Shown: piece after piece, positions 1 through 54,202 of the stretch
Layout: every line of letters begins with the position of its first letter
How positions within the stretch are numbered: the first letter of the stretch is position 1
Origin: a virus
DNA: 54,202 nucleotides
Virus record (IMG/VR): IMGVR_UViG_3300036859_000099
Location: 1 to 54,202 of that record
Direction: 5' to 3' (one strand)
Made by a program: the position numbers and the translations under genes
The notes under the pieces: generated by a model
Database searches by the model: none
Seen by the model: the letters and a program-made list of their open reading frames with translations, nothing else
What the model was told of the DNA's origin: nothing

Positions 1-13
1 CCTCTGCCGCCGC

Positions 14-319
14 TCATAGCTTTGCCTCCTGCTCGCGGCGCTTGCGCAGCTCGGCCATCCGGATGGCGATTTGAATGGGCGCCTCGGCGGCCCAGGAATT
101 GCGCGCGTTGCGCTTCAGCATCCCGCGAAGCTGGCGCTCGATGTCGAGGGTTTCCATCTCTGCAACGCGAACCGGACGGGCCCAGGTTGTGTGGGAAAGC
201 TCTGGCTCGCGGATGCCGGCGCCGATGCTGGTAGCAACCGCCACTGCCTCGGCGGCTTCCTGGGTCGGCGCATCGATGGTCTGAAGGCGGTAGCCGCCGC
301 TGATCTGAAATTTCGCCAT
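14..319 (-). CDS. hypothetical protein, first gene of the leftward early operon
   Basis: This 101-residue protein is the first gene downstream of the leftward promoter at 446-474. The C-terminal half is charged and helical (about residues 55-101, ending RKRREQEAKL). I recognise no family. Its stop overlaps the ATG of the next leftward gene across the circle junction, so the two are translationally coupled. The position resembles early accessory or regulatory genes just after PL in lambda-like phages. Function unknown. Confidence 0.7.
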   Translation of the reverse strand: MAKFQISGGYRLQTIDAPTQEAAEAVAVATSIGAGIREPELSHTTWARPVRVAEMETLDIERQLRGMLKRNARNSWAAEAPIQIAIRMAELRKRREQEAKL

Positions 320-445
320 CTGACCGCCTCCATCAATTCGGGGTCACTGAGCGGCGCTCCCTGCCTAACGGAGCGTAAGGCGCCTGGGGGAAGCAGGCTC
401 TCGCTGGGTAGTGTGCGAGTTGGGTGCCGCTCAGTGACAGGATGG

Positions 446-474
446 AGTTTGCCTCAGAGGCAAGGACGCGTCAA
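446..474 (-). promoter_or_regulatory. leftward early promoter (PL)
   Basis: On the minus strand TTGACG (474-469) is followed after 17 bp by CAAACT (451-446). The -35 is a good match and the -10 a weak one. Operator OL1 fills the spacer, as an operator does in the rightward promoter. The first downstream gene starts at 319. The shared TTGACG plus operator design at both early promoters is the main support. Confidence 0.6.
449..463. promoter_or_regulatory. operator OL1, perfect 15-bp palindrome
   Basis: The site reads TTGCCTCAGAGGCAA, a perfect palindrome around its central A. It lies inside the spacer of the leftward promoter, six bases after the -35 hexamer on the minus strand. Four further copies occur at 483, 1183, 1218 and 1248, so this is the best match to the consensus bound by the repressor and/or Cro-like protein encoded alongside. 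Confidence 0.85.
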
Positions 475-475
475 G

Positions 476-498
476 AAAAAAGTTGCCTCAAAGGCAAC
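476..498 (-). terminator. rho-independent terminator of the repressor gene
   Basis: Read leftward, GTTGCCT-TTG-AGGCAAC forms a seven-pair stem with a three-base loop and is followed at once by six T residues. It lies 43 bp past the repressor stop and one base before the leftward -35 box. The stem is made from operator OL2, so one DNA element has two uses. Confidence 0.7.
483..497. promoter_or_regulatory. operator OL2, also a terminator stem
   Basis: The site reads TTGCCTCAAAGGCAA, one mismatch from OL1 and 34 bp from it. It lies just upstream of the leftward promoter -35. On the minus strand the same bases form the stem of a terminator for the repressor transcript (see 476-498). Confidence 0.8.
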
Positions 499-540
499 AA
501 AAGATGCGAGCGCGGATGACCGTGGCGAAATCGCTACAGG

Positions 541-1122
541 TCAGCAGTCCGGGATTGCCGGGTTGCTGTAGACAACCGGACGGCAGCTGACGAGCGCGCA
601 ATCCAACTCAGGGGCCTGATTATGCGCGACTAGGTTGTATCGTCCTTTCGATGTGCCGGGATGCACAACACGCAAAAGGCTGCGACCGTTTTCGAGCTGC
701 ACGAGACATTCACGCCCGAGGCACGCGCCGGCGTCGACGGGATTTTTTCCACAGAAAACTGTGTCGCCGGCCATATAGCGGGGATAGAGGCTGTCGTTCT
801 GGACGGTCAAAGCCAGCAGTTCGCCAAAGGCTATCGGAGCCTTGACTGTTACCTGCTTCTTGCCCGAGGGCCGCGGATGCACGACCCCGCCGGTCTCAAG
901 GATGCCGAACACGGGTACATCTCGCCAGACCTCGGTGACATCAATGAGGTCGACGACTTTGCAGCCCAGCGCATCGGCCAATGCTTGAAGTGACTGCACA
1001 GACCAGCCTCGCTTGCTGGTCTCAATTTTCGATACCTGCCCGGTTGATAAACCGGCCCGCTCCGCAAGTTGTTCCACGGTCCAACCCCGCTTGATCCGCA
1101 ATTCCCTCACTCTGTTCCGCAT
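541..1122 (-). CDS. S24/LexA-type phage repressor (CI-like)
   Basis: The 193-residue protein has an N-terminal XRE helix-turn-helix (about 5-60) and a C-terminal S24 peptidase-like domain (about 68-190). It is expected to bind the TTGCCTC operators and maintain lysogeny. The domain keeps the Ser motif (VQNDSLYPRYMAGD, Ser111). However, the position where the catalytic Lys usually sits (GRSLLRVVHPG) aligns to Arg151, and the usual Ala-Gly cleavage site seems to be Thr77-Gly78. RecA-stimulated self-cleavage may therefore be lost. It is divergent to the Cro-like gene at 1264, and transcription ends at the hairpin at 476-498. Confidence 0.88.
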   Translation of the reverse strand: MRNRVRELRIKRGWTVEQLAERAGLSTGQVSKIETSKRGWSVQSLQALADALGCKVVDLIDVTEVWRDVPVFGILETGGVVHPRPSGKKQVTVKAPIAFGELLALTVQNDSLYPRYMAGDTVFCGKNPVDAGACLGRECLVQLENGRSLLRVVHPGTSKGRYNLVAHNQAPELDCALVSCRPVVYSNPAIPDC

Positions 1123-1182
1123 CCTGACGGGTCCCCCTGGTCATGTGCGACCGTTTAGACACCGTCACAGCGCTCCTGAAAA

Positions 1183-1197
1183 TGTACTCAGAGGCAA
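1183..1197. promoter_or_regulatory. operator OR, repressor-proximal
   Basis: TGTACTCAGAGGCAA keeps the right half of the operator consensus; the left half has three mismatches. It lies about 60 bp upstream of the repressor start. On the minus strand TCAAGT, 17 bp, then TACATT is a plausible repressor-maintenance promoter whose -10 overlaps this site, so binding here could autoregulate the repressor (inference). Confidence 0.6.
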
Positions 1198-1205
1198 AAT
1201 CCAAC

Positions 1206-1235
1206 TTGACGCACCGCGTGCCTCAGGGGCAATAT
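1206..1235 (+). promoter_or_regulatory. rightward early promoter (PR)
   Basis: TTGACG at 1206-1211 is followed after 18 bp by CAATAT at 1230-1235. The -10 is weak. The operator at 1218 fills the spacer. The Cro-like gene and then the whole replication operon lie downstream. Confidence 0.55.
1218..1232. promoter_or_regulatory. operator OR, within the PR spacer
   Basis: GTGCCTCAGGGGCAA has two mismatches to the palindrome consensus. It lies six bases after the TTGACG -35 of the rightward promoter, mirroring OL1 in the leftward promoter. Confidence 0.75.
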
Positions 1236-1247
1236 ACGCGCACAGGT

Positions 1248-1262
1248 TCGCCTCTGAGGCAA
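1248..1262. promoter_or_regulatory. operator OR, at the Cro start
   Basis: TCGCCTCTGAGGCAA has one arm mismatch to the consensus. It ends one base before the ATG at 1264, and its GAGG is placed as the Shine-Dalgarno of that gene. A bound regulator could block elongation, and the site may also matter in the mRNA. Confidence 0.75.
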
Positions 1263-1263
1263 G

Positions 1264-1539
1264 ATGCGCTCTATGAAACTCCACACATGGTTGGCTGAGA
1301 ACGGCAAGAGCGTCACATGGCTGGCCCAGCAGACCAGCCTGTCGGTCTCCTACGTCTCTCGCCTTGTCGAGCGTGATGGCGTTGCCGAGAAGACACCGTC
1401 AATGGAGACATGCGCGAAGATTGCACAGGCCACCGATGGGCGCGTTACGGCCAATGACTTCGTTCCGGCCGGGAAGATGCGATCTCGCAAGCGCATCCCA
1501 AAAAAGCGCGAAACGCGCGGGGCAGCAGTCGCTGCGTAG
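1264..1539 (+). CDS. Cro-like helix-turn-helix regulator
   Basis: The 91-residue protein has one HTH domain (about residues 4-65, with WLAQQTSLSVSYVSRL as the helix-turn-helix) and a basic tail (KRIPKKRETRG). It is the first gene rightward of PR and divergent from the repressor, the position of Cro. The ATG at 1264 follows GAGG in the last operator; a second in-frame ATG at 1273 is an alternative. It is expected to compete for the same five operators and favour lytic growth. Confidence 0.82.
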   Translation: MRSMKLHTWLAENGKSVTWLAQQTSLSVSYVSRLVERDGVAEKTPSMETCAKIAQATDGRVTANDFVPAGKMRSRKRIPKKRETRGAAVAA

Positions 1540-1550
1540 TACGCATTTTT
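1533..1550 (+). terminator. weak terminator after the cro-like gene
   Basis: TGCGT-AGT-ACGCA forms a five-pair stem followed by TTTTT, overlapping the stop codon of the Cro-like gene. The stem is short, so termination is probably partial, like lambda tR1. An antitermination system is not evident. Confidence 0.4.
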
Positions 1551-1895
1551 ACTGGTCTCCCCAACGTTAGGTTGAATAAGCACCTCGCCTAAATCTTGTC
1601 AAGCTTTGTTCTAGTTAGGTTCACCACAGGACATCGCGGTTCCGCGTGCGTCGTTGCGTTGTGTCCGCAAGCATCAGCGTTCTGCGCATCGCCCTTGCAA
1701 CATCTGTCTTGGCCGGAAGGGACCGGGGTAAGGCAGCCGTGAAGCGAGGTTCCCGACAGGTAACATCAGGGGCTGTGGCCGCCTGTGAGCCGGGCCAAAG
1801 CTCTGCAGAGCCCAAAGCCCTCCGATGCGCAGAACTCTGATGCTTTTCCAGTCCGTCGCGTTGTGCGTCCCACCCAAACTCTATGGGAGCAGAAC
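1551..1895. other. 345-bp region without a convincing gene
   Basis: No frame here looks protein-like. A dyad around 1793-1820 (GGGC ... GCTCTGCAGAGC ... GCCC) could form a hairpin in the early rightward RNA. I found no convincing promoter. The region may hold a second regulatory point or untranslated leader for the genes from 1896. Confidence 0.4.
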
Positions 1896-2102
1896 GTGGC
1901 TACGGAATCGATCTCAGCGCCCTGCCTCAAATGCGGAGCCCCGGCGCGCAAGCCCTACCGGCAGATCGACAACTACTACCCGCAGCTCTGCCCTGCCTGC
2001 CATCGCGCCCGCGAAGACCTCATCGAGGAAGCCCGGAAAGAGCACCGGAGAAAGTACCGCGGCGAGGTCCGGCGGTTCCATCGCCATGAGGCTCGCCGAT
2101 GA
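1896..2102 (+). CDS. small zinc-ribbon protein
   Basis: The 68-residue product has two CxxC pairs (CLKCGAP and CPACH, about 20 residues apart) typical of a zinc ribbon, then a very basic charged tail. I place the start at the GTG at 1896 because GGGAG lies 6 bases upstream; an in-frame GTG at 1785 lacks a binding site. The last bases overlap the next ATG. It probably binds nucleic acid or protein; function unknown. Confidence 0.6.
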   Translation: MATESISAPCLKCGAPARKPYRQIDNYYPQLCPACHRAREDLIEEARKEHRRKYRGEVRRFHRHEARR

Positions 2103-2392
2103 CGAAATCCAAGCAGATCATGCGTCTCGGCGCCGCCGGCAGGACCACCAAGCAGATCGCGTGCGAGGTCTACGGGCTTTCCGAGTACACGCCCTCCGCC
2201 GAGCTGAAGAGCCGCATGGCGTACGTGCGGACCGCTCTGCGCCAACGGCGTGGCAAAGGCGTTTCCGACAACGACCGAGCCTATCTCATCCGCCGCTTTG
2301 GTGGCACCAGCACTGCGGACGCCTGGCGCCGCCGTGCTGCGTACTATCGGCAGCAGAAGCGGCTCTTTCCCGACATTCAGGAGACCGCGTGA
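2099..2392 (+). CDS. hypothetical protein with a possible helix-turn-helix
   Basis: The 97-residue basic protein starts in an ATGA overlap with the preceding stop. Residues about 8-30 (IMRLGAAGRTTKQIACEVYG) resemble the helices of a resolvase- or sigma-like HTH. The rest is rich in Arg and Tyr. The stop overlaps the GTG of the next gene. A DNA-binding early protein is likely, but no family is recognised. Confidence 0.65.
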   Translation: MTKSKQIMRLGAAGRTTKQIACEVYGLSEYTPSAELKSRMAYVRTALRQRRGKGVSDNDRAYLIRRFGGTSTADAWRRRAAYYRQQKRLFPDIQETA

Positions 2393-3381
2393 GCGCCCAG
2401 CCCAACAAGTTGCCGATGAAACGATGGGCCTGCGTGGTCATGGTAGGCCTCGCGTGGACGCTCACGGTCATCGGCGTCGCCATCAATATCCGCAACGGCC
2501 AGCGCCTGAGCCTCGATGTCTACGGCTGGTTCCTGCAGGGTTTCGTTGTCGGGGCACTCAGCATAGCGCCCGTGGCCGTCATGAGCTGGGCTGGCTACCA
2601 GTGGGCGGGCCGCCGGTTTGCAGCCTGCATCTTCGGCTTCATCGTCGCTCTACCGCTGATCTTCTTCAATTGGTGGTCCTCCAATGAGTTCATGGGTGAC
2701 CAAATGTTGGGCCACTACCGGGCGCAGGAAGACCGCCTCAAGGCGGACGAGGGCTTGGCGGACCTTGAGAATAACGAGGTCCTCCGCTCCAGGCGCGAGG
2801 CCGAAAAGCGGCTGTGGGATGCGTGGAACGACACCAAGAGTGTGAGCGAGAAGGCACGCATCAAGAAGGAACTCGACGAGCTTCGCGGCGAGACGCCGGC
2901 ACTGAGGGCCGCAACTCCGGAACGCAATGTTGGCGCGCGCTCGTCTTGGCTCAGCAAACGGCTCGGCTGGGACAGGGAGACGATCGAGGGCGTGACCCCG
3001 ACAATGGCGCCAATCCTCATGCAGATTGTCGAGGTGTTTTTCTCACTGATGGGCTTCGCTTCGTGGCCCCGCGGGGCGGTTGCAGCGCCACCACCCCCAA
3101 CTGGAAACCAGAAGGAAACCAAACGGGAAACCACACCCCCATTTACCCGCGCCTACGAGAAGCCAGAGGCCCTTAAAGATGCCCTTCAACTGATTTCCGG
3201 CGGCTCATCCCTGGAAAACCAGAAGGCGCTAGCGAAACGATGGGGCCGCTCCAAGGGAACCGTCAGCAAATGGCTGAAGGAATTCGAGCGCCGCGACCTC
3301 ATCGTTCGCACCCGCACCGGCTACAGCAAGGTTCTGGGGCCGGCCAAGGCCAACGGCAATGGAGCGCATGTCATGAGTTGA
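2389..3381 (+). CDS. membrane protein with C-terminal winged-helix domain
   Basis: The GTG at 2389 overlaps the previous stop and follows GGAG. The 330-residue protein has three N-terminal hydrophobic segments (near WACVVMVGLAWTLTVIGVAI, GWFLQGFVVGALSIAPVAV and FAACIFGFIVALPLIFF). A charged, probably coiled-coil region follows, then a fourth hydrophobic stretch (APILMQIVEVFFSLMGF) and a C-terminal HTH (ALAKRWGRSKGTVSKWLKEF). The arrangement suggests a DNA-binding domain tethered to the inner membrane beside the replication genes. The exact role is unknown. Confidence 0.75.
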   Translation: MSAQPNKLPMKRWACVVMVGLAWTLTVIGVAINIRNGQRLSLDVYGWFLQGFVVGALSIAPVAVMSWAGYQWAGRRFAACIFGFIVALPLIFFNWWSSNEFMGDQMLGHYRAQEDRLKADEGLADLENNEVLRSRREAEKRLWDAWNDTKSVSEKARIKKELDELRGETPALRAATPERNVGARSSWLSKRLGWDRETIEGVTPTMAPILMQIVEVFFSLMGFASWPRGAVAAPPPPTGNQKETKRETTPPFTRAYEKPEALKDALQLISGGSSLENQKALAKRWGRSKGTVSKWLKEFERRDLIVRTRTGYSKVLGPAKANGNGAHVMS

Positions 3382-3455
3382 AACTGCGATGGCGCCCCTG
3401 CCAGGGAGCACCATCGAAATTGCCCGAGCAGATGCAACGCACAGAAGGAAAGCAG

Positions 3456-3665
3456 ATGCAATCTACCAGATACGCACAGGATGTCAAGCGCCAACGCTGG
3501 GTGGCCGACGCTGCCGCCCGCGCTGAACGACGCTCTGGCAGCGTCCGCTCGCACCCAACGCCTCTCGCCCAAGTGCAGCAGCTGGTCGCGTCCATCATGG
3601 ACCAGCGCATCTCGCGCGCGCAGCTGCGCGAGATCGCCAGCGCCATTTCGGAGGGTCGCGCATGA
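3456..3665 (+). CDS. small basic hypothetical protein
   Basis: The 69-residue protein begins at an ATG at 3456 preceded by AAGGAA. It is rich in Arg, Ala and Gln and likely helical. Its stop overlaps the ATG of the initiator gene at 3662, so the two are probably co-translated. No family is recognised. Confidence 0.55.
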   Translation: MQSTRYAQDVKRQRWVADAAARAERRSGSVRSHPTPLAQVQQLVASIMDQRISRAQLREIASAISEGRA

Positions 3666-4621
3666 CCTCTCCAGTGATTGGCCACAACTCCGGCCTATAC
3701 GTCTCCGACATCGGCAAGCTGCAGGCGATCGACGCGGTCCTTAGGAACCCCAAGTTCTCGCAGACCGAGGCGCTAATTCTGATCGGTCTGATCGTCCGAA
3801 GCGACAAGACCTACGCGAACGCCTTCCCTGGCGCTGGCACGCTCGCCGTGTACGCCAAGGTCGCCCAGAGCGACACAGTTTTCAAAGCGCTTCGCAGGCT
3901 CGAGGACCACTTCCAGATGGTCAAGCGCGCGAGCCGCGGCAGCGGGCGCAGCAACTCTTATGCGGTCCTGCCGCAGCGGGTGGTCGACGCAATCGTTACC
4001 GAATACGACGCGAAAAAGCAGAATGCTGCTGCAACTCCAACCCACCCTGTTCAACAGGGCGCCCCAATAGAACTACCCACGCTCAACAGGGTGGCTTCTG
4101 AAACCCACCCCGTTCAACAGGGTGGGTCTGAACCAAAACCCACCCCGTTCAACAGGGTGGGTCTGAACCAAAACCCACCCCGTTCAACAGGGTGGCTTTC
4201 CCAAACCCACCCTGTTCAACAGGGTGCGACCCACCCTGTTGAACAGGGTGCATATCCATTCCATGATCCAAATAAGAAAGAGGAGGAGGGGGGCGGCAAC
4301 AAATTCTTGCCGTTCAACTGGGCGACGGCCCTCAACCCCTCCTCTGCAGAAGATGCGCATGATGTCTGTTGGCGTGATGATGGAACTATTGAGGTCAACA
4401 ACGGCTTCAAGGTCGAACTCCAAGCGAGCTTCCCGAACGTCGACTTGACCTCAGGCCTGGCCATCGTTGCTGGCGAAGCCAGGACAGACGAGGTTGGGAC
4501 GGACCTCAAGCGGCGCATTCGACGCAAGTTCGGATACCTCCAGAACGACGAGCATGGGCGTGATCGTCGCGCAGTGAGAGTGCGCGCATCCCAGACGAAA
4601 CCCAAGCCGTCGAGGTGGTGA
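3662..4621 (+). CDS. replication initiator, lambda O-like, with embedded origin
   Basis: The 319-residue protein has an N-terminal winged-helix-type domain (about 20-115: an AFPGAGTLAVYAKVAQSDTVFKAL-like region seen in O-type and DnaD-type initiators). A repetitive linker (about 127-197, with THPVQQG peptides) follows, then a C-terminal domain that should contact the helicase. The linker is encoded by seven palindromic iterons, exactly as the lambda origin lies inside gene O. The helicase gene follows directly. Family assignment rests on architecture and context rather than clear similarity. Confidence 0.75.
   Translation: MTSPVIGHNSGLYVSDIGKLQAIDAVLRNPKFSQTEALILIGLIVRSDKTYANAFPGAGTLAVYAKVAQSDTVFKALRRLEDHFQMVKRASRGSGRSNSYAVLPQRVVDAIVTEYDAKKQNAAATPTHPVQQGAPIELPTLNRVASETHPVQQGGSEPKPTPFNRVGLNQNPPRSTGWLSQTHPVQQGATHPVEQGAYPFHDPNKKEEEGGGNKFLPFNWATALNPSSAEDAHDVCWRDDGTIEVNNGFKVELQASFPNVDLTSGLAIVAGEARTDEVGTDLKRRIRRKFGYLQNDEHGRDRRAVRVRASQTKPKPSRW
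4041..4250. repeat. seven origin iterons with a following A+T-rich stretch
   Basis: Seven copies of CCACCCTGTTCAACAGGGTGG or close variants lie at 4041, 4076, 4104, 4139, 4174, 4206 and 4230. The core CAACAGGG recurs at intervals of 32, 31, 35, 35, 32 and 24 bp. Each unit is itself a palindrome. The second copy is the most degenerate; the last has GTTGAAC. A purine- and A-rich tract (4251-4290) follows in otherwise GC-rich DNA, a candidate unwinding element. This is the likely replication origin. Confidence 0.85.
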
Positions 4622-4623
4622 CC

Positions 4624-5805
4624 ATGCACGGCGTCCTCGACAACACGGTTGCGCGCGGCCCGCTGATCATCACGGTGGGCGAAAAGGCGGTGGTACTTTG
4701 CCGACAGTACGGGTTCCGGCATGTGGCCGACGCAACTCTGACGACAGCCCTGCTCGACAAAGAGGGTGCCGTTAGAGGGGAGATCGAGTTCTTCGGCGAC
4801 TACGTGATCATGATCACGGAGGGCGACGAAGGCATTCGTGACGACATCGCTATTTGTCTGGGCGATGAGCGTTGCCGGTGGGCCTATTTCCCGATCGACG
4901 CAGATGACATACCGGCTGCCGTCATGGGCGCCAATCCAATGTGGACGGATGAGGTGTCCACCATCGATGACGTGCCGGAGCCGGGAAGAATTGACGCCTA
5001 CCCAACTGGTTTTCCCGAGCTCGACGAGCACGGCTTCCGCATCACGCTGCCTGCGTTCATGCCGATCATCGGCCCCTACGGCAGTGGCAAGAGCGTGTTT
5101 CTCCGGCAGCTCTTGGTGAACCTCTACAAGCTGCACGGATGGAAGTTCCTGCTCACCAGCTTCGAGGAGAAGGTGAAGCCGCGCTATCACCGCGATCTTC
5201 GCAGGCACTTCATCGGCAAGCCATTCTGCTCCGCAAGCGGAGAGGTGCTTTGGAGCGACGAGGACGAGGCCCGCGCCGACGCTGAAATCCGCAAGTCTGC
5301 GGTGTTCCTCCGGCGCAAGCGCAACGCTGTGTTGGACCTTGCCCGCCTTTTGAGCCGCATCAAGTTTGCGGCTCGCGTCCATGGCGTTCGCGTGGTGGCG
5401 ATCGATCCGGTCAACGAGATCGACCATCAGGTGCCGAAGGGTGAGTCCAAGACGGATTACATGGGCAAGTTCATCATGGAACTGAAGGCGCTCGCCGACG
5501 ACTACGGCCTGTTGATGATCGTGTGCGCGCATCCGCCCAAGGACGGCGTCGAGAAGCGACTGTCGAAGACCGGCGTGCTCACGCTCAACGACGGCGCCGA
5601 CACTGCGCACTGGGGCAACAAGGCCGACATCGGACTGTGCGTATGGAGGAACCTGGACGGTCCCACCTACCTGCACGGCGACAAACTCAAGGATCACGAG
5701 ACGATGGGCAAGCCGTTTCTTGCCGAGATGATCTTGAACCCGGCGCTCAACGCATTCCGCATCAACCGCATGGGCTATCACATCCTCCAGGAGGGCCAAG
5801 AATGA
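4624..5805 (+). CDS. DnaB/Twinkle-type replicative helicase
   Basis: The protein of about 393 residues has a RecA-fold helicase domain with Walker A (GPYGSGKS, about 150-157), Walker B (VRVVAIDPVNE), and a later His/sensor region (IVCAHPPKDG). The N-terminus (about 55-105, with ITEGDEGIRDDIAICLG) looks like a degenerate Toprim fold without a zinc-binding primase module. It therefore probably unwinds DNA but depends on another primase. The ATG at 4624 follows GAGG; the GTG codons at 4615 and 4618 are alternatives. It acts with the initiator encoded just upstream. Confidence 0.88.
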   Translation: MHGVLDNTVARGPLIITVGEKAVVLCRQYGFRHVADATLTTALLDKEGAVRGEIEFFGDYVIMITEGDEGIRDDIAICLGDERCRWAYFPIDADDIPAAVMGANPMWTDEVSTIDDVPEPGRIDAYPTGFPELDEHGFRITLPAFMPIIGPYGSGKSVFLRQLLVNLYKLHGWKFLLTSFEEKVKPRYHRDLRRHFIGKPFCSASGEVLWSDEDEARADAEIRKSAVFLRRKRNAVLDLARLLSRIKFAARVHGVRVVAIDPVNEIDHQVPKGESKTDYMGKFIMELKALADDYGLLMIVCAHPPKDGVEKRLSKTGVLTLNDGADTAHWGNKADIGLCVWRNLDGPTYLHGDKLKDHETMGKPFLAEMILNPALNAFRINRMGYHILQEGQE

Positions 5806-5930
5806 CACCGGAGCTTACCCGCGAACGCGAACTCTTGGACCGTCTCTCATTGGCGCTTGAAACTGGCCGTCACATCGAAAGCGCCCGCAAGGCCCTACGC
5901 AAGTTCTACCAGCAGCTAGGCATGTACTGA
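5802..5930 (+). CDS. small helical protein (42 residues)
   Basis: It starts in an ATGA overlap with the helicase stop. It is a single charged amphipathic helix (LTRERELLDRLSLALETGRH...). No family is recognised; the tight coupling suggests it works with replication. Confidence 0.55.
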   Translation: MTPELTRERELLDRLSLALETGRHIESARKALRKFYQQLGMY

Positions 5931-5943
5931 AAGGAAAAGTGGC

Positions 5944-6150
5944 ATGACACCAGATCGCATCGAGAATCACGATGGCTATCACCCAGCCAATCTGGAACTT
6001 CAGCCGTACCCGCACGAAGCAGTCATCGAGTTGGCAAAACTAGCGAAGGCACTCGGAGTGCAATTCAAGATCAGCGGCTTTCCATTCGGAGCGTCGTACG
6101 ACAAAGAGGAAGACGGGAAGACGATCTCGGATATGGCGGAGGCAACCTAA
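5944..6150 (+). CDS. hypothetical early protein
   Basis: The 68-residue acidic protein is preceded by AAAGGAAAAG and an ATG. It has no membrane segment or recognisable motif. Its TAA shares a base with the ATG of the tiny gene at 6150. Function unknown. Confidence 0.6.
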   Translation: MTPDRIENHDGYHPANLELQPYPHEAVIELAKLAKALGVQFKISGFPFGASYDKEEDGKTISDMAEAT

Positions 6151-6242
6151 TGCAAGTCTCCACCATCTTCTGGTCGATTGCCGGCTTCGGCGTGAGCATG
6201 GGAATTCTGCTGGGCGCGATCTTGGTCGCGTTCGCCGGGTGA
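6150..6242 (+). CDS. 30-residue single-pass membrane peptide
   Basis: The ATG at 6150 overlaps the previous TAA and lies 7 bases after GGAGG. The product is almost wholly one hydrophobic helix (WSIAGFGVSMGILLGAILVA). Coupled translation and a good ribosome binding site support a real gene. Function unknown. Confidence 0.6.
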   Translation: MQVSTIFWSIAGFGVSMGILLGAILVAFAG

Positions 6243-6243
6243 G

Positions 6244-7503
6244 ATGATGCTCAAGGTTCTGGACCTCTTCAGCGGTATCGGAGGTTTCTCTCTCGGGCTT
6301 GAGCGCACGGGTGGGTTTGAGACGAAGGCGTTTTGTGAAATCGATCCATTCTGCCGCCGCGTGTTGGCGAAGCATTGGCCAAAGGTGCCCTGCTACGATG
6401 ACATTAGAGAGCTCACCGGAGCAAGGCTTGCTGCCGATGGAATTGCCGTCGATGTCATCTGCGGCGGGTTCCCGTGCCAGGACGTTTCAATCGCCGGCCG
6501 TAGAGCGGGGATGGACGGCGAGCGCAGCGGCCTATGGTCGGAATATGCGCGACTGGTTCGCGAGATTCGACCGGAATACGTCATCGTGGAGAACACCCCA
6601 GGCCTGCTTAGTCTCGGGATGGGAGTTGTTCTCGGCGACTTGGCCGCGCTCGGGTTCGATGCGGAGTGGCATTGCATTCCGGTTTCCGCCCTTGGTGCGG
6701 ATCACATCCGAGATCGCGTCTGGATCATTGCCAACGATGCTGGCGGGAGCGTCAACGATCACAGGCGGCCCGAAGCAGCGCAGGATCAAGTGTCGGAAGA
6801 CGCTGCCGACCCTGACAGTTCGCGGGAACTACAACAGGGCTGGCTGCAGTCCGACCAGTGGCGACGGCCTAGCAACGGTTCTCAAGCGGCTTTCGACACC
6901 CACCGCGCACGCCGTGCGCGGTGGCGCCAAACCGGAAAGAACGGAGCGCATGCGGGAAGCATCGGCGCGCGGTTGCGATCTATCGTCGACGCTGCGCCAA
7001 GCCTTTCCCGAGAGCACTGGGATCATCAACCCGTCTTGGGCAGAGGGATACATGGGGTATCCTTTGAATTGGACCTTATTGGACGAATAGATGGCGCAGA
7101 AAGCAACAGTTCGGAAGCAGTCACAGAGGTTGGAAACTCTTGCAGGAGCATTCTGCTCGCGGTGTGGGAGCATCAAGCTCTTGCAACGACATCACCAGAG
7201 CTATACCGCCAGCGACTTCGTAATTGTGTGCCAAAGCTGTCACACGGCAATTCATCAAGCGGATGGCTCTTGGGGGCGTGGGTCAAGAAAGATCAAGGAT
7301 TGCGCGATCTGTGGGAAGCCTTTTACACCGCGCCACTCCAAGAAGCAGAAGACCTGCAGTTCCGCCTGCTTGAGCGAGCTAGGAAGAAGAAATGCCCGGA
7401 TACGGTGGGGCGCGTCAGCCGAATTGCCGCCCTCGGAAACGCCGTTCACCCGAAAATTCCGGAAATGATCGGCCTCGCCATTCTTCAAGTGGAGGCTGCC
7501 TAA
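6244..7503 (+). CDS. DNA cytosine-5 methyltransferase, probably frame-disturbed
   Basis: The N-terminal part is a clear C5 methyltransferase: motif I (DLFSGIGGFSLGLE), motif IV with catalytic Cys78 (GGFPCQD), motif VI (VIVENT) and motif VIII (IRDRVWI). The last 24 residues hold motif X (ALGNAVHPKIPEMIG). The frame is open for 419 codons, but its middle (about 165-390) looks unlike the family. The family-like target-recognition region lies in the +1 frame up to 7090, and an HNH gene occupies 7091-7468. The gene is either recoded by frameshifting or damaged by a 1-base change plus HNH insertion. It may protect phage DNA from restriction. Confidence 0.75.
   Translation: MMLKVLDLFSGIGGFSLGLERTGGFETKAFCEIDPFCRRVLAKHWPKVPCYDDIRELTGARLAADGIAVDVICGGFPCQDVSIAGRRAGMDGERSGLWSEYARLVREIRPEYVIVENTPGLLSLGMGVVLGDLAALGFDAEWHCIPVSALGADHIRDRVWIIANDAGGSVNDHRRPEAAQDQVSEDAADPDSSRELQQGWLQSDQWRRPSNGSQAAFDTHRARRARWRQTGKNGAHAGSIGARLRSIVDAAPSLSREHWDHQPVLGRGIHGVSFELDLIGRIDGAESNSSEAVTEVGNSCRSILLAVWEHQALATTSPELYRQRLRNCVPKLSHGNSSSGWLLGAWVKKDQGLRDLWEAFYTAPLQEAEDLQFRLLERARKKKCPDTVGRVSRIAALGNAVHPKIPEMIGLAILQVEAA
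6740..7090 (+). other. out-of-frame methyltransferase target-recognition segment
   Basis: In the +1 frame relative to 6244 this stretch reads LPTLTVRGNYNRAG, SGDGLATVLKRLSTPTAH and INPSWAEGYMGYPLNWTLLD before TAG at 7088. These phrases are typical of the C-terminal half of phage C5 methyltransferases. The crossover from the first frame must lie near 6715-6760. A programmed shift, a mutation or an assembly error would all give this picture. Confidence 0.5.
7091..7468 (+). CDS. HNH endonuclease nested in the methyltransferase gene
   Basis: The 125-residue protein starts immediately after the TAG at 7088. It has a Cys/His HNH core (CSRCGSIKLLQRHHQSY ... VCQSCHTAIH) and a second zinc-binding module (CAICGKPFTPRHSKKQKTC). 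It is basic. The location between the target-recognition part and motif X of the methyltransferase suggests a mobile homing-type nuclease that entered the gene. It overlaps the long frame of the methyltransferase throughout. Confidence 0.7.
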   Translation: MAQKATVRKQSQRLETLAGAFCSRCGSIKLLQRHHQSYTASDFVIVCQSCHTAIHQADGSWGRGSRKIKDCAICGKPFTPRHSKKQKTCSSACLSELGRRNARIRWGASAELPPSETPFTRKFRK

Positions 7504-7570
7504 ATCTTCCGAGTTTCCGTTGCGTCCCCAGTGCGTGAACAAGTCCTTACAACACAGCGGAGACGCAAAC

Positions 7571-8248
7571 ATGCCTACCTTGCCTGACTTGAAGAACCGA
7601 CGCGCCCTAATGGCGATGGTCGTCGGGTTCTGCCTTGCCCTGATCTTCGTGACGGTGTTCTCGCCGAGGAAGGCGCATGCCGACGATAGCTGGACCGGCT
7701 TCGGTGCCGGTGTGCATGGCGGGTTGATGGATGCCGCGATTGCTCCGACGAGCTCGCCCATTGAGATCGGCTCCACCGGCCAGTTCGTCGGCGGCTCCGC
7801 CTTCGGCAACTATCAGATGGGCTCCATGGTGATCGGCGCTTTTGTCGACTACGACCGAGCCCTTGGCGATCTGAAGACACTCGGTCTCGTCGACTTCTGG
7901 ACGGTCGGAGGCCGGGTCGGCTTCTTGCCCGTCAGCAATACCCTGCTCTACAGCCACAGCGGCTGGAGCCGGTTCAACGTTGACGGCCTCGGCCACCTCA
8001 ATGGTTGGAACCTCGGCGCCGGCATAGAGGTCAAGATCGCCAAGAACGCCAGCATCGACATGCGCTACACGCACACATGGCTGGACGTGAAGGACGTGGC
8101 TGGCCCTGGCGTCGATGCACGCGGGGATTCGATCCGCATCGGTCTCAACCTCGCCCTCTACAAGGAAGGCAAGGTGTCGATCTTCGACGACGGCCCGGCG
8201 CCTGTTTCCAAAGCGTGCGATCCGAAGATGGCCAACTGCAGGAAGTAA
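7571..8248 (+). CDS. outer-membrane beta-barrel protein (Omp25/Omp31-like)
   Basis: The ATG at 7571 follows GGAG. The 225-residue protein has a signal peptide (basic start, hydrophobic core MAMVVGFCLALIFVTV, cleavage near KAHA-DD). Alternating strands of a small porin-like barrel follow (GNYQMGSMVIGAFVDYD, VGGRVGFLP, WNLGAGIEVKIAKN, SIDMRYTHTW, IRIGLNLALY). A short Cys-containing tail follows the last strand. The family occurs in the Rhizobiales outer membrane. Carried by a temperate phage, it may alter the lysogen surface or block receptors (inference). Confidence 0.75.
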   Translation: MPTLPDLKNRRALMAMVVGFCLALIFVTVFSPRKAHADDSWTGFGAGVHGGLMDAAIAPTSSPIEIGSTGQFVGGSAFGNYQMGSMVIGAFVDYDRALGDLKTLGLVDFWTVGGRVGFLPVSNTLLYSHSGWSRFNVDGLGHLNGWNLGAGIEVKIAKNASIDMRYTHTWLDVKDVAGPGVDARGDSIRIGLNLALYKEGKVSIFDDGPAPVSKACDPKMANCRK

Positions 8249-8411
8249 CCCCATCCCAGCGTTTGGACCCCTGCTCTTGACGATCATCTCCTCACCCGAT
8301 TGCTGAGCTGGGTGCGTCCGAATCTTCAAGAGTTAGAGGCGGGTCTTTCACGTTCAACCGCTGTCCAAGCGCTGGGTACTCATGGAAAGCTAAACTAAGC
8401 TAGAGGCACTG

Positions 8412-8669
8412 ATGCGTTTCTCCGATGCGAAGCTTACCAAGCTGGAAAAGCAATTGGCCGACGCCGACAAGTTGGTCATCTACCGGCAAGCGGAGGTCGG
8501 ACAATTGAAGGCCAAGCTTGCGCAGAGAACCGACGATTACAGGCTGAGAGATGCCGACATCTTGGAACTCGCCCGAGCCGCCTGCGAGATCAGACAAGGC
8601 GACGCTTTCGGGCTTCGCCGGCTGGAGGAATTCATGGACAGTCTTGAGCCGCGGTGGAGGTCAATGTGA
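8412..8669 (+). CDS. coiled-coil hypothetical protein
   Basis: The 85-residue protein is highly charged with heptad-like leucines (LTKLEKQLADADKLV...). Its TGA overlaps the GTG of the next gene, forming a small cluster after the barrel gene. The 163 bases before it contain no gene. No family is recognised. Confidence 0.6.
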   Translation: MRFSDAKLTKLEKQLADADKLVIYRQAEVGQLKAKLAQRTDDYRLRDADILELARAACEIRQGDAFGLRRLEEFMDSLEPRWRSM

Positions 8670-8884
8670 GACCTGCCACCAAGCGCCGCCTATCCGTCAC
8701 CGACGAACTCCGACGCGAGCTCCTAAAAGAGCGCCAGCGCAACGAATGGCTTCAGCGCCAGCTCGACGTAGCCAGAAGGCGAAACGAGCAGTTGCAATAC
8801 GAGGCGAGGCTGCGCTGGGCAGCGGGGATGGCCGAGGACGCGGTCGCCCACAAGCTGCTGCGCGATAAGTCATGGGGGCACTGA
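8666..8884 (+). CDS. basic coiled-coil hypothetical protein
   Basis: The GTG at 8666 overlaps the previous stop and lies 5 bases after GGAGG. The 72-residue product is an Arg/Glu/Gln-rich helix (LLKERQRNEWLQRQLDVARR). It could pair with the coiled-coil protein just upstream. Function unknown. Confidence 0.6.
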   Translation: MRPATKRRLSVTDELRRELLKERQRNEWLQRQLDVARRRNEQLQYEARLRWAAGMAEDAVAHKLLRDKSWGH

Positions 8885-9102
8885 TGCGAATGATCAAGCT
8901 TTTACTAGCTGCCGGTCTCATCTTTGGCGGTGGCCTTGGAGTGCTAATGAACATCATCGATGCCACCCTCACGCTGGGCATCCTTTGGTCAAATGGGTGG
9001 GGTGACATGATGACGTTCATGGTGGATGCGCCCAAGGCCACTTTCACTCAGCTAACGGCAAGCATACAGCTCGCCTTGGCATACCTGATAATCATCAAAT
9101 GA
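8884..9102 (+). CDS. small membrane protein with two hydrophobic segments
   Basis: The ATG at 8884 overlaps the previous TGA and follows GGGGG. The 72-residue product has one long hydrophobic stretch near the N-terminus (LLLAAGLIFGGGLGVLMNII) and another at the C-terminus (LTASIQLALAYLIII). It is in the early operon, far from the lysis genes, so holin activity is not the first guess. Function unknown. Confidence 0.6.
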   Translation: MRMIKLLLAAGLIFGGGLGVLMNIIDATLTLGILWSNGWGDMMTFMVDAPKATFTQLTASIQLALAYLIIIK

Positions 9103-9109
9103 GGCGGAG

Positions 9110-9304
9110 ATGAAAGCCAACAATGCGCTATCCGATGTCGCCTATGCACGCGTGCGGGTTGCCCTTGAAAAGGTCCGCTCCTACGCGCAGCACAACGGGA
9201 TGTTCCCAGACGGTATCACGAAGCGCCAGATGATGGCCGACGTAGAGGACATCGCACGTGACGGCCTCGGGCTGCCAAAAGCAAACCGCGTGCAATTCAA
9301 ATGA
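9110..9304 (+). CDS. hypothetical protein
   Basis: The 64-residue protein has GGCGGAG just before its ATG. It is probably helical and has no recognised motif. The stop overlaps the ATG of the following small gene. Confidence 0.6.
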   Translation: MKANNALSDVAYARVRVALEKVRSYAQHNGMFPDGITKRQMMADVEDIARDGLGLPKANRVQFK

Positions 9305-9444
9305 AGCTCACCGGCATCCGCGTTCCCGGCATGAGGATCAAGGACGGCAAGCTCGTCAAGGACGAGAGGCGTTACGACGTAGCAACGCAGATCAAGCGGC
9401 GACGGGGGTCGAAGAGGGTGCGCGTGAAGAGGCCGAACGCATGA
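9301..9444 (+). CDS. 47-residue basic protein
   Basis: It starts in an ATGA overlap with the previous stop. The product is strongly basic (QIKRRRGSKRVRVKRPNA), which suggests nucleic-acid contact. It is the last gene before the parS-containing gap and is too short for family assignment. Confidence 0.55.
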   Translation: MKLTGIRVPGMRIKDGKLVKDERRYDVATQIKRRRGSKRVRVKRPNA

Positions 9445-9487
9445 TTCGCGCTGGAAGTCAATAGCTCTTCTCGGCAAGTGCATAACC

Positions 9488-9503
9488 TGTTCCACGTGAA
9501 ACA
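9488..9503. promoter_or_regulatory. chromosomal-type parS site (ParB binding)
   Basis: The 16-mer TGTTCCACGTGAAACA fits the near-universal bacterial parS consensus TGTTNCACGTGAAACA at every fixed position. It lies in a 168-bp gene-free gap between the early and late modules. No other CACGTG in the genome has the flanks needed. No parA or parB gene is evident, so the host ParB is the likely ligand (inference). Confidence 0.85.
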
Positions 9504-9580
9504 CAGTTTGATATCCACAAGAATCAACAACTGCCAACAGACATTACTCTTGCGTGGCTCTGAGGATCATGGCAGTGACG

Positions 9581-9604
9581 CTCTTGTCAAAGTCTGATCA
9601 AGAG
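9581..9604. promoter_or_regulatory. inverted repeat at the RHH gene start
   Basis: CTCTTG (9581-9586) and CAAGAG (9599-9604) are inverted arms 12 bp apart, ending 8 bases before the ATG at 9613 and overlapping its binding site. It may be an operator for the ribbon-helix-helix protein itself. Confidence 0.4.
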
Positions 9605-9612
9605 GACGAAAA

Positions 9613-9819
9613 ATGGCTCAGCCCCTTCCAACCAGCATTCCCGACCCCGAGGACGATCCAGGGTTGACGGCGAGGATTTTCATGGCCGTGACACCGGCCC
9701 TGCTTGCAGAGATTGACGATTACAGATTTGCCAATAGATACAAGTCGCAAAGTGCTGCAATTCGCAAACTGTTGCAACTCGGGCTGCGTGCGGCGGCGTG
9801 GGAAGCCAAGAAGAAGTAG
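9613..9819 (+). CDS. ribbon-helix-helix DNA-binding protein
   Basis: The 68-residue protein matches the Arc/CopG pattern: a short strand (ARIFMAV), a first helix (TPALLAEIDDYRFANRY) and a second helix beginning at a Ser-rich cap (KSQSAAIRKLLQLGLRA). AAGAGGA precedes the ATG. It sits just after parS and before the packaging genes, so it may regulate the late operon or act at the parS region. Target site unknown; the inverted repeat at 9581 is a candidate. Confidence 0.7.
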   Translation: MAQPLPTSIPDPEDDPGLTARIFMAVTPALLAEIDDYRFANRYKSQSAAIRKLLQLGLRAAAWEAKKK

Positions 9820-9970
9820 CCCTTCCGTTCCAGTGCTTCCAGTCCAGTGAGCGTTCCGTGTCCACCGCCGGCATGCCGGCCAGCAGGGAGGGGGAGCGCT
9901 GCAATTCCAATTGATCCTAGCCTGAGCAGCCGCGGTCGCTTGGAACCATGCGCTCCCCTTATGACTCAGT
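9820..9970. other. intergenic region before the packaging genes, with dyads
   Basis: It holds a 14-bp perfect palindrome GCCGGCATGCCGGC (9867-9880) and long-range inverted arms GGGGAGCGC (9891-9899) and GCGCTCCCC (9950-9958). This could be a terminator/late-promoter region or a packaging signal, since it abuts the small terminase region. No T tract follows the palindrome. Confidence 0.4.
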
Positions 9971-10276
9971 ATGGCGAATGACGAGCTGTCCAGCAACGGG
10001 CAGACGAGAAACGAGCAGATCATTCGGGCTTTTGCACGGCAGTTCACGCCGCCGCTGCCCGTCGTGGCCACCATGAAGATCAACAATGTACCGGCTCGCG
10101 ATGGCTGGATGTCTTCGTGGTGGAGCGAGGACCGCGGGCTGGGCATCACGGCCGTCGTGCACGGGCCTGGCCTACTTCATGCATTCATCGAAGCATCCGG
10201 CGAGAGCGACCCTGAGGACGCTGCCGAGACCGGCAAGGTCATGGCCAAGGCCCTAGGCAAGACGGGGCCTGCCTGA
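9971..10276 (+). CDS. hypothetical protein upstream of the terminase
   Basis: The 101-residue protein has no evident binding site before its ATG. The sequence (PVVATMKINNVPARDGWMSS...) shows no known motif. Its TGA overlaps the ATG of the small terminase candidate, placing it in the packaging operon. Function unknown. Confidence 0.6.
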   Translation: MANDELSSNGQTRNEQIIRAFARQFTPPLPVVATMKINNVPARDGWMSSWWSEDRGLGITAVVHGPGLLHAFIEASGESDPEDAAETGKVMAKALGKTGPA

Positions 10277-10584
10277 TGCCGGCCAAGATTGAAAAGATTG
10301 AAAGAAAGCCGGACGGGCGCACCAAGAACGGTGGCGCCAGGTCGGGAGCCGGCCGAAAGCCGCGTGGTCCCGGCAAGGTGAAGTTTGATTTGAGGATGGC
10401 GGCTCAGGACTACAGCGTGGCTGCCCTGGCCACGCTAGCTGCCATCGCGGCAGACACGGAAGCTCCGCATGCAGCTCGCGTAGCGGCGTCCAATGCGCTG
10501 CTCGACCGCGGCCACGGCAAGCCCGTCCAGGCCATCGAGGGCAAGGGTGACGATGGCCAGCTGGTCATCAGGATCGTGAGCTAG
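10276..10584 (+). CDS. terS: terminase small subunit-like protein
   Basis: The 102-residue protein carries the GGARSGAGRKPRGPG motif common at the N-terminus of small terminase-associated phage proteins. A helical stretch (AALATLAAIAADTEAPHAARVAASNALLDRG) resembling their helical/HTH core follows. It lies directly before the large terminase. It should recognise phage DNA and load the motor. The call relies mainly on motif and position. Confidence 0.65.
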   Translation: MPAKIEKIERKPDGRTKNGGARSGAGRKPRGPGKVKFDLRMAAQDYSVAALATLAAIAADTEAPHAARVAASNALLDRGHGKPVQAIEGKGDDGQLVIRIVS

Positions 10585-10587
10585 CGG

Positions 10588-12024
10588 ATGGAAATTGAGC
10601 TCCCCCCCAATGGCTGGCGTCCGCGCGCGCATCAGCGCAACCTATGGCGCTACTTCAAGGGCTCAGACGGCAAGACGTTCGACGGCACAGATAAGCGCGC
10701 CGTCGAGATCGCGCATCGCCGCTGGGGCAAGGACGAGATTGCCATGCAACTTGCCGCCCAGGCTGGCGTGGTCCGCCCTGCAACGTACTGGCACATGCTG
10801 CCGGAGTACGAGCAGGCCCGCAAAGCCATCTGGACATCCGTCAATCCCCACACGGGCATCCGCCGCATCGACGAGATGTTCCCCGCCGAGTGGAGGTCCA
10901 ACCTCGATGATCGCGGGATGTTCATTCGCTTCAAGTGGGGCGCGACATGGCAGGTCGTTGGCTCCGATAATTTCAGGTCTCTGGTCGGCACGCCGCCGGC
11001 GGGCATCGTGCTTTCGGAGTGGAGCAAGGCGCACCCTGGCGCATGGGCCTACCTCGCGCCGATCCTGGCCGAGAACCATGGCTGGGGCCTGTTCATTACC
11101 ACGCCAGAAGGCCGCAACCACGCGCAAAAGACCTACGAGCTTGGCCGCTCCGACGCATCGTGGTTTTCGGAGCTGCAGACCATCGAGGACTCCATCAGGC
11201 TCTGCCAGGCTGCCGGCGAGCCGCCGCCGATGACGCTAGATATGGTCGAGCAGCAGCGCAAGGAGTACCACGGCATCTATGGCACCGATGCCGGCGACGC
11301 CATGATCCAGCAGGAGTTCTGGTGCTCGTGGTCGGCAGCCATCCTCGGCGCCTATTGGGGACGGCAGATCGAGGCCGCCGAGCACGCCGGGCGCATCTGC
11401 GAGCTGAGCGTCATTCCCGGTCTGCCCGTGCATCGCGCGTGGGACATCGGCATCGACGATCCGATGGCCATCTGGTGCTACCAGATCGGCCCCGGCTGGC
11501 TGCACATCGTCGACTATATCGAGGGCAGCGGTTACGGCTTCGATTGGTACGCCGGCGAGCTGCGCAAGCGCGGCTATCTCGAGGACAAGCGCGGGACGGA
11601 TCGTGTTCCGCACGATGCCAAGCAGCGCGAGCCCGGTGCCAAAGGCCGTACCCGCATCGAGAGCATGGTCGCTGAGGGCCTGAACCCGCTGTTGGTTCCC
11701 GACCACAAGCCAATCGACCGCGTCAACGCCGGCCGGCGGCTCATCGCCATGCCGCACGTCTATTTCGACGAGACGCGGTGCGCCCAAGGCCTCGAATGCC
11801 TGCGTAACTTCAAGGCCAAGTGGGACCCCATCAACCGCACGTTTCAGAAGCAAGCAACACATGATTGGGCCTCACATGGCAGCGATGCCTGGGGCCATCT
11901 GTGCGTCGCCGTCGAGTTCCCGATCAAGAAGCCAGAGCCAGAAAAGTTCAAAGGCGTCGTTCCGCGTCCGCTCACAGTCAATGACCTGCTGAAGGCCAGC
12001 AAGCCGGCACGCAAATGGGAATGA
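10588..12024 (+). CDS. terL: terminase large subunit
   Basis: The 478-residue protein has an N-terminal ATPase with an atypical Walker A (AHRRWGKDE, about 42-50) and a Walker B-like strand (AGIVLSEWSKAHP). The C-terminal nuclease has Asp residues in AWDIGIDDPMAIW and in HGSDAWGHL near the end. Length and order fit terminase ATPase-nucleases that cut and pump DNA into the prohead. The portal gene follows after 6 bp. Confidence 0.9.
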   Translation: MEIELPPNGWRPRAHQRNLWRYFKGSDGKTFDGTDKRAVEIAHRRWGKDEIAMQLAAQAGVVRPATYWHMLPEYEQARKAIWTSVNPHTGIRRIDEMFPAEWRSNLDDRGMFIRFKWGATWQVVGSDNFRSLVGTPPAGIVLSEWSKAHPGAWAYLAPILAENHGWGLFITTPEGRNHAQKTYELGRSDASWFSELQTIEDSIRLCQAAGEPPPMTLDMVEQQRKEYHGIYGTDAGDAMIQQEFWCSWSAAILGAYWGRQIEAAEHAGRICELSVIPGLPVHRAWDIGIDDPMAIWCYQIGPGWLHIVDYIEGSGYGFDWYAGELRKRGYLEDKRGTDRVPHDAKQREPGAKGRTRIESMVAEGLNPLLVPDHKPIDRVNAGRRLIAMPHVYFDETRCAQGLECLRNFKAKWDPINRTFQKQATHDWASHGSDAWGHLCVAVEFPIKKPEPEKFKGVVPRPLTVNDLLKASKPARKWE

Positions 12025-12030
12025 CGCACA

Positions 12031-14418
12031 ATGGCAAACGATCAATCACTCTATGGTGCCGGCACCACCTCGGACGATACCCAGCGTGCGGCGCTCGCCG
12101 GCGGCCAGAAAAAGCCGGTAGCTGACAAGCCGAAGAAAAATGAGCTGGCAGCCAAGTACTGGCGTGAGATCGAGCGCTACAACCGCTCGGTCTCCGAATG
12201 GCACGAGGAAGGCGAGACCATCGAGAAGGTCTACCTCGATGAGATGCGCACCAGCAACGACACGCGCCGCTTCGCCCTGCTGTGGGCCAACATCGAGACG
12301 CTGAAGCCGGCTGTGCATGCCAAGCTGCCGACCGTGATGTGCGCGCGCCGCTACAAGGATCGCGATCCTGTCGGCCGCGTCGCCGCCGAACTGATGGAGC
12401 GTGCCACCAATACCTCGTGGGACCTGTATGGGGCCGACGAAACGTTCAAGATGATGCGCGACGACCGCCTGTTGCCGGGCCGTGGACAGGGCTGGGTGCG
12501 CTATGAGGCGGTGATCGAGCGCACCGAGGACGAGGTCGCCGTCGTCGACCCCGTGACCGGGGCCGAGACGATCGAGGTCCAGGTGCGTGAGAAGCTGAAG
12601 TCCGAGAAGGTGTGCAACGACTATGTGCACTGGCAGGATTTCGGCCACAACGTCTCGCGTACATGGCAAGAGGTGTGGCTGGTCTGGCGCATCGTCTACA
12701 AGACGCAGGAGGAGGCGATCGAGCGCTTCGGCTCCGAGAAGGCGTCGAAGCTCAAGTACAACGCCAAGGCGCCGATGAGCGCCGGGGCCTATGACGGCAC
12801 GGCCGCAGAGGAGGCAGAAGACAGCCGCTGCAAAATCTATGAGCTGTGGGACAAGATGCGCGGGCTCACGTCCTGGCTGGCCGAGGGGCAGAAAGACCAG
12901 TTTCTGGAATCGGGACCGCCGCCGATCGACTTCCGCAACGGCTTCCCGTGCCCGGAGCCCTGCTATGCCACCAAGACCAGCAAGCAGCTGATCCCGCGCC
13001 CCGACTATCGCTACTACCGGGATCAGGCCAAGGAGATTAACGACCTCACCGACAAGATCGGCCGACTGACGCAATGGCTGATCGTCAAGGGCTTCGTGCC
13101 CGGCGGCCCGTCGACCGTTGCCGACCCGATCGAGGAAGCGCTGCGCGACAAGACCAACGCCGAGCTGTTCGTGCAGGTGGACAGCTGGAAGGAGTGGACC
13201 GATCGCGGTGGCTCTAAGGGTTTGGTCGACTGGCTGCCGATCGAGGCCGTGGTCAAAGCTCTGCAGGCGGCCATCCAGGCCCGCAATCAGCTGATCCAGG
13301 ACGTGTTCCAGCTGACCGGCATCAGTGACATTCTCCGCGGTCAGACCGATCCCAACGAGACGTTGGGCGCGCAGGAGCTGAAGGCGCAGACCGGCTCGCG
13401 CCGGCAGAAGAACATCAAGGATGACATCGCCCGCTGGGGCAAGGACATGGCGCTGCTCAACGCCGAGGTGATCGCCGAGAAGTTCGAGCCGCAGTCGATC
13501 GCCGAGATCACCGGCTTCAAGTACGTGCCGACGCCGCCCATGCAGCCGATGCTGATGCTGCCAAGGCCGGGAGCGCCCATGGGCATGCCGACGCCAGGCA
13601 TGAGCCCGATGGGGCAGCCGGCTCCCGGCATGATGCCCATGCCTTCGCCCATGCAGCCTCAGCAACCCAATCCCATGATGGGCAACAACGGCGGCCCGCC
13701 CATGGACGACGAGGACGATAGCCTGACCTTCGGCGACGAGGTCATGGCCCTGCTGCGCAACGACAAGATGCGCTCGTTTCGCATCGACGTGGAGACCGAC
13801 CAGACCGGCCAGGCCGACGAGAACCTCGAGAAGCAGCGCCGCACCGAGCTGCTGAATGTGGTGGGCGGCTTCATGCAGAAGTCCGTGGAGGTTGTGGCTC
13901 AGGTTCCCGAGTTCGGCCCGGTCATCAAGGAAATGCTGATGATCGCCATGCGCGGGTTCAAGACCGGCAAGACGCTTGAAGACACGTTGGAGCGCGGCTT
14001 CAAGCAGGCGATGGCGTCTGCGCAAGCAGCGCGGCAGCAAGCTCAGCAGCAGGGCGACCCGAAGCTGATCGAGGCCAAGGCCGAGCACGCCCTGAAAGTC
14101 GAGACCGCCAAGGCCGACATGCAGCTGTCTCAACAAAAGCAGCAAGGCGATATGCAATTGGCTGCAAGAAAACAGCAAGCCGACACGCAATCGCAGATGC
14201 ACAAGCATCAACTCGACGCCTCGGCGCGAACTGAGGCGGCTAGAACCGATGCACAATTGGCGACACAAAAGCAACAGACCGACGCAATGTTGGAAGTGCG
14301 CAAACAAGACCTTGACGCGCAGGCCGAACACAGGCAGCAGAACCTAGCCGCCGCTGCTCGGGCGCGCGAGAACGCCGAGAAACTTCTCGACTCTCGCCAG
14401 TCGGGCACTGTGCAGTGA
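12031..14418 (+). CDS. portal protein, P22 gp1-like, with long helical tail
   Basis: The 795-residue protein starts with a portal-like core (NRSVSEWHEEGETIEKVYLD ... LLWANIETLKPAVHAKLP) resembling the P22-type portal. A Met/Pro/Gly-rich insert (about 500-560) follows. The C-terminal region (about 660-795) is a Gln/Ala/Lys-rich helix with repeated QQ/KQQ units, matching the long helical barrel of podovirus portals. Position after the large terminase supports the call. Confidence 0.85.
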   Translation: MANDQSLYGAGTTSDDTQRAALAGGQKKPVADKPKKNELAAKYWREIERYNRSVSEWHEEGETIEKVYLDEMRTSNDTRRFALLWANIETLKPAVHAKLPTVMCARRYKDRDPVGRVAAELMERATNTSWDLYGADETFKMMRDDRLLPGRGQGWVRYEAVIERTEDEVAVVDPVTGAETIEVQVREKLKSEKVCNDYVHWQDFGHNVSRTWQEVWLVWRIVYKTQEEAIERFGSEKASKLKYNAKAPMSAGAYDGTAAEEAEDSRCKIYELWDKMRGLTSWLAEGQKDQFLESGPPPIDFRNGFPCPEPCYATKTSKQLIPRPDYRYYRDQAKEINDLTDKIGRLTQWLIVKGFVPGGPSTVADPIEEALRDKTNAELFVQVDSWKEWTDRGGSKGLVDWLPIEAVVKALQAAIQARNQLIQDVFQLTGISDILRGQTDPNETLGAQELKAQTGSRRQKNIKDDIARWGKDMALLNAEVIAEKFEPQSIAEITGFKYVPTPPMQPMLMLPRPGAPMGMPTPGMSPMGQPAPGMMPMPSPMQPQQPNPMMGNNGGPPMDDEDDSLTFGDEVMALLRNDKMRSFRIDVETDQTGQADENLEKQRRTELLNVVGGFMQKSVEVVAQVPEFGPVIKEMLMIAMRGFKTGKTLEDTLERGFKQAMASAQAARQQAQQQGDPKLIEAKAEHALKVETAKADMQLSQQKQQGDMQLAARKQQADTQSQMHKHQLDASARTEAARTDAQLATQKQQTDAMLEVRKQDLDAQAEHRQQNLAAAARARENAEKLLDSRQSGTVQ

Positions 14419-14900
14419 AGGCGGTTCCCCTTACAACTGAGCGTCTCCGCGAAGTCCTGGATTATGATCCAGTGACGGGCATCTTCCGTTGGCGTGCGAA
14501 CCGCTTCCGCACGCGGATAGGGGAAGTGGCAGGCTACGACGCGCACGGCTATCTCAAGATCAGGATAGATCGCCGCAACTACCTGCTACACCGCCTTGCC
14601 TGGCTGTATGTGCATGGATGTTGGCCAGTGGGACAGATCGATCATCGCGATCTCAACCCAGCCAACAACGCCATAAGCAATCTCCGAGATGCGACTCACG
14701 CGCAGAACAAGCAGAACTCAAGAGGGCTGCGCGGAGACGGGCTGAAGGGCGTTCGGCTCAGTCACGGCAAGTGGCAGGCGTCGATAAGGGTCAACGGCCG
14801 TAGGCTTCACCTCGGGACCTTCAGCGCGCCTGAATCTGCTCGCGCCGCCTACGTCGCCGCGGCTTCCAAGCACCACGGCGAGTTTGCGAGGGTGTCATGA
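14415..14900 (+). CDS. HNH homing endonuclease with AP2 domain
   Basis: The 161-residue protein starts at a GTG overlapping the portal stop. Residues about 50-100 hold an HNH core (LLHRLAWLYVHG ... IDHRDLNPANNAISNL). The C-terminal part (about 110-155) is an AP2-type DNA-binding domain (GKWQASIRVNGRRLHLG). This domain pair is typical of mobile homing endonucleases in phages. It is freestanding between portal and the next head gene. Confidence 0.85.
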   Translation: MKAVPLTTERLREVLDYDPVTGIFRWRANRFRTRIGEVAGYDAHGYLKIRIDRRNYLLHRLAWLYVHGCWPVGQIDHRDLNPANNAISNLRDATHAQNKQNSRGLRGDGLKGVRLSHGKWQASIRVNGRRLHLGTFSAPESARAAYVAAASKHHGEFARVS

Positions 14901-15316
14901 GCAAGGTGCAGCCAGGCTCGTGGGTCTATGATCGTGATCTTCAGTCTCTCGTGCCGAAGTACGGGCGAAACTACTTCGAGCAGAACGAGAAGCGCTCGGA
15001 TTTGCCGTGCCCGGCGATCCGGCCAGACAGCATGCGCCCCATCAAGAGCATGGCCGATGGCCGGGTCTACGATGGCAAGTCGGCTTACTACAAGAGCGTG
15101 GCGCGCGCCGGTTGCGAGATCGTCGGCTTCGACAAGCGTTGGCAGGAGCACATCAAGGCCCCGCAGCCCTTCGGCGGCGAGAAGGCGCATGAAGCCGACC
15201 TTGTGCGCGACGTGAAGGCAGCTACCGAGATCGAGCAGTCCAAGGTTCCGAGCTACGGCCCGGAAGCCCGCCGACTGATGCGCAAACAGAAGCGTGCCGC
15301 GAGGTCGAGCAAATGA
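14897..15316 (+). CDS. conserved phage head-module protein
   Basis: The 139-residue protein begins in an ATGA overlap with the endonuclease stop, and its own stop overlaps the scaffold start. It contains IRPDSMRPIKSMADGRVYDGKSAYYKS, recalling small proteins between portal and scaffold in related phages. The C-terminus is basic. Function unknown. Confidence 0.65.
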   Translation: MSKVQPGSWVYDRDLQSLVPKYGRNYFEQNEKRSDLPCPAIRPDSMRPIKSMADGRVYDGKSAYYKSVARAGCEIVGFDKRWQEHIKAPQPFGGEKAHEADLVRDVKAATEIEQSKVPSYGPEARRLMRKQKRAARSSK

Positions 15317-16596
15317 TGCGTGACGACGACAAAGACAGGAACTATGACAGCGTCGCCGACGACGCTGCCGACGCCTATCGCGAGGTGATGGAGCGCACGC
15401 AATCCGAGCTGATTGCCCCAGCGCGCGCTGACCGGAGCGGCGAGTCGATCCAAGCCGATGATCCCGCTCCGGTCAGCAAGACGGCAGACCCCGCAACCCC
15501 TGCCGCCAATGGCAAGGAGCGCGCGCCGGCACCGGCGGCCCGCGACGACAACCGCGACGACAAGGGCCGCTTTGCCTCCAAGGACGGCCGGCCTGCCGAG
15601 CCCGCAGTCAAGCGGCCCGAGAAGGCCGCGGCACAGCCGACGCCGGTCGACAAGGCCAGCAAGCCGGAGGATCAAGCGAAGCCCGAGGCAACGCCGGTCG
15701 CCGGCGCGCCGCCGCCGTCGTTCTCCGTCAAGACCAAGGCCGAGTGGGACAAGCTGCCCGAGCACGTGCGTGCGGATATCGTCAAGCGCGAGACGGAGAT
15801 GCAGACCGGCCTCTCTGCGCTTCGCGACTACAAGGATCTGAAGCCGTGGTCGGATATGGCAGCCCAGCACGGCACCACCATTGGCAAGGCGCTGGAGCAC
15901 TACACCGGCCTCGAAAACATCATGCGCCGCGATCTGGCGCACGGCATGAAGATCATCGCCCAGAACTTCGGCTACAGCCAGGCGCAGGCTGCGGAGTTCT
16001 TCGGCAAGCTCGGCGCTCAGCTCGGCGGGGCCGCCCCCAACGGCCAGGCCGGGGCGGCCTCCCAGGCGCAGGGCCAGCCCGGCGTGGAGCAGGATCCGCT
16101 GCTGGAGGTGCTGCGGCCCATCCTCGGGCCCGTCATGCAGGAGATCAGTGGCCTCAAGAGCCAGCTGGCGACGCGCCAGAGCATGGAACGCAACGTCGCG
16201 ACCAAGACGCTCGGCGAGGCCATCGAGAAATTCTCCTCCGATCCCGCCAATAGGTTCTATGCGGACACCGAGGAAACCATCACGCGCCTTTTCGAGACGG
16301 GCATGGTGCCGCTGACCGGCAACCATCAGGCCGATCTCAAGAAGGCCTACGATCTTGCGCTCAGCATGAACCCTGAAATCCAACAGGCGCTCATCGACCA
16401 GCGACTCGCGGAAGCCAGGGAAGCCGAGCGGAAGAAGGAGCAAGAGGCAGCCGACAAGGCGAAGGCTGCCTCTCGCTCCATAACCGGCTCGCGGGCTCCC
16501 GGCACGGTCATCAAAGACCGTGAGGGGAGCACGCTGGGCTACGACGACATCGAGGCCGACGTGCGCAAAGCCTACCGCATGCACACGCAGGCCTGA
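15313..16596 (+). CDS. scaffolding protein (probable)
   Basis: The 427-residue acidic protein has a Pro/Ala-rich disordered N-terminal half (about 40-140) and a helical C-terminal half ending in charged coiled coil (EAREAERKKEQEAADKAKAA) and a final basic helix. Composition and position between portal and coat are typical of scaffolds that guide prohead assembly. Two start ATGs lie in tandem at 15313 and 15316. Confidence 0.75.
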   Translation: MMRDDDKDRNYDSVADDAADAYREVMERTQSELIAPARADRSGESIQADDPAPVSKTADPATPAANGKERAPAPAARDDNRDDKGRFASKDGRPAEPAVKRPEKAAAQPTPVDKASKPEDQAKPEATPVAGAPPPSFSVKTKAEWDKLPEHVRADIVKRETEMQTGLSALRDYKDLKPWSDMAAQHGTTIGKALEHYTGLENIMRRDLAHGMKIIAQNFGYSQAQAAEFFGKLGAQLGGAAPNGQAGAASQAQGQPGVEQDPLLEVLRPILGPVMQEISGLKSQLATRQSMERNVATKTLGEAIEKFSSDPANRFYADTEETITRLFETGMVPLTGNHQADLKKAYDLALSMNPEIQQALIDQRLAEAREAERKKEQEAADKAKAASRSITGSRAPGTVIKDREGSTLGYDDIEADVRKAYRMHTQA

Positions 16597-16614
16597 CCAC
16601 AGGAGACTACGGAG

Positions 16615-17604
16615 ATGCCGGCAAACCCGGACTTCGACGACATCGCCACCACGACCCTGCGCAACCGCTCGGGCAAGCTGGCCGACAACGCCACCGTCAC
16701 CGTGTCGTTTCTCGACCGTATGCGCCGCAAGGGCAAGGTGCGTCCCGCCGCCGGCGGCCGCTCGATCGTGCAGGAGCTTGAGGCAGCCCTGAACCCGAAC
16801 GGCGGCTGGTATGCGGGCCTCGACAACCTCAACACCAACGCGCACGAGCCGTTCACCGCGGCCGACTACGACTGGAAGCAGGCCTATGTGCCTTGCGTCT
16901 GGTCCGGCCTCGACAAGCTCAGGAACCAGGGCGAGTACGCCACCATCAACCTGATCACCTCGCGCGTGAAGAGCTGCGAGCATTCGCTGATCGATCTGGT
17001 TGCGCAGGCGGCGTTCTCGGACGGCACCGGCTTCGGCGGCAAGCAGATGCACGGGCTGGGGCTGTTCGTGGTCGCCTCGCCGACCACCGGCATCGTTGGC
17101 GGCATCGATCGCGCCGGCAACACCTTCTGGCGCAACCAGACGGCCACCGTCACCATGACGACCGGCATCAACATCGCTGCCACCAACCCGAGCAACTACC
17201 TCGCTGCGGTGAACAGCTTGTCGATCTCGTGCACGCGTGGCACCGACCGGCCCGATCTCTACGTCGCCGATGCGCTGCACTACAAGTTCTACCTGGAGTC
17301 CCTGCAGCCGCTGCAGCGCATCACCAACACCGACATGGCGGGGTTCGGCTTCACCGCGCTCAAGTACAACGGCGTGGGCGGCAACGCCGACTTCGTGCTC
17401 GACAACGGCTACTGCACGGCGTCGACGACGTTCGCTCTGAACACGGACTTCATCTATCTGCGTCCGCACCCCGATCGCGACTTCGTGCCGTTTGGTGGGG
17501 ACCGCGTTCCGGTCGACCAGGACGGGACGGTCCGGTTCGTCGGCTTCGCCGGCAACATGTGCGCGGCCAACCTCGCGCGTCAGGGCCGCCTGTTCCAGAA
17601 CTGA
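16615..17604 (+). CDS. major capsid protein
   Basis: The 329-residue protein follows a strong site (AGGAG and CGGAG) and sits just after the scaffold. The sequence has features of alphaproteobacterial podovirus coats: an N-terminal GGRSIVQELEAALNPNGGWYAGLD-like arm, a middle with FRRTDRPDL-like loop (CTRGTDRPDLYVADALHYKFY) and C-terminal strands (GNMCAANLARQGRL). An HK97-like fold is presumed. It forms the icosahedral shell. Confidence 0.85.
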   Translation: MPANPDFDDIATTTLRNRSGKLADNATVTVSFLDRMRRKGKVRPAAGGRSIVQELEAALNPNGGWYAGLDNLNTNAHEPFTAADYDWKQAYVPCVWSGLDKLRNQGEYATINLITSRVKSCEHSLIDLVAQAAFSDGTGFGGKQMHGLGLFVVASPTTGIVGGIDRAGNTFWRNQTATVTMTTGINIAATNPSNYLAAVNSLSISCTRGTDRPDLYVADALHYKFYLESLQPLQRITNTDMAGFGFTALKYNGVGGNADFVLDNGYCTASTTFALNTDFIYLRPHPDRDFVPFGGDRVPVDQDGTVRFVGFAGNMCAANLARQGRLFQN

Positions 17605-17634
17605 TTATCTGGACGAGATAGGAAGGACACGACA

Positions 17635-18159
17635 ATGAGCAGCAAGATTGGCATGAACCCGTATCAGGGTCTGTATACGGTCGCGCAGTTCCTGCAGGGC
17701 AAGATTCCAACGCCAGGGGGCTGTGGTCAGGTCACTGAGGCAGGCATCACCAAGGAGTACATTTCCGTAAAGCTTGGTGCGGCGACGTGGATCAATGGCA
17801 TGGCCGTCACCATTGACGGCGATGGCGCCGCCACGCTCGGCACCGCGCAACCGTCCCTGCTGTTTGGGGGTCGCGTTGGGATATTGGTTCTCGCTTCAGC
17901 CACTGCCACCCTCACGGCAGCGGCCACGGCCTACGCGTGGGCGCAGATTTACGGCAAGGCGCTGGCTCTCACGACCGCATCTGTGACCTCTGTCGGCGGC
18001 GTGCTGACGATGGGCGCGGATGGCAGGTTGATTGGCGTTATCGCCGCACAGTCTGCGAGTTCCCAGCTGGACGGCATCACCGCCCTCGCAACGCAGGCGG
18101 CCTCCGGCCTGCTGTCGGTGCTGCTGCAGTATCCACGCTTCACCGGCCTGCCGGCGTAG
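17635..18159 (+). CDS. head decoration or capsid-associated protein (probable)
   Basis: The 174-residue protein follows the coat gene after 30 bp with GGAAGGA. It is rich in small residues (Ala, Gly, Thr, Leu), beta-prone, and shares the abundance-type codon use of the coat. Position and composition suggest a capsid decoration protein. No specific motif is seen. Confidence 0.5.
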   Translation: MSSKIGMNPYQGLYTVAQFLQGKIPTPGGCGQVTEAGITKEYISVKLGAATWINGMAVTIDGDGAATLGTAQPSLLFGGRVGILVLASATATLTAAATAYAWAQIYGKALALTTASVTSVGGVLTMGADGRLIGVIAAQSASSQLDGITALATQAASGLLSVLLQYPRFTGLPA

Positions 18160-18217
18160 TGAAGATCGGAGGCGGGGGACAGCTCCCCGCCTCCACCCGC
18201 AGACAGCGTGAGGGACC

Positions 18218-19027
18218 ATGGACCGCACCATCTACATCGGTTTCGATGCGCGCGAGACGGAGGCCTTTGCCGTCTGCCGGCACACGCTGCGCAAGCACGC
18301 GCCGGATATCCCCATCCATGCCATCTGCCTGGAAGAGGTGCGCAACGCTGGCCTCTACTGGCGTCCCACATCGCGCGATAAAGGCGGCCGCCTGTTCGAC
18401 GATATCTCCGGCTTCCCGATGTCGACCGAGTTCGCCATCTCGCGCTTTCTGACGCCCGTTCTCGCCAAGGCCGCCTACCGCACCGGCTGGGCGCTATTCA
18501 TGGACTGCGACGTGCTCGCCCGCGACGACGTGGACGAGCTGTTCGCCGAATGCGACCCGATGAAGGCGGTGATGTGCGTGCAGCACGAGTTCGCGCCACC
18601 CGAGGGCAGCGTCAAGATGGACGACCAGCTGCAGCACCGCTACGCCCGCAAGAACTGGTCGTCGGTGATGGCCTTCAACCTGGCGCATCCGTCCAACCGC
18701 AAGCTCACCGTTGAGCGGATCAACACGGTACCAGGCCGAGATCTGCACGCCTTCAGTTGGCTGCGAGACGACGAGATCGGCGCCCTCGACCCGGTGTGGA
18801 ACTACCTCGTAGGCCACACCAAGCTGCCTGTCCAGCCCAAGCTGGTGCATCACACCGAGGGCGGCCCATGGTTGGACAACTACCAGGACGTAGAGTTCGC
18901 CGACGAATGGCGCCAGGCGCGCGCCGCCTGGCTGCGTGAGGGCATGGACACCAAGCCGTCGGCGCGCATCAGCGCGCTGGCACCGCGGCGCCTGAACGGC
19001 GCTCTCCGGCAGGGAGCCCGCGCCTGA
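18218..19027 (+). CDS. glycosyltransferase-like protein (GT8-type fold)
   Basis: The 269-residue protein starts with a nucleotide-sugar-binding strand (IYIGFDARETEAFAVC) and has the metal-binding DxD motif in ALFMDCDVLARDDVDELF. It lies in the virion-structure operon directly after the head genes and overlaps the SAM/DUF115 enzyme gene. It may glycosylate a virion component or host surface glycan. Substrate unknown. Confidence 0.75.
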   Translation: MDRTIYIGFDARETEAFAVCRHTLRKHAPDIPIHAICLEEVRNAGLYWRPTSRDKGGRLFDDISGFPMSTEFAISRFLTPVLAKAAYRTGWALFMDCDVLARDDVDELFAECDPMKAVMCVQHEFAPPEGSVKMDDQLQHRYARKNWSSVMAFNLAHPSNRKLTVERINTVPGRDLHAFSWLRDDEIGALDPVWNYLVGHTKLPVQPKLVHHTEGGPWLDNYQDVEFADEWRQARAAWLREGMDTKPSARISALAPRRLNGALRQGARA

Positions 19028-20727
19028 TGCTGATCTCTGACGCCTACCGCGAGCAGAATCGGCTGCTGCATGAGCAGCGCGACGACTACGGCCGCTCGGG
19101 CCAGCAGTGGGCGCCATACATCTATCGCCTGATGGAGGAAGAGGGCTTCGCCACCGTGCTCGATTGGGGCTGCGGCAAGGGCACGCTCGCTGCCGCACTG
19201 GCGCCCAAGGGCAAGACCATCGCCGAATATGATCCGGCCATCCCCGGCAAGGATGCCACGCCTGAGCCGGCCGAGCTGGTGGTGTGCACCGACGTGCTGG
19301 AGCACATCGAGCCGGTGCACGTCAACGCGGTGATCCGCGAGCTGCGCCGGGTGACCAAGCGCAAGCTGTTCCTCAACATCGCCACACGGCCGGCAGCCAA
19401 GACGCTGCCCGATGGCCGCAACGCCCATCTGATCGTGCAGGACGCGGATTGGTGGCGCGCCAAGCTCGCCAGTCAGTTCGACATCCACACATGGCAAGAG
19501 CGTCCCGGCATGGTCTATGGCGAGGCCACGCCCAAGGGCGCGTTCCGCAAGCCCACCAAGCGTCGCAAGATGACGCCGGAGATGGCCGCGCAGCTGGAGT
19601 TCTGGAAGAAGGAGATCAACACCTACGCGGACGCGTTCTCGCGCATCGACACCGTCGCCATGTGGGAGAGCGTCGACGATCAGCCCGCCGACCTTCAGGT
19701 GGCCGTCAGAATCCTGGAGCACGTGCCAGACATCAGCAAGGCGCTGGCCGACCTGGGCCGGTTGGCGCGCAAGGGCGTGATCATCTGTTTGGAGCTCGAT
19801 GAGCGACGCGACGCCGATTGGTGGAAGCGCCTGCTGGAAAAGCGGTTCCGCTTCGCGCAATGGCAAGTCGAGAATGGCCATGTCCTGATGATCGGGGCGC
19901 CGATGGTCAATGTGCAGGGCGTCACGGCGATCGGCGCCGTCGACAGCGACAAACGCTGGGAGCAGGTGGTCGCCGCCACCAAGCGCATAACCAAGCGCAT
20001 CGAGCCCGCGCCGGCGCACGCCAAGCGCGCCATTATCGCCTGCTACGGCCCCTCGCTCAAGGACGACATCGAGAGCCTGCGCGCGGCCGCGGCGGAGCCA
20101 GACACCGTCGTGGTGTCCGTCTCGGGCTCGCACGACTTCCTGATCGAGCGCGGCATCGTACCCAACTATCACGTCGAGTGCGACCCGCGCCCGCACAAGG
20201 CCGACAACATCGCCAAAGGGCATCCTGGCGTGCAGTACCTGCTGGCGTCGACCGTGCACGAGGTGCTGTTCGACAAGCTCAGAGGTCACGACATCAGGCT
20301 ATGGCACGTGTCGACGCCGGAGCATGCCGTTCGTCTTGTCGTCGAGATCGGCGAGCAGAAAGAGCACGTGATCTCCGGTGGCGGCTCGGTCGGGCTGCGC
20401 TCGATCCCACTGCTCTATGCCATGGGCTATCGGGCACTGTCGATCTACGCCATGGACTGCAGCTTTGCCGATGAAGGCAAGCAGCAATGGGCTGGCAAGC
20501 ATGCCGGCAAACGGCAGGACTTGTGCCAGGTCGATTGCCACGGGCGCATCTTCGTGTCCTCGCCCGTGCTGATGACCTACGCCACAAACTTTTTCGAGAT
20601 GGTGCAGAAGGTCGAAGACCTGGATGTCAGGCTGTACGGCGACGGCCTGCTGCAGGCGATGGCGCGCTACTACATGGGCGCACCGCAGGTTGCCAACGTC
20701 ACAGCGTTGTCGGAGGCGGCAGCTTAA
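19027..20727 (+). CDS. fusion of SAM-dependent methyltransferase and DUF115/MptE-like domain
   Basis: The 566-residue protein has an N-terminal class I methyltransferase (motif I VLDWGCGKG at 44-52; CTDVLEHIEP) and, after about 300 residues, a DUF115-like domain (IACYGPSLKDDIESLR ... VVSVSGSHDFLIERGIVPNYHVECDP; ISGGGSVGLRSIPLLYAMGY). DUF115 proteins occur with flagellin glycosylation. The overlap with the glycosyltransferase gene suggests a joint surface- or virion-sugar pathway (inference). Confidence 0.8.
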   Translation: MLISDAYREQNRLLHEQRDDYGRSGQQWAPYIYRLMEEEGFATVLDWGCGKGTLAAALAPKGKTIAEYDPAIPGKDATPEPAELVVCTDVLEHIEPVHVNAVIRELRRVTKRKLFLNIATRPAAKTLPDGRNAHLIVQDADWWRAKLASQFDIHTWQERPGMVYGEATPKGAFRKPTKRRKMTPEMAAQLEFWKKEINTYADAFSRIDTVAMWESVDDQPADLQVAVRILEHVPDISKALADLGRLARKGVIICLELDERRDADWWKRLLEKRFRFAQWQVENGHVLMIGAPMVNVQGVTAIGAVDSDKRWEQVVAATKRITKRIEPAPAHAKRAIIACYGPSLKDDIESLRAAAAEPDTVVVSVSGSHDFLIERGIVPNYHVECDPRPHKADNIAKGHPGVQYLLASTVHEVLFDKLRGHDIRLWHVSTPEHAVRLVVEIGEQKEHVISGGGSVGLRSIPLLYAMGYRALSIYAMDCSFADEGKQQWAGKHAGKRQDLCQVDCHGRIFVSSPVLMTYATNFFEMVQKVEDLDVRLYGDGLLQAMARYYMGAPQVANVTALSEAAA

Positions 20728-20770
20728 CCGGGGGTTCGGATGATGGCTCTCAACGGGGCTGGAAAAGTGG

Positions 20771-21055
20771 ATGACGCACGACTGGCCAGAATTGCCGCCG
20801 AGCTGGATGCGCCGGCTGGCGCGGGGTGGGGGCGAGGAGTCCGGCCACAGCACGCAGGTCGAGCATCGCCTGACGTGGCTGGAAATGGAGTCGGACATGA
20901 GCAGGGGGGCGAGCAGAAAAACGGACGCGCGCATTACGCGTCTGGAGCGAATGGGCATCCTGCTCCTGACTGGCATGCACGCGCTCGCACACGACAAGCT
21001 GCCGGAATGGGCCAAGTCGGTGTCGGGTCTGCTCAAGCTGATGCTGACGGGCTGA
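20771..21055 (+). CDS. hypothetical structural-module protein
   Basis: The 94-residue protein (MTHDWPELPPSWMRRLARG) ends with a helical region (RITRLERMGILLLTGMHALAHDKLP). A competing frame, 20740-21141, starts after GGGGG but its first 85 residues look like shadow sequence. I prefer the 20771 frame for its composition. Confidence 0.55.
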   Translation: MTHDWPELPPSWMRRLARGGGEESGHSTQVEHRLTWLEMESDMSRGASRKTDARITRLERMGILLLTGMHALAHDKLPEWAKSVSGLLKLMLTG

Positions 21056-21141
21056 CCCCGTTCTGGGTGGTGTTCTGGGGTCTGCTGATGCTGCTGGCAC
21101 TGCGGCTGGGCTGGCTCATCATGTGGGAACTGATCGTCTGA
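21007..21141 (+). CDS. possible 44-residue membrane peptide
   Basis: In the frame overlapping the end of the previous gene, an ATG at 21007 opens a product whose C-terminal half is hydrophobic (FWVVFWGLLMLLALRLGWLI). It fills the otherwise empty 21056-21141. No strong binding site is seen. It could also be the end of a longer product starting at 20740. Confidence 0.35.
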   Translation: MGQVGVGSAQADADGLTPFWVVFWGLLMLLALRLGWLIMWELIV

Positions 21142-21156
21142 CAGGAGAAAAAGTCG

Positions 21157-21837
21157 ATGTCATCTACGCACACCAGTGACGAGTTTCCGCTCATCATGGA
21201 ACGCGAGTTCGGCATGGCCGACAACGTGGCGCCTGTCGCCGTTGCCTTCGGCTTCTATCCGATGCTCGACGGCGGGGCCACCAAGCGGGCCGGGCACGAG
21301 GTCTACAAGGATGTCGAGCACGTCAAGGTGGTCGTGCCCGGCGATCGGCACAGTCTGTTCTTCCAGCCCGCCAGCGATGTCTATCGCAAGCGCTTTCCCA
21401 AGGCCTACGAGGCGTTCAAGAAGCGCGACACCAAGCCGCTTGAGGGCTTGCCCATCGAGCAATGGGCCGCCGTGTCGCGCTCGCTCGCGCTCACCCTGCG
21501 GGCCTGCAACATTCACACCGTGGAGGCGCTAGCCGCCGTCCACGATACCCACGTCGACAAGCTCGGCTTCAATGCCCGCGAGCTGCGCGAGAAGGCCAAG
21601 GCGTGGCTCGCCAGCGCCAAGGACAGCGCCTCTACGTTGGCGCTGGCCGAGGAGAAGAAGGCCCTGCAGGACCAACTGGCGGCCATGCAGGCGCAAATTC
21701 TCGCACTTACCAATGGCGTTGGCGCCGCCGCCAGAGGCGACAAGCCGGCGCCATCGTCGGCAACGGTAGCGCACGATGATGTTCAGGCCGACGTTGTGGC
21801 TGCAGCCAGGCGTCCGCGCGCAATCAAGGCGACGTGA
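21157..21837 (+). CDS. conserved phage virion-module protein
   Basis: The 226-residue protein follows AGGAGAAAAAG. Its centre (VVPGDRHSLFFQPASDVYRKRFPKAYEAFK ... LPIEQWAAVSRS) matches a type often found after coat genes in podo- and siphoviruses. A helix-hairpin-like region (NIHTVEALAAV) and a coiled-coil (EEKKALQDQLAAMQAQILAL) follow. It is probably structural or assembly-related; exact role unknown. Confidence 0.7.
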   Translation: MSSTHTSDEFPLIMEREFGMADNVAPVAVAFGFYPMLDGGATKRAGHEVYKDVEHVKVVVPGDRHSLFFQPASDVYRKRFPKAYEAFKKRDTKPLEGLPIEQWAAVSRSLALTLRACNIHTVEALAAVHDTHVDKLGFNARELREKAKAWLASAKDSASTLALAEEKKALQDQLAAMQAQILALTNGVGAAARGDKPAPSSATVAHDDVQADVVAAARRPRAIKAT

Positions 21838-21838
21838 C

Positions 21839-22018
21839 ATGCCGAGCAAGTCGCCAGCGCAGAAACACGTGATGGCCGGGATCGCCCACGGCTGGAAGCC
21901 TGATGATCCCGATTTGGCGAAAATCCCGATGTCAGTGGCCAAGGAATACAGCAAGGCGGATGAGAAAAATGCACTCCGTGAGCGCCTGAAGAAGGCGATG
22001 AGCCAGGAGAGCCGCTGA
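21839..22018 (+). CDS. small virion-module protein with C-terminal RxRLxxAM motif
   Basis: The 59-residue protein (MPSKSPAQKHVMAGIAHG...) starts two bases after the previous stop. The N-terminal half resembles a small protein common in alphaproteobacterial phages. Residues 47-54 (RERLKKAM) match the terminal motif found in six neighbouring virion-block proteins. The stop overlaps the ATG of the next gene. Function unknown. Confidence 0.65.
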   Translation: MPSKSPAQKHVMAGIAHGWKPDDPDLAKIPMSVAKEYSKADEKNALRERLKKAMSQESR

Positions 22019-22542
22019 TGCCTGCAGAACCCACGATGCGCGAGCGGCTGCTGGCCGCCATGAGCAACGAGGTCGGCTCACCGCCCGATCCGACCGCCAT
22101 CGGGCGCGCTCTCATGGCTGTCGGAATTTACCCATCCTCGCAGCTTCCATACGCGCCACAGAAGCCGGCCTGGATGCAGGAGCTGGCGCGCGGGGTTGGG
22201 CTGGCCACAATGGGCGCTCGCCCCTCAGCTGCGGCCGGTGGCCCGATGGTCGTGCCAAGAGGCATGGACCCCAGGCCAAATCCGGATCATATCGGCGCAA
22301 CGCCAGGAGCGGCAACGCTGTCTCGTTGGGGTGGAGTGGGCACCGTGGGCCGCTCTTCATGGCCCCGACGCGGGCTGGGCCCACTGGAGCCCGCCAATGC
22401 CAATGACGCTCCCTATCCCATGCGCACCATGGACCCGATGGTGACCCGCTTCCTACGCGCGCTCGATGGCGAGACTCCGCTCCATGTCCAATTGCCGAAG
22501 CTGACCGTGATCGAAGGCGGCCTGCCGCCGCGTAAGAACTAA
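22018..22542 (+). CDS. virion-module protein with N-terminal RxRLxxAM motif
   Basis: The 174-residue protein begins MPAEPTMRERLLAAMSNEV; residues 8-15 carry the shared motif. The rest is Pro/Gly/Met-rich and probably disordered, ending with a short ordered tail (VQLPKLTVIEGGLPP). No known family. Possibly an ejected or internal head protein, based on its block and tag. Confidence 0.6.
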   Translation: MPAEPTMRERLLAAMSNEVGSPPDPTAIGRALMAVGIYPSSQLPYAPQKPAWMQELARGVGLATMGARPSAAAGGPMVVPRGMDPRPNPDHIGATPGAATLSRWGGVGTVGRSSWPRRGLGPLEPANANDAPYPMRTMDPMVTRFLRALDGETPLHVQLPKLTVIEGGLPPRKN

Positions 22543-22562
22543 ACCGGCCATGAAGAAGCAAC

Positions 22563-23975
22563 ATGTCTGAACTCCGTGAACATACACCGACCATGCGCGA
22601 GCGGCTCCGGTCCGCCATGGGCAATCCGGTGGACGAGCTCCACCCGGCTAGGGTGCCGGCCGTGCTGGCAGCGGACTCATGGGACACAGGTGCCGAGCTA
22701 TGGCGCGCCGCCAAGCGGCTGGTCGAGGCCATGACCGAATCCAAGCCCGTCACCGAGCCCAAGGAGGTCAGCAAGGAGGAGTTCTTCCAATCGCGGCGGT
22801 CCACGCGCCAGTCGCTGGAGGAGGCGCAGCGCGAGGCCGAGAAGGAGGCCCGCGCCAGCCCGGAATACAAGGAGGCCATGGCCGAAAACCGGCGCAAGTC
22901 GGCTGAGGCCATGGTGCAGAAGCGCAAAGAGAGCGCGGAAGCGACCTGGCAGAAGAGCCAGGGCACGATCGGCGGAGAAGAGGAGCGCATCGGCCAGCAG
23001 TGGGATGCCGAGCTGGCCGACCGCGAGCGCCGGCGCGTCGAGGGGCTCAGCCGGTCCTTCAACGAGCGCCATCCAGCGGCCGCCGAGGCGATACCGATGG
23101 CGGGCCTGGGACTCACGGCCTTGGCCGGCCGGTTCGGGCTCAAGAAGCTAGCCGAGAAGGGAGGCGATATTGCCGCCGACGCAGTGAAGGCGCGCGGGGC
23201 CAAGGACTTTCAGGGTTTGGCTGAGCAAATCCTGAAAGCGCAGCAGTTCAAGAACGTAACCAGGCCGCTCGGCACCGGGCTGACCGTGCTGGGTGCGCCC
23301 ATGATAAACGTGGAATCGCGTGCGCTGCCCGATCAGTTCGACCGCCTCATGCTGCCGCCGGAGGCGGGCGCACGGCAGAAGGCAGAAGAGCGGCAGTCCG
23401 ACCCGATGCTGCAGGCTAAGGAGTCGGTGTGGCCCTACATCGGCGGTCTCGCGGCTGTCATGACTGGCGCCAAGCTGCCGAAGCCGGTGGGCAGCCCTGG
23501 ACCCGATATCGCGGCCGTGACCGGCTACGCGAAGGGGATGCCAAAAGACATCCAAGCGCAGGACCTAGCCATCAAGCTGGCGCAGAAGGACCGGCGGCTC
23601 ATGAAAGCCATGGGCGGAGAAACTCCACCACTGCCGCCCCCCACTGGGAGCGCACCGACAGGCCCAGCGTCAGCGGGCCAAATTCCTGCCCAAGCACAGC
23701 TACCAGCAGCGCCAGCACCCCCGCCCAGCGGCCCCATGGGCGCGGCAGGTACCATCCCCGCCAGCCCCGCCGCAGTTCCACAATTGGCCGGCCCGACCAC
23801 TGCAGCTGGTCCCACTGCAGGTCGTCCTCCTCGAGGCGCTCCACTTTCACGGCCGACATCTCCTGAAAGGTTGGACCTGGAGGCTCAGCTGCAACTCTTG
23901 CCGCCCGAGCAGCGACTGCCGTTCCTGCTCTCCAAGCTGGGCCTGCCCAATGGGCCCAATGTAGGAGGCCAATAG
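22563..23975 (+). CDS. internal virion/ejection-type protein with N-terminal RxRLxxAM motif
   Basis: The 470-residue protein starts MSELREHTPTMRERLRSAMGN, with the shared motif at 12-19. Residues 65-180 form a charged helical region (SLEEAQREAEKEARASPEYK). A hydrophobic patch (AIPMAGLGLTALAGRFGLKK) follows, and a Pro/Ala-rich disordered tail. Amphipathic plus disordered composition fits proteins ejected with DNA. No enzyme motif is seen. Confidence 0.6.
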   Translation: MSELREHTPTMRERLRSAMGNPVDELHPARVPAVLAADSWDTGAELWRAAKRLVEAMTESKPVTEPKEVSKEEFFQSRRSTRQSLEEAQREAEKEARASPEYKEAMAENRRKSAEAMVQKRKESAEATWQKSQGTIGGEEERIGQQWDAELADRERRRVEGLSRSFNERHPAAAEAIPMAGLGLTALAGRFGLKKLAEKGGDIAADAVKARGAKDFQGLAEQILKAQQFKNVTRPLGTGLTVLGAPMINVESRALPDQFDRLMLPPEAGARQKAEERQSDPMLQAKESVWPYIGGLAAVMTGAKLPKPVGSPGPDIAAVTGYAKGMPKDIQAQDLAIKLAQKDRRLMKAMGGETPPLPPPTGSAPTGPASAGQIPAQAQLPAAPAPPPSGPMGAAGTIPASPAAVPQLAGPTTAAGPTAGRPPRGAPLSRPTSPERLDLEAQLQLLPPEQRLPFLLSKLGLPNGPNVGGQ

Positions 23976-24007
23976 CCCGTGGTCAACCGTGAACAGAGGG
24001 TCGGACC

Positions 24008-24715
24008 TTGAGCCTGCTGACCATCGTTCAGGAGACGGCCTCGGATCTGGGGCTCAGGCAGCCTGACGTCGTCGTCGGCTCGACCGATCTGACGGCGCAA
24101 ATCCTGTTCCGCCTTGCCAATCAGGTCGGCAAGCACCTGATGCGCTATCACGACTGGCAGGCGCTGGTCGTCGCGAAAACCTTCACCAGCCTGGCGACGC
24201 AGGAGCAGACCAACGCGCTGCCGACCAACGACTACGACCGCATGATCTACAATGCCGAGGTCTGGAACCGCACCAGCAACCAGCGCTTCGTTGGCCCTAC
24301 GCCGCAGCGCTACTGGGCATACCTTCTCAACGGGGCCATCACGGCTGGCTTCCCCGGCTACTGGCGCATCCTCGGCGATGACCTGAACATCCTCCCCGTG
24401 ATGACGGCGGGGCAGACGATCGCCTTCGAGTACATCTCCAAACGCTGGGCGGCGTCCTCGGGCGGCACCGCACAAGACGCCTTCATGGCCGACACCGACA
24501 CCACGCTGCTGGATGAAGAGCTGTTCGTGCTGGAGATGGTATGGCGCTTCCGCAAGAGCCGCGGCTTCGGCCAGTACGCGGAAGACATGGAGACGGCCGA
24601 GCGCGAGAAGGAGAAGCGGGCCTCCCGCGATCGCGGCACTGGCAGGATCAGGCCGGAGAACGACAACCGCGACCAGCCGCCGCCGCCGATGTGGTCGGGG
24701 AGCATCACGGTATAA
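24008..24715 (+). CDS. head-tail connector/adaptor (P22 gp4-like)
   Basis: The 235-residue protein starts at a TTG with GAGGG upstream. It begins with a helical LLTIVQETASDLGLRQP segment and a RLANQVGKHLMRYHDWQALV region that is typical of podovirus adaptor proteins binding the portal. A beta-rich middle (TFTSLATQEQTNALPTNDYD) and charged tail follow. Position before the gp10-like gene supports the assignment. Confidence 0.72.
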   Translation: MSLLTIVQETASDLGLRQPDVVVGSTDLTAQILFRLANQVGKHLMRYHDWQALVVAKTFTSLATQEQTNALPTNDYDRMIYNAEVWNRTSNQRFVGPTPQRYWAYLLNGAITAGFPGYWRILGDDLNILPVMTAGQTIAFEYISKRWAASSGGTAQDAFMADTDTTLLDEELFVLEMVWRFRKSRGFGQYAEDMETAEREKEKRASRDRGTGRIRPENDNRDQPPPPMWSGSITV

Positions 24716-24718
24716 CTG

Positions 24719-25405
24719 ATGGCTGACGATCTGACCACGGCTGACGTGCTGGCGAGGATGCCGAAAGAGAACGGCTTCACTGCGCTTCTGCGTGCCATGG
24801 CGGAGCGCATTCCAGCCAACACAGAAAACCGTCTCTCCATGCTCAACATGGCCAAGGGCGGGCTGAACTCAGCCGCCAACTGGCTGGATTGGAAGCCGGA
24901 AATCGGACCAGATACGCTGGCGCCGCTGGGCGTCAGCGCCATTTCGGCATTGGCCCGGCCTGGGCGTGTCCCGCATCAACATTTCGATCTTACGCCCACC
25001 GAGCGCATGACAGGTTCCGGCAATCCGTATGGCCCTGTCGAAATGGCCTATGTGCCGAACAAAGATGGCGTGTATCTCGGCGGCATTCAGACGGACCAAG
25101 ACAAGCGTGGCCGCGGTTATGGACGGGCGGCCATGGAGCAATTCCTTGAAGAGACCGATGCTGCCGGCAAGCCAGTCGGACTTACATCACTAGATGATCC
25201 GCGACTCTGGAAGTTCTATGCTTCGTTGGGTTTCAAAAATTCGAGTGGGCGTATTTGGGAGCGTGATGCGCGACCACCCAGAAGCGAAACCATGCTCTTC
25301 GCCGACCCGTCCCGCGCCTCCCTCTCCGGCACCATCGTCAACGACGCCGACACTCGTGAGCGCCTGAAGCGTGCGATGAGCCTGGATCGAGGGGACACGC
25401 TATGA
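24719..25405 (+). CDS. GNAT acetyltransferase-like protein with C-terminal RxRLxxAM motif
   Basis: The 228-residue protein has a helical N-terminal part, then a GNAT core: a strand (GGIQTDQDKR), the acetyl-CoA loop RGRGYG at 130-135 followed by helix AAMEQFLEE, and a last strand (LWKFYASLGFKNSSG). The extreme C-terminus carries RERLKRAM (213-220). A tagged acetyltransferase between connector and tail genes may be packaged in the virion (inference). Substrate unknown. Confidence 0.7.
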   Translation: MADDLTTADVLARMPKENGFTALLRAMAERIPANTENRLSMLNMAKGGLNSAANWLDWKPEIGPDTLAPLGVSAISALARPGRVPHQHFDLTPTERMTGSGNPYGPVEMAYVPNKDGVYLGGIQTDQDKRGRGYGRAAMEQFLEETDAAGKPVGLTSLDDPRLWKFYASLGFKNSSGRIWERDARPPRSETMLFADPSRASLSGTIVNDADTRERLKRAMSLDRGDTL

Positions 25406-27003
25406 CCCGCACCGCCGTGGCAGGGACGAGGGCCAGGGCCGGCTACCGCGTGGTGGGCGCGCCCATGACCGCGCGCGGCGTCTCGATCCCCGCTCCGGTT
25501 GGCGGCTGGGATGCGATCAGCCCGCTGGCGGCCATGCCCGAGACCAACGCCGTCACTCTGGAAAACACCTTCCCGCAGCCTGGCTATGTCGAGATCAGGA
25601 AGGGCCACAAGCGCCACATCCTGACGGGGGCGGCGGCCATCGAGAGCCTGATGCCCTATCACGGCCTCACGGCGGCCGGCGATCGCCTGTTCGCGGCCAC
25701 CACGACGGTCGTCTCCAACGTCACGGCGTCGGCCTCCACAACGGCCTCAATTGCCGTGTCCGGTCTCAGCAATGCGCGCTGGCAGCACGTCAACCACTCG
25801 ACCTCGGGTGGCAACTTCCTGTGGATTTGCAACGGCGCCGACGCCCCGCGCATGTATAACGGCACGACGTGGGCGACGGCGAGCGTGGTCGGCATCACCG
25901 CGACCAGCATTATCAACGCGGCCGTGTTCAAGAACCGCCTCTGGCTGACACGCACCGGACAGATATCGCCGGCCTACCTCAACACCGACAGCGTGCAGGG
26001 CACCGCCACGGTGTTCGATCTGACGGGCGTGTTCGACAAGGGCGGCTTCCTGCAAGCCGTCGGCGCCTGGTCGCTCGATGCCGGCGCCGGCCCGGACGAT
26101 CTGATCGCCTTCGTTACCAGCCGCGGCGAGGTGGCGGTCTATAGCGGCACCGACCCGGCCACCAACTTCACCCTGAAGGGCGTGTTCGAGATGGGTGCGC
26201 CGATCGGTCGGCGCTGCCTGACCAAGGTCGGCGCCGACCTGGTCGTCATCTCGATCGATGGCGTGCTGCCGCTGTCGAAGGCGCTGATCACCGATCGCGC
26301 CTCGGCCATCACCGAAGCCCTGACCAAGGCCATCCAGCCGGTGATGAACCAGTCGGCGCGCGACAACGGCGCCAAGTTCGGCTGGCAGCTGATCGGCTAT
26401 CCGCGTGGCACGCGCGCCATCCTGAACGTGCCGCTCAGCGAGGGCGTCGAGCAGGAGCAGTACGTCATGAATACGGTGACGGGCGCCTGGTGCCGCTTCA
26501 ATGGCGAGAATGCCAACTGCTGGGCGGTGTTTCAGGACAAGCTCTACTACGGCGGCAACAATGGCCGCGTGATCGAGGCCGACAGCCAAGGCTACGACGA
26601 TGACGGCTCGATCGCGGTCGATATCGAGACGGCCTTCAACTACATCGGCAACCGCGGGCGACTGAAGAATTTCACGATGTGCCGCGCGCTGCTGACCACC
26701 GACGGCCAGGTGCTGCCGGGGCTCGGCCTCAACGTCGACTTCGCGCGTCAGCAGGAGGTCGGCGCCACCACGTTCGAGTCCGGCTCATCCGATCTGTGGG
26801 ACGTTGGTCTGTGGGATCAAGGCGTGTGGCCCGAGGTCAACCGCATCGTCACCGACTGGACCAGCGTTGCCGGCATCGGCTACTGCGCCGGCATCCGCAT
26901 GACGGCGACCATCACGCCCGGCGTCGGCGTGGACCCCAGCCAGGCCCTGGTGCTGGCCATCAACGGCTTTGATGTGCTGGTGCTTGATGGAGGCTTCCTG
27001 TGA
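25402..27003 (+). CDS. tail stopper/needle-interface protein (P22 gp10-like)
   Basis: The 533-residue protein starts in an ATGA overlap. It is beta-rich with recurring blade-like segments (GGWDAISPLAAMPETNAVTLENTFPQ; LFAATTTVVSN; WVYSG-like loops; YYGGNNGRVIEADSQGYDDDG). This pattern and its place after the adaptor match podovirus gp10-type hub proteins that seal the portal. No enzyme motif is seen. Confidence 0.72.
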   Translation: MTRTAVAGTRARAGYRVVGAPMTARGVSIPAPVGGWDAISPLAAMPETNAVTLENTFPQPGYVEIRKGHKRHILTGAAAIESLMPYHGLTAAGDRLFAATTTVVSNVTASASTTASIAVSGLSNARWQHVNHSTSGGNFLWICNGADAPRMYNGTTWATASVVGITATSIINAAVFKNRLWLTRTGQISPAYLNTDSVQGTATVFDLTGVFDKGGFLQAVGAWSLDAGAGPDDLIAFVTSRGEVAVYSGTDPATNFTLKGVFEMGAPIGRRCLTKVGADLVVISIDGVLPLSKALITDRASAITEALTKAIQPVMNQSARDNGAKFGWQLIGYPRGTRAILNVPLSEGVEQEQYVMNTVTGAWCRFNGENANCWAVFQDKLYYGGNNGRVIEADSQGYDDDGSIAVDIETAFNYIGNRGRLKNFTMCRALLTTDGQVLPGLGLNVDFARQQEVGATTFESGSSDLWDVGLWDQGVWPEVNRIVTDWTSVAGIGYCAGIRMTATITPGVGVDPSQALVLAINGFDVLVLDGGFL

Positions 27004-27497
27004 TCACGCGCGCCAACAGCGAGGACGAGAAGCTGGCGCTGGTGGCCTACCTCGCCAGCAAGATCGGCACATCTCCGGCAACTCTTGTCGGTCAAATGCC
27101 CTACGAGATCGTGGCCACCACGGACAGGGCCGGCAAGCCGAACGGCGCCGTCATGTACATCAACTGGCGCGGCTCGACCATCGAGATGGCGTGCGCCGGC
27201 GAGCCCGGCTGGCTGACGCGCGCGCACCTAGCAGAGTTGTTCCGCTATCCCTTCGAGCAGATGCGGTGCTGGACGGTGCTGACGTTGGTGCGGCGGCGCA
27301 ATGCACGCGCCCGTCAATTCAACGTCAAAGTCGGTTTCACGGAGCTGTGCGTGGTCCGCAACGGCCCCGACAAGTCCGAGGATTCCATCCTGTACGGCAT
27401 GAGCCGCCCTGAATGCCGCTGGCTTCCATGCGCCGAGGCAATCAATCGGCAATCGGCAATCGCGAACGGAGCCCACGCCAGCAGAGGAGTGCCCTGA
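27000..27497 (+). CDS. second GNAT-type acetyltransferase
   Basis: The 165-residue protein begins at a GTG overlapping the previous stop. The C-terminal part (ARQFNVKVGFTELCVVRNGP ... SILYGMSRPECRWLP) matches the end of small phage GNAT proteins, commonly found beside gp10-like genes. It lacks a strong RxxGxG loop (RRRNARARQF lies there), so activity is uncertain. Its last 4 bases overlap the CTG start of the next gene. Confidence 0.65.
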   Translation: MITRANSEDEKLALVAYLASKIGTSPATLVGQMPYEIVATTDRAGKPNGAVMYINWRGSTIEMACAGEPGWLTRAHLAELFRYPFEQMRCWTVLTLVRRRNARARQFNVKVGFTELCVVRNGPDKSEDSILYGMSRPECRWLPCAEAINRQSAIANGAHASRGVP

Positions 27498-28513
27498 CAA
27501 TCGGTAAATCCGCACCAAAGGCGCCCGATCCCTATCAGACCGCAGAGGCTCAGACGCAGTCCAACATCAGGACCGCGCAAGAGCAGCAGCGGCTCGGCAT
27601 GATGGGTCAGGAGAACGACCTGTACTCGACCCAGTACGTCACCGACCCGTCGAGCCCGTCCGGCTATCGCGCCGTCACCCATCTGTCGCCCGAGCAACAG
27701 GCACTGCTGGGGCAGAGCCAAGACATCCAGGGGTTGTACGGTGACATCGCCGGCCAGCAACTGGGCCGCGTTGGCGATGTCATGGCCACGCCGTGGGACA
27801 TGTCGGCGGCGCGCGGCACCGAGATCAGCGACATGCAGAGGACGTTCCTCGATCCGGTTTGGCAGGGCCGGGAGGAAGCGCTGAAGACGGACCTGATGAA
27901 CCGGGGCATCCGCGAGGGCAGCGACCAGTGGGCCGATGCTACCCGCGACTTCGAGTCCGGCCGCTCCAGCGCCTATGATCGCATGTTCCTCGACGCCTAC
28001 ACCAAGGGCAACGAGGCGGCGCTCACCGAGCGCAACCAGCCGATGGCCGAGCTGGCGGCCCTGCGCGGCGGGTACATGCCGCAGACGCCGGGCACGCCGC
28101 AGGTGCAGACGCCGTCGCCTGGCGTGTCGCCGACTGATGTCTCAGGTCTCGTGCAGAACAACTATAACCAGGAAATGCAGCAGTACAACGCTGGCATGGG
28201 CGGTCTGTTCGGGCTCGGCTCGGCGGCATTGGGCGGTTGGGCCAAGGCTGGTTTCCCAGGTGCCTCCGCAGCTATCGGCATGCTGCCATTCTCAGACCGC
28301 CGCGTGAAGACGGATATCCGCAAGATCGCCGACGATCCGCGCGGCTGGGGCGTCTATCTGTTCAGGTACATCGTCGACAAGCTCAAGGGGCCGGCTCCAT
28401 GGCAGCTCGGCTACATGGCCGACGAGGTGGCGCGCGTGCGTCCGGACGCCGTCATGATCATGCCCGGCTACGGCACGCGCATGGTCGACTACGGCGCGCT
28501 GGCTGAGGCATAG
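27494..28513 (+). CDS. tail-associated protein with C-terminal S74-like chaperone domain; probable CTG start
   Basis: The homology-like N-terminus (TIGKSAPKAPDPYQTA) begins directly after CTG at 27494. That CTG overlaps the previous TGA (CTGA) and lies 4 bases after GAGGAG. Upstream ATGs (27413, 27428) lack binding sites and would lie in another gene. About 339 residues: a helical Gln-rich body, a hydrophobic glycine-rich patch (GGLFGLGSAALGGWAKAGF) and a C-terminal S74-type domain (FSDRRVKTDIRKI ... QLGYMADEVARVRPDAV) with the Ser-Asp and Lys of the self-cleaving release domain. Confidence 0.7.
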   Translation: MTIGKSAPKAPDPYQTAEAQTQSNIRTAQEQQRLGMMGQENDLYSTQYVTDPSSPSGYRAVTHLSPEQQALLGQSQDIQGLYGDIAGQQLGRVGDVMATPWDMSAARGTEISDMQRTFLDPVWQGREEALKTDLMNRGIREGSDQWADATRDFESGRSSAYDRMFLDAYTKGNEAALTERNQPMAELAALRGGYMPQTPGTPQVQTPSPGVSPTDVSGLVQNNYNQEMQQYNAGMGGLFGLGSAALGGWAKAGFPGASAAIGMLPFSDRRVKTDIRKIADDPRGWGVYLFRYIVDKLKGPAPWQLGYMADEVARVRPDAVMIMPGYGTRMVDYGALAEA

Positions 28514-28522
28514 GAGATGGTC

Positions 28523-30145
28523 ATGGCTTTCGGTGACATGCTCGGGGTCGACAGCGGCGACAGCGGCTCTTTCACGCCGGAGTCCTTGAAGCAGCGCCGG
28601 CGGTTGGCCGAGGCCATGCTGCAGACGGGCATGGACATCAGTCCAATCCAGAGCCCGTGGCAGGGCCTCGCCCGCATGGCCAACGCCGGGATTGGCGGCT
28701 ACGAGCTCGGCGCAGCGGAGCGCGCGGAGAAGGCGGAAAAGGCGAAGACCACGCAGACGCTGCTCGGTCTGCTGGGCGATGACAAGGCCGCCGCGCCAGC
28801 CAGTGCGGCGCCGACGGCTACGGCGGCCGCCGGGCCCAGCGATTTCACGGCGTGGCTGAAGCAGAAGGAAGGCTTCAATCCGAGCGCCTATGGAGATTTC
28901 AAACAGACCAGCATCGGCTATGGCACCAGGGCGCAGCCTGGCGAGACTTCCATCTCGCCAGAGGAGGCCGAGAAGCGCCTTGGCGTCGAGCTGAGTAAGG
29001 CGCGCCAGCTGGTGCAGGGCTTCGGCGTCAAGCTGTCGCCCAAGCAGGAGGATGCGCTCACCGACCTGACCTACAACTCCGGCACCAAGTGGATGAGCGA
29101 GGGCCTTGGCGCGGCGGTCAAATCCGGCAACTGGCCGGTCGCCCGGCAACTGTTCGAGAAGTACATCAACGCTGGCGGCAAGCCGCTGCCCGGCCTTGCT
29201 TCGCGGCGCAAGGAGCTATCGCCGTGGCTGCTTGATACCGGCGGAGCTCCGGATGTGGAGACGCCCTTTGGCACCGTGACGGCGGCCGGCACGACCGAGG
29301 CACCGGCAGAGGCCATGCCGGCCGCGCTCGGTGGGTCGCCCGCGGCCGCAGCGGCTGCGGGCCAGCCAGCGCCTAGCGCCACGGGAAGGCCCGCCGCCAT
29401 CTCGCCGCGGCCGCTGCCGCCCGAGACAGCGGCGCAGATCAGAACGCTGCTGGCCAACCCAGCCACACAGGCGCTCGGGTTGCAGATGTTGCAGGAGGCG
29501 CGCAAGGCCGCGATTCCCAATTACGAGTTCAAGAGCGCGGGAGACAACGCCTTCCGCTTTGATCCGCGCACGGGGCAAGCGGAGCCGATCACGGGCGCTA
29601 GCGGCGGCAAAGCGCCACCCGGCTTCCGGTGGAACCAGGACCACACACAGCTCGAGGCGATTCCGGGCGGGCCAGGAGAGCATATTTCAAGCGAGGCGGC
29701 CGGCCGCCTGGCCATGATGCAAACGGCCATGCCGGGCGTCGAAGAGGCGCGCAAGGTGTTCCTGAAAAGCTGGGGGCCGAAGGAGTTGCTGCAGAGCCAA
29801 TTCAGCGGCGAGCATGACCCAGCCTTCATCACGGGCGAGATCGGACGCGCGCAGCGCTCCGTCAGGATAGCCATCGAGGCCACGTTGCGCGTGATGACGG
29901 GCGCAGCAGCTCCCGAAAGCGAGGTGCAGCGCTATGAGGCCATGTTCATGCCTACCGCAAGGGACAACATCCAAAGCGCTACGCAGAAAATGGATGCGCT
30001 GCAGAGCTTCATGAGCAATGCTCAGGAGCTGTCTACCCGCGGGCGTAGACCTGCAGAAGGGTCGCAGCCGCCGGGCGCAAAGCAGCCTGGAGCGCCGGCG
30101 CCAAAACGCGTCAAATACAATCCCGAAACCGGAGAGCTGGAATGA
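28523..30145 (+). CDS. virion protein with T4-type lysozyme domain and RxRLxxAM motif
   Basis: The ATG at 28523 is 6 bases after GGAG (the ATG at 28517 is too close). The 540-residue protein has the shared motif RRRLAEAM at 25-32, then a GH24 muramidase domain (about 106-240) with Glu116 (KQKEGF), Asp125 and Thr129 (GDFKQTSIGYGT). A Pro/Ala linker and long helical C-terminal part follow, ending KYNPETGELE. It probably enters the cell envelope during DNA delivery to cut peptidoglycan locally. Confidence 0.8.
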   Translation: MAFGDMLGVDSGDSGSFTPESLKQRRRLAEAMLQTGMDISPIQSPWQGLARMANAGIGGYELGAAERAEKAEKAKTTQTLLGLLGDDKAAAPASAAPTATAAAGPSDFTAWLKQKEGFNPSAYGDFKQTSIGYGTRAQPGETSISPEEAEKRLGVELSKARQLVQGFGVKLSPKQEDALTDLTYNSGTKWMSEGLGAAVKSGNWPVARQLFEKYINAGGKPLPGLASRRKELSPWLLDTGGAPDVETPFGTVTAAGTTEAPAEAMPAALGGSPAAAAAAGQPAPSATGRPAAISPRPLPPETAAQIRTLLANPATQALGLQMLQEARKAAIPNYEFKSAGDNAFRFDPRTGQAEPITGASGGKAPPGFRWNQDHTQLEAIPGGPGEHISSEAAGRLAMMQTAMPGVEEARKVFLKSWGPKELLQSQFSGEHDPAFITGEIGRAQRSVRIAIEATLRVMTGAAAPESEVQRYEAMFMPTARDNIQSATQKMDALQSFMSNAQELSTRGRRPAEGSQPPGAKQPGAPAPKRVKYNPETGELE

Positions 30146-30363
30146 CCCTATCGAGATGGGAAGTCTGGGGAGTGCTCGTGCTGGGTGCGGTGCTGCTGTC
30201 GGCTGTCGTCCTTCTCGAAAGAGACCTACGTGCCGAGCGCAAGCGGACATTTGTCGCATGCGAGCAGGTGCCGAAGCGCGATGGGGCTAAAGCAACGAGG
30301 CGACTGCGCTATGACGCCGTCACAGGCAACCTCATCAATGTCGAGACAGGCGAGATCGAGTGA
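30142..30363 (+). CDS. small single-pass membrane protein of the ejection module
   Basis: The 73-residue protein starts in an ATGA overlap. It has one N-terminal membrane segment (WGVLVLGAVLLSAVVLL) and a short charged tail ending RYDAVTGNLINVETGEIE. That end resembles the C-terminus of the lysozyme protein just upstream (KYNPETGELE). The role may be as a channel component or a regulator of the ejection proteins. Confidence 0.6.
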   Translation: MTLSRWEVWGVLVLGAVLLSAVVLLERDLRAERKRTFVACEQVPKRDGAKATRRLRYDAVTGNLINVETGEIE

Positions 30364-32714
30364 TGCCGATCGAAATCGACGCCCCTGATGGCAGCATTGC
30401 CGAGTTCCCGGATGGCACTCCGCCTGATGTGATGAAGGCTGCCTTGGCTAAGAGGTATCCCAAGCCGCTGACGACAGCCGAGACGCTTGCCGATGTCGGT
30501 GACCAAGCCATCAGGGGCTTATCCAAAAGCATTGTCGGCACAGCGACGGCTCCGTACCGCTTGCTCAAGGCCGCATCCGATGAGGCGGCGGCACGCATGC
30601 ATGCCCAAGGCTACAAGTCCATCGTGCTGCCGGATGAAGCGACGCTGCCGGCGGTCGAGGAGATGGAGCTGTACAAGCCGTTTCTGAAACAGCCGGAACC
30701 GGCGAGCGTCGCTGGACGGTATGCACGGGCAGCCGGAGAGGCGGTGGGGGCCAGCGCCATCCCAGGAGCGGCCCTCACTGGTGCGGCCCCCAGGCTGGCC
30801 GCCATGGCCCCCACAACCCTTCCCAGGGCGATAGGGCAGGCAGTAGCCGCTCCTATCGCGGCGAGGCCTGGCGCGGCCGCGGTGGCCGATGTGGTCGCAT
30901 CCACTGGCGCCGGGGTGGCACAGCAAGGCGCAGAGGAGGCTGGCTTCGGCCCGCCGGGACAAGCCGTGGCCGGGATTGTGGGGGCAGTGACGCCGCTGGC
31001 ATTGGCCGGCGCCGCCCGCCGGCTGACGCGCGCTGCCAATGAGGCGGCCGCCGGCCGCGCGCCGCATGCGCAGATGGCGCAGCGCCTGGCAGCCGAGCCC
31101 GGCACCGGGGCGGGACCGACGCTGGAGGAGGTCGCAGAGAGCGTTGCCGGCGGCGCCAATCGCCAAGCCCTCGATATCCTGGGTCAGGAGATGGTGCGCA
31201 ACGAGGGGCGCGCGGGCGCGGCCGCGACAGCCACCATCGACCGGCTCATGGGCGAGCAGGGCATCACCAGGGCGACGGCTACCGGCAGGGTGCGCGAGCT
31301 TCTGCGCTCACAGGAGGGAAGCGAGCTACTGTTCGCCGAGCAGCCGGCAGTGGCGCGGGCCATCACCGAGACGCGTGGCACCCGGCCAGCGCAGCGCGGG
31401 CCGGCGGGCATCCGCGAGCTGGAGGCGCAGACGGGCCGCGTCGAGGAGGCGCGCACGCAGCGCGAGCTGGAGCGCATTGCCAATGCCTTCACGGGTGACA
31501 GCGCGGCCACCGTGCGCAACGCCGTCGCCGGCCGCATGGAGGCGCTGAGAGAGCAGCTGCGGCAGCGCTTCTCGGCACAGCCGTTCGCGCCGGGCACCAT
31601 GCAGGACGCCGATGCGCTCGTGCAGCGCATGACGCGGGCGGCACAGGCCGAATATGCTGCGACCTATGGTGGTCCGGGGCGCGCGGCAAACGTCAACTAT
31701 GGTGTGCTGCACGGACTGCTGCAGCGCATGGTGGACCGGCACCTGAACCGCATGGCGGGCCGGTCCGGAGAGCAGGCGGACGCCCTGCGGCGCGCCATCG
31801 ACGGTCTGTTCATCGAGCTTCCCACCGGGCAGCGCGTCGTCATGCCGTCGCTGCAGATGGCCCAGGACATGCGCGGCGGCATCCGCGGCATGATCAGCGG
31901 TGCCGAGCGGTCGGGCCGGAGCGACATCGTCAATACGCTGCAGCCGCTCTATAGCGACATGACCCGCATCATGGAGCGGGCCTCGCCGTCGTGGGCGCGG
32001 GCCAACAGGCGATGGGCCGACATGCGCATCGGTGAGCGTGCGCGGGAGCTCGGCGAGGCGTTCGCAGAGCGCGCCGGGCCACGCTACCGGGCAGACCTGA
32101 TCGAATTCAGGCAGCTGGCACCGGAGATGCAAGACCTCGTGCGCATCGAGTTCGCGCAGCGCCTGGTCGACAAGGTCGACAACGCCGGCGGCACGCATGA
32201 CCTGGCCAAGCTGTTCGATAAGCCGGCCATGCGGGCGGCGGTGCGCGATCTGTTCGGCAACGAGGCTTCGGTGGAGCTGTCGCGGCTCATCCGCGACAAC
32301 CAGGTCGCGACCAAGAGCTACCGCATGATGGGCGGCTCGCCGACCCAGCCGCGCCAGCAGCTGGAAGCCATGGCAACCGGAGACATTGATCTGCTGGCGG
32401 CCATCGACCAGGCCAGCGTCAGCAACTTCCGCAACGCCGCGGTGCGCTGGGTTGCCAACAAGCTGAAAGAGGGCCGCAACCGCGAGCTGGCCGGGATCGC
32501 CACGACGCCGATGCGCAATGTTCCGGCGGTGGCCGAGCACCTGGAGCGCATGCGTCGGGCGAATGCGCGCATGCGCGATGCGCAGCAGCCTCGCTATCCG
32601 CAACTGGCGCCAGCAGGCGCGCTGGCCCCGGCAACGCTGCCATACGAAGGGCAGCAGGCCGAAAGAACGCCGCGCCGACGCCTGCAGGACGCGATGAGAG
32701 GAAGCGGGCAATGA
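30363..32714 (+). CDS. large internal virion/DNA-ejection protein
   Basis: The 783-residue protein starts IEIDAPDGSIAEFPDGTPPDVMKAALAKRY, a module often found at the N-terminus of phage ejection proteins. A long Ala/Gly-rich hydrophobic region (about 120-225) that could span membranes follows, then helices (about 230-750) and a C-terminal RRRLQDAM motif (771-778). Length, composition and place fit a P22 gp16/gp20- or T7 gp16-type internal protein. The GTG at 30360 is an alternative start. Confidence 0.75.
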   Translation: MPIEIDAPDGSIAEFPDGTPPDVMKAALAKRYPKPLTTAETLADVGDQAIRGLSKSIVGTATAPYRLLKAASDEAAARMHAQGYKSIVLPDEATLPAVEEMELYKPFLKQPEPASVAGRYARAAGEAVGASAIPGAALTGAAPRLAAMAPTTLPRAIGQAVAAPIAARPGAAAVADVVASTGAGVAQQGAEEAGFGPPGQAVAGIVGAVTPLALAGAARRLTRAANEAAAGRAPHAQMAQRLAAEPGTGAGPTLEEVAESVAGGANRQALDILGQEMVRNEGRAGAAATATIDRLMGEQGITRATATGRVRELLRSQEGSELLFAEQPAVARAITETRGTRPAQRGPAGIRELEAQTGRVEEARTQRELERIANAFTGDSAATVRNAVAGRMEALREQLRQRFSAQPFAPGTMQDADALVQRMTRAAQAEYAATYGGPGRAANVNYGVLHGLLQRMVDRHLNRMAGRSGEQADALRRAIDGLFIELPTGQRVVMPSLQMAQDMRGGIRGMISGAERSGRSDIVNTLQPLYSDMTRIMERASPSWARANRRWADMRIGERARELGEAFAERAGPRYRADLIEFRQLAPEMQDLVRIEFAQRLVDKVDNAGGTHDLAKLFDKPAMRAAVRDLFGNEASVELSRLIRDNQVATKSYRMMGGSPTQPRQQLEAMATGDIDLLAAIDQASVSNFRNAAVRWVANKLKEGRNRELAGIATTPMRNVPAVAEHLERMRRANARMRDAQQPRYPQLAPAGALAPATLPYEGQQAERTPRRRLQDAMRGSGQ

Positions 32715-32953
32715 AGCTTCCCCCCATCACCAAATCTCCAGTGCCGCCCTACGATCCACTGGCCAAACAATTCGCCTCCGAGGAACTACGGCTGATCCTG
32801 GAGAAAGACCGTCTGCAAAGGGTCGGTCGATTGCCCGCCTTCTCCCGTCCGCTGGTGCCGCTCGAGGAACGGGAGAACATCGGAGCGCTCACTGGGCGCC
32901 AGCGCCTGTTGGACGCGATGATGCAGTCGGACAAGCAAATAGGGAAGGATTAG
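32711..32953 (+). CDS. small virion-module protein with C-terminal RxRLxxAM motif
   Basis: The 80-residue protein overlaps the previous stop. It is Pro-rich at the N-terminus, helical in the middle (EELRLILEKDRLQRVGRLP), and carries RQRLLDAM at 63-70 near its end. No known family. Confidence 0.6.
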   Translation: MKLPPITKSPVPPYDPLAKQFASEELRLILEKDRLQRVGRLPAFSRPLVPLEERENIGALTGRQRLLDAMMQSDKQIGKD

Positions 32954-32958
32954 CAGCC

Positions 32959-33309
32959 ATGGCATTCGAGATACCCGAAATCTTTCGCAACGGCATCGCC
33001 GGGCAACTGATGGGTGGCGGCAAGGGCGGCAGCAAGCAGCCCCCGCCGATGCGACCGCCGACCAGCCCCATGTCTGGGGCAGCTGGGCCTGGGCTAACGG
33101 GGTCTTGGGCATCTGGAGGCGCTCCCGGTGGCGGAGGCAGTCAGCCGCAGCCTGGCAGCGCCGTACCGCAGGCAACGGGTAGCTTCTTTGGGCCGCAGTC
33201 GACCGATCAGCGTCTCGCACTCATGCGGGCGATGGCGGGTCGCGCGCGGGGGCGGCCAGCGATGCCGGGCGGTACTGGCATGCCTTCAGGCGGACCACCC
33301 GGGTACTGA
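32959..33309 (+). CDS. Gly/Pro-rich virion-module protein
   Basis: The 116-residue protein starts MAFEIPEIFRNGIAGQLMGG, then is a disordered Gly/Pro/Ser/Gln region. Near the end QRLALMRAM is a looser version of the shared terminal motif. No enzyme motif. It ends just before the convergent HNH gene. Confidence 0.55.
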   Translation: MAFEIPEIFRNGIAGQLMGGGKGGSKQPPPMRPPTSPMSGAAGPGLTGSWASGGAPGGGGSQPQPGSAVPQATGSFFGPQSTDQRLALMRAMAGRARGRPAMPGGTGMPSGGPPGY

Positions 33310-33313
33310 GATG

Positions 33314-34156
33314 CTAGGCCTCGCGCTCACGTTTGGCGGCATTCAAACGCCGCATCTTGGCGTTCTGGCACGTGCGACAGCACCGAGTGCCATCCGGCGA
33401 CACGTAGGTGTTGGCGACCGTGTACTCGTGGCCGTACTTGCAATGCGTGCGGCGCTTCTGGCGCTCGGAGAACTCGCCGCTTCTGCGCTTCGCAAGCTCT
33501 TCGCGGTCGAGGTCGTAGGTGTGGACGGGCTTGCCTTCTGCGCGGAGCCCATCACGTCGAACGCGGGCATCCTCTCTCGCGCACGTGAGGCATTCCTTGC
33601 ACCTTCGGTTGTATCTCTTGACGACGTTATCAGGGGTGAGTGCATGCCCGTTGGAGCAATGTGTGCGCGCGCTGATGCGCATTTCCCCACCACGCTTCCA
33701 TCCCCGCAGTTGCATCTCGGTTGGTGGCAGGGTCTTCGGCCGACCGCCCTTCCTGTGCGTTGGGGCAAGCACCTCCGCAAGGGACAGACCAAGGCGCGCA
33801 CGATTGATAATCGTTCCTGTGACCAGACCAGATTGCTCCGCAAGGTCGAAGGCCACGTATTCCCGTCCCTCGACGGTGACGCGCCTAGTGCGGCGCTGGT
33901 TCTTGTTCTGATCGCTGTGGGTGGCCCACCGGCAGTTACCCGGCTCGTAGTGGCCGTTGGCATCGCGACGGTCGAGCGTCATGCCAAGCGGTCGCGGCGA
34001 CATGTCGGCCTCGAAGTTCTTGAATGTCTGCCACCGCTCGCAGACGCGGATGCCGCGCGCTCCGTACCACTCATAACTTGGGTGGCTCGGGCTTTCACAG
34101 CGGTATCGCATTTGCTGCCAAGTCACGAACAAAGGCGGTCTGATCTTGTGAGGCAT
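33314..34156 (-). CDS. HNH-type homing endonuclease with two C-terminal zinc modules
   Basis: The only minus-strand gene inside the late operon. The 280-residue protein has an N-terminal nuclease of the type W..M..RC ... YGARGI.VCERW ... DRRDANGHYEPGNCRWAT. A middle region with an HTH-like stretch (AEQSGLVTGTIINRARLG) follows, then two zinc modules: THCSNGHALTPDNV ... CKECLTC and THCKYGHEYTVANT ... CCRTC. It is inserted between ejection and tail genes. A shortened relative lies at 35039. Confidence 0.78.
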   Translation of the reverse strand: MPHKIRPPLFVTWQQMRYRCESPSHPSYEWYGARGIRVCERWQTFKNFEADMSPRPLGMTLDRRDANGHYEPGNCRWATHSDQNKNQRRTRRVTVEGREYVAFDLAEQSGLVTGTIINRARLGLSLAEVLAPTHRKGGRPKTLPPTEMQLRGWKRGGEMRISARTHCSNGHALTPDNVVKRYNRRCKECLTCAREDARVRRDGLRAEGKPVHTYDLDREELAKRRSGEFSERQKRRTHCKYGHEYTVANTYVSPDGTRCCRTCQNAKMRRLNAAKREREA

Positions 34157-34223
34157 TGTGCCCTCCGTCGGTTTGATCCGTTATGCGTACCACGAGACGG
34201 ATCGAACATCAAGGGAGAGCGAA

Positions 34224-35039
34224 ATGTCCCGTAACGGCTCAGGCCAAATGGCGATTTTGAATTCGTTCACGCCGAACACGGTAATGTCGGCTACTGCAGT
34301 TAATGCGAATTTTTCTGATTGCGGCACGGAGATCACGGGCTCGCTGGCGCGTGATGGCCAGTCGTCGATGTCGGGGCAGATGAAGGTGATCGACGGCAGC
34401 GCCGGGGCGCCGGGCATCGCCTTCGGCAACGACACCAATACGGGATTCCGGCGCGCTAGTGCCGACGAGATGCGCTGGGTGGCGGGTGGCGTCGATCGCT
34501 TCTTTGTCGACAGCGCCGGCAAGGCCTGGCAGCTCGGTGCCATGGACGTAGCAGGCGCTCTCAACTTGCAAGGCGCGCTATCCGGTGCGGGCGTCCCCGA
34601 CTTGGCTGCCATCGAAGCCCTGACGGGCGTCGGGGCGTTGCGACGCACGGGCATCAACACCTGGGCGCTCGATAACGGCACCACCAACCTGTGCTTGATC
34701 AAGAGCAGCAACGGCGTCGCGCTGGCGGCTGGCATCATCGGCGACATCGAGGTGCATCACGCCGCCACCATTACCGCAGTCACGATGCTGGCCGATCAGT
34801 CAGGTTCTGCGGTGGTCGATATCTGGAAAGACAGCTACGCGAACTTTCCGCCGACTGTCGCCGATACCATCACCGCCGCCGCGAAGCCAACCATCAGTGC
34901 TGCCACCAAGAGCACGGATAGCACGCTGACGGGTTGGACTACCTCAGTTGCGGCTGGAGACATCCTGCGCTTCAATCTCGACAGCGTCGCCACCATCACG
35001 CGGCTCGGCATTTTCCTGACCATCAAGCGGTACACGTGA
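34224..35039 (+). CDS. tail fibre/spike-like protein, paralog 1
   Basis: The ATG at 34224 follows GGGAGAG. The 271-residue protein starts MSRNGSGQMAILNSF, a form typical of phage tail fibre N-termini, with GSLARDGQSSMSGQMKV and GIAFGNDTNTGFRR, which recur in tail proteins. The C-terminal 95 residues form a beta-rich domain (LADQSGSAVVDIWKDSYANF ... RFNLDSVATITRLGIFL). The gene at 35235 is a tandem paralog over its whole length. Confidence 0.75.
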   Translation: MSRNGSGQMAILNSFTPNTVMSATAVNANFSDCGTEITGSLARDGQSSMSGQMKVIDGSAGAPGIAFGNDTNTGFRRASADEMRWVAGGVDRFFVDSAGKAWQLGAMDVAGALNLQGALSGAGVPDLAAIEALTGVGALRRTGINTWALDNGTTNLCLIKSSNGVALAAGIIGDIEVHHAATITAVTMLADQSGSAVVDIWKDSYANFPPTVADTITAAAKPTISAATKSTDSTLTGWTTSVAAGDILRFNLDSVATITRLGIFLTIKRYT

Positions 35040-35233
35040 TGCCGAGAAACGATCCAGACAAGCCGCTCTACGCCAGCTGGAGCAGTATGCGCGCTCGCAC
35101 ACACTGCAGCCGTGGACACGAGTTCACAGAGGCCAACACCAGAATAACCCCGGATGGCTGGAGGAACTGCCGCGCATGCCATGCCGCCAAGATGCGGCGT
35201 CGCGCGGCTGCCAGAAGAGCAATGGGAGGCTGA
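35039..35233 (+). CDS. miniature HNH remnant (zinc module only)
   Basis: This 64-residue product starts in a GTGATG overlap with the tail gene stop. Residues 9-20 (PLYASWSSMRAR) match the beginning of the 280-residue endonuclease (PLFVTWQQMRYR). The sequence then jumps to a match with that protein's last zinc module (RTHCSRGHEFTEANT ... CRACHAAKMRR). It looks like an internally deleted copy without the HNH centre. It may be a remnant or a small DNA-binding protein. Confidence 0.6.
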   Translation: MPRNDPDKPLYASWSSMRARTHCSRGHEFTEANTRITPDGWRNCRACHAAKMRRRAAARRAMGG

Positions 35234-35234
35234 C

Positions 35235-36044
35235 ATTCCACGCAACGGTGCCGGGGTGTTCGCCGTGCTGAACCCGATCCTGGTCGGGGCGCTCAGGTCA
35301 TCGTCCAAGGTGAACCAGGACTTCACCGACATGGGCGACGAGATCACCAACACGCTGCCGATCGATGGCCAGGCCGGCATGACCGGACAGCTCAAGGCTG
35401 CCGACGGCAGTCAGCTGCTGCCCGGCATCGGCTTCGCCAACGATACGAATACGGGCTTTCGACGCACGGGCATCGACGGCATGGCTTGGGTTGGCGGCGG
35501 ACAAGATCGCGCAACCATGGACGCGGACGGCGAGCTGGCACTGCTGGGCGCCTCCGATGTTGCCGGAGCCTTTGTGCAAAACGGCCCCTTCACAGGCACC
35601 AACGATGTCGCCGCCTTGGAAGCCCTGGCGAGCACCGGACTGACGCGACGTATCGCCGACAACACGTGGTCGCAGGATGACGGCACCACGGAAATCCCCC
35701 TGATCTGGTCGGTCGGCGGCAGCGTCCTGCCGACCGGCATCATCGCCGATATGCAAGTGCCGTTCGCTTGCACCATCACTGGCGTTGCTCTGCTGGCGGA
35801 TCAATCCGGCTCCATCGTGGTCGACATCTGGAAAGACACCTACGCCAATTATCCACCAACGGTGGCTGACACCATCACGGCGAGCGCCAAGCCGACGCTG
35901 TCGAGCGCCACGAAGTACACTGACACCACGCTCACGGGCTGGACGACAGCGCTCGCGGCTGGCGACATCTTGCGCTTCAACCTCGACAGCATCAGCACCA
36001 TCACGCGCCTGGCGATCATCCTCAAGGTGAGGCGATATCCCTGA
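35235..36044 (+). CDS. tail fibre/spike-like protein, paralog 2; probable ATT start
   Basis: Alignment with paralog 1 (MSRNGSG against IPRNGAG) puts the first residue at the ATT at 35235, 5 bases after GGGAGG. The nearest in-frame ATG, 54 bp upstream, lies inside the zinc-module gene. The 269-residue protein shares GIGFANDTNTGFRR and a closely similar C-terminal domain (LADQSGSIVVDIWKDTYANY). It is either initiated at ATT or carries an upstream extension. Confidence 0.7.
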   Translation: MPRNGAGVFAVLNPILVGALRSSSKVNQDFTDMGDEITNTLPIDGQAGMTGQLKAADGSQLLPGIGFANDTNTGFRRTGIDGMAWVGGGQDRATMDADGELALLGASDVAGAFVQNGPFTGTNDVAALEALASTGLTRRIADNTWSQDDGTTEIPLIWSVGGSVLPTGIIADMQVPFACTITGVALLADQSGSIVVDIWKDTYANYPPTVADTITASAKPTLSSATKYTDTTLTGWTTALAAGDILRFNLDSISTITRLAIILKVRRYP

Positions 36045-37825
36045 TGTCGTCATCAACCAAAGTTCGGATCATCGCCGCCGGCACGCAATTCATCGTGCCG
36101 CTGGATTGGAACTCGGCCAACAACACCATTGAGGTCATCGGCGCCGGCGGTGGCGGTCAGACCAACAACAGTGGCGGTGGTGGCGGTGGTGGTGGCGCCT
36201 ACAGCTCGCTCTCCAATCTTGCGCTCACGCCGGGCGCGGTCGTGTTCATCAACGTCCCCGCTGGCGGCGCACTCGGCACGGCGGGCGGCGATACCTGGGT
36301 CAACAAGACCACCAACGCGGCGCCGAGCTCAGTCGCTGACGGCTGTCTTGCCAAGGGCGGCGCCGGTGCCTCGACCGTCACGGGCGGCGCCGGTGGCGCG
36401 GCGGCTTCCGGCGTGGGCACTGTCACGACCTCGGGCGGGGCCGGCGGCAACTCCGGCAACGCCGTTTCGACCGGCGGCGGCGGTGGCGGCGGCTCGGCTG
36501 CCGGTCCACATGGGGCCGGCAAGACCGGCGGCAACGGCTCCACCGACGCCAGCGGCGGCGCAGGTGGCGGGGGTGGAGGTGCGGACAACGGATCGAACGG
36601 CGCCAACGCGGTCACCACCACATTCGGAGCTGGCGGCAACAATCGGCTGGGAGCGGGCGGCGGTGCTACCAGCGGCGCCAATGGCTCGTCCGGTGGCGGC
36701 GGCGCCGGCGGCAATGGCTCCAGCGGTGGAGCCGGAGACCCCGGCGGAAACGGGTCTAGCGAGACGGTGTGGACCGATACTATCTCAGGCAGCACCGCAG
36801 GGCCTGGCTCCGGAGGTGGAGGAGGCGGCGGCTCTGACGTCAATCTGGGTAGCACCGGCGGCTCCGGCGACGCCGCCGGTGGCGGTGGCGGAGGTAGTGG
36901 TGGCGTCGGTGGTGTCGGCGCCGCCGGAGCCAGAGGCGTCATCATCCTAACCTGGACCACGGTTGTCGACGCCATCACGGTCTTTCTGACCTCGGGCAGC
37001 AGCTACGCGCTGCCGGCTGACTGGAATGCTTCGGCCAATCTCATTCACTGCATCGGCGGCGGGGCGGGGCGGAATGACAATACGGTTGATGGTCTTGGCG
37101 GTGGTGGCGGCGGCGCCTACTCGCTGAAGAGCAACGTCAACCCAACGAGCCCCGTCAGCTACGCCATCGGCGCCGCAGGCTCTGCCGGCGTGGCAGGCGG
37201 CGACACCTGGTTCAACGGCGCGTCGCTGGCGGCGTCCTCGTGCGGCGCCAAGGGCGGCGGCATCGGCAACGGTGGCACTGGCGGTGCGTCGGCATCCGGG
37301 ATCGGTGATGTCAAGCTGTCGGGCGGCAACGGTGGTGCCAATTTCCAGAACCCAGGCGCTGGCGGCGGTGGTGCGGCTGGACCCTATGGCGCCGGCAAGA
37401 ACGGTGCCGCAGGCGGCGCTAATCCGGCCGGTGGCGGCGGTGGCGGCTCACAGGGTGGTACGGCTGGCAGCAGCGGCAGCGGCGGCGTCGGCGGGCTCTC
37501 GGGAACGGCCGGCGGCGTCGCCTCGGGTGGTGCTGGATCGAACGGCTCCGGTGGCGGCGGGGGTTTTGGCGATAGCACGGCAGGTGGCGTCGGTGGCGCG
37601 GGTGCCAAGACCTGGAAGCAGACCTCGGACAATGCCACCGCTGGTCCCGGCGGTGGCGCCGGTGGCGGTGGCGGCTCGTCTGCCGGCACGCGTGGCGCCG
37701 GTGGCGCGGGCGGTCTTTACGGCGGCGCGGGTGGCGGTGGCGGATCGGGCGGCGCCGGCACGCAAGGGCTGATCGTCATCGAGTACATCACTGCCGTCAC
37801 TCTTTTTGCGGCAACCATTGGATAG
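36044..37825 (+). CDS. glycine-rich adhesin with two repeated modules
   Basis: The 593-residue protein has two similar halves. Each starts with a short beta segment (RIIAAGTQFIVPLDWNSANN; FLTSGSSYALPADWNASANL), continues as a long Gly/Ala/Ser/Asn region with many GGGG blocks, and ends with a strand (ARGVIILTW; TQGLIVIEY). This resembles the polyglycine-helix sandwich of gp38-type phage adhesins, so it is a strong candidate for the receptor-binding protein. It follows the two tail paralogs directly. Confidence 0.65.
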   Translation: MSSSTKVRIIAAGTQFIVPLDWNSANNTIEVIGAGGGGQTNNSGGGGGGGGAYSSLSNLALTPGAVVFINVPAGGALGTAGGDTWVNKTTNAAPSSVADGCLAKGGAGASTVTGGAGGAAASGVGTVTTSGGAGGNSGNAVSTGGGGGGGSAAGPHGAGKTGGNGSTDASGGAGGGGGGADNGSNGANAVTTTFGAGGNNRLGAGGGATSGANGSSGGGGAGGNGSSGGAGDPGGNGSSETVWTDTISGSTAGPGSGGGGGGGSDVNLGSTGGSGDAAGGGGGGSGGVGGVGAAGARGVIILTWTTVVDAITVFLTSGSSYALPADWNASANLIHCIGGGAGRNDNTVDGLGGGGGGAYSLKSNVNPTSPVSYAIGAAGSAGVAGGDTWFNGASLAASSCGAKGGGIGNGGTGGASASGIGDVKLSGGNGGANFQNPGAGGGGAAGPYGAGKNGAAGGANPAGGGGGGSQGGTAGSSGSGGVGGLSGTAGGVASGGAGSNGSGGGGGFGDSTAGGVGGAGAKTWKQTSDNATAGPGGGAGGGGGSSAGTRGAGGAGGLYGGAGGGGGSGGAGTQGLIVIEYITAVTLFAATIG

Positions 37826-37836
37826 GAGACTGACCA

Positions 37837-38739
37837 ATGGCCGCTCCAGTTGAAGGCAACGTCTGGAACCGCAACAACTCGTCGTGGCGGCGGCTGGTCG
37901 ACAGCGCCACGGTGACGTGGGACTTCGGCACCAACCACGAGGCGAAGGCCAACGCCAACGTCACGCCAGCCGACAATTCGATCACCAATGCCAAGCTGGC
38001 CGACATGGCGCAGTCGACCATCAAAGGGCGAGCGGCTGGAGCAGGCACGGGCGATCCGACAGACCTGACGGCAGCCCAAGCGACGGCCATCCTCGATGTC
38101 GTTGTCGGCGACGCCGGTGCGGGCGGCACCAAGGGGTTGGCTCCTGCGCCGGGGGCTGGAGATGCCGCAGCGGGCAAGTTCTTAAAGGCGGACGCCACGT
38201 ATGCGGTGCCCCCGGCCGGCGCACTTGTGCTCATCCAAACCCAGGCGGCAAGCGCATCGGCCCAGCTCGATTTCGAGACCGGGCTCAACGACACCTACGA
38301 CGCCTTCGAGCTGCGCTTCTCCAGCCTCGTGCCTGACACCGACCAAGTGCAATTGCAGCTTCAGGTCAAGGTTGGCGGCTCCTATCAGACGACGGGCTAC
38401 TTGGCTGGAATCTTCGCTGTCACAAGCGCCGCCAGCACTGCAGCCGGCAGCAGTACGGCGGCCATCCTGGTAAATCGCGCCAGCGATGCCGGCGGGGTTG
38501 GCAACGCGTCGGGGGAGAACATCTCTGGTGTTGCGCGCTTCAGCAACCCAGAAGGCACCACCAACCTTATGATGGTCGAGGTGCAAAGCGCACATCGAAG
38601 AGCGGATGCGGCCGGCGAAAGCGCTTTCGGCGGTGGCTTCTATAACACGGCCGGCGCGGTCACTGGCATTCGGGTGAAGTTCGACTCCGGCAACATCGCC
38701 TCGGGCCGAGTGTCACTGTACGGGCTGGCAAAGTCATGA
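37837..38739 (+). CDS. tail fibre-like protein
   Basis: The 300-residue protein follows GGAGA. The N-terminal part has a VTPADNSITNAKLADMAQSTIKGR stretch, common in phage tail fibres as a repeated trimeric segment. The C-terminal 165 residues form a beta-sandwich-like domain ending VKFDSGNIASGRVSLYGLAKS, seen at tips of fibres. A second copy of this end lies just downstream (38786-38863). Confidence 0.72.
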   Translation: MAAPVEGNVWNRNNSSWRRLVDSATVTWDFGTNHEAKANANVTPADNSITNAKLADMAQSTIKGRAAGAGTGDPTDLTAAQATAILDVVVGDAGAGGTKGLAPAPGAGDAAAGKFLKADATYAVPPAGALVLIQTQAASASAQLDFETGLNDTYDAFELRFSSLVPDTDQVQLQLQVKVGGSYQTTGYLAGIFAVTSAASTAAGSSTAAILVNRASDAGGVGNASGENISGVARFSNPEGTTNLMMVEVQSAHRRADAAGESAFGGGFYNTAGAVTGIRVKFDSGNIASGRVSLYGLAKS

Positions 38740-38785
38740 GGTGGCGCGCCGAGGAGGAAGCGGCTGCGCGCGAACGACAGCGCAA

Positions 38786-38863
38786 GACACCGATGCGGTC
38801 CGGTTCCTCTTTGAGAGCGGCAACATCGCGTCCGGCGACTACGCCGTATATGGGCTGGCCTAA
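38786..38863 (+). pseudogene. remnant of a second tail-fibre C-terminus
   Basis: Between the tail gene and the endolysin, one frame reads DTDAVRFLFESGNIASGDYA then VYGLA and a stop. This matches the end of the preceding protein (VKFDSGNIASGRVSLYGLAKS). No start or upstream body remains. It is what an exchanged or duplicated fibre tip would leave behind. Confidence 0.65.
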
Positions 38864-38880
38864 AAGGAGGCAAAACCTGG

Positions 38881-39672
38881 ATGAGTGAAACACCTTGGCT
38901 CGATGACATGCTCGCCGATGTCGGCGTGCATGAAATCGCCGGGCCCAAGGCGAGCGAAAAGGTTCTCTCGTACTTCGCCGATGTCGGGCACCCGGAATGC
39001 AAGTCGGATGAGATCGCCTGGTGCGCGGCTCGAGTTGGGTCCGCGCTGAAGCGCTCCCATCTGCCGATTCCGCCCGTCAACGTCAACCTGCTGGCGCGCT
39101 CCTATCTCACCTGGGGCGTTCCTTGTGAGCCCAAGCGCGGCGCCATCGTGGTGTTTCCGCGTGGGAGCTCGACCTGGCAGGGGCACGTCGGCTGTGTGGT
39201 GGGGGTGCATGGCTCCAGGGTCCGCTACATCGCCGGCAACCAGTCGGACGCGGTCGGCTACGGCGAGGCTGCGATCTCATCCGCGCTCGGCTTCCGTTGG
39301 CCGGTCGAGGCCAGCGTGCCAGCACTGCGCAAGGCCGGCTCCACCGAGATCGCCAAGGCCGACAAGGTGCAGAACGCGGGGTGGATGGTGACGGTGGTCC
39401 CGTCGATCATCGCCGCGTTCAACTCGCTGTTCGGCAAGGTCGAGGTGCCGCAGTTCGCGGACCTGAAAGAAGGCCTGTCGTGGTGGCAGGAAATCCTGGG
39501 GGGAGCCAATGCGATTGCTGGACTCGTTTCAAGCCATCCGTGGCTTGCCGGAACGCTCATCGTCGGCGCCATCCTCGTCCTTCTCGGCCATCAGCTCAAG
39601 GCTGCGCGCGTGGCCAAGGCAAAAGCTGGCGTTCCCCTCTCTGCCCAAGTCGCAGCGCTGGGGAGTGCCTGA
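38881..39672 (+). CDS. endolysin, CHAP/TIGR02594-type cysteine peptidase with C-terminal membrane segment
   Basis: A strong site (AAAGGAGG) precedes the ATG. Residues 30-125 form a papain-like amidase/endopeptidase domain with Cys48 (SDEIAWCAARV), His102 (WQGHVGCVVG) and a following GNQSD. The C-terminal part has one hydrophobic helix (AGTLIVGAILVLLGHQL) near 190-235. It should cleave peptidoglycan cross-links at lysis. The membrane segment suggests tethering or a combined holin-like role. Confidence 0.78.
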   Translation: MSETPWLDDMLADVGVHEIAGPKASEKVLSYFADVGHPECKSDEIAWCAARVGSALKRSHLPIPPVNVNLLARSYLTWGVPCEPKRGAIVVFPRGSSTWQGHVGCVVGVHGSRVRYIAGNQSDAVGYGEAAISSALGFRWPVEASVPALRKAGSTEIAKADKVQNAGWMVTVVPSIIAAFNSLFGKVEVPQFADLKEGLSWWQEILGGANAIAGLVSSHPWLAGTLIVGAILVLLGHQLKAARVAKAKAGVPLSAQVAALGSA

Positions 39673-39673
39673 G

Positions 39674-39961
39674 ATGCCGGGATCACCGATGATCTGGTTG
39701 CTGGTGATCGGGCTGCTGAGCGGCCCGGCTACCTATGGCGTGATGAAGGTGCAGGAGCTGCGCAAATGGCGGGCTGCCTATGACCAAGGCCTTGAAGCCG
39801 GCCGCGGCGCGGCGGCGGCGTCGACGGTGGCGGCAGCCACGGAGACGGCCACGGCAGAGCGCGAAGCCGAAGAGGCAACGCCGCTGCCTGCCGATCGGTC
39901 GGCTGTCAACGAGCTGTGCAAGAAGCGTGCGAGCTGCCGAGAGCGGGGGCTGATGAAATGA
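39674..39961 (+). CDS. Rz-like inner-membrane spanin (probable)
   Basis: The 95-residue protein starts at the ATG at 39674. It has an N-terminal membrane segment (IWLLVIGLLSGPATYGVM), a helical Ala/Glu-rich region and a conserved-looking end (LCKKRASCRERG). This is the layout of i-spanins between endolysin and an outer lipoprotein. Its stop overlaps the lipoprotein start. Confidence 0.65.
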   Translation: MPGSPMIWLLVIGLLSGPATYGVMKVQELRKWRAAYDQGLEAGRGAAAASTVAAATETATAEREAEEATPLPADRSAVNELCKKRASCRERGLMK

Positions 39962-40167
39962 CCTTCCTACGGGTATGCACCGTGTGTCTGGCGCTGGGCG
40001 GATGTTCGCTGATGCCGAAGCCGGAGGCGCAAGTCGCGATCGATACGTTCTGCCTGCAGAAGAAGCGGACGTGGAGCGTCAACGACTCCGTCGAGACAAT
40101 CCGCGAAGCGGAAGTGTGGAACGGCACCATCGATCGCCGCTGCGTGAAGAAAGGCGACAAGGCGTGA
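39958..40167 (+). CDS. outer-membrane lipoprotein, probable o-spanin
   Basis: The 69-residue protein starts in an ATGA overlap. The signal sequence ends in a lipobox (TVCLALGGC), so Cys16 would be acylated. The short tail (DSVETIREAEVWNGT) resembles small lysis lipoproteins of alphaproteobacterial phages. It is probably the Rz1 partner of the previous gene product, fusing membranes in the last step of lysis. Confidence 0.65.
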   Translation: MTFLRVCTVCLALGGCSLMPKPEAQVAIDTFCLQKKRTWSVNDSVETIREAEVWNGTIDRRCVKKGDKA

Positions 40168-40250
40168 CGCTATCTGCCGCCTTCGGCTGGTCGCTTACCG
40201 TCATGGCGCTGCTGACGCTGGTGGCTACGCTGATGGTGCAGGCTAGCTAG
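40164..40250 (+). CDS. 28-residue membrane peptide at the end of the lysis cassette
   Basis: A GTG at 40164 overlaps the lipoprotein TGA. The product is nearly all one hydrophobic helix (FGWSLTVMALLTLVATLMV). Position and size fit a small holin or antiholin. It is the last plus-strand gene of the late operon. Confidence 0.5.
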   Translation: MTLSAAFGWSLTVMALLTLVATLMVQAS

Positions 40251-40332
40251 TCGCGCGGCTCTGCGCAGCACTACATCAGGATCGCGCAGCTTTGGCCGCT
40301 TGCGGAACTCTCGGCGTACCCAAGACCAGACC

Positions 40333-40983
40333 CTATTCATAGGTGCGATCTCCAGGCATCGCTTTGACGATCCAGAGCGGCGCCCCCATGCGCTGCAGGT
40401 GCTTGCCAAGCTGGCCAATCTTCTCAATGCCCGCGCTTGCACTGTCGTGGAAGATGACTGGCGAGTTGAGCTTGTCCCTGCGCGTAGCGCAGTAGATCAC
40501 GGGCAGGGGCTGGAACGTGCAATCGGTCGCGTCGCAGACGGCGAACATCAGCGTGTTCTGATCGACGTCGCCGTACAGCGAGGCCTGGGAGGCCCAGAGG
40601 GCAGCGAACTTGCGAGCTTCTGGTGTGGGACGGATCACTAGCGTGCCGGAGCGGATGCCGCCCCACTTGGCGTGGGTCTTCTTCCGCTTGGTGCGGATGT
40701 GAAACGACACGTCGCCGCGGATACGCGAGAGCGGCTCGAGAGAGCCTCGCACTTCGCAATCGACATCCAGGAAGATGATGGCCTTGTCGGGGTTGCGCTC
40801 CATGGCTGCGAGCACCTGGCGTGGTTTCTCCATAGTGTTGATCTCCCAGCCGCCGGAGCGCTTCTCGGCCTCCACGAAATCATGTGGGGCGCCGTGCTGC
40901 TCCAGGGTCGGGCGCAGCCTATCCCACCAGCGACGGTAGTCGGGTGTATAGAAGCCACAGACGATCCACGGGTGGTCGGTCAC
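40333..40983 (-). CDS. glycosyltransferase-like protein
   Basis: The 216-residue minus-strand protein starts WIVCGFYTPDYRRWWDRL and contains the metal-binding DxD in IIFLDVDCEVRGSL. A conserved-looking region (WGGIRSGTLVIRPTPEARKF ... DVDQNTLMFAVCD) is typical of nucleotide-sugar transferases of the GT8/GT77 type. It is the second sugar-transfer gene of the phage. It may modify host surface sugars in lysogens or infected cells. Confidence 0.72.
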   Translation of the reverse strand: MTDHPWIVCGFYTPDYRRWWDRLRPTLEQHGAPHDFVEAEKRSGGWEINTMEKPRQVLAAMERNPDKAIIFLDVDCEVRGSLEPLSRIRGDVSFHIRTKRKKTHAKWGGIRSGTLVIRPTPEARKFAALWASQASLYGDVDQNTLMFAVCDATDCTFQPLPVIYCATRRDKLNSPVIFHDSASAGIEKIGQLGKHLQRMGAPLWIVKAMPGDRTYE

Positions 40984-40995
40984 GATAGATGGGGC

Positions 40996-41247
40996 TCACT
41001 TATACGTTGCTGCGGGTATCCACTTCACCGTCTCGGCGTCGTGGGCGAAAGCGGCATATCCTAGACAGCTATCCTCGTCGGGGCCGCTGTATGGACCCCA
41101 CTTGCTGTACACGTACAATTCGGCGTTCGCATCACGCGCTCTCTTGCGCAGCATTTTGATCGCCGCCGCCCGCATCCGCGCCTCGCTGTCGTAGAAGCGC
41201 GAGCAGTTGACGTTGATCTGCCGGGACTTGAACCAATAGCTCGCCAT
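40996..41247 (-). CDS. hypothetical accessory protein
   Basis: The 83-residue protein starts at the ATG at 41247 with GAGGC upstream. It has a helical region (EARMRAAAIKMLRKRARDAN) followed by aromatic strands (LYVYSKWGPY). No family is recognised. Confidence 0.5.
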   Translation of the reverse strand: MASYWFKSRQINVNCSRFYDSEARMRAAAIKMLRKRARDANAELYVYSKWGPYSGPDEDSCLGYAAFAHDAETVKWIPAATYK

Positions 41248-41254
41248 GCGGGCC

Positions 41255-41548
41255 TCAACTATTGACGGGAGCGCGGTCGCGCATGCCCGCTTCGGTTTCG
41301 CCCTCGACGATTGGCCGAAAGCGCTCTGACCGGTAGGACCATTCCTTCTCGGTCCCGTCGCTCCAGACGATTGACGGATTGGGCAGCTCAACAAGGCGCA
41401 CTCCGTAGCCATGAATATGCGGCTCGGTGTGTAATTCGCGGACCGTGTAAATCTGGCCCTCAACCAAGCGGAGCGGCATCACCTCCGCGCAGTCGTTCCG
41501 CACTGGCGCGCCGTCGATGCATACGATTTTCTGTCCCACCCTGAGCAT
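41255..41548 (-). CDS. small SH3-like phage protein
   Basis: The 97-residue protein has a beta-barrel-like pattern (VGQKIVCIDG ... RLVEGQIYTVRELHT ... VRLVELPN ... RSERFRPI). This pattern is common in small accessory proteins of alphaproteobacterial phages. The role is unknown. Confidence 0.65.
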   Translation of the reverse strand: MLRVGQKIVCIDGAPVRNDCAEVMPLRLVEGQIYTVRELHTEPHIHGYGVRLVELPNPSIVWSDGTEKEWSYRSERFRPIVEGETEAGMRDRAPVNS

Positions 41549-41560
41549 GTCGGGCCTTTC

Positions 41561-41875
41561 TTACGCGTGTCCGTTCCAATCGAGACACGCTTGGTGATTC
41601 CGTTCTTCGCGGTCGTGCCGCGAACCCTCTCGAAACGGACCGTCCGCACAGCAGTCAAGACAAGTGACGTGCGGGTCGCCGCTCAGATAGAGCGCAATGT
41701 TCGGGCTGGTGCAGAACGGACAATGACGAAGCTCGACCCCATAACGGGTCTTGACTTCGGTTGCCGAACGCAGAGTATCGTGCCAAGCGCGGCGACGACC
41801 TGCGCTCCTGCCCGTCACGGAGTTAACGTGACGGAGATCGCTTGCAATCTGCTTGTACATCGGCTCGTCAGTCAT
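41561..41875 (-). CDS. Lar-like zinc-ribbon protein (restriction alleviation family)
   Basis: The 104-residue protein has an HCPFCTSPNIALY ... VTCLDCCADGP zinc ribbon followed by NHQACLDWN, the layout of Lar-type proteins that relieve type I restriction. Activity is not shown; many relatives are only similar in the zinc ribbon. It lies in a minus-strand accessory block. Confidence 0.6.
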   Translation of the reverse strand: MTDEPMYKQIASDLRHVNSVTGRSAGRRRAWHDTLRSATEVKTRYGVELRHCPFCTSPNIALYLSGDPHVTCLDCCADGPFREGSRHDREERNHQACLDWNGHA

Positions 41876-41882
41876 CTGGCCT

Positions 41883-42119
41883 TCATTTACTAAGGGCGGA
41901 GCGCGCGAGCGCGTTCGCCATTTCGTTGCATTGTGCGCTATACGGATTTTCTACGTTCAACATCAGGATTGAGTGGAACAGACCACGCAAGCGCTCGATT
42001 TCGTCGGCCGCATCATTCGCCAACCGGCACACACAATTTGCATGCTCAGACGTGAACGGCTCACGGTCGCAGCCAACGTTGCGCAACCGATCGGAAAGCC
42101 CATCAGTCATCGGGAGCAC
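41883..42119 (-). CDS. hypothetical protein
   Basis: The product is 78 residues from 42119 or 75 from the ATG at 42110. It has several Cys residues and a helical middle (RLANDAADEIERLRGLFHSI) like small phage proteins of unknown function. It overlaps the end of the next upstream gene. Confidence 0.5.
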   Translation of the reverse strand: MLPMTDGLSDRLRNVGCDREPFTSEHANCVCRLANDAADEIERLRGLFHSILMLNVENPYSAQCNEMANALARSALSK

Positions 42120-42352
42120 TCGTCACAGATCACCGTGTCGCCCGCCATTGGCACGTACACGAACCGCGTGTCCGACTTCATCTCGCCGCAGCAGTCACAC
42201 TCGCGCGGTCCCGCCGGACGGATGGGCGCCGCGTTCTGCCGGCACTTGCACTCTGCGCCGTTCCATGAGTCAGGGCCGCCCTGGCGCCAGCCGCACTTCT
42301 TGCAGTACGGACTGACCATCTTCGGATTCGGGTTGTCGGACGCGATGTCCAT
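42107..42352 (-). CDS. zinc-finger protein with two Cys modules
   Basis: I place the start at the ATG at 42352, after GGAAGG. The 81-residue product has CKKCGW ... CKC and CDCCGE ... CDEC modules. It is the first gene of the minus-strand accessory block, transcribed away from the IS607-type element. Function unknown. Confidence 0.55.
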   Translation of the reverse strand: MDIASDNPNPKMVSPYCKKCGWRQGGPDSWNGAECKCRQNAAPIRPAGPRECDCCGEMKSDTRFVYVPMAGDTVICDECSR

Positions 42353-42483
42353 AGCGGGCCTTCCTTCTGGTGCGGGAGACGGCATGCAGGCACCGAGTTG
42401 CCCACCGCCTCCCCCGTCCTCGGTTTCACCGCCAGACATAGGCGCATCGCTGTGGAAAGTCAACAACAATCCATACGACATTG

Positions 42484-42512
42484 TTGACAAATCAGTCTTG
42501 GCCGATTAGGGT
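42484..42512 (+). promoter_or_regulatory. possible promoter of the IS607-type element
   Basis: TTGACA at 42484-42489 is a perfect -35 followed after 17 bp by TAGGGT (weak). It overlaps an imperfect inverted repeat (GTCAACAACAAT at 42459, ATTGTTGAC at 42480) that may mark an element end or an operator. Confidence 0.4.
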
Positions 42513-42544
42513 CGATCCCAGGTTGGTGAAAACTTGGGGCCGAT

Positions 42545-43138
42545 GTGCAGAAGAAAACGACGGGTAGGCTCATCGGCTACGCGCGCGTTTCGACCGAGGA
42601 CCAGGAGCTGCGCTTGCAGCTCGACGCATTGAAGGCAGCCGGATGCTGGAACGTCTACGAGGAAAAGCGGTCGGCCACGCGGGGCAAGCGCCCACAGTTG
42701 GAGCTGGCGCTGCTCGACTTGCGCCCCGGCGATACGCTGGTGGTGTGGAAGCTCGACCGCCTCGTGCGCAATGCGCGTGGTCTCTACACTCTGCTGGACC
42801 GCATCAATGCAGCCGGCGCACAGTTCAAAAGCCTGCAGGAGAACTTCGATTTCACGACGGCCATGGGGCAGTTCGTGCTCGGCATTCTCGGCCTAGTCGC
42901 GCAGCTCGAAGCGCAGATGACGGCGCAGCGCACGGCGGCCGGCATCAAGGCCATTCAGGCGCGCGGTATGCGCTACGGTGCCAAACCGAAGCTGTCAGCG
43001 GCCCGTGCGGCACGTCTGGTATCCGACCGGAAGGCTGGCGAAAAGATCGCCAAACTCGCGGTCAAGTACGGCATATCGACCGCGTCGGTGAACAACTACG
43101 TCAACCGCGCCAAGCGACGCCGGAGTAAGAAGCTGTGA
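42545..43138 (+). CDS. tnpA: serine recombinase (IS607 TnpA / resolvase type)
   Basis: The 197-residue protein has the catalytic N-terminal domain with the active Ser in GYARVSTEDQ, the Arg cluster in VVWKLDRLVRN, and the long helix (GQFVLGILGLVAQLEAQM). A C-terminal HTH (RKAGEKIAKLAVKYGISTASVNNYV) follows. The GTG at 42545 is the start; GGGG lies upstream. Its TGA overlaps the GTG of tnpB. It would mobilise the element or act as a resolvase/invertase. Confidence 0.85.
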   Translation: MQKKTTGRLIGYARVSTEDQELRLQLDALKAAGCWNVYEEKRSATRGKRPQLELALLDLRPGDTLVVWKLDRLVRNARGLYTLLDRINAAGAQFKSLQENFDFTTAMGQFVLGILGLVAQLEAQMTAQRTAAGIKAIQARGMRYGAKPKLSAARAARLVSDRKAGEKIAKLAVKYGISTASVNNYVNRAKRRRSKKL

Positions 43139-44415
43139 TCCTTGGCCACGCCATAGCCCTTGATCCGACCGAGGCACAGGAAGCCTACTTCCGCCGCGCG
43201 TGCGGGACGGCGCGGTTCGCGTATAACTGGGCGTTGGCCGAATGGAACAGGATGCACGAGGCTGGCGAGAAGCCCAGCGCCATGAAGGTGAAGGCGGCAT
43301 GGAACGCGCACCGCAAGGCAAACCTGCCGTGGACCTACGAGGTGACGAAGTGCTGTTCGGCGCAGCCGGTGCTTGACCTCGGTCGGGCCTTCGCCAACTT
43401 CTTCCGCGATCTCAAGAAGCCCAAGGGCCAGCGCCGGGCGCGCTACCCGCAGTTCAAGAAAAAGGCCAAAAACAACGGCTTTTCGCTGTGGAACGACCAA
43501 TTCCAGCTCGACGGCGACCGCATCCGCATTCCCAAGCTCGGTTGGGTCAAGATGCACGAGGAGCTGCGCTTCGCTGGCAAGATCATGGGCGCTGCCGTCT
43601 CGCTCCAGGGCGCCCGCTGGCATGTGTCTGTGCAGGTTGAGGTAGACGACTCCACCCGCGCCCCTGCGCCGGCTGCCATCGTCGGCGTCGATCTCGGTAT
43701 ATCGGCCCTGATGACGCTCTCCCATCCCCTGCTCGATGGGCGCACCAAGATCGCCAACCCCAGCGCACGCCGCGCATGGATGAAGCGACAGCGCAAGCTC
43801 GCGCGTCGGATCAGTCGCCAGGAACTCATGCGCCGCAAGGCGAACGCCAAGACCAGCGGCCGGCAGTGGCGCCGTCGTGACGCGCTGCGCAAGCTGCATT
43901 ATCGGGTCGCCTCAATCCGCAAGGATGCGATCCACAAGGCGACCTCGCTGATCTCGGCAACCTTCTCGACTATCGTTCTCGAAGACTTGAACGTATCCGG
44001 CATGGCGAAGAACCACCGTCTTGCTGGATCGGTACTAGATGCGGCGTTCGCGGAAGCGCGGCGCCAATTCGAGTACAAGGTGGCGATGCGCGGCGGGCGT
44101 GTCGTTATCGCGGATCGGTTTCACCCGTCCTCCAAGACGTGCTCGGCTTGCCGTCACGTGCTTGCTGATCTGCCGCTGCATCGCCGTGAGTGGACATGCC
44201 CAGAATGTGGCGCGGTCCATGATCGAGATGCGAACGCGGCGCTCAATCTGGAATTGGTAGGGGCGGCTAGCCCCGAACCTCCGGCCGATGATCGGTCGGA
44301 TACGCGCGGGGAGATGGAGGCTCTGGCCGTCTCGCAAGAGACGACGAAACCACCGTCACTGAACCGCGAACTTCAACCGCCGAACCGCAGCCGATTTGCG
44401 GAACGGCATGGATAA
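43135..44415 (+). CDS. tnpB: TnpB RNA-guided nuclease
   Basis: The 426-residue protein keeps the RuvC-like residues: Asp186 (VGVDLGIS), Glu283 (VLEDLNV) and Asp365 (DRDANAAL). The zinc ribbon CSAC ... CPEC (336-358) is complete. Length and N-terminus (LDPTEAQEAYFRRACGTARFAYNWAL) are normal, so it should be active. Family members cut DNA using an RNA made from the 3' end of the element. Its last 8 bases overlap the PAPS-reductase-like gene. Confidence 0.88.
   Translation: MILGHAIALDPTEAQEAYFRRACGTARFAYNWALAEWNRMHEAGEKPSAMKVKAAWNAHRKANLPWTYEVTKCCSAQPVLDLGRAFANFFRDLKKPKGQRRARYPQFKKKAKNNGFSLWNDQFQLDGDRIRIPKLGWVKMHEELRFAGKIMGAAVSLQGARWHVSVQVEVDDSTRAPAPAAIVGVDLGISALMTLSHPLLDGRTKIANPSARRAWMKRQRKLARRISRQELMRRKANAKTSGRQWRRRDALRKLHYRVASIRKDAIHKATSLISATFSTIVLEDLNVSGMAKNHRLAGSVLDAAFAEARRQFEYKVAMRGGRVVIADRFHPSSKTCSACRHVLADLPLHRREWTCPECGAVHDRDANAALNLELVGAASPEPPADDRSDTRGEMEALAVSQETTKPPSLNRELQPPNRSRFAERHG
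44255..44415 (+). ncRNA. candidate omega RNA region of TnpB
   Basis: The 3' end of tnpB is rich in dyads. CGTCTC-GCAA-GAGACG (44328-44343) is a perfect six-pair hairpin with a GNRA-type loop. GGCCGATGATCGGTC (44283-44297) is another dyad, and GGGGCGGCTAGCCCC (44263-44277) a third. In IS607 systems the guide scaffold lies here, with the guide read from DNA just past the right end. The exact limits are unknown. Confidence 0.5.
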
Positions 44416-45262
44416 GAAAGCAGCCGACGTGACGCATCCCGCCTTCAGCATTGAAGGGCCAGCGCTGGTCAGCTTCAGCGGCGGGCGCAGCTCGGCCTTC
44501 ATGCTGCACGAGATCATGCGCGCGCACGGCGGGAAAATGCCGGAAAACCTGCATGTTTGCTTCGCCAACACCGGCAAGGAGCTGGAGGAGACGCTGCGCT
44601 TCGTGCATGAGTGCGGCTCACGCTGGGGCATCCCCATTGCGTGGCTGGAGTGGCGAGATACCAAGCCGTGCCACGAGCGCGTCGGGTTCAACAGTGCCAG
44701 TCGTGCCGGCGAGCCCTTCGACGCGCTGATCACAAAGAAGCGGCGATTGCCGAACTGGCAAGAGCGCTGGTGCACGTCGTTCCTGAAGATCAAACCGATG
44801 CACGACTACATGCGCGAGATGACCGGACTGGAGCCTGGGCAGTACGTCGAGGCGGTTGGCTTGCGCGACGACGAGCCCGAGCGCATCGGCGACATGGTCG
44901 AGGGTGACGCGCGCAGCGGCCGGCACAGGACGGCGCCGCTGGCGAGGGCGAAGATCGCGAAGCCTGCCGTTCTGGAGTTCTGGGCAGCGCAGCCGTTCGA
45001 TCTCGGACTCGAAGGATGGGACGGCAACTGCGATGTGTGCTTCGCCACGGGTCGCGGCGTCCGTGTTCAACGCCTGCGCCGTCGCCCGCAGTGCGGCAAG
45101 TGGTGGCTCGACCAGGAAACCAAGATCGGCGGCACGTTCGACCGTAGGGACAGCGTCGCTGATCTGATGAAAGAGGCGGCGGCTACGCCTGACCTGTTCG
45201 AGGCGCCGCTTGCTGAGTACGACGCCGAGTGTGGACTGTATTGCGGCGCAGAGACCGTATAA
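44408..45262 (+). CDS. PAPS reductase-like PP-loop protein
   Basis: The ATG at 44408 overlaps the tnpB end. The 284-residue protein has the PP-loop SFSGGRSSAFMLHEI (about 22-36), then HVCFANTGKE, RWCTSFLKIKP and a C-terminal CDVCF Cys pair. Phage members of this family are often encoded among accessory genes; some relatives act in DNA phosphorothioation or sulfur activation. The exact reaction is not clear from sequence. Confidence 0.75.
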   Translation: MDKKAADVTHPAFSIEGPALVSFSGGRSSAFMLHEIMRAHGGKMPENLHVCFANTGKELEETLRFVHECGSRWGIPIAWLEWRDTKPCHERVGFNSASRAGEPFDALITKKRRLPNWQERWCTSFLKIKPMHDYMREMTGLEPGQYVEAVGLRDDEPERIGDMVEGDARSGRHRTAPLARAKIAKPAVLEFWAAQPFDLGLEGWDGNCDVCFATGRGVRVQRLRRRPQCGKWWLDQETKIGGTFDRRDSVADLMKEAAATPDLFEAPLAEYDAECGLYCGAETV

Positions 45263-45277
45263 CCGAGGAGCATCGAC

Positions 45278-45508
45278 GTGACGCGCGAAATGACGACTGA
45301 TGAGTGGGCTGAGTTTGACGGCTCCCCAGATCACTCCAATCACGGCAGCGATTGTTTCTGCTGCCCCTATTGTGTCGAGGGCGTCGCTGTCTCGGATGCG
45401 GATGAAAATGTGAAGGTTGCCGCATGCTCGAACTGCGGGCAAGAGTTTGCAGTCTGGACGGAAATGGTGCCGCGCGCCTATAGCGCGAAGATGCCGACAG
45501 CAACATGA
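45278..45508 (+). CDS. small zinc-ribbon protein
   Basis: A GTG start at 45278 follows GAGGAG by seven bases. The 76-residue protein has CFCCPYC and CSNCGQEF modules. It is acidic at its N-terminus. The stop overlaps an ATG of the next gene region. Function unknown. Confidence 0.6.
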   Translation: MTREMTTDEWAEFDGSPDHSNHGSDCFCCPYCVEGVAVSDADENVKVAACSNCGQEFAVWTEMVPRAYSAKMPTAT

Positions 45509-45519
45509 GGAGCGAGGCC

Positions 45520-45756
45520 GTGACGACCAGAATGCTCGCACCACATCTTCGGCCCGCCATCAAGGCGTGGCCAGTCATGAGCGCAATCGTGCGCCGCGAA
45601 CTGATCCATTGGGGCGTCTGTCCCGAGTGCGGCTCGGATGCGCCGCAGGGCATATCAGTAGGGGCGGACGAGACGAAGAACCTTCCCATGAATTGCTACG
45701 AGTGCGGATGGCATGAGGCGCCGCAGTGGGTGATCGACGCCGTCAAGGGCGTATAA
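45520..45756 (+). CDS. small zinc-ribbon protein
   Basis: The GTG at 45520 follows GAGGAG, matching the pattern of neighbouring genes; an ATG at 45505 is an alternative. The 78-residue product has CPECGSDA and CYECGWHEA modules. Function unknown. Confidence 0.55.
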   Translation: MTTRMLAPHLRPAIKAWPVMSAIVRRELIHWGVCPECGSDAPQGISVGADETKNLPMNCYECGWHEAPQWVIDAVKGV

Positions 45757-45770
45757 CGGAGGAGGCTTGT

Positions 45771-46034
45771 GTGGGAGACGGTATTGGCTGGCAACCAATC
45801 GACACGGCGCCACTGGACAAGTCTATCCTGATGTGGTGGCGTCCGCGCGCCGATCCCAAGTACCCGCACGCGCCCGAAGCGGCGTCGCCGCTGAGTAACA
45901 ATCGTTACGCTGAGTGCTGTGTAATCGGCCAAGTGTCGGCTCACGAGGATGGCAAGTGGTGGACGTGCCGTGGTGAATACGAAGACCTGTGGCACGTGAC
46001 GCACTGGCGACCTTTGCCGAATGGACCCTGCTAA
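45771..46034 (+). CDS. DUF551-like protein
   Basis: The GTG at 45771 follows GGAGGAG. The 87-residue product reads IGWQPIDTAPLDKSILMWWR, then a conserved-looking WHVTHWRPLP end, matching DUF551-type small phage proteins. No known function. Confidence 0.65.
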   Translation: MGDGIGWQPIDTAPLDKSILMWWRPRADPKYPHAPEAASPLSNNRYAECCVIGQVSAHEDGKWWTCRGEYEDLWHVTHWRPLPNGPC

Positions 46035-46048
46035 GCATAGGAGCATCC

Positions 46049-46255
46049 ATGTTGACCAAAGCAGAAGTCGCGCCGAATGCAGTCTCGGGCTGGAACGTTG
46101 AGCAGTTCGACGACGATGGGGCGTGCCTGATGGCGATCTTTACTGGGCCTGACGCCGAGCAGCGCGCCCGCCACTATGCAGAGCATCGCAACGACGGGTC
46201 TCGACGCTGTGGCCGCATTGCGCGACTTCGGCAAGAATGGTGGCGCGACGCTTGA
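46049..46255 (+). CDS. hypothetical protein
   Basis: The ATG at 46049 follows AGGAG. The 68-residue product is acidic in the middle (VEQFDDDGACLMAIFTGPDA) and turns basic at the end. The last 25 residues look out of frame relative to the small frame at 46176, so the true C-terminus may be shifted. Confidence 0.5.
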   Translation: MLTKAEVAPNAVSGWNVEQFDDDGACLMAIFTGPDAEQRARHYAEHRNDGSRRCGRIARLRQEWWRDA

Positions 46256-46283
46256 GGATTTGCGAAAAGAACTCGAAACGTGA
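46176..46283 (+). CDS. possible overlapping small protein or frame-shifted tail
   Basis: An ATG at 46176 opens 35 residues ending FGKNGGATLEDLRKELET, protein-like in composition. There is no good ribosome binding site. It may be the original end of the gene at 46049 after a one-base change. Confidence 0.35.
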   Translation: MQSIATTGLDAVAALRDFGKNGGATLEDLRKELET

Positions 46284-46295
46284 GGAGCGGGCCAC

Positions 46296-46733
46296 ATGAG
46301 CCGATCAGGCTACACCGACGACTGCGCCGACGTGCTGGCGCTGGGCAGGTGGCGCAGCGCTGTGCGGAATGCCCTCAAGGGCAAGCGCGGCCAAGCATTC
46401 TTGAGAGAGGCGCTGGCGGCGCTCGATGCGCTACCCGAAAAGCGGCTGATCCGTGATGACCTAGAAGCCGAGGCCACCGGCATGCCATTCCGACCGCGAC
46501 GCGATGTCTGCATGCTTGGAGCTGTCGGGCGTGCGCGCGGTCTCGATATGAGCCGCCTTGATCCGTATGAGTCTGAGAGCGTGGCAGGCGCCTTCGGGAT
46601 CGCTCGCGCGATGGCTTGCGAGATCGCCGATGTCAACGACGACTATTCGCGCGAGACGCCTGAGGCGCGGTTCGCCCGCGTGCGCCAGTGGATCGACGCG
46701 CAGATCGTCCGTGAACCGCTAGCGACAGCATAG
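46296..46733 (+). CDS. conserved phage hypothetical protein
   Basis: The 145-residue protein starts after GAGGAG. Its pattern (MSRSGYTDDC ... RWRSAVRNALKGKRGQAFLRE ... LGAVGRARGLDMSRLDP) is common in temperate phages of Alphaproteobacteria. I know no function. It is the last gene before attP. Confidence 0.75.
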   Translation: MSRSGYTDDCADVLALGRWRSAVRNALKGKRGQAFLREALAALDALPEKRLIRDDLEAEATGMPFRPRRDVCMLGAVGRARGLDMSRLDPYESESVAGAFGIARAMACEIADVNDDYSRETPEARFARVRQWIDAQIVREPLATA

Positions 46734-46882
46734 GAGCCTGCGATCTCGGCGAGTTGCAGATGGTCAGCGTGCTGGTGGCGAATGCTGGTGGATTCATTCT
46801 ATGTTCGGTGCCGTCTCTGGAACCAACGCGGAACTCAGTTCGTGCCAGATATGTGTCAGAGAACGGTCAATGTTCTCGTCAG

Positions 46883-46900
46883 GTACATGGTACGTACATG
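46883..46900. repeat. direct repeats near attP, possible integrase arm sites
   Basis: GTACATG occurs at 46883-46889 and 46894-46900, 11 bp apart, about one helical turn, and 52 bp from the tRNA-like core. This spacing suits arm-type binding of integrase or excisionase, though it could be chance. Confidence 0.35.
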
Positions 46901-46910
46901 CAGGGCCTAC

Positions 46911-46939
46911 TTGACGGCAAAGCTCAAAAACCCTAGGAA
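46911..46939 (+). promoter_or_regulatory. promoter reading into the tRNA-Val half
   Basis: CTTGACG (TTGACG at 46911-46916) and TAGGAA (46934-46939) are 17 bp apart. The tRNA 5' end lies 13 bp after the -10, about where a stable RNA transcript would begin. This promoter would drive the rebuilt tRNA after integration. Confidence 0.6.
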
Positions 46940-46951
46940 CCACGCGGCTGC

Positions 46952-46993
46952 GGGCGCGTAGCTCAGCGGTAGAGCACTACCTTGACATGGTAG
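46952..46993 (+). other. attP: attP core: 5' half of tRNA-Val(GAC)
   Basis: GGGCGCG (acceptor strand), TA, GCTC-AGCGGTA-GAGC (D arm), A and CTACC-TTGACAT-GGTAG (anticodon arm, anticodon GAC) match the first 42 bases of a tRNA-Val. The sequence then diverges, so no full tRNA exists here. The match overlaps the end of the integrase gene. Crossover is expected in the anticodon arm, with the phage providing the 5' half. Confidence 0.85.
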
Positions 46994-48017
46994 ATTTCGG
47001 CTTGGTATCTTGCGGAAATTCCACGACATTTTCAATGTTCTTCGTCATTCGAGCCAAATCCGTGTCAGAAGAGGCCACCACTTCGTCGACATGTGACCGC
47101 TCAAGATGCTTATAGGTTTCATCAAAAAGTCGGGCTGATTTCCACCCTCCAGCCTCCTGTACAACCTTACCAGACTTGCCTTGCCGCAGAAGCCGCGCCG
47201 AGAAGGCATGGCGGCCGATCTTGTGTGAGGACAGATAGGGCAAGCCCGCCCGCCGAGATGCCCTCTCGATGGCCTGGTTGAGGCTGTGGCGGGTTTTGAA
47301 GCCGAACAACGGCCCCTGAGTACCGCGCAGTGGGATGAGGGCGTCCACTACAGTCTGGGGCAGCTTCACGCGCCTGGGTTCTCCGTTCTTTGTCTCGCGC
47401 AGGATCGCTGAGTGATCGTCCCAGTCCACATCGTCGTCGCGGAGTCGGCACGCCTCGGAGGCTCGGGCCGCTGTCAGCGTGATCGTCAAGACCGCTGCCT
47501 TGAGCCGGATGCTACAACTCGGCAACAGCTTGACGATGTGCTCATCCCTCGCGAACGTCACCGCCTTGCGCTTCGGTAGCTTGGGGCGCTTGAACATGGG
47601 CATGGCGCATAGCGGGGGCTGGGCGCCGGCAGCGGTCCGAAACACCGCTATGATCGGCGTGTAGACCTGCCTGTTGATGCCCTGCAGCCCGCTGTTGGGG
47701 TAGGCCGATGCTGCGAACTTGGCCACCATCATGGACGTAATTTCGGACAGCCGCATCGTTCCGAAGTGATCTATAAGCTTGCCCATGAACCGATCTTCGC
47801 CGCCCCCTTCTAGATAGAGGACAACGGCCTCGGCGAAGGTGGCTGTGCGCTGCTCTCCCCAGGTGTAGCGGTCGAGGATTTCCTGTTGCCGTTTGGCGAG
47901 GGTGGCTTCGGCGTGCGGCCGCGAATTAGTGCCCGTGCTTTCTCTAACGCGCTCATTGGCGAGCGAACCGCTGATTTGGAAGATGCCCTTCTTTCCGCGC
48001 GACGTGAGCTTGAGCAT
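46977..48017 (-). CDS. int: tyrosine integrase
   Basis: The 346-residue protein has a tyrosine recombinase C-terminal domain: Arg in TAARASEACRLRDDDVDW, the HKIGRHAFSARLL motif with its His-x-x-Arg-type core, GGWKS, and the Tyr in LFDETYKHLERSH. The N-terminus (RVRESTGTNSRPHAEATLAKRQ ... FAEAVVLYLE) is a core-binding module. Its stop lies in the tRNA-Val half, so the gene ends at attP. It overlaps the excisionase-like gene by 208 bp. Confidence 0.9.
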   Translation of the reverse strand: MLKLTSRGKKGIFQISGSLANERVRESTGTNSRPHAEATLAKRQQEILDRYTWGEQRTATFAEAVVLYLEGGGEDRFMGKLIDHFGTMRLSEITSMMVAKFAASAYPNSGLQGINRQVYTPIIAVFRTAAGAQPPLCAMPMFKRPKLPKRKAVTFARDEHIVKLLPSCSIRLKAAVLTITLTAARASEACRLRDDDVDWDDHSAILRETKNGEPRRVKLPQTVVDALIPLRGTQGPLFGFKTRHSLNQAIERASRRAGLPYLSSHKIGRHAFSARLLRQGKSGKVVQEAGGWKSARLFDETYKHLERSHVDEVVASSDTDLARMTKNIENVVEFPQDTKPKSTMSR

Positions 48018-48190
48018 GGGCGCCTAATCTTCTCCAGGACGGCGTTGAAATCCTCTTCTGACAGGGCGAGCTGCCGACGATGCTCGATGCAGCCGACAGA
48101 GCGAGCCATCTTCCTAAATAGACGTTCTCCGACGCGGATTGGCAAGCGCGCGAGGCATTCCTGGACCGTGAGGAGCTTGGCGTCAGCCAT
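47810..48190 (-). CDS. excisionase-like HTH protein
   Basis: The 126-residue protein starts with a small HTH (LLTVQECLARLPIRVGERLF ... RRQLALSEEDFNAVLEKIR) of the type found just upstream of phage integrases. The tail is Ser/Arg/Pro-rich (CSSSRRAERRASSKSAVRSP...). It overlaps the integrase start by 208 bp in another frame; both frames look protein-like. It may steer integration and excision. Confidence 0.65.
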   Translation of the reverse strand: MADAKLLTVQECLARLPIRVGERLFRKMARSVGCIEHRRQLALSEEDFNAVLEKIRRPCSSSRRAERRASSKSAVRSPMSALEKARALIRGRTPKPPSPNGNRKSSTATPGESSAQPPSPRPLSSI

Positions 48191-48677
48191 TTGGCACCTC
48201 CTGGCTCGCGATCGCTGCTATGGCCTCTAGCAATGCCGGAGAGTGGCGGAACCACTCATCGATGGCTCCAGCCTTGATAGATGCGAAGACGGCGTGTAGC
48301 GCCCTCTCGGCTAGAATGCTGCCAGGCAGGTATCCAATCAGGTCTAGATCGAATGGGATGAACGCTTGAAGCTGCCTATGTCTGTTGGGAGGGTCGATCG
48401 AGTATCCGATCTTGACCAGTTCTCGGCACCGCATGAAGTATACGAAGCCTTGCGTCTCATGCTCCCCTACCAGTCTCAAGATCAACCGCCTGAGGCCGTC
48501 TGCGTCAGACGGAAGAGGAAGCTTCGGCCGATAGTCGCACAGGTCATGCAGGTCGTAGCGGATGGCTCGTTGGCCAATCCGGCACTGAGGCAGTCCCGGC
48601 AGCAGTCGCACTTTTGCTGGTGCGACACCGAGATATTCGGCCGCCTCATGGGCGCGAAGATATCTCTGCTCACCCAT
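48183..48677 (-). CDS. HTH plus T5orf172/GIY-YIG-like protein
   Basis: The ATG at 48677 follows AAGGAGAA. The 164-residue protein has an N-terminal HTH_17-like domain (YLRAHEAAEYLGVAPAKVRLL). The C-terminal domain matches the T5orf172 type (GFVYFMRCRELVKIGYSIDPPNRHRQL ... AERALHAVFA). It could be a nuclease-like or regulatory protein. It overlaps the excisionase-like gene by 8 bp. Confidence 0.7.
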   Translation of the reverse strand: MGEQRYLRAHEAAEYLGVAPAKVRLLPGLPQCRIGQRAIRYDLHDLCDYRPKLPLPSDADGLRRLILRLVGEHETQGFVYFMRCRELVKIGYSIDPPNRHRQLQAFIPFDLDLIGYLPGSILAERALHAVFASIKAGAIDEWFRHSPALLEAIAAIASQEVPNG

Positions 48678-48774
48678 TGCTGTTCTCCTTGGGCGGGACG
48701 AATTGGCGGGGCTCCCACCCATGTCCGGGTGGCTTCAGAACTCTGCATCTCAGCCGAGTGAACCCCATAGTTCC

Positions 48775-49311
48775 TTACTTATTCGCGTGGTCGCGCACCA
48801 CTTGGTCAAGCGCGATGCACAGCATGTCGCGCGTCCACTCGGCTTCCTCCTTCGTCTCGCACCCGTGTGGCGTCACGCAGAAGCGCTGATTGGTGACTTG
48901 CAGGAAGACATGATGAGCGTCCGGACAATCCTCGATCACGACTGGGGCAATGGTGACGTAGCGCTCCATGTGCGGGGCGCGGCGCGTTACCCATTGTCCT
49001 TTGTTGTCATTCGCTTCAAGCTTCTGCGGGTTCGTTTGGTCCATCATCGCCTCCAGCTGCGTCATTGTTTGAGCCGGGATGCCTCGCATCCGGGCGAGGA
49101 TCAGGTCGTTATCGTTCGTGTCCACAGCCGCTCCGTTGGTTGGCCAAGGCACATCTCCCTCATTCTTCGGCACGTAGACCTCTCCCGTTGGCTTTGGGGC
49201 GTGTGGGGTTTTTCGCGACCCCACGAAAAACCTCCCAATGGCGAAGCCGACGACGCCGGGCAGCAGATTGCCGAATAAGGCGATGCCGAGCATGGTGAGG
49301 GTGGCGGTCAT
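48775..49311 (-). CDS. single-pass membrane protein with soluble C-terminal domain
   Basis: The ATG at 49311 overlaps the previous stop (ATGA) and has GGGGAAGAAG upstream. The 178-residue product has one N-terminal membrane segment (LTMLGIALFGNLLPGVVGFAIG) and a soluble region with Cys residues (DCPDAHHVFLQVTNQRFCVTPHGC). No family is recognised. Confidence 0.6.
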   Translation of the reverse strand: MTATLTMLGIALFGNLLPGVVGFAIGRFFVGSRKTPHAPKPTGEVYVPKNEGDVPWPTNGAAVDTNDNDLILARMRGIPAQTMTQLEAMMDQTNPQKLEANDNKGQWVTRRAPHMERYVTIAPVVIEDCPDAHHVFLQVTNQRFCVTPHGCETKEEAEWTRDMLCIALDQVVRDHANK

Positions 49312-49655
49312 CTTCTTCCCCATGCTCTTGAGCGCCGGTATTCCTTCGGGACCACATGGTTGGTGAACGTGCGCCGGCTTCTGGCGGCCTCGGCATGATC
49401 GTCGGCGTCCTTGTCCTTCCGGCACCAAGAGCAACAAATGAAACAGTTCTCGTCCACGTCATCGCCACCGTTCTCTAGAGCCGGGTGGTGCTCGACGGAC
49501 CAATGATCAGCGGGCGGCCTAAGCTTGCGCCCGCAGCCCCAGTTCCTTTCGCCCAGCGTCGCGTCCCCGCATATGCCATTGCGGATCGCGAATATCTTCG
49601 CGCGTCGAAGAGGCGTCATGGACCCGCGAGCACCTTTGTAAAACGGGCCGTCCAT
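49308..49655 (-). CDS. HNH endonuclease
   Basis: The ATG at 49655 follows GGAGCGGAAG. The 115-residue protein has an HNH core (VEHHPALENGGDDVDENCFI) flanked by Cys pairs (CGDATLGERNWGC; CCSWC) that would bind zinc. Some phage HNH proteins act in packaging or recombination; this one sits in the leftward early operon. The C-terminus is basic. Confidence 0.75.
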   Translation of the reverse strand: MDGPFYKGARGSMTPLRRAKIFAIRNGICGDATLGERNWGCGRKLRPPADHWSVEHHPALENGGDDVDENCFICCSWCRKDKDADDHAEAARSRRTFTNHVVPKEYRRSRAWGRR

Positions 49656-49657
49656 TT

Positions 49658-49921
49658 CTACTTCCGCTCCTTTGGCGTGATTCCGGCCTCTTTGGCGATT
49701 TCGTCCAGCTCTTTCACGATCTCCGGCGCCATCTTGAAATGATGCAGGGCGTTGGCGACCCGCAATCCATCCCATGGGGTCCGGCTTTCGCGGAAGGCGT
49801 CTAGCTCCAATTGCAGGTTGTAGGGAATGCCGCCGCTGGCGCGGATGCGGGTGTACAAGTCCTCAACCTTGTCCTGGGGGATTTGGCGGAGGTGGGGCAT
49901 TTCAACGGTTTCGTTGGTCAT
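49658..49921 (-). CDS. hypothetical protein
   Basis: The 87-residue protein starts with an ATGA overlap and is acidic and helical (EIVKELDEIAKEAGITPKERK at its end). No family is recognised. It is part of the tightly packed leftward operon. Confidence 0.6.
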   Translation of the reverse strand: MTNETVEMPHLRQIPQDKVEDLYTRIRASGGIPYNLQLELDAFRESRTPWDGLRVANALHHFKMAPEIVKELDEIAKEAGITPKERK

Positions 49922-50106
49922 TGCCGATCCTCTCCCGGTCTGACGACCTCCATCTGGTATTCCGCCGCCACCTCATAGACCCTAGCCGCCGTTACCCTGT
50001 GCTTGGCCATGATCCTGGAGATGGGCCAGCCTTGCTCAATGCAGCGGGCGAGCTTTCTGGCCTCGCGGGCGCGATCTAGGGGAGAGGGGGAATGGGTAAT
50101 GGTCAT
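49918..50106 (-). CDS. small HTH-like protein
   Basis: The ATG at 50106 follows TTTAGGA. The 62-residue product has a helix-turn-helix-like stretch (EQGWPISRIMAKHRVTAARVYEVAAEY). It probably binds DNA; its target is unknown. Confidence 0.6.
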   Translation of the reverse strand: MTITHSPSPLDRAREARKLARCIEQGWPISRIMAKHRVTAARVYEVAAEYQMEVVRPGEDRQ

Positions 50107-50108
50107 TC

Positions 50109-50450
50109 CTAAATCCTTAGTGCACGATAGTTGGCCTGCTCCGATCGCCACGCCTCGATCTTGAGGGCTGCGGCCTCGCGTAGCGCGCGGAGCTTTTCGT
50201 ATTCGCCCGCGGCAACGGCGTCTCGCTCAAGAGCCGTGCGATATTCCTCAGAAGCCAGCGCTTCTCTTTCCTGGTGAGAGATCGGCTTTTCATTGTGCAA
50301 CCTCATACTCAACGCCTTCGTTACTTTGACCATGTGGGAGGCGCGCACCAATTCGGCTTTGGCGTCTCCGATCTCCTTCGCGTTGTCGCGAAGCCACGAC
50401 AGCGCCTTCTCAAGCTCTTCGTCAGAGACGATGCGCGTGCGGTTGCTCAC
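50109..50450 (-). CDS. conserved helical phage protein
   Basis: The GTG at 50450 overlaps the previous TGA and follows GGGGGAAGAA. The 113-residue helical protein (ELEKALSWLRDNAKEIGDAKAELVRASHMVKV...) resembles a conserved protein next to recombination genes in phages of Rhizobiales. Function unknown. Confidence 0.65.
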   Translation of the reverse strand: MSNRTRIVSDEELEKALSWLRDNAKEIGDAKAELVRASHMVKVTKALSMRLHNEKPISHQEREALASEEYRTALERDAVAAGEYEKLRALREAAALKIEAWRSEQANYRALRI

Positions 50451-50638
50451 TTCTTCCCCCCGTAGATCACGATGTCCCGAACCCAATCCCGCCACGCCAA
50501 AGGAACTTTGTGCCGGACCCAAGCATCCTCGTAGCCTAGGCCTTCCAAAGCCATGCGCCTGACCTTGTCAGTAAGGTCCTTGATGGTGCTGGTCTTCTCC
50601 CCACTCTTCAGCGGGGAGAGGGTCGGGGTGAGGGGCAT
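50447..50638 (-). CDS. small protein with REP-like DNA at its start
   Basis: The 63-residue product from the ATG at 50638 (a GTG at 50647 is an alternative) starts MPLTPTLSPLKSGEKTS, encoded by a palindromic sequence that resembles genomic REP elements. The C-terminal 40 residues (ALEGLGYEDAWVRHKVPLAWRDWVRDIV) look like a helical phage domain. The original start may lie after the repeat. Confidence 0.55.
   Translation of the reverse strand: MPLTPTLSPLKSGEKTSTIKDLTDKVRRMALEGLGYEDAWVRHKVPLAWRDWVRDIVIYGGKK
50597..50638. repeat. REP-like palindromic element
   Basis: On the plus strand, TCTCCCC and GGGGAGA arms (hairpin at 50597-50621) are followed by GGGTCGGGGTGAGGGGCAT. This is the wording of short palindromic elements scattered through Rhizobiales chromosomes. 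It overlaps the start of the gene at 50447-50638. Confidence 0.6.
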
Positions 50639-50643
50639 GGCGG

Positions 50644-51591
50644 TCACTCCGCTGCAACGGGGCGCCGCACGCGCGCCATGGCGTCATCGTAGTAGCCTTC
50701 GCATTCGCTTCGGTCGGATCGGCTCAATCTGCTTTCGACGATGTCCCGATCCGAGTCCCAAATCTCCATGACGGATGCATCGTCGGTTGCGAGCGCGAGC
50801 GCATCCTTGAGACGAGCCTTGAAGGCGGCTGGGTTGGCGAGCGGTTCTTCTGGCGCGAGACGTTTGGCGGCTTCGGCATCAGACAACACGACGACGGCCG
50901 GCGGGTCGGGGATGTCTGGCAGATCAGCGGCAACATGCGAGGTAGATTTGACTTCGCGGTATTCGTCGCGACCAAGTTGAATGTCAGCTTCTTCCTCGAA
51001 GATCGGGATGCCCTTGAGAACATCGGCGGCGCAGTCGCGCGCAAGCCAACCGCGGCACCGCATCCTGAGCATGCGCTTCTTGTAGCGGAACCATGGCGAG
51101 TCGTTGTCACCTGTGTAGGTTGATCCGTCCTTGCCTTTTTTCTGTATCTTCTCGCGGGTGTCCCACAGTCGGTTGTCTTTGGCGTCCTGGGCCGAGTATT
51201 TGAATACGTACACGCCGCCATCCGGGCGCGTGATCTTGCAATGAGCCACGCAGGTGTCGAGCGTTTCTTCGCTCTCATACCATTCATTGATCTTGAAGCC
51301 TCTGCTCCAGAGCAGAGAAGGGATGCCGTCGCTGTGCAGGCACGCCTTGCCGTTGATGACGCCAATGCATTCCAGCGCAGCCATCGGAGGCAAGCCGATC
51401 TCCAAACCTTTGAGAAAAACGACCGTAACGGCGGCCGCATTCTTCAATTGGTAGGGAGCAAGACCGGATTGATGGATCAATTCCGCGAGGCGGAATGTCT
51501 GGTCGATCGTGGTTGGCACGATAGCCGAAATATTCGCGCCGGCTTCCAGCTTGGCGACCGCGCGACCTGCAATTGCGGATTGGTCGTTCAT
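50644..51591 (-). CDS. RecT-like single-strand annealing protein
   Basis: The 315-residue protein begins with a region typical of phage RecT-family relatives (IVPTTIDQTFRLAELIHQSGLAPYQLKNA ... FLKGLEIGLPPMAALECIGVINGK), then a conserved core with KRMLRMRCRGWLARDCAADVLKG. The C-terminal third is acidic. It should promote strand annealing in recombination and replication. It sits with the coiled-coil partner gene upstream. Confidence 0.78.
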   Translation of the reverse strand: MNDQSAIAGRAVAKLEAGANISAIVPTTIDQTFRLAELIHQSGLAPYQLKNAAAVTVVFLKGLEIGLPPMAALECIGVINGKACLHSDGIPSLLWSRGFKINEWYESEETLDTCVAHCKITRPDGGVYVFKYSAQDAKDNRLWDTREKIQKKGKDGSTYTGDNDSPWFRYKKRMLRMRCRGWLARDCAADVLKGIPIFEEEADIQLGRDEYREVKSTSHVAADLPDIPDPPAVVVLSDAEAAKRLAPEEPLANPAAFKARLKDALALATDDASVMEIWDSDRDIVESRLSRSDRSECEGYYDDAMARVRRPVAAE

Positions 51592-52565
51592 GCGGCTCTC
51601 CGATCTTCTTTCACGTCAAAGCCAGGAACTTCGCGTGCGCCAGCCTTGACGGCCTGCTCGGCAAGCTTCTGCACCAGCTCTTTGATCTTGGCGTTCTCGG
51701 CGAAATGCGCTAGCGCTTTGCTGTAGTCGGTCAGCACAGGCACCCATACCGATTTGAGACCTGCCTTGCGCCCGAAGCCGCCGCCGGCATTGACCTTCAC
51801 GGGTTCTGGACCCATTGGAAGTTCCGGCATCTCCGGCGGATCACTCGTCAAGGCCGTGATCGGATCGTCAACCATCAGCTTGGCTTGCTCGGCCTCGACG
51901 CGCTTGCGTTCGGCCTCGGCACGTTCGCGGTCGGCGCGGAATTTGGCATCGGCCTCCGCCTGCAATCGCCGTTCCTCGGCTTTCATGAAGGCTTCAAACC
52001 GTGAACGAAGACGGTCGGATAGAACCTTCACCGCAGCGCGGAACCGGAATTTGTCGTCAACTTGGCGCTCCTGCTCCAGGACTGGCGCCTTCTCTTCCTT
52101 GTGCATCCCGTCTGCGCGCTTGTTCAGCGCCAGCAGCTGGGCCTGCAGATTGCGGAAGAGGTTGCAGATCTCCTGCGATTTGATCTCGGGCGTTTTGTTG
52201 AGAAGCTCGTCGGCCTGGGCGCACTTGTCGTCGATCTCGGCGCGAAGCGCGTCGAATGGATCGGACGGCATGTTGCTGCCGCGGGTCGGCTTGGGCTCGT
52301 CCGGCCAGTGGCCGTTGTCTTTGCGGAATTTATACGCATCCTGTGCTACCGGGCGCTTGGCGCAGGAAATCCAGATGGCCTCAGGATCGGCCTCGGCGCC
52401 GTCGACCAGGGCAACCAATCGCCCATCTTTGTTTGGGCCGATGGCGACCGGCAGAAGATTGCCGTTCCTCTGCAGCGCATACCGTCCTGGGTAGGGTCGA
52501 TCGGCATGGATGGGCACTGGCTTGCCGGCGAGCATGTCGCGATATGGCTGATAAACGTCCGTCAT
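51588..52565 (-). CDS. conserved coiled-coil protein of the recombination operon
   Basis: The 325-residue protein has an N-terminal region (MLAGKPVPIHADRPYPGRYAL ... KDGRLVALVDG), a PWDEPK-like linker, and a long coiled coil (about 105-220, with KRADGMHKEEKAPVLEQERQ and EADAKFRADRERAEAERKRV). The C-terminal domain includes GFGRKAGLKSVWVPVLTD. Similar proteins precede annealing proteins in phages of this group. Exact role unknown. Confidence 0.7.
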   Translation of the reverse strand: MTDVYQPYRDMLAGKPVPIHADRPYPGRYALQRNGNLLPVAIGPNKDGRLVALVDGAEADPEAIWISCAKRPVAQDAYKFRKDNGHWPDEPKPTRGSNMPSDPFDALRAEIDDKCAQADELLNKTPEIKSQEICNLFRNLQAQLLALNKRADGMHKEEKAPVLEQERQVDDKFRFRAAVKVLSDRLRSRFEAFMKAEERRLQAEADAKFRADRERAEAERKRVEAEQAKLMVDDPITALTSDPPEMPELPMGPEPVKVNAGGGFGRKAGLKSVWVPVLTDYSKALAHFAENAKIKELVQKLAEQAVKAGAREVPGFDVKEDRRAA

Positions 52566-52792
52566 GGCTGCGTCCCAATCTTCAACTGCCCTACCGCCAA
52601 TTCCGCGAACTCCACGGCTGCCTTCATGCCCTCGATGGAGGCCAGCCTGTGAAGCGCCGTGAGCAGTGCTGACCGCTCTCGGTCGATCCGCTTCTTGCTC
52701 TCCAGGTCCACTGAGGCCTCAAGGTCGGCCTTCAGCTTCGGTCTGGCGGCGAGGCGGATACGAATGTCGTTGATGGCGATGACTTCAGCCAT
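52562..52792 (-). CDS. hypothetical helical protein
   Basis: The 76-residue protein overlaps both neighbours by a few bases. It is helical and charged (DLESKKRIDRERSALLTALHRL). No family is recognised. Confidence 0.6.
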   Translation of the reverse strand: MAEVIAINDIRIRLAARPKLKADLEASVDLESKKRIDRERSALLTALHRLASIEGMKAAVEFAELAVGQLKIGTQP

Positions 52793-53012
52793 TGGCGGCC
52801 TCGGTCTTCGGGAAGATTTTGGACCTAAAGCTCTTCCAGTAGGCTTCGCGCTCGGCTTCCGTTTCCGGTCCGCTGAGCAGCTCTACCGTTCCTTCCGAAG
52901 CCAAGTCTGTGGTTGACAGCTGCTCGAATTTGGCTTGCGCCTCCTCCGGGCTGTCAGCCGTGATCTTGGCCTCGAATGGTATGCTGCCCTCGAAGATGTA
53001 AGTCTCGCTCAT
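52785..53012 (-). CDS. hypothetical acidic protein
   Basis: The 75-residue acidic protein begins MSETYIFEGSIPFEAKITADS, a strand-rich start resembling small phage DUF proteins, and continues as helix. It is 4 bases from the upstream gene. Function unknown. Confidence 0.6.
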   Translation of the reverse strand: MSETYIFEGSIPFEAKITADSPEEAQAKFEQLSTTDLASEGTVELLSGPETEAEREAYWKSFRSKIFPKTEAANG

Positions 53013-53016
53013 GGCA

Positions 53017-53118
53017 TCACCTCATGATTGCCAGCAGGGCGCCAAACCCGGTTGCGGTCAGTACAAGCATGGCCACCTGGGCGACCATCCATCCAAAGTT
53101 CTCGTCTACGTTTCGCAT
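53017..53118 (-). CDS. 33-residue membrane peptide
   Basis: The ATG at 53118 follows AGGGA. The product has one hydrophobic helix (WMVAQVAMLVLTATGFGALLAI). It lies right after a strong hairpin. Its stop is 4 bases before the next ATG. Function unknown. Confidence 0.5.
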   Translation of the reverse strand: MRNVDENFGWMVAQVAMLVLTATGFGALLAIMR

Positions 53119-53144
53119 TGTCCGTGTCCCTAGTTTTTGTAAGT

Positions 53145-53180
53145 GGCGGGCGGCTCCCCCAAGATGAGAAACCGCCCGCC
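53145..53180 (-). terminator. strong GC hairpin in the leftward operon
   Basis: GGCGGGCGG (53145-53153) and CCGCCCGCC (53172-53180) form a nine-pair stem around an 18-base loop. There is no clear T run on either strand (ACTTACAAAAACT follows on the minus strand). It may attenuate, stabilise or process the leftward transcript rather than end it. Confidence 0.45.
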
Positions 53181-53188
53181 GTTGTGTG

Positions 53189-53419
53189 CTAGCGAGGCGC
53201 CGCGGCCCCCGCATCTCGGGCCTCCGAGCTACGCACACCCCTCGGCGGGCCCGCTACCGCCGAAGCTCTTGGACTGCTGATGATCCGATATCCCGCCCTG
53301 GATAGATGCTCCGTGAACTGTTCCGCCGCGCGCAGGCCATTTCCTGGCGAGTAGCCGAGACCTTCGGCAATGGCGGAGAGTTTTTGGTGATAGCGGGATG
53401 ATGGGCGGACGAGGGTCAT
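53189..53419 (-). CDS. hypothetical basic protein
   Basis: The ATG at 53419 follows GGAGGTGAGG and overlaps the previous stop (ATGA). The 76-residue protein starts MTLVRPSSRYHQKLSAIAEG and has a disordered Arg/Ala-rich end. No family is recognised. Confidence 0.55.
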   Translation of the reverse strand: MTLVRPSSRYHQKLSAIAEGLGYSPGNGLRAAEQFTEHLSRAGYRIISSPRASAVAGPPRGVRSSEARDAGAAAPR

Positions 53420-53592
53420 GACCTCACCTCCACCCATTCCGTTGGATGCCTCTTCCTGCTGGCGTGGACGGCGGAAATGGCCGAGGCAAGAGGATCGGGT
53501 TGGTCGTATTTCTTGGCGAGGGCTTGAAGCGCCTCGCGAAGATCGGTCAGGAACTTTTGGCGCTCCGGGGAAAGGCGTTCTGGGGGCATCAT
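53416..53592 (-). CDS. hypothetical small protein
   Basis: The ATG at 53592 overlaps the previous stop and lies 8 bases after GGAGG; the GTG at 53607 is an alternative. The 58-residue helical product (MMPPERLSPERQKFLTDLRE) shows no known motif. Confidence 0.55.
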   Translation of the reverse strand: MMPPERLSPERQKFLTDLREALQALAKKYDQPDPLASAISAVHASRKRHPTEWVEVRS

Positions 53593-54092
53593 CACGTTCG
53601 CCTCCACATGCTTGTTGCAAGACCCCGTGTGCCGTTGTTCGGCGCGATTACACCGGCCCCGGTTGGCGGTACGCGATACCTTGCTCCGCTGGTATCTACG
53701 CCGTAGCCGGCAAGCTGCCTCTTGACTTGGCGCTCACAGATGCCAACACGCCGGCCAATGGTCCTTAGATCGAGACCAAGGCCCCATAGGTGCAGCAGAC
53801 GTGCGCGTCGCTCATCGAGTTTGCGCTTGCGTGCAGCGGCGGCGTCACGCTTGGCGGCCTCATGCTCAGGAAGCTTGCGCGGCTTCGGTGGCTCCAATCC
53901 CTTCCGGCGTCGCCCCCGAACACTTAGGATCGGCCTTGGCGGTCGCAGCAGATCACGCGCCTTGGCTGCCTCCCTGATGCGCTCGACTGCCACACCGCAC
54001 TCGCGCCCGATTTTCAGAAGCCCCACGTACGGATCGACCTGCACCCAAAGTTTAAGGGCGCGCTTGAGATCGCCGCCTCTGCCGCCGCTCAT
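53592..54092 (-). CDS. HTH DNA-binding protein spanning the circle junction
   Basis: The 166-residue basic protein begins inside the terminal overlap. It has two HTH-like parts, near residues 25-45 (LLKIGRECGVAVERIREAAK) and 100-130 (RLLHLWGLGLDLRTIGRRV ... ERQVKRQL), joined by an Arg/Lys/Pro linker. It is the second gene of the leftward early operon, a place for a regulator of early or late transcription. No family is recognised. Confidence 0.65.
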   Translation of the reverse strand: MSGGRGGDLKRALKLWVQVDPYVGLLKIGRECGVAVERIREAAKARDLLRPPRPILSVRGRRRKGLEPPKPRKLPEHEAAKRDAAAARKRKLDERRARLLHLWGLGLDLRTIGRRVGICERQVKRQLAGYGVDTSGARYRVPPTGAGVIAPNNGTRGLATSMWRRT

Positions 54093-54202
54093 AGCTTTGC
54101 CTCCTGCTCGCGGCGCTTGCGCAGCTCGGCCATCCGGATGGCGATTTGAATGGGCGCCTCGGCGGCCCAGGAATTGCGCGCGTTGCGCTTCAGCATCCCG
54201 CG
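54076..54202. repeat. 127-bp exact terminal overlap (circular contig)
   Basis: Bases 54076-54202 are identical to 1-127. An exact overlap of this length at both ends is what a k-mer assembler leaves on a circular or circularly permuted molecule, giving a 54,075-bp circle. Across the junction the gene starting at 54092 (equivalent to 17) overlaps the stop of the gene at 14-319 in an ATGA arrangement, which supports a real join. A true short terminal repeat is a less likely alternative. Confidence 0.95.

Follow-up and report, generated by a model that had tools for sequence, protein, structure and literature searches.

A terminal R-x-R-L-x-x-A-M motif on seven proteins of an Mx8-like podovirus may be a capsid address label

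The shells of encapsulins, which have the HK97 fold, take up unrelated cargo by way of short terminal peptides, although encapsulins are cellular compartments, unlike a phage prohead, and resemble the present case by description only. Among phages, the capsid targeting sequence (CTS) of T4 is an N-terminal peptide that is cleaved off by the prohead protease; it places one short terminal peptide on diverse internal proteins, which it directs to the prohead core. The T4 internal proteins form a diverse defence set and are conserved in the CTS only (PMC3012670). The other relevant precedents concern scaffold proteins. The C-terminus of the 80alpha scaffold binds coat, and CpmB of SaPI1 has a nearly identical C-terminal helix that binds the same coat site (PMC5644958). 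In P22, a helical element at the scaffold C-terminus likewise binds coat (PMC9962691; PMC12005531).

The motif described here, R-x-R-L-x-x-A-M, would resemble the T4 CTS in function and SaPI1 CpmB in its sequence logic. Given these two systems, the view of the first-pass annotation that no signal like it has been described was too strong; we found no description of such a terminal loading signal in the open papers searched, which does not prove its absence. Both parallels are partial. The T4 CTS is N-terminal throughout, whereas the motif occurs at either end of its proteins and so falls outside a strictly N-terminal class. CpmB is a second type of protein with the terminal helix of the scaffold, as the RERL-tagged proteins may be, the likeness in our case being one of sequence, to the scaffold profile of the family. 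However, CpmB acts as a rival scaffold, changing the size of capsids, and is not cargo; it is also a single protein with demonstrated binding, whereas there are several here, recognised from their sequences.

The window, i.e. the whole stretch of DNA that was analysed, is a 54.2-kb virus record, which we assign to the Mx8-like podoviral lineage (described in PMC10386132) on the basis of homologous virion genes in order. Its virion module runs TerL-portal-scaffold-MCP-tube-gp10-GNAT-S74-ejection, with p46 between portal and scaffold. The head genes that concern us are:

12031..14418, + strand: portal protein (phrog_12082), the alternative candidate docking partner
14897..15316, + strand: small p46-type protein (phrog_21669), with a scaffold-like helix DLVRDVKAATEI at 15197-15232
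15313..16597, + strand: scaffold protein, with a C-terminal helix DIEADVRKAYRM at 16546-16581 and an N-terminal copy SVADDAADAYRE at 15349-15384
16615..17604, + strand: major capsid protein, recognised by position and by homology to the capsid genes of relatives; presumed docking partner

Of the relatives found, two are nearest: a Rhodomicrobium prophage (L022/L134) and an uncultivated virus (L043/L125). The core virion genes stand in the same order in both and are mostly ~42-67% identical to theirs (scaffold ~42%; MCP and S74 ~46-49%; terminase, tube and gp10-like stabilization proteins ~62-64%). Several further genes were observed in and around this module. Between portal and p46, at 14415-14900, lies an HNH/AP2-like endonuclease gene, recognised by eye. 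Inside the head block, at 18218-20727, a glycosyltransferase-like gene (by eye) and a methyltransferase-like gene (weak profile hits) form a pair that is kept in the closest relatives. Downstream, the neighbouring genes at 34158-35039 and 35154-36044 are similar to each other, and L134 also has two copies matching both.

The seven copies of the motif reported by the first-pass annotation are all present at their coordinates on the + strand, in the following genes:

21839..22018, + strand: 59-aa MPSKS-type small protein (phrog_16759), C-terminal tag RERLKKAM at 21977-22000
22018..22542, + strand: 174-aa orphan protein, N-terminal tag RERLLAAM at 22039-22062
22563..23975, + strand: 470-aa orphan protein, N-terminal tag RERLRSAM at 22596-22619
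24719..25405, + strand: 228-aa GNAT acetyltransferase-like protein (PF00583), C-terminal tag RERLKRAM at 25355-25378
28517..30145, + strand: 542-aa lysozyme-domain ejection protein (PF00959), motif RRRLAEAM at 28595-28618 in an N-terminal segment conserved in the family
30360..32714, + strand: 784-aa probable internal virion protein, C-terminal tag RRRLQDAM at 32673-32696
32711..32953, + strand: 80-aa protein, C-terminal tag RQRLLDAM at 32897-32920

A six-frame scan of the whole 54,202-nt window returned exactly these 7 matches and no eighth. Every copy lies 5-26 residues from the nearer protein end (5, 7, 11, 8, 26, 5 and 10 residues in gene order), at the N-terminus in three proteins and at the C-terminus in four, which bears out the terminal placement that had been claimed; under a uniform-position model, the chance that all seven would fall so near the ends is ~4e-8. 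Shuffled proteins yielded a mean of 0.04 motif matches (maximum 2 in 2000 trials). When terminal segments were searched in an unbiased manner for any pattern of five fixed residues, R.RL..AM was the top pattern in the window, with a count of 5 because the gene set used had missed two small tagged genes. The same search found no comparable terminal pattern in 33 other stretches of related phages, and no analogous private terminal motif in other phages clearly exceeded the shuffled expectation. The motif is thus a genuine pattern. Its bearers are otherwise unrelated, as had been stated, since BLAST similarity among them is confined to the tags and to compositionally simple stretches, and the GNAT (PF00583) and lysozyme (PF00959) assignments both hold. 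By contrast, the looser version QRLALMRAM, proposed for the protein at 32959, matches only with an inserted residue and was rejected.

The 174-aa protein (22018..22542) has no family match, the 470-aa protein (22563..23975) no matches in phage records and the GNAT protein no relatives in viral contigs; an AF2 model of the latter made without an alignment was unusable (mean pLDDT 38). Pfam scans of the window's tagged proteins gave no match to an LPD domain. At their ends, the lysozyme (28517) and the 784-aa protein (30360) match phiM5 internal virion proteins whose annotation records detection in particles; among the seven, only these two have matches of this kind. In the 784-aa protein, it is the first 32 aa that match phiM5 gp31, its N-terminus (window 30360 onward) reading PDGSIAEFPDGTPPDVMKAAL and the internal virion protein gp31 lying at L141 20001 onward. 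A different ending is shared by the lysozyme C-terminus (KRVKYNPETGELE), a small protein at 30142-30363 (NVETGEIE) and phiM5 gp29 (YKFNIETGELE; L141 18904-19995), and this NVETGEIE-like ending may be another terminal module of internal proteins.

Located in the virion block, most of the tagged genes are accessory relative to both closest relatives: six of the seven have no match in either, the exception being the lysozyme. In both relatives, gene 21157 is followed directly by gene 24008 and then gp10, so that the tagged genes at 21839-23975 and the GNAT gene at 24719 represent insertions; neither relative has a match to the tagged genes at 30360 and 32711. The first-pass annotation had named conservation in homologues as the check on its proposal, and here the outcome in part goes against it: relatives do not conserve the motif, as they lack most of the tagged genes. 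Distant and close relatives alike have the lysozyme copy at most, besides scattered chance-like matches.

An indication of what the tags may do comes from the scaffold. The scaffold C-termini of 50 relatives have in common a helix-like segment, S-[IL]-R-E-A-[LI]-[KR]-R-A-[MF]. A profile of these ends was trained without the window and scored over 17,823 positions in window proteins, where the four RERL tags ranked 2 (21977), 12 (25355), 20 (22039) and 26 (22596) and the other three 124, 180 and 515. In reverse, when a profile of six tags is run against 4,850 termini of relatives, the scaffold C-termini stand out (p=7e-16, from homologous, non-independent members). Since family members are not independent, whole families were ranked as well. 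With the RERL tags, scaffold C-termini come top of 44 family ends and p46 C-termini next; with all six tags, scaffold C-termini take second place. First place among 44 ends has a probability of ~0.02 before counting the comparisons tried, a modest significance that supports the likeness and does not prove it. Because four copies resemble the end helix of relatives' scaffolds, the pattern may be a capsid address label. As a counterpoint to scaffold mimicry, capped amphipathic helices resemble each other generally, and the RERL tags fit the scaffold profile of the family and not, closely, the window's own scaffold helix, DIEADVRKAYRM not being of the RERL type.

For the three R[RQ]RL tags, the N-terminus of the ejection protein is a better match than the scaffold, and it is here that the main rival to scaffold mimicry arises. 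The tag would then be a packaging signal copied from the helix (RRRLAEAM) at the N-terminus of the lysozyme ejection protein, docking on the ejection assembly, the scaffold column or the portal, not on coat. In the lysozyme, RRRLAEAM opens a long N-terminal segment kept across the family's ejection proteins; this copy is therefore not an isolated tag, and it alone among the seven is conserved in relatives. Moreover, P22 ejection proteins are thought to attach to the scaffold column at its inner end (PMC12005531). A profile of ejection N-termini from 27 relatives ranks 28595, 32897 and 32673 at 1, 2 and 7 of 17,947, and 21977 at 30, but this comparison is partly circular because the lysozyme copy is among the seven strings that define the motif. 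On the same profile, tag 22596 reaches only rank 329 and tag 25355 only rank 436, and the tags lack the conserved continuation of the ejection proteins, QGMDTSPIxSPWQG. On balance, we consider this origin rather unlikely.

Net charge separates the tags from the head-protein helices, a point against scaffold mimicry. Over 13 residues, all seven tags are positive (+1 to +4), as compared to -1 for the window scaffold helix and -2 for the p46 helix. Conceivably, the tags could be short basic amphipathic helices that bind DNA or another internal component, with their terminal placement reflecting accessibility only. A positive charge in 7/7 tags agrees with this. However, nonspecific DNA binding needs neither strict L, A and M positions nor a resemblance to scaffold ends, and no matches to known DNA-binding families were found, making this a very improbable explanation.

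The scaffold-like helix is itself repeated within the phages of this family. AF2 predicts that the window scaffold ends, after a low-confidence linker, in an isolated helix (residues 413-426), an arrangement that would be like the coat-binding hook of P22. The P22 element is, however, a helix-turn-helix, whereas this family has a single terminal helix and, in many relatives, a second copy at the N-terminus. Such a copy, in the first 60 residues, places about half of the scaffolds within the top 5% of N-termini. The window (YDSVADDAADAY and YDDIEADVRKAY) and L081 (STEDAVKKAMEK and STSDAVKKAMRQ) provide examples of such end pairs; similar helix-like segments lie near both scaffold ends in the window, L081, L071, L134, L006 and L014. 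No account of such a double-ended helix turned up in our search of open papers, which again does not establish its absence. A third instance is p46 (~111 aa), encoded just before the scaffold, for which about 60 homologues were seen in relatives. In most relatives, its C-terminus is a scaffold-like segment, with a median scaffold-profile score of 10.6 vs -5.8 for other C-termini (p=2e-34, among homologous members). A separate p46 C-terminal profile obtained by motif discovery locked onto a VEVGND stretch and was discarded.

The same likeness is evident from profile-free comparisons. Scaffold N and C ends score 25.3 within the same phage vs 20.7+/-0.56 between phages, and p46 C-termini vs scaffold C-termini 23.8 vs 19.5+/-0.63. 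Of the two controls, the scaffold middle has a smaller effect of the same sign (18.6 vs 16.6+/-0.47), and p46 N-termini have no within-phage similarity effect. A likeness of the helices within each phage is the pattern that would be expected from a common binding partner, with shared composition and ancestry contributing as well.

At the DNA level, the tags fall into near-identical pairs: 21977/25355 and 22039/22596 agree at 21/24 nt and 32673/32897 at 20/24 nt, and the first pair belongs to a 36-bp, 86% match between 21972-22008 and 25351-25386. Therefore, some copies may be duplications, an origin that would fit the scaffold and ejection-protein readings alike. Taken further, these same pairs would be in line with a functionless coding cassette copied among neighbouring genes by recombination, or with a recombination footprint. 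We regard this as decidedly improbable, as five residues are fixed even though identity between pairs is only 12-19/24, and the copies are in frame at both N- and C-termini of intact genes. It is also at odds with the relative L044, where an unrelated protein has a similar tag at its N-terminus. The L044 gene (L044:9222-10184) lies between p46 and scaffold, and its product starts MPTLRERLAASLLDED and continues into an LPD domain (LPD23, PF18838, E=2.6e-23). LPD domains are named for polyvalent proteins, and phage polyvalent proteins are predicted to be packaged (PMC5512222). Besides L044, no tagged phage was found among viral contigs with the PT[ML]RERL pattern. L140 and L173, which emerged from scans with TMRERLxxAM and PT[ML]RERLxx[AS], proved unrelated upon examination, and the other matches to these patterns in viral contigs are mostly short frames or internal. 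Across 397 genomes of the Rhodomicrobium order, there was one pattern match, close to where an unrelated reading frame ends.

Based upon these features, a docking function of the terminal motif is likely, and scaffold mimicry is possibly the mechanism for the RERL copies, being the best supported. The proposal that the motif sorts proteins into the prohead via scaffold or portal gains from the resemblance of the RERL tags to a scaffold terminal helix that recurs in p46 and at the scaffold N-end, and loses from the lack of motif conservation in relatives. The reading that we favor, tentatively and at somewhat less than an even chance, is as follows. Terminal R-x-R-L-x-x-A-M would be a docking helix that brings accessory proteins into the prohead, with at least four RERL copies imitating the short amphipathic helix present at both scaffold ends. 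As imitations of this helix, the tags would share its partner, and the cargo would therefore be recruited together with scaffold, most likely at the inner face of the coat protein. Once the scaffold departs, the cargo would remain inside and subsequently be ejected with the DNA. Whether a single modular docking helix serves a lineage of P22-like phages as a general prohead address, common to scaffold ends, p46 and, in this phage, at least four, perhaps six, accessory proteins, is a broader proposition that we consider doubtful at present.

For phages outside T4, it is poorly known how the non-structural proteins carried into the host are selected. If the pattern acts as an address by which unrelated proteins enter the capsid during its growth, about a dozen added codons would suffice to turn a newly acquired gene into virion cargo, which would explain a rapid conversion of accessory genes to this role. 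Such a short tag would likewise make injected proteins recognisable from sequence and supply a small, portable loading peptide. The recurrence of the helix at the scaffold ends and in p46 throughout the family stands on its own as a testable statement on capsid assembly.
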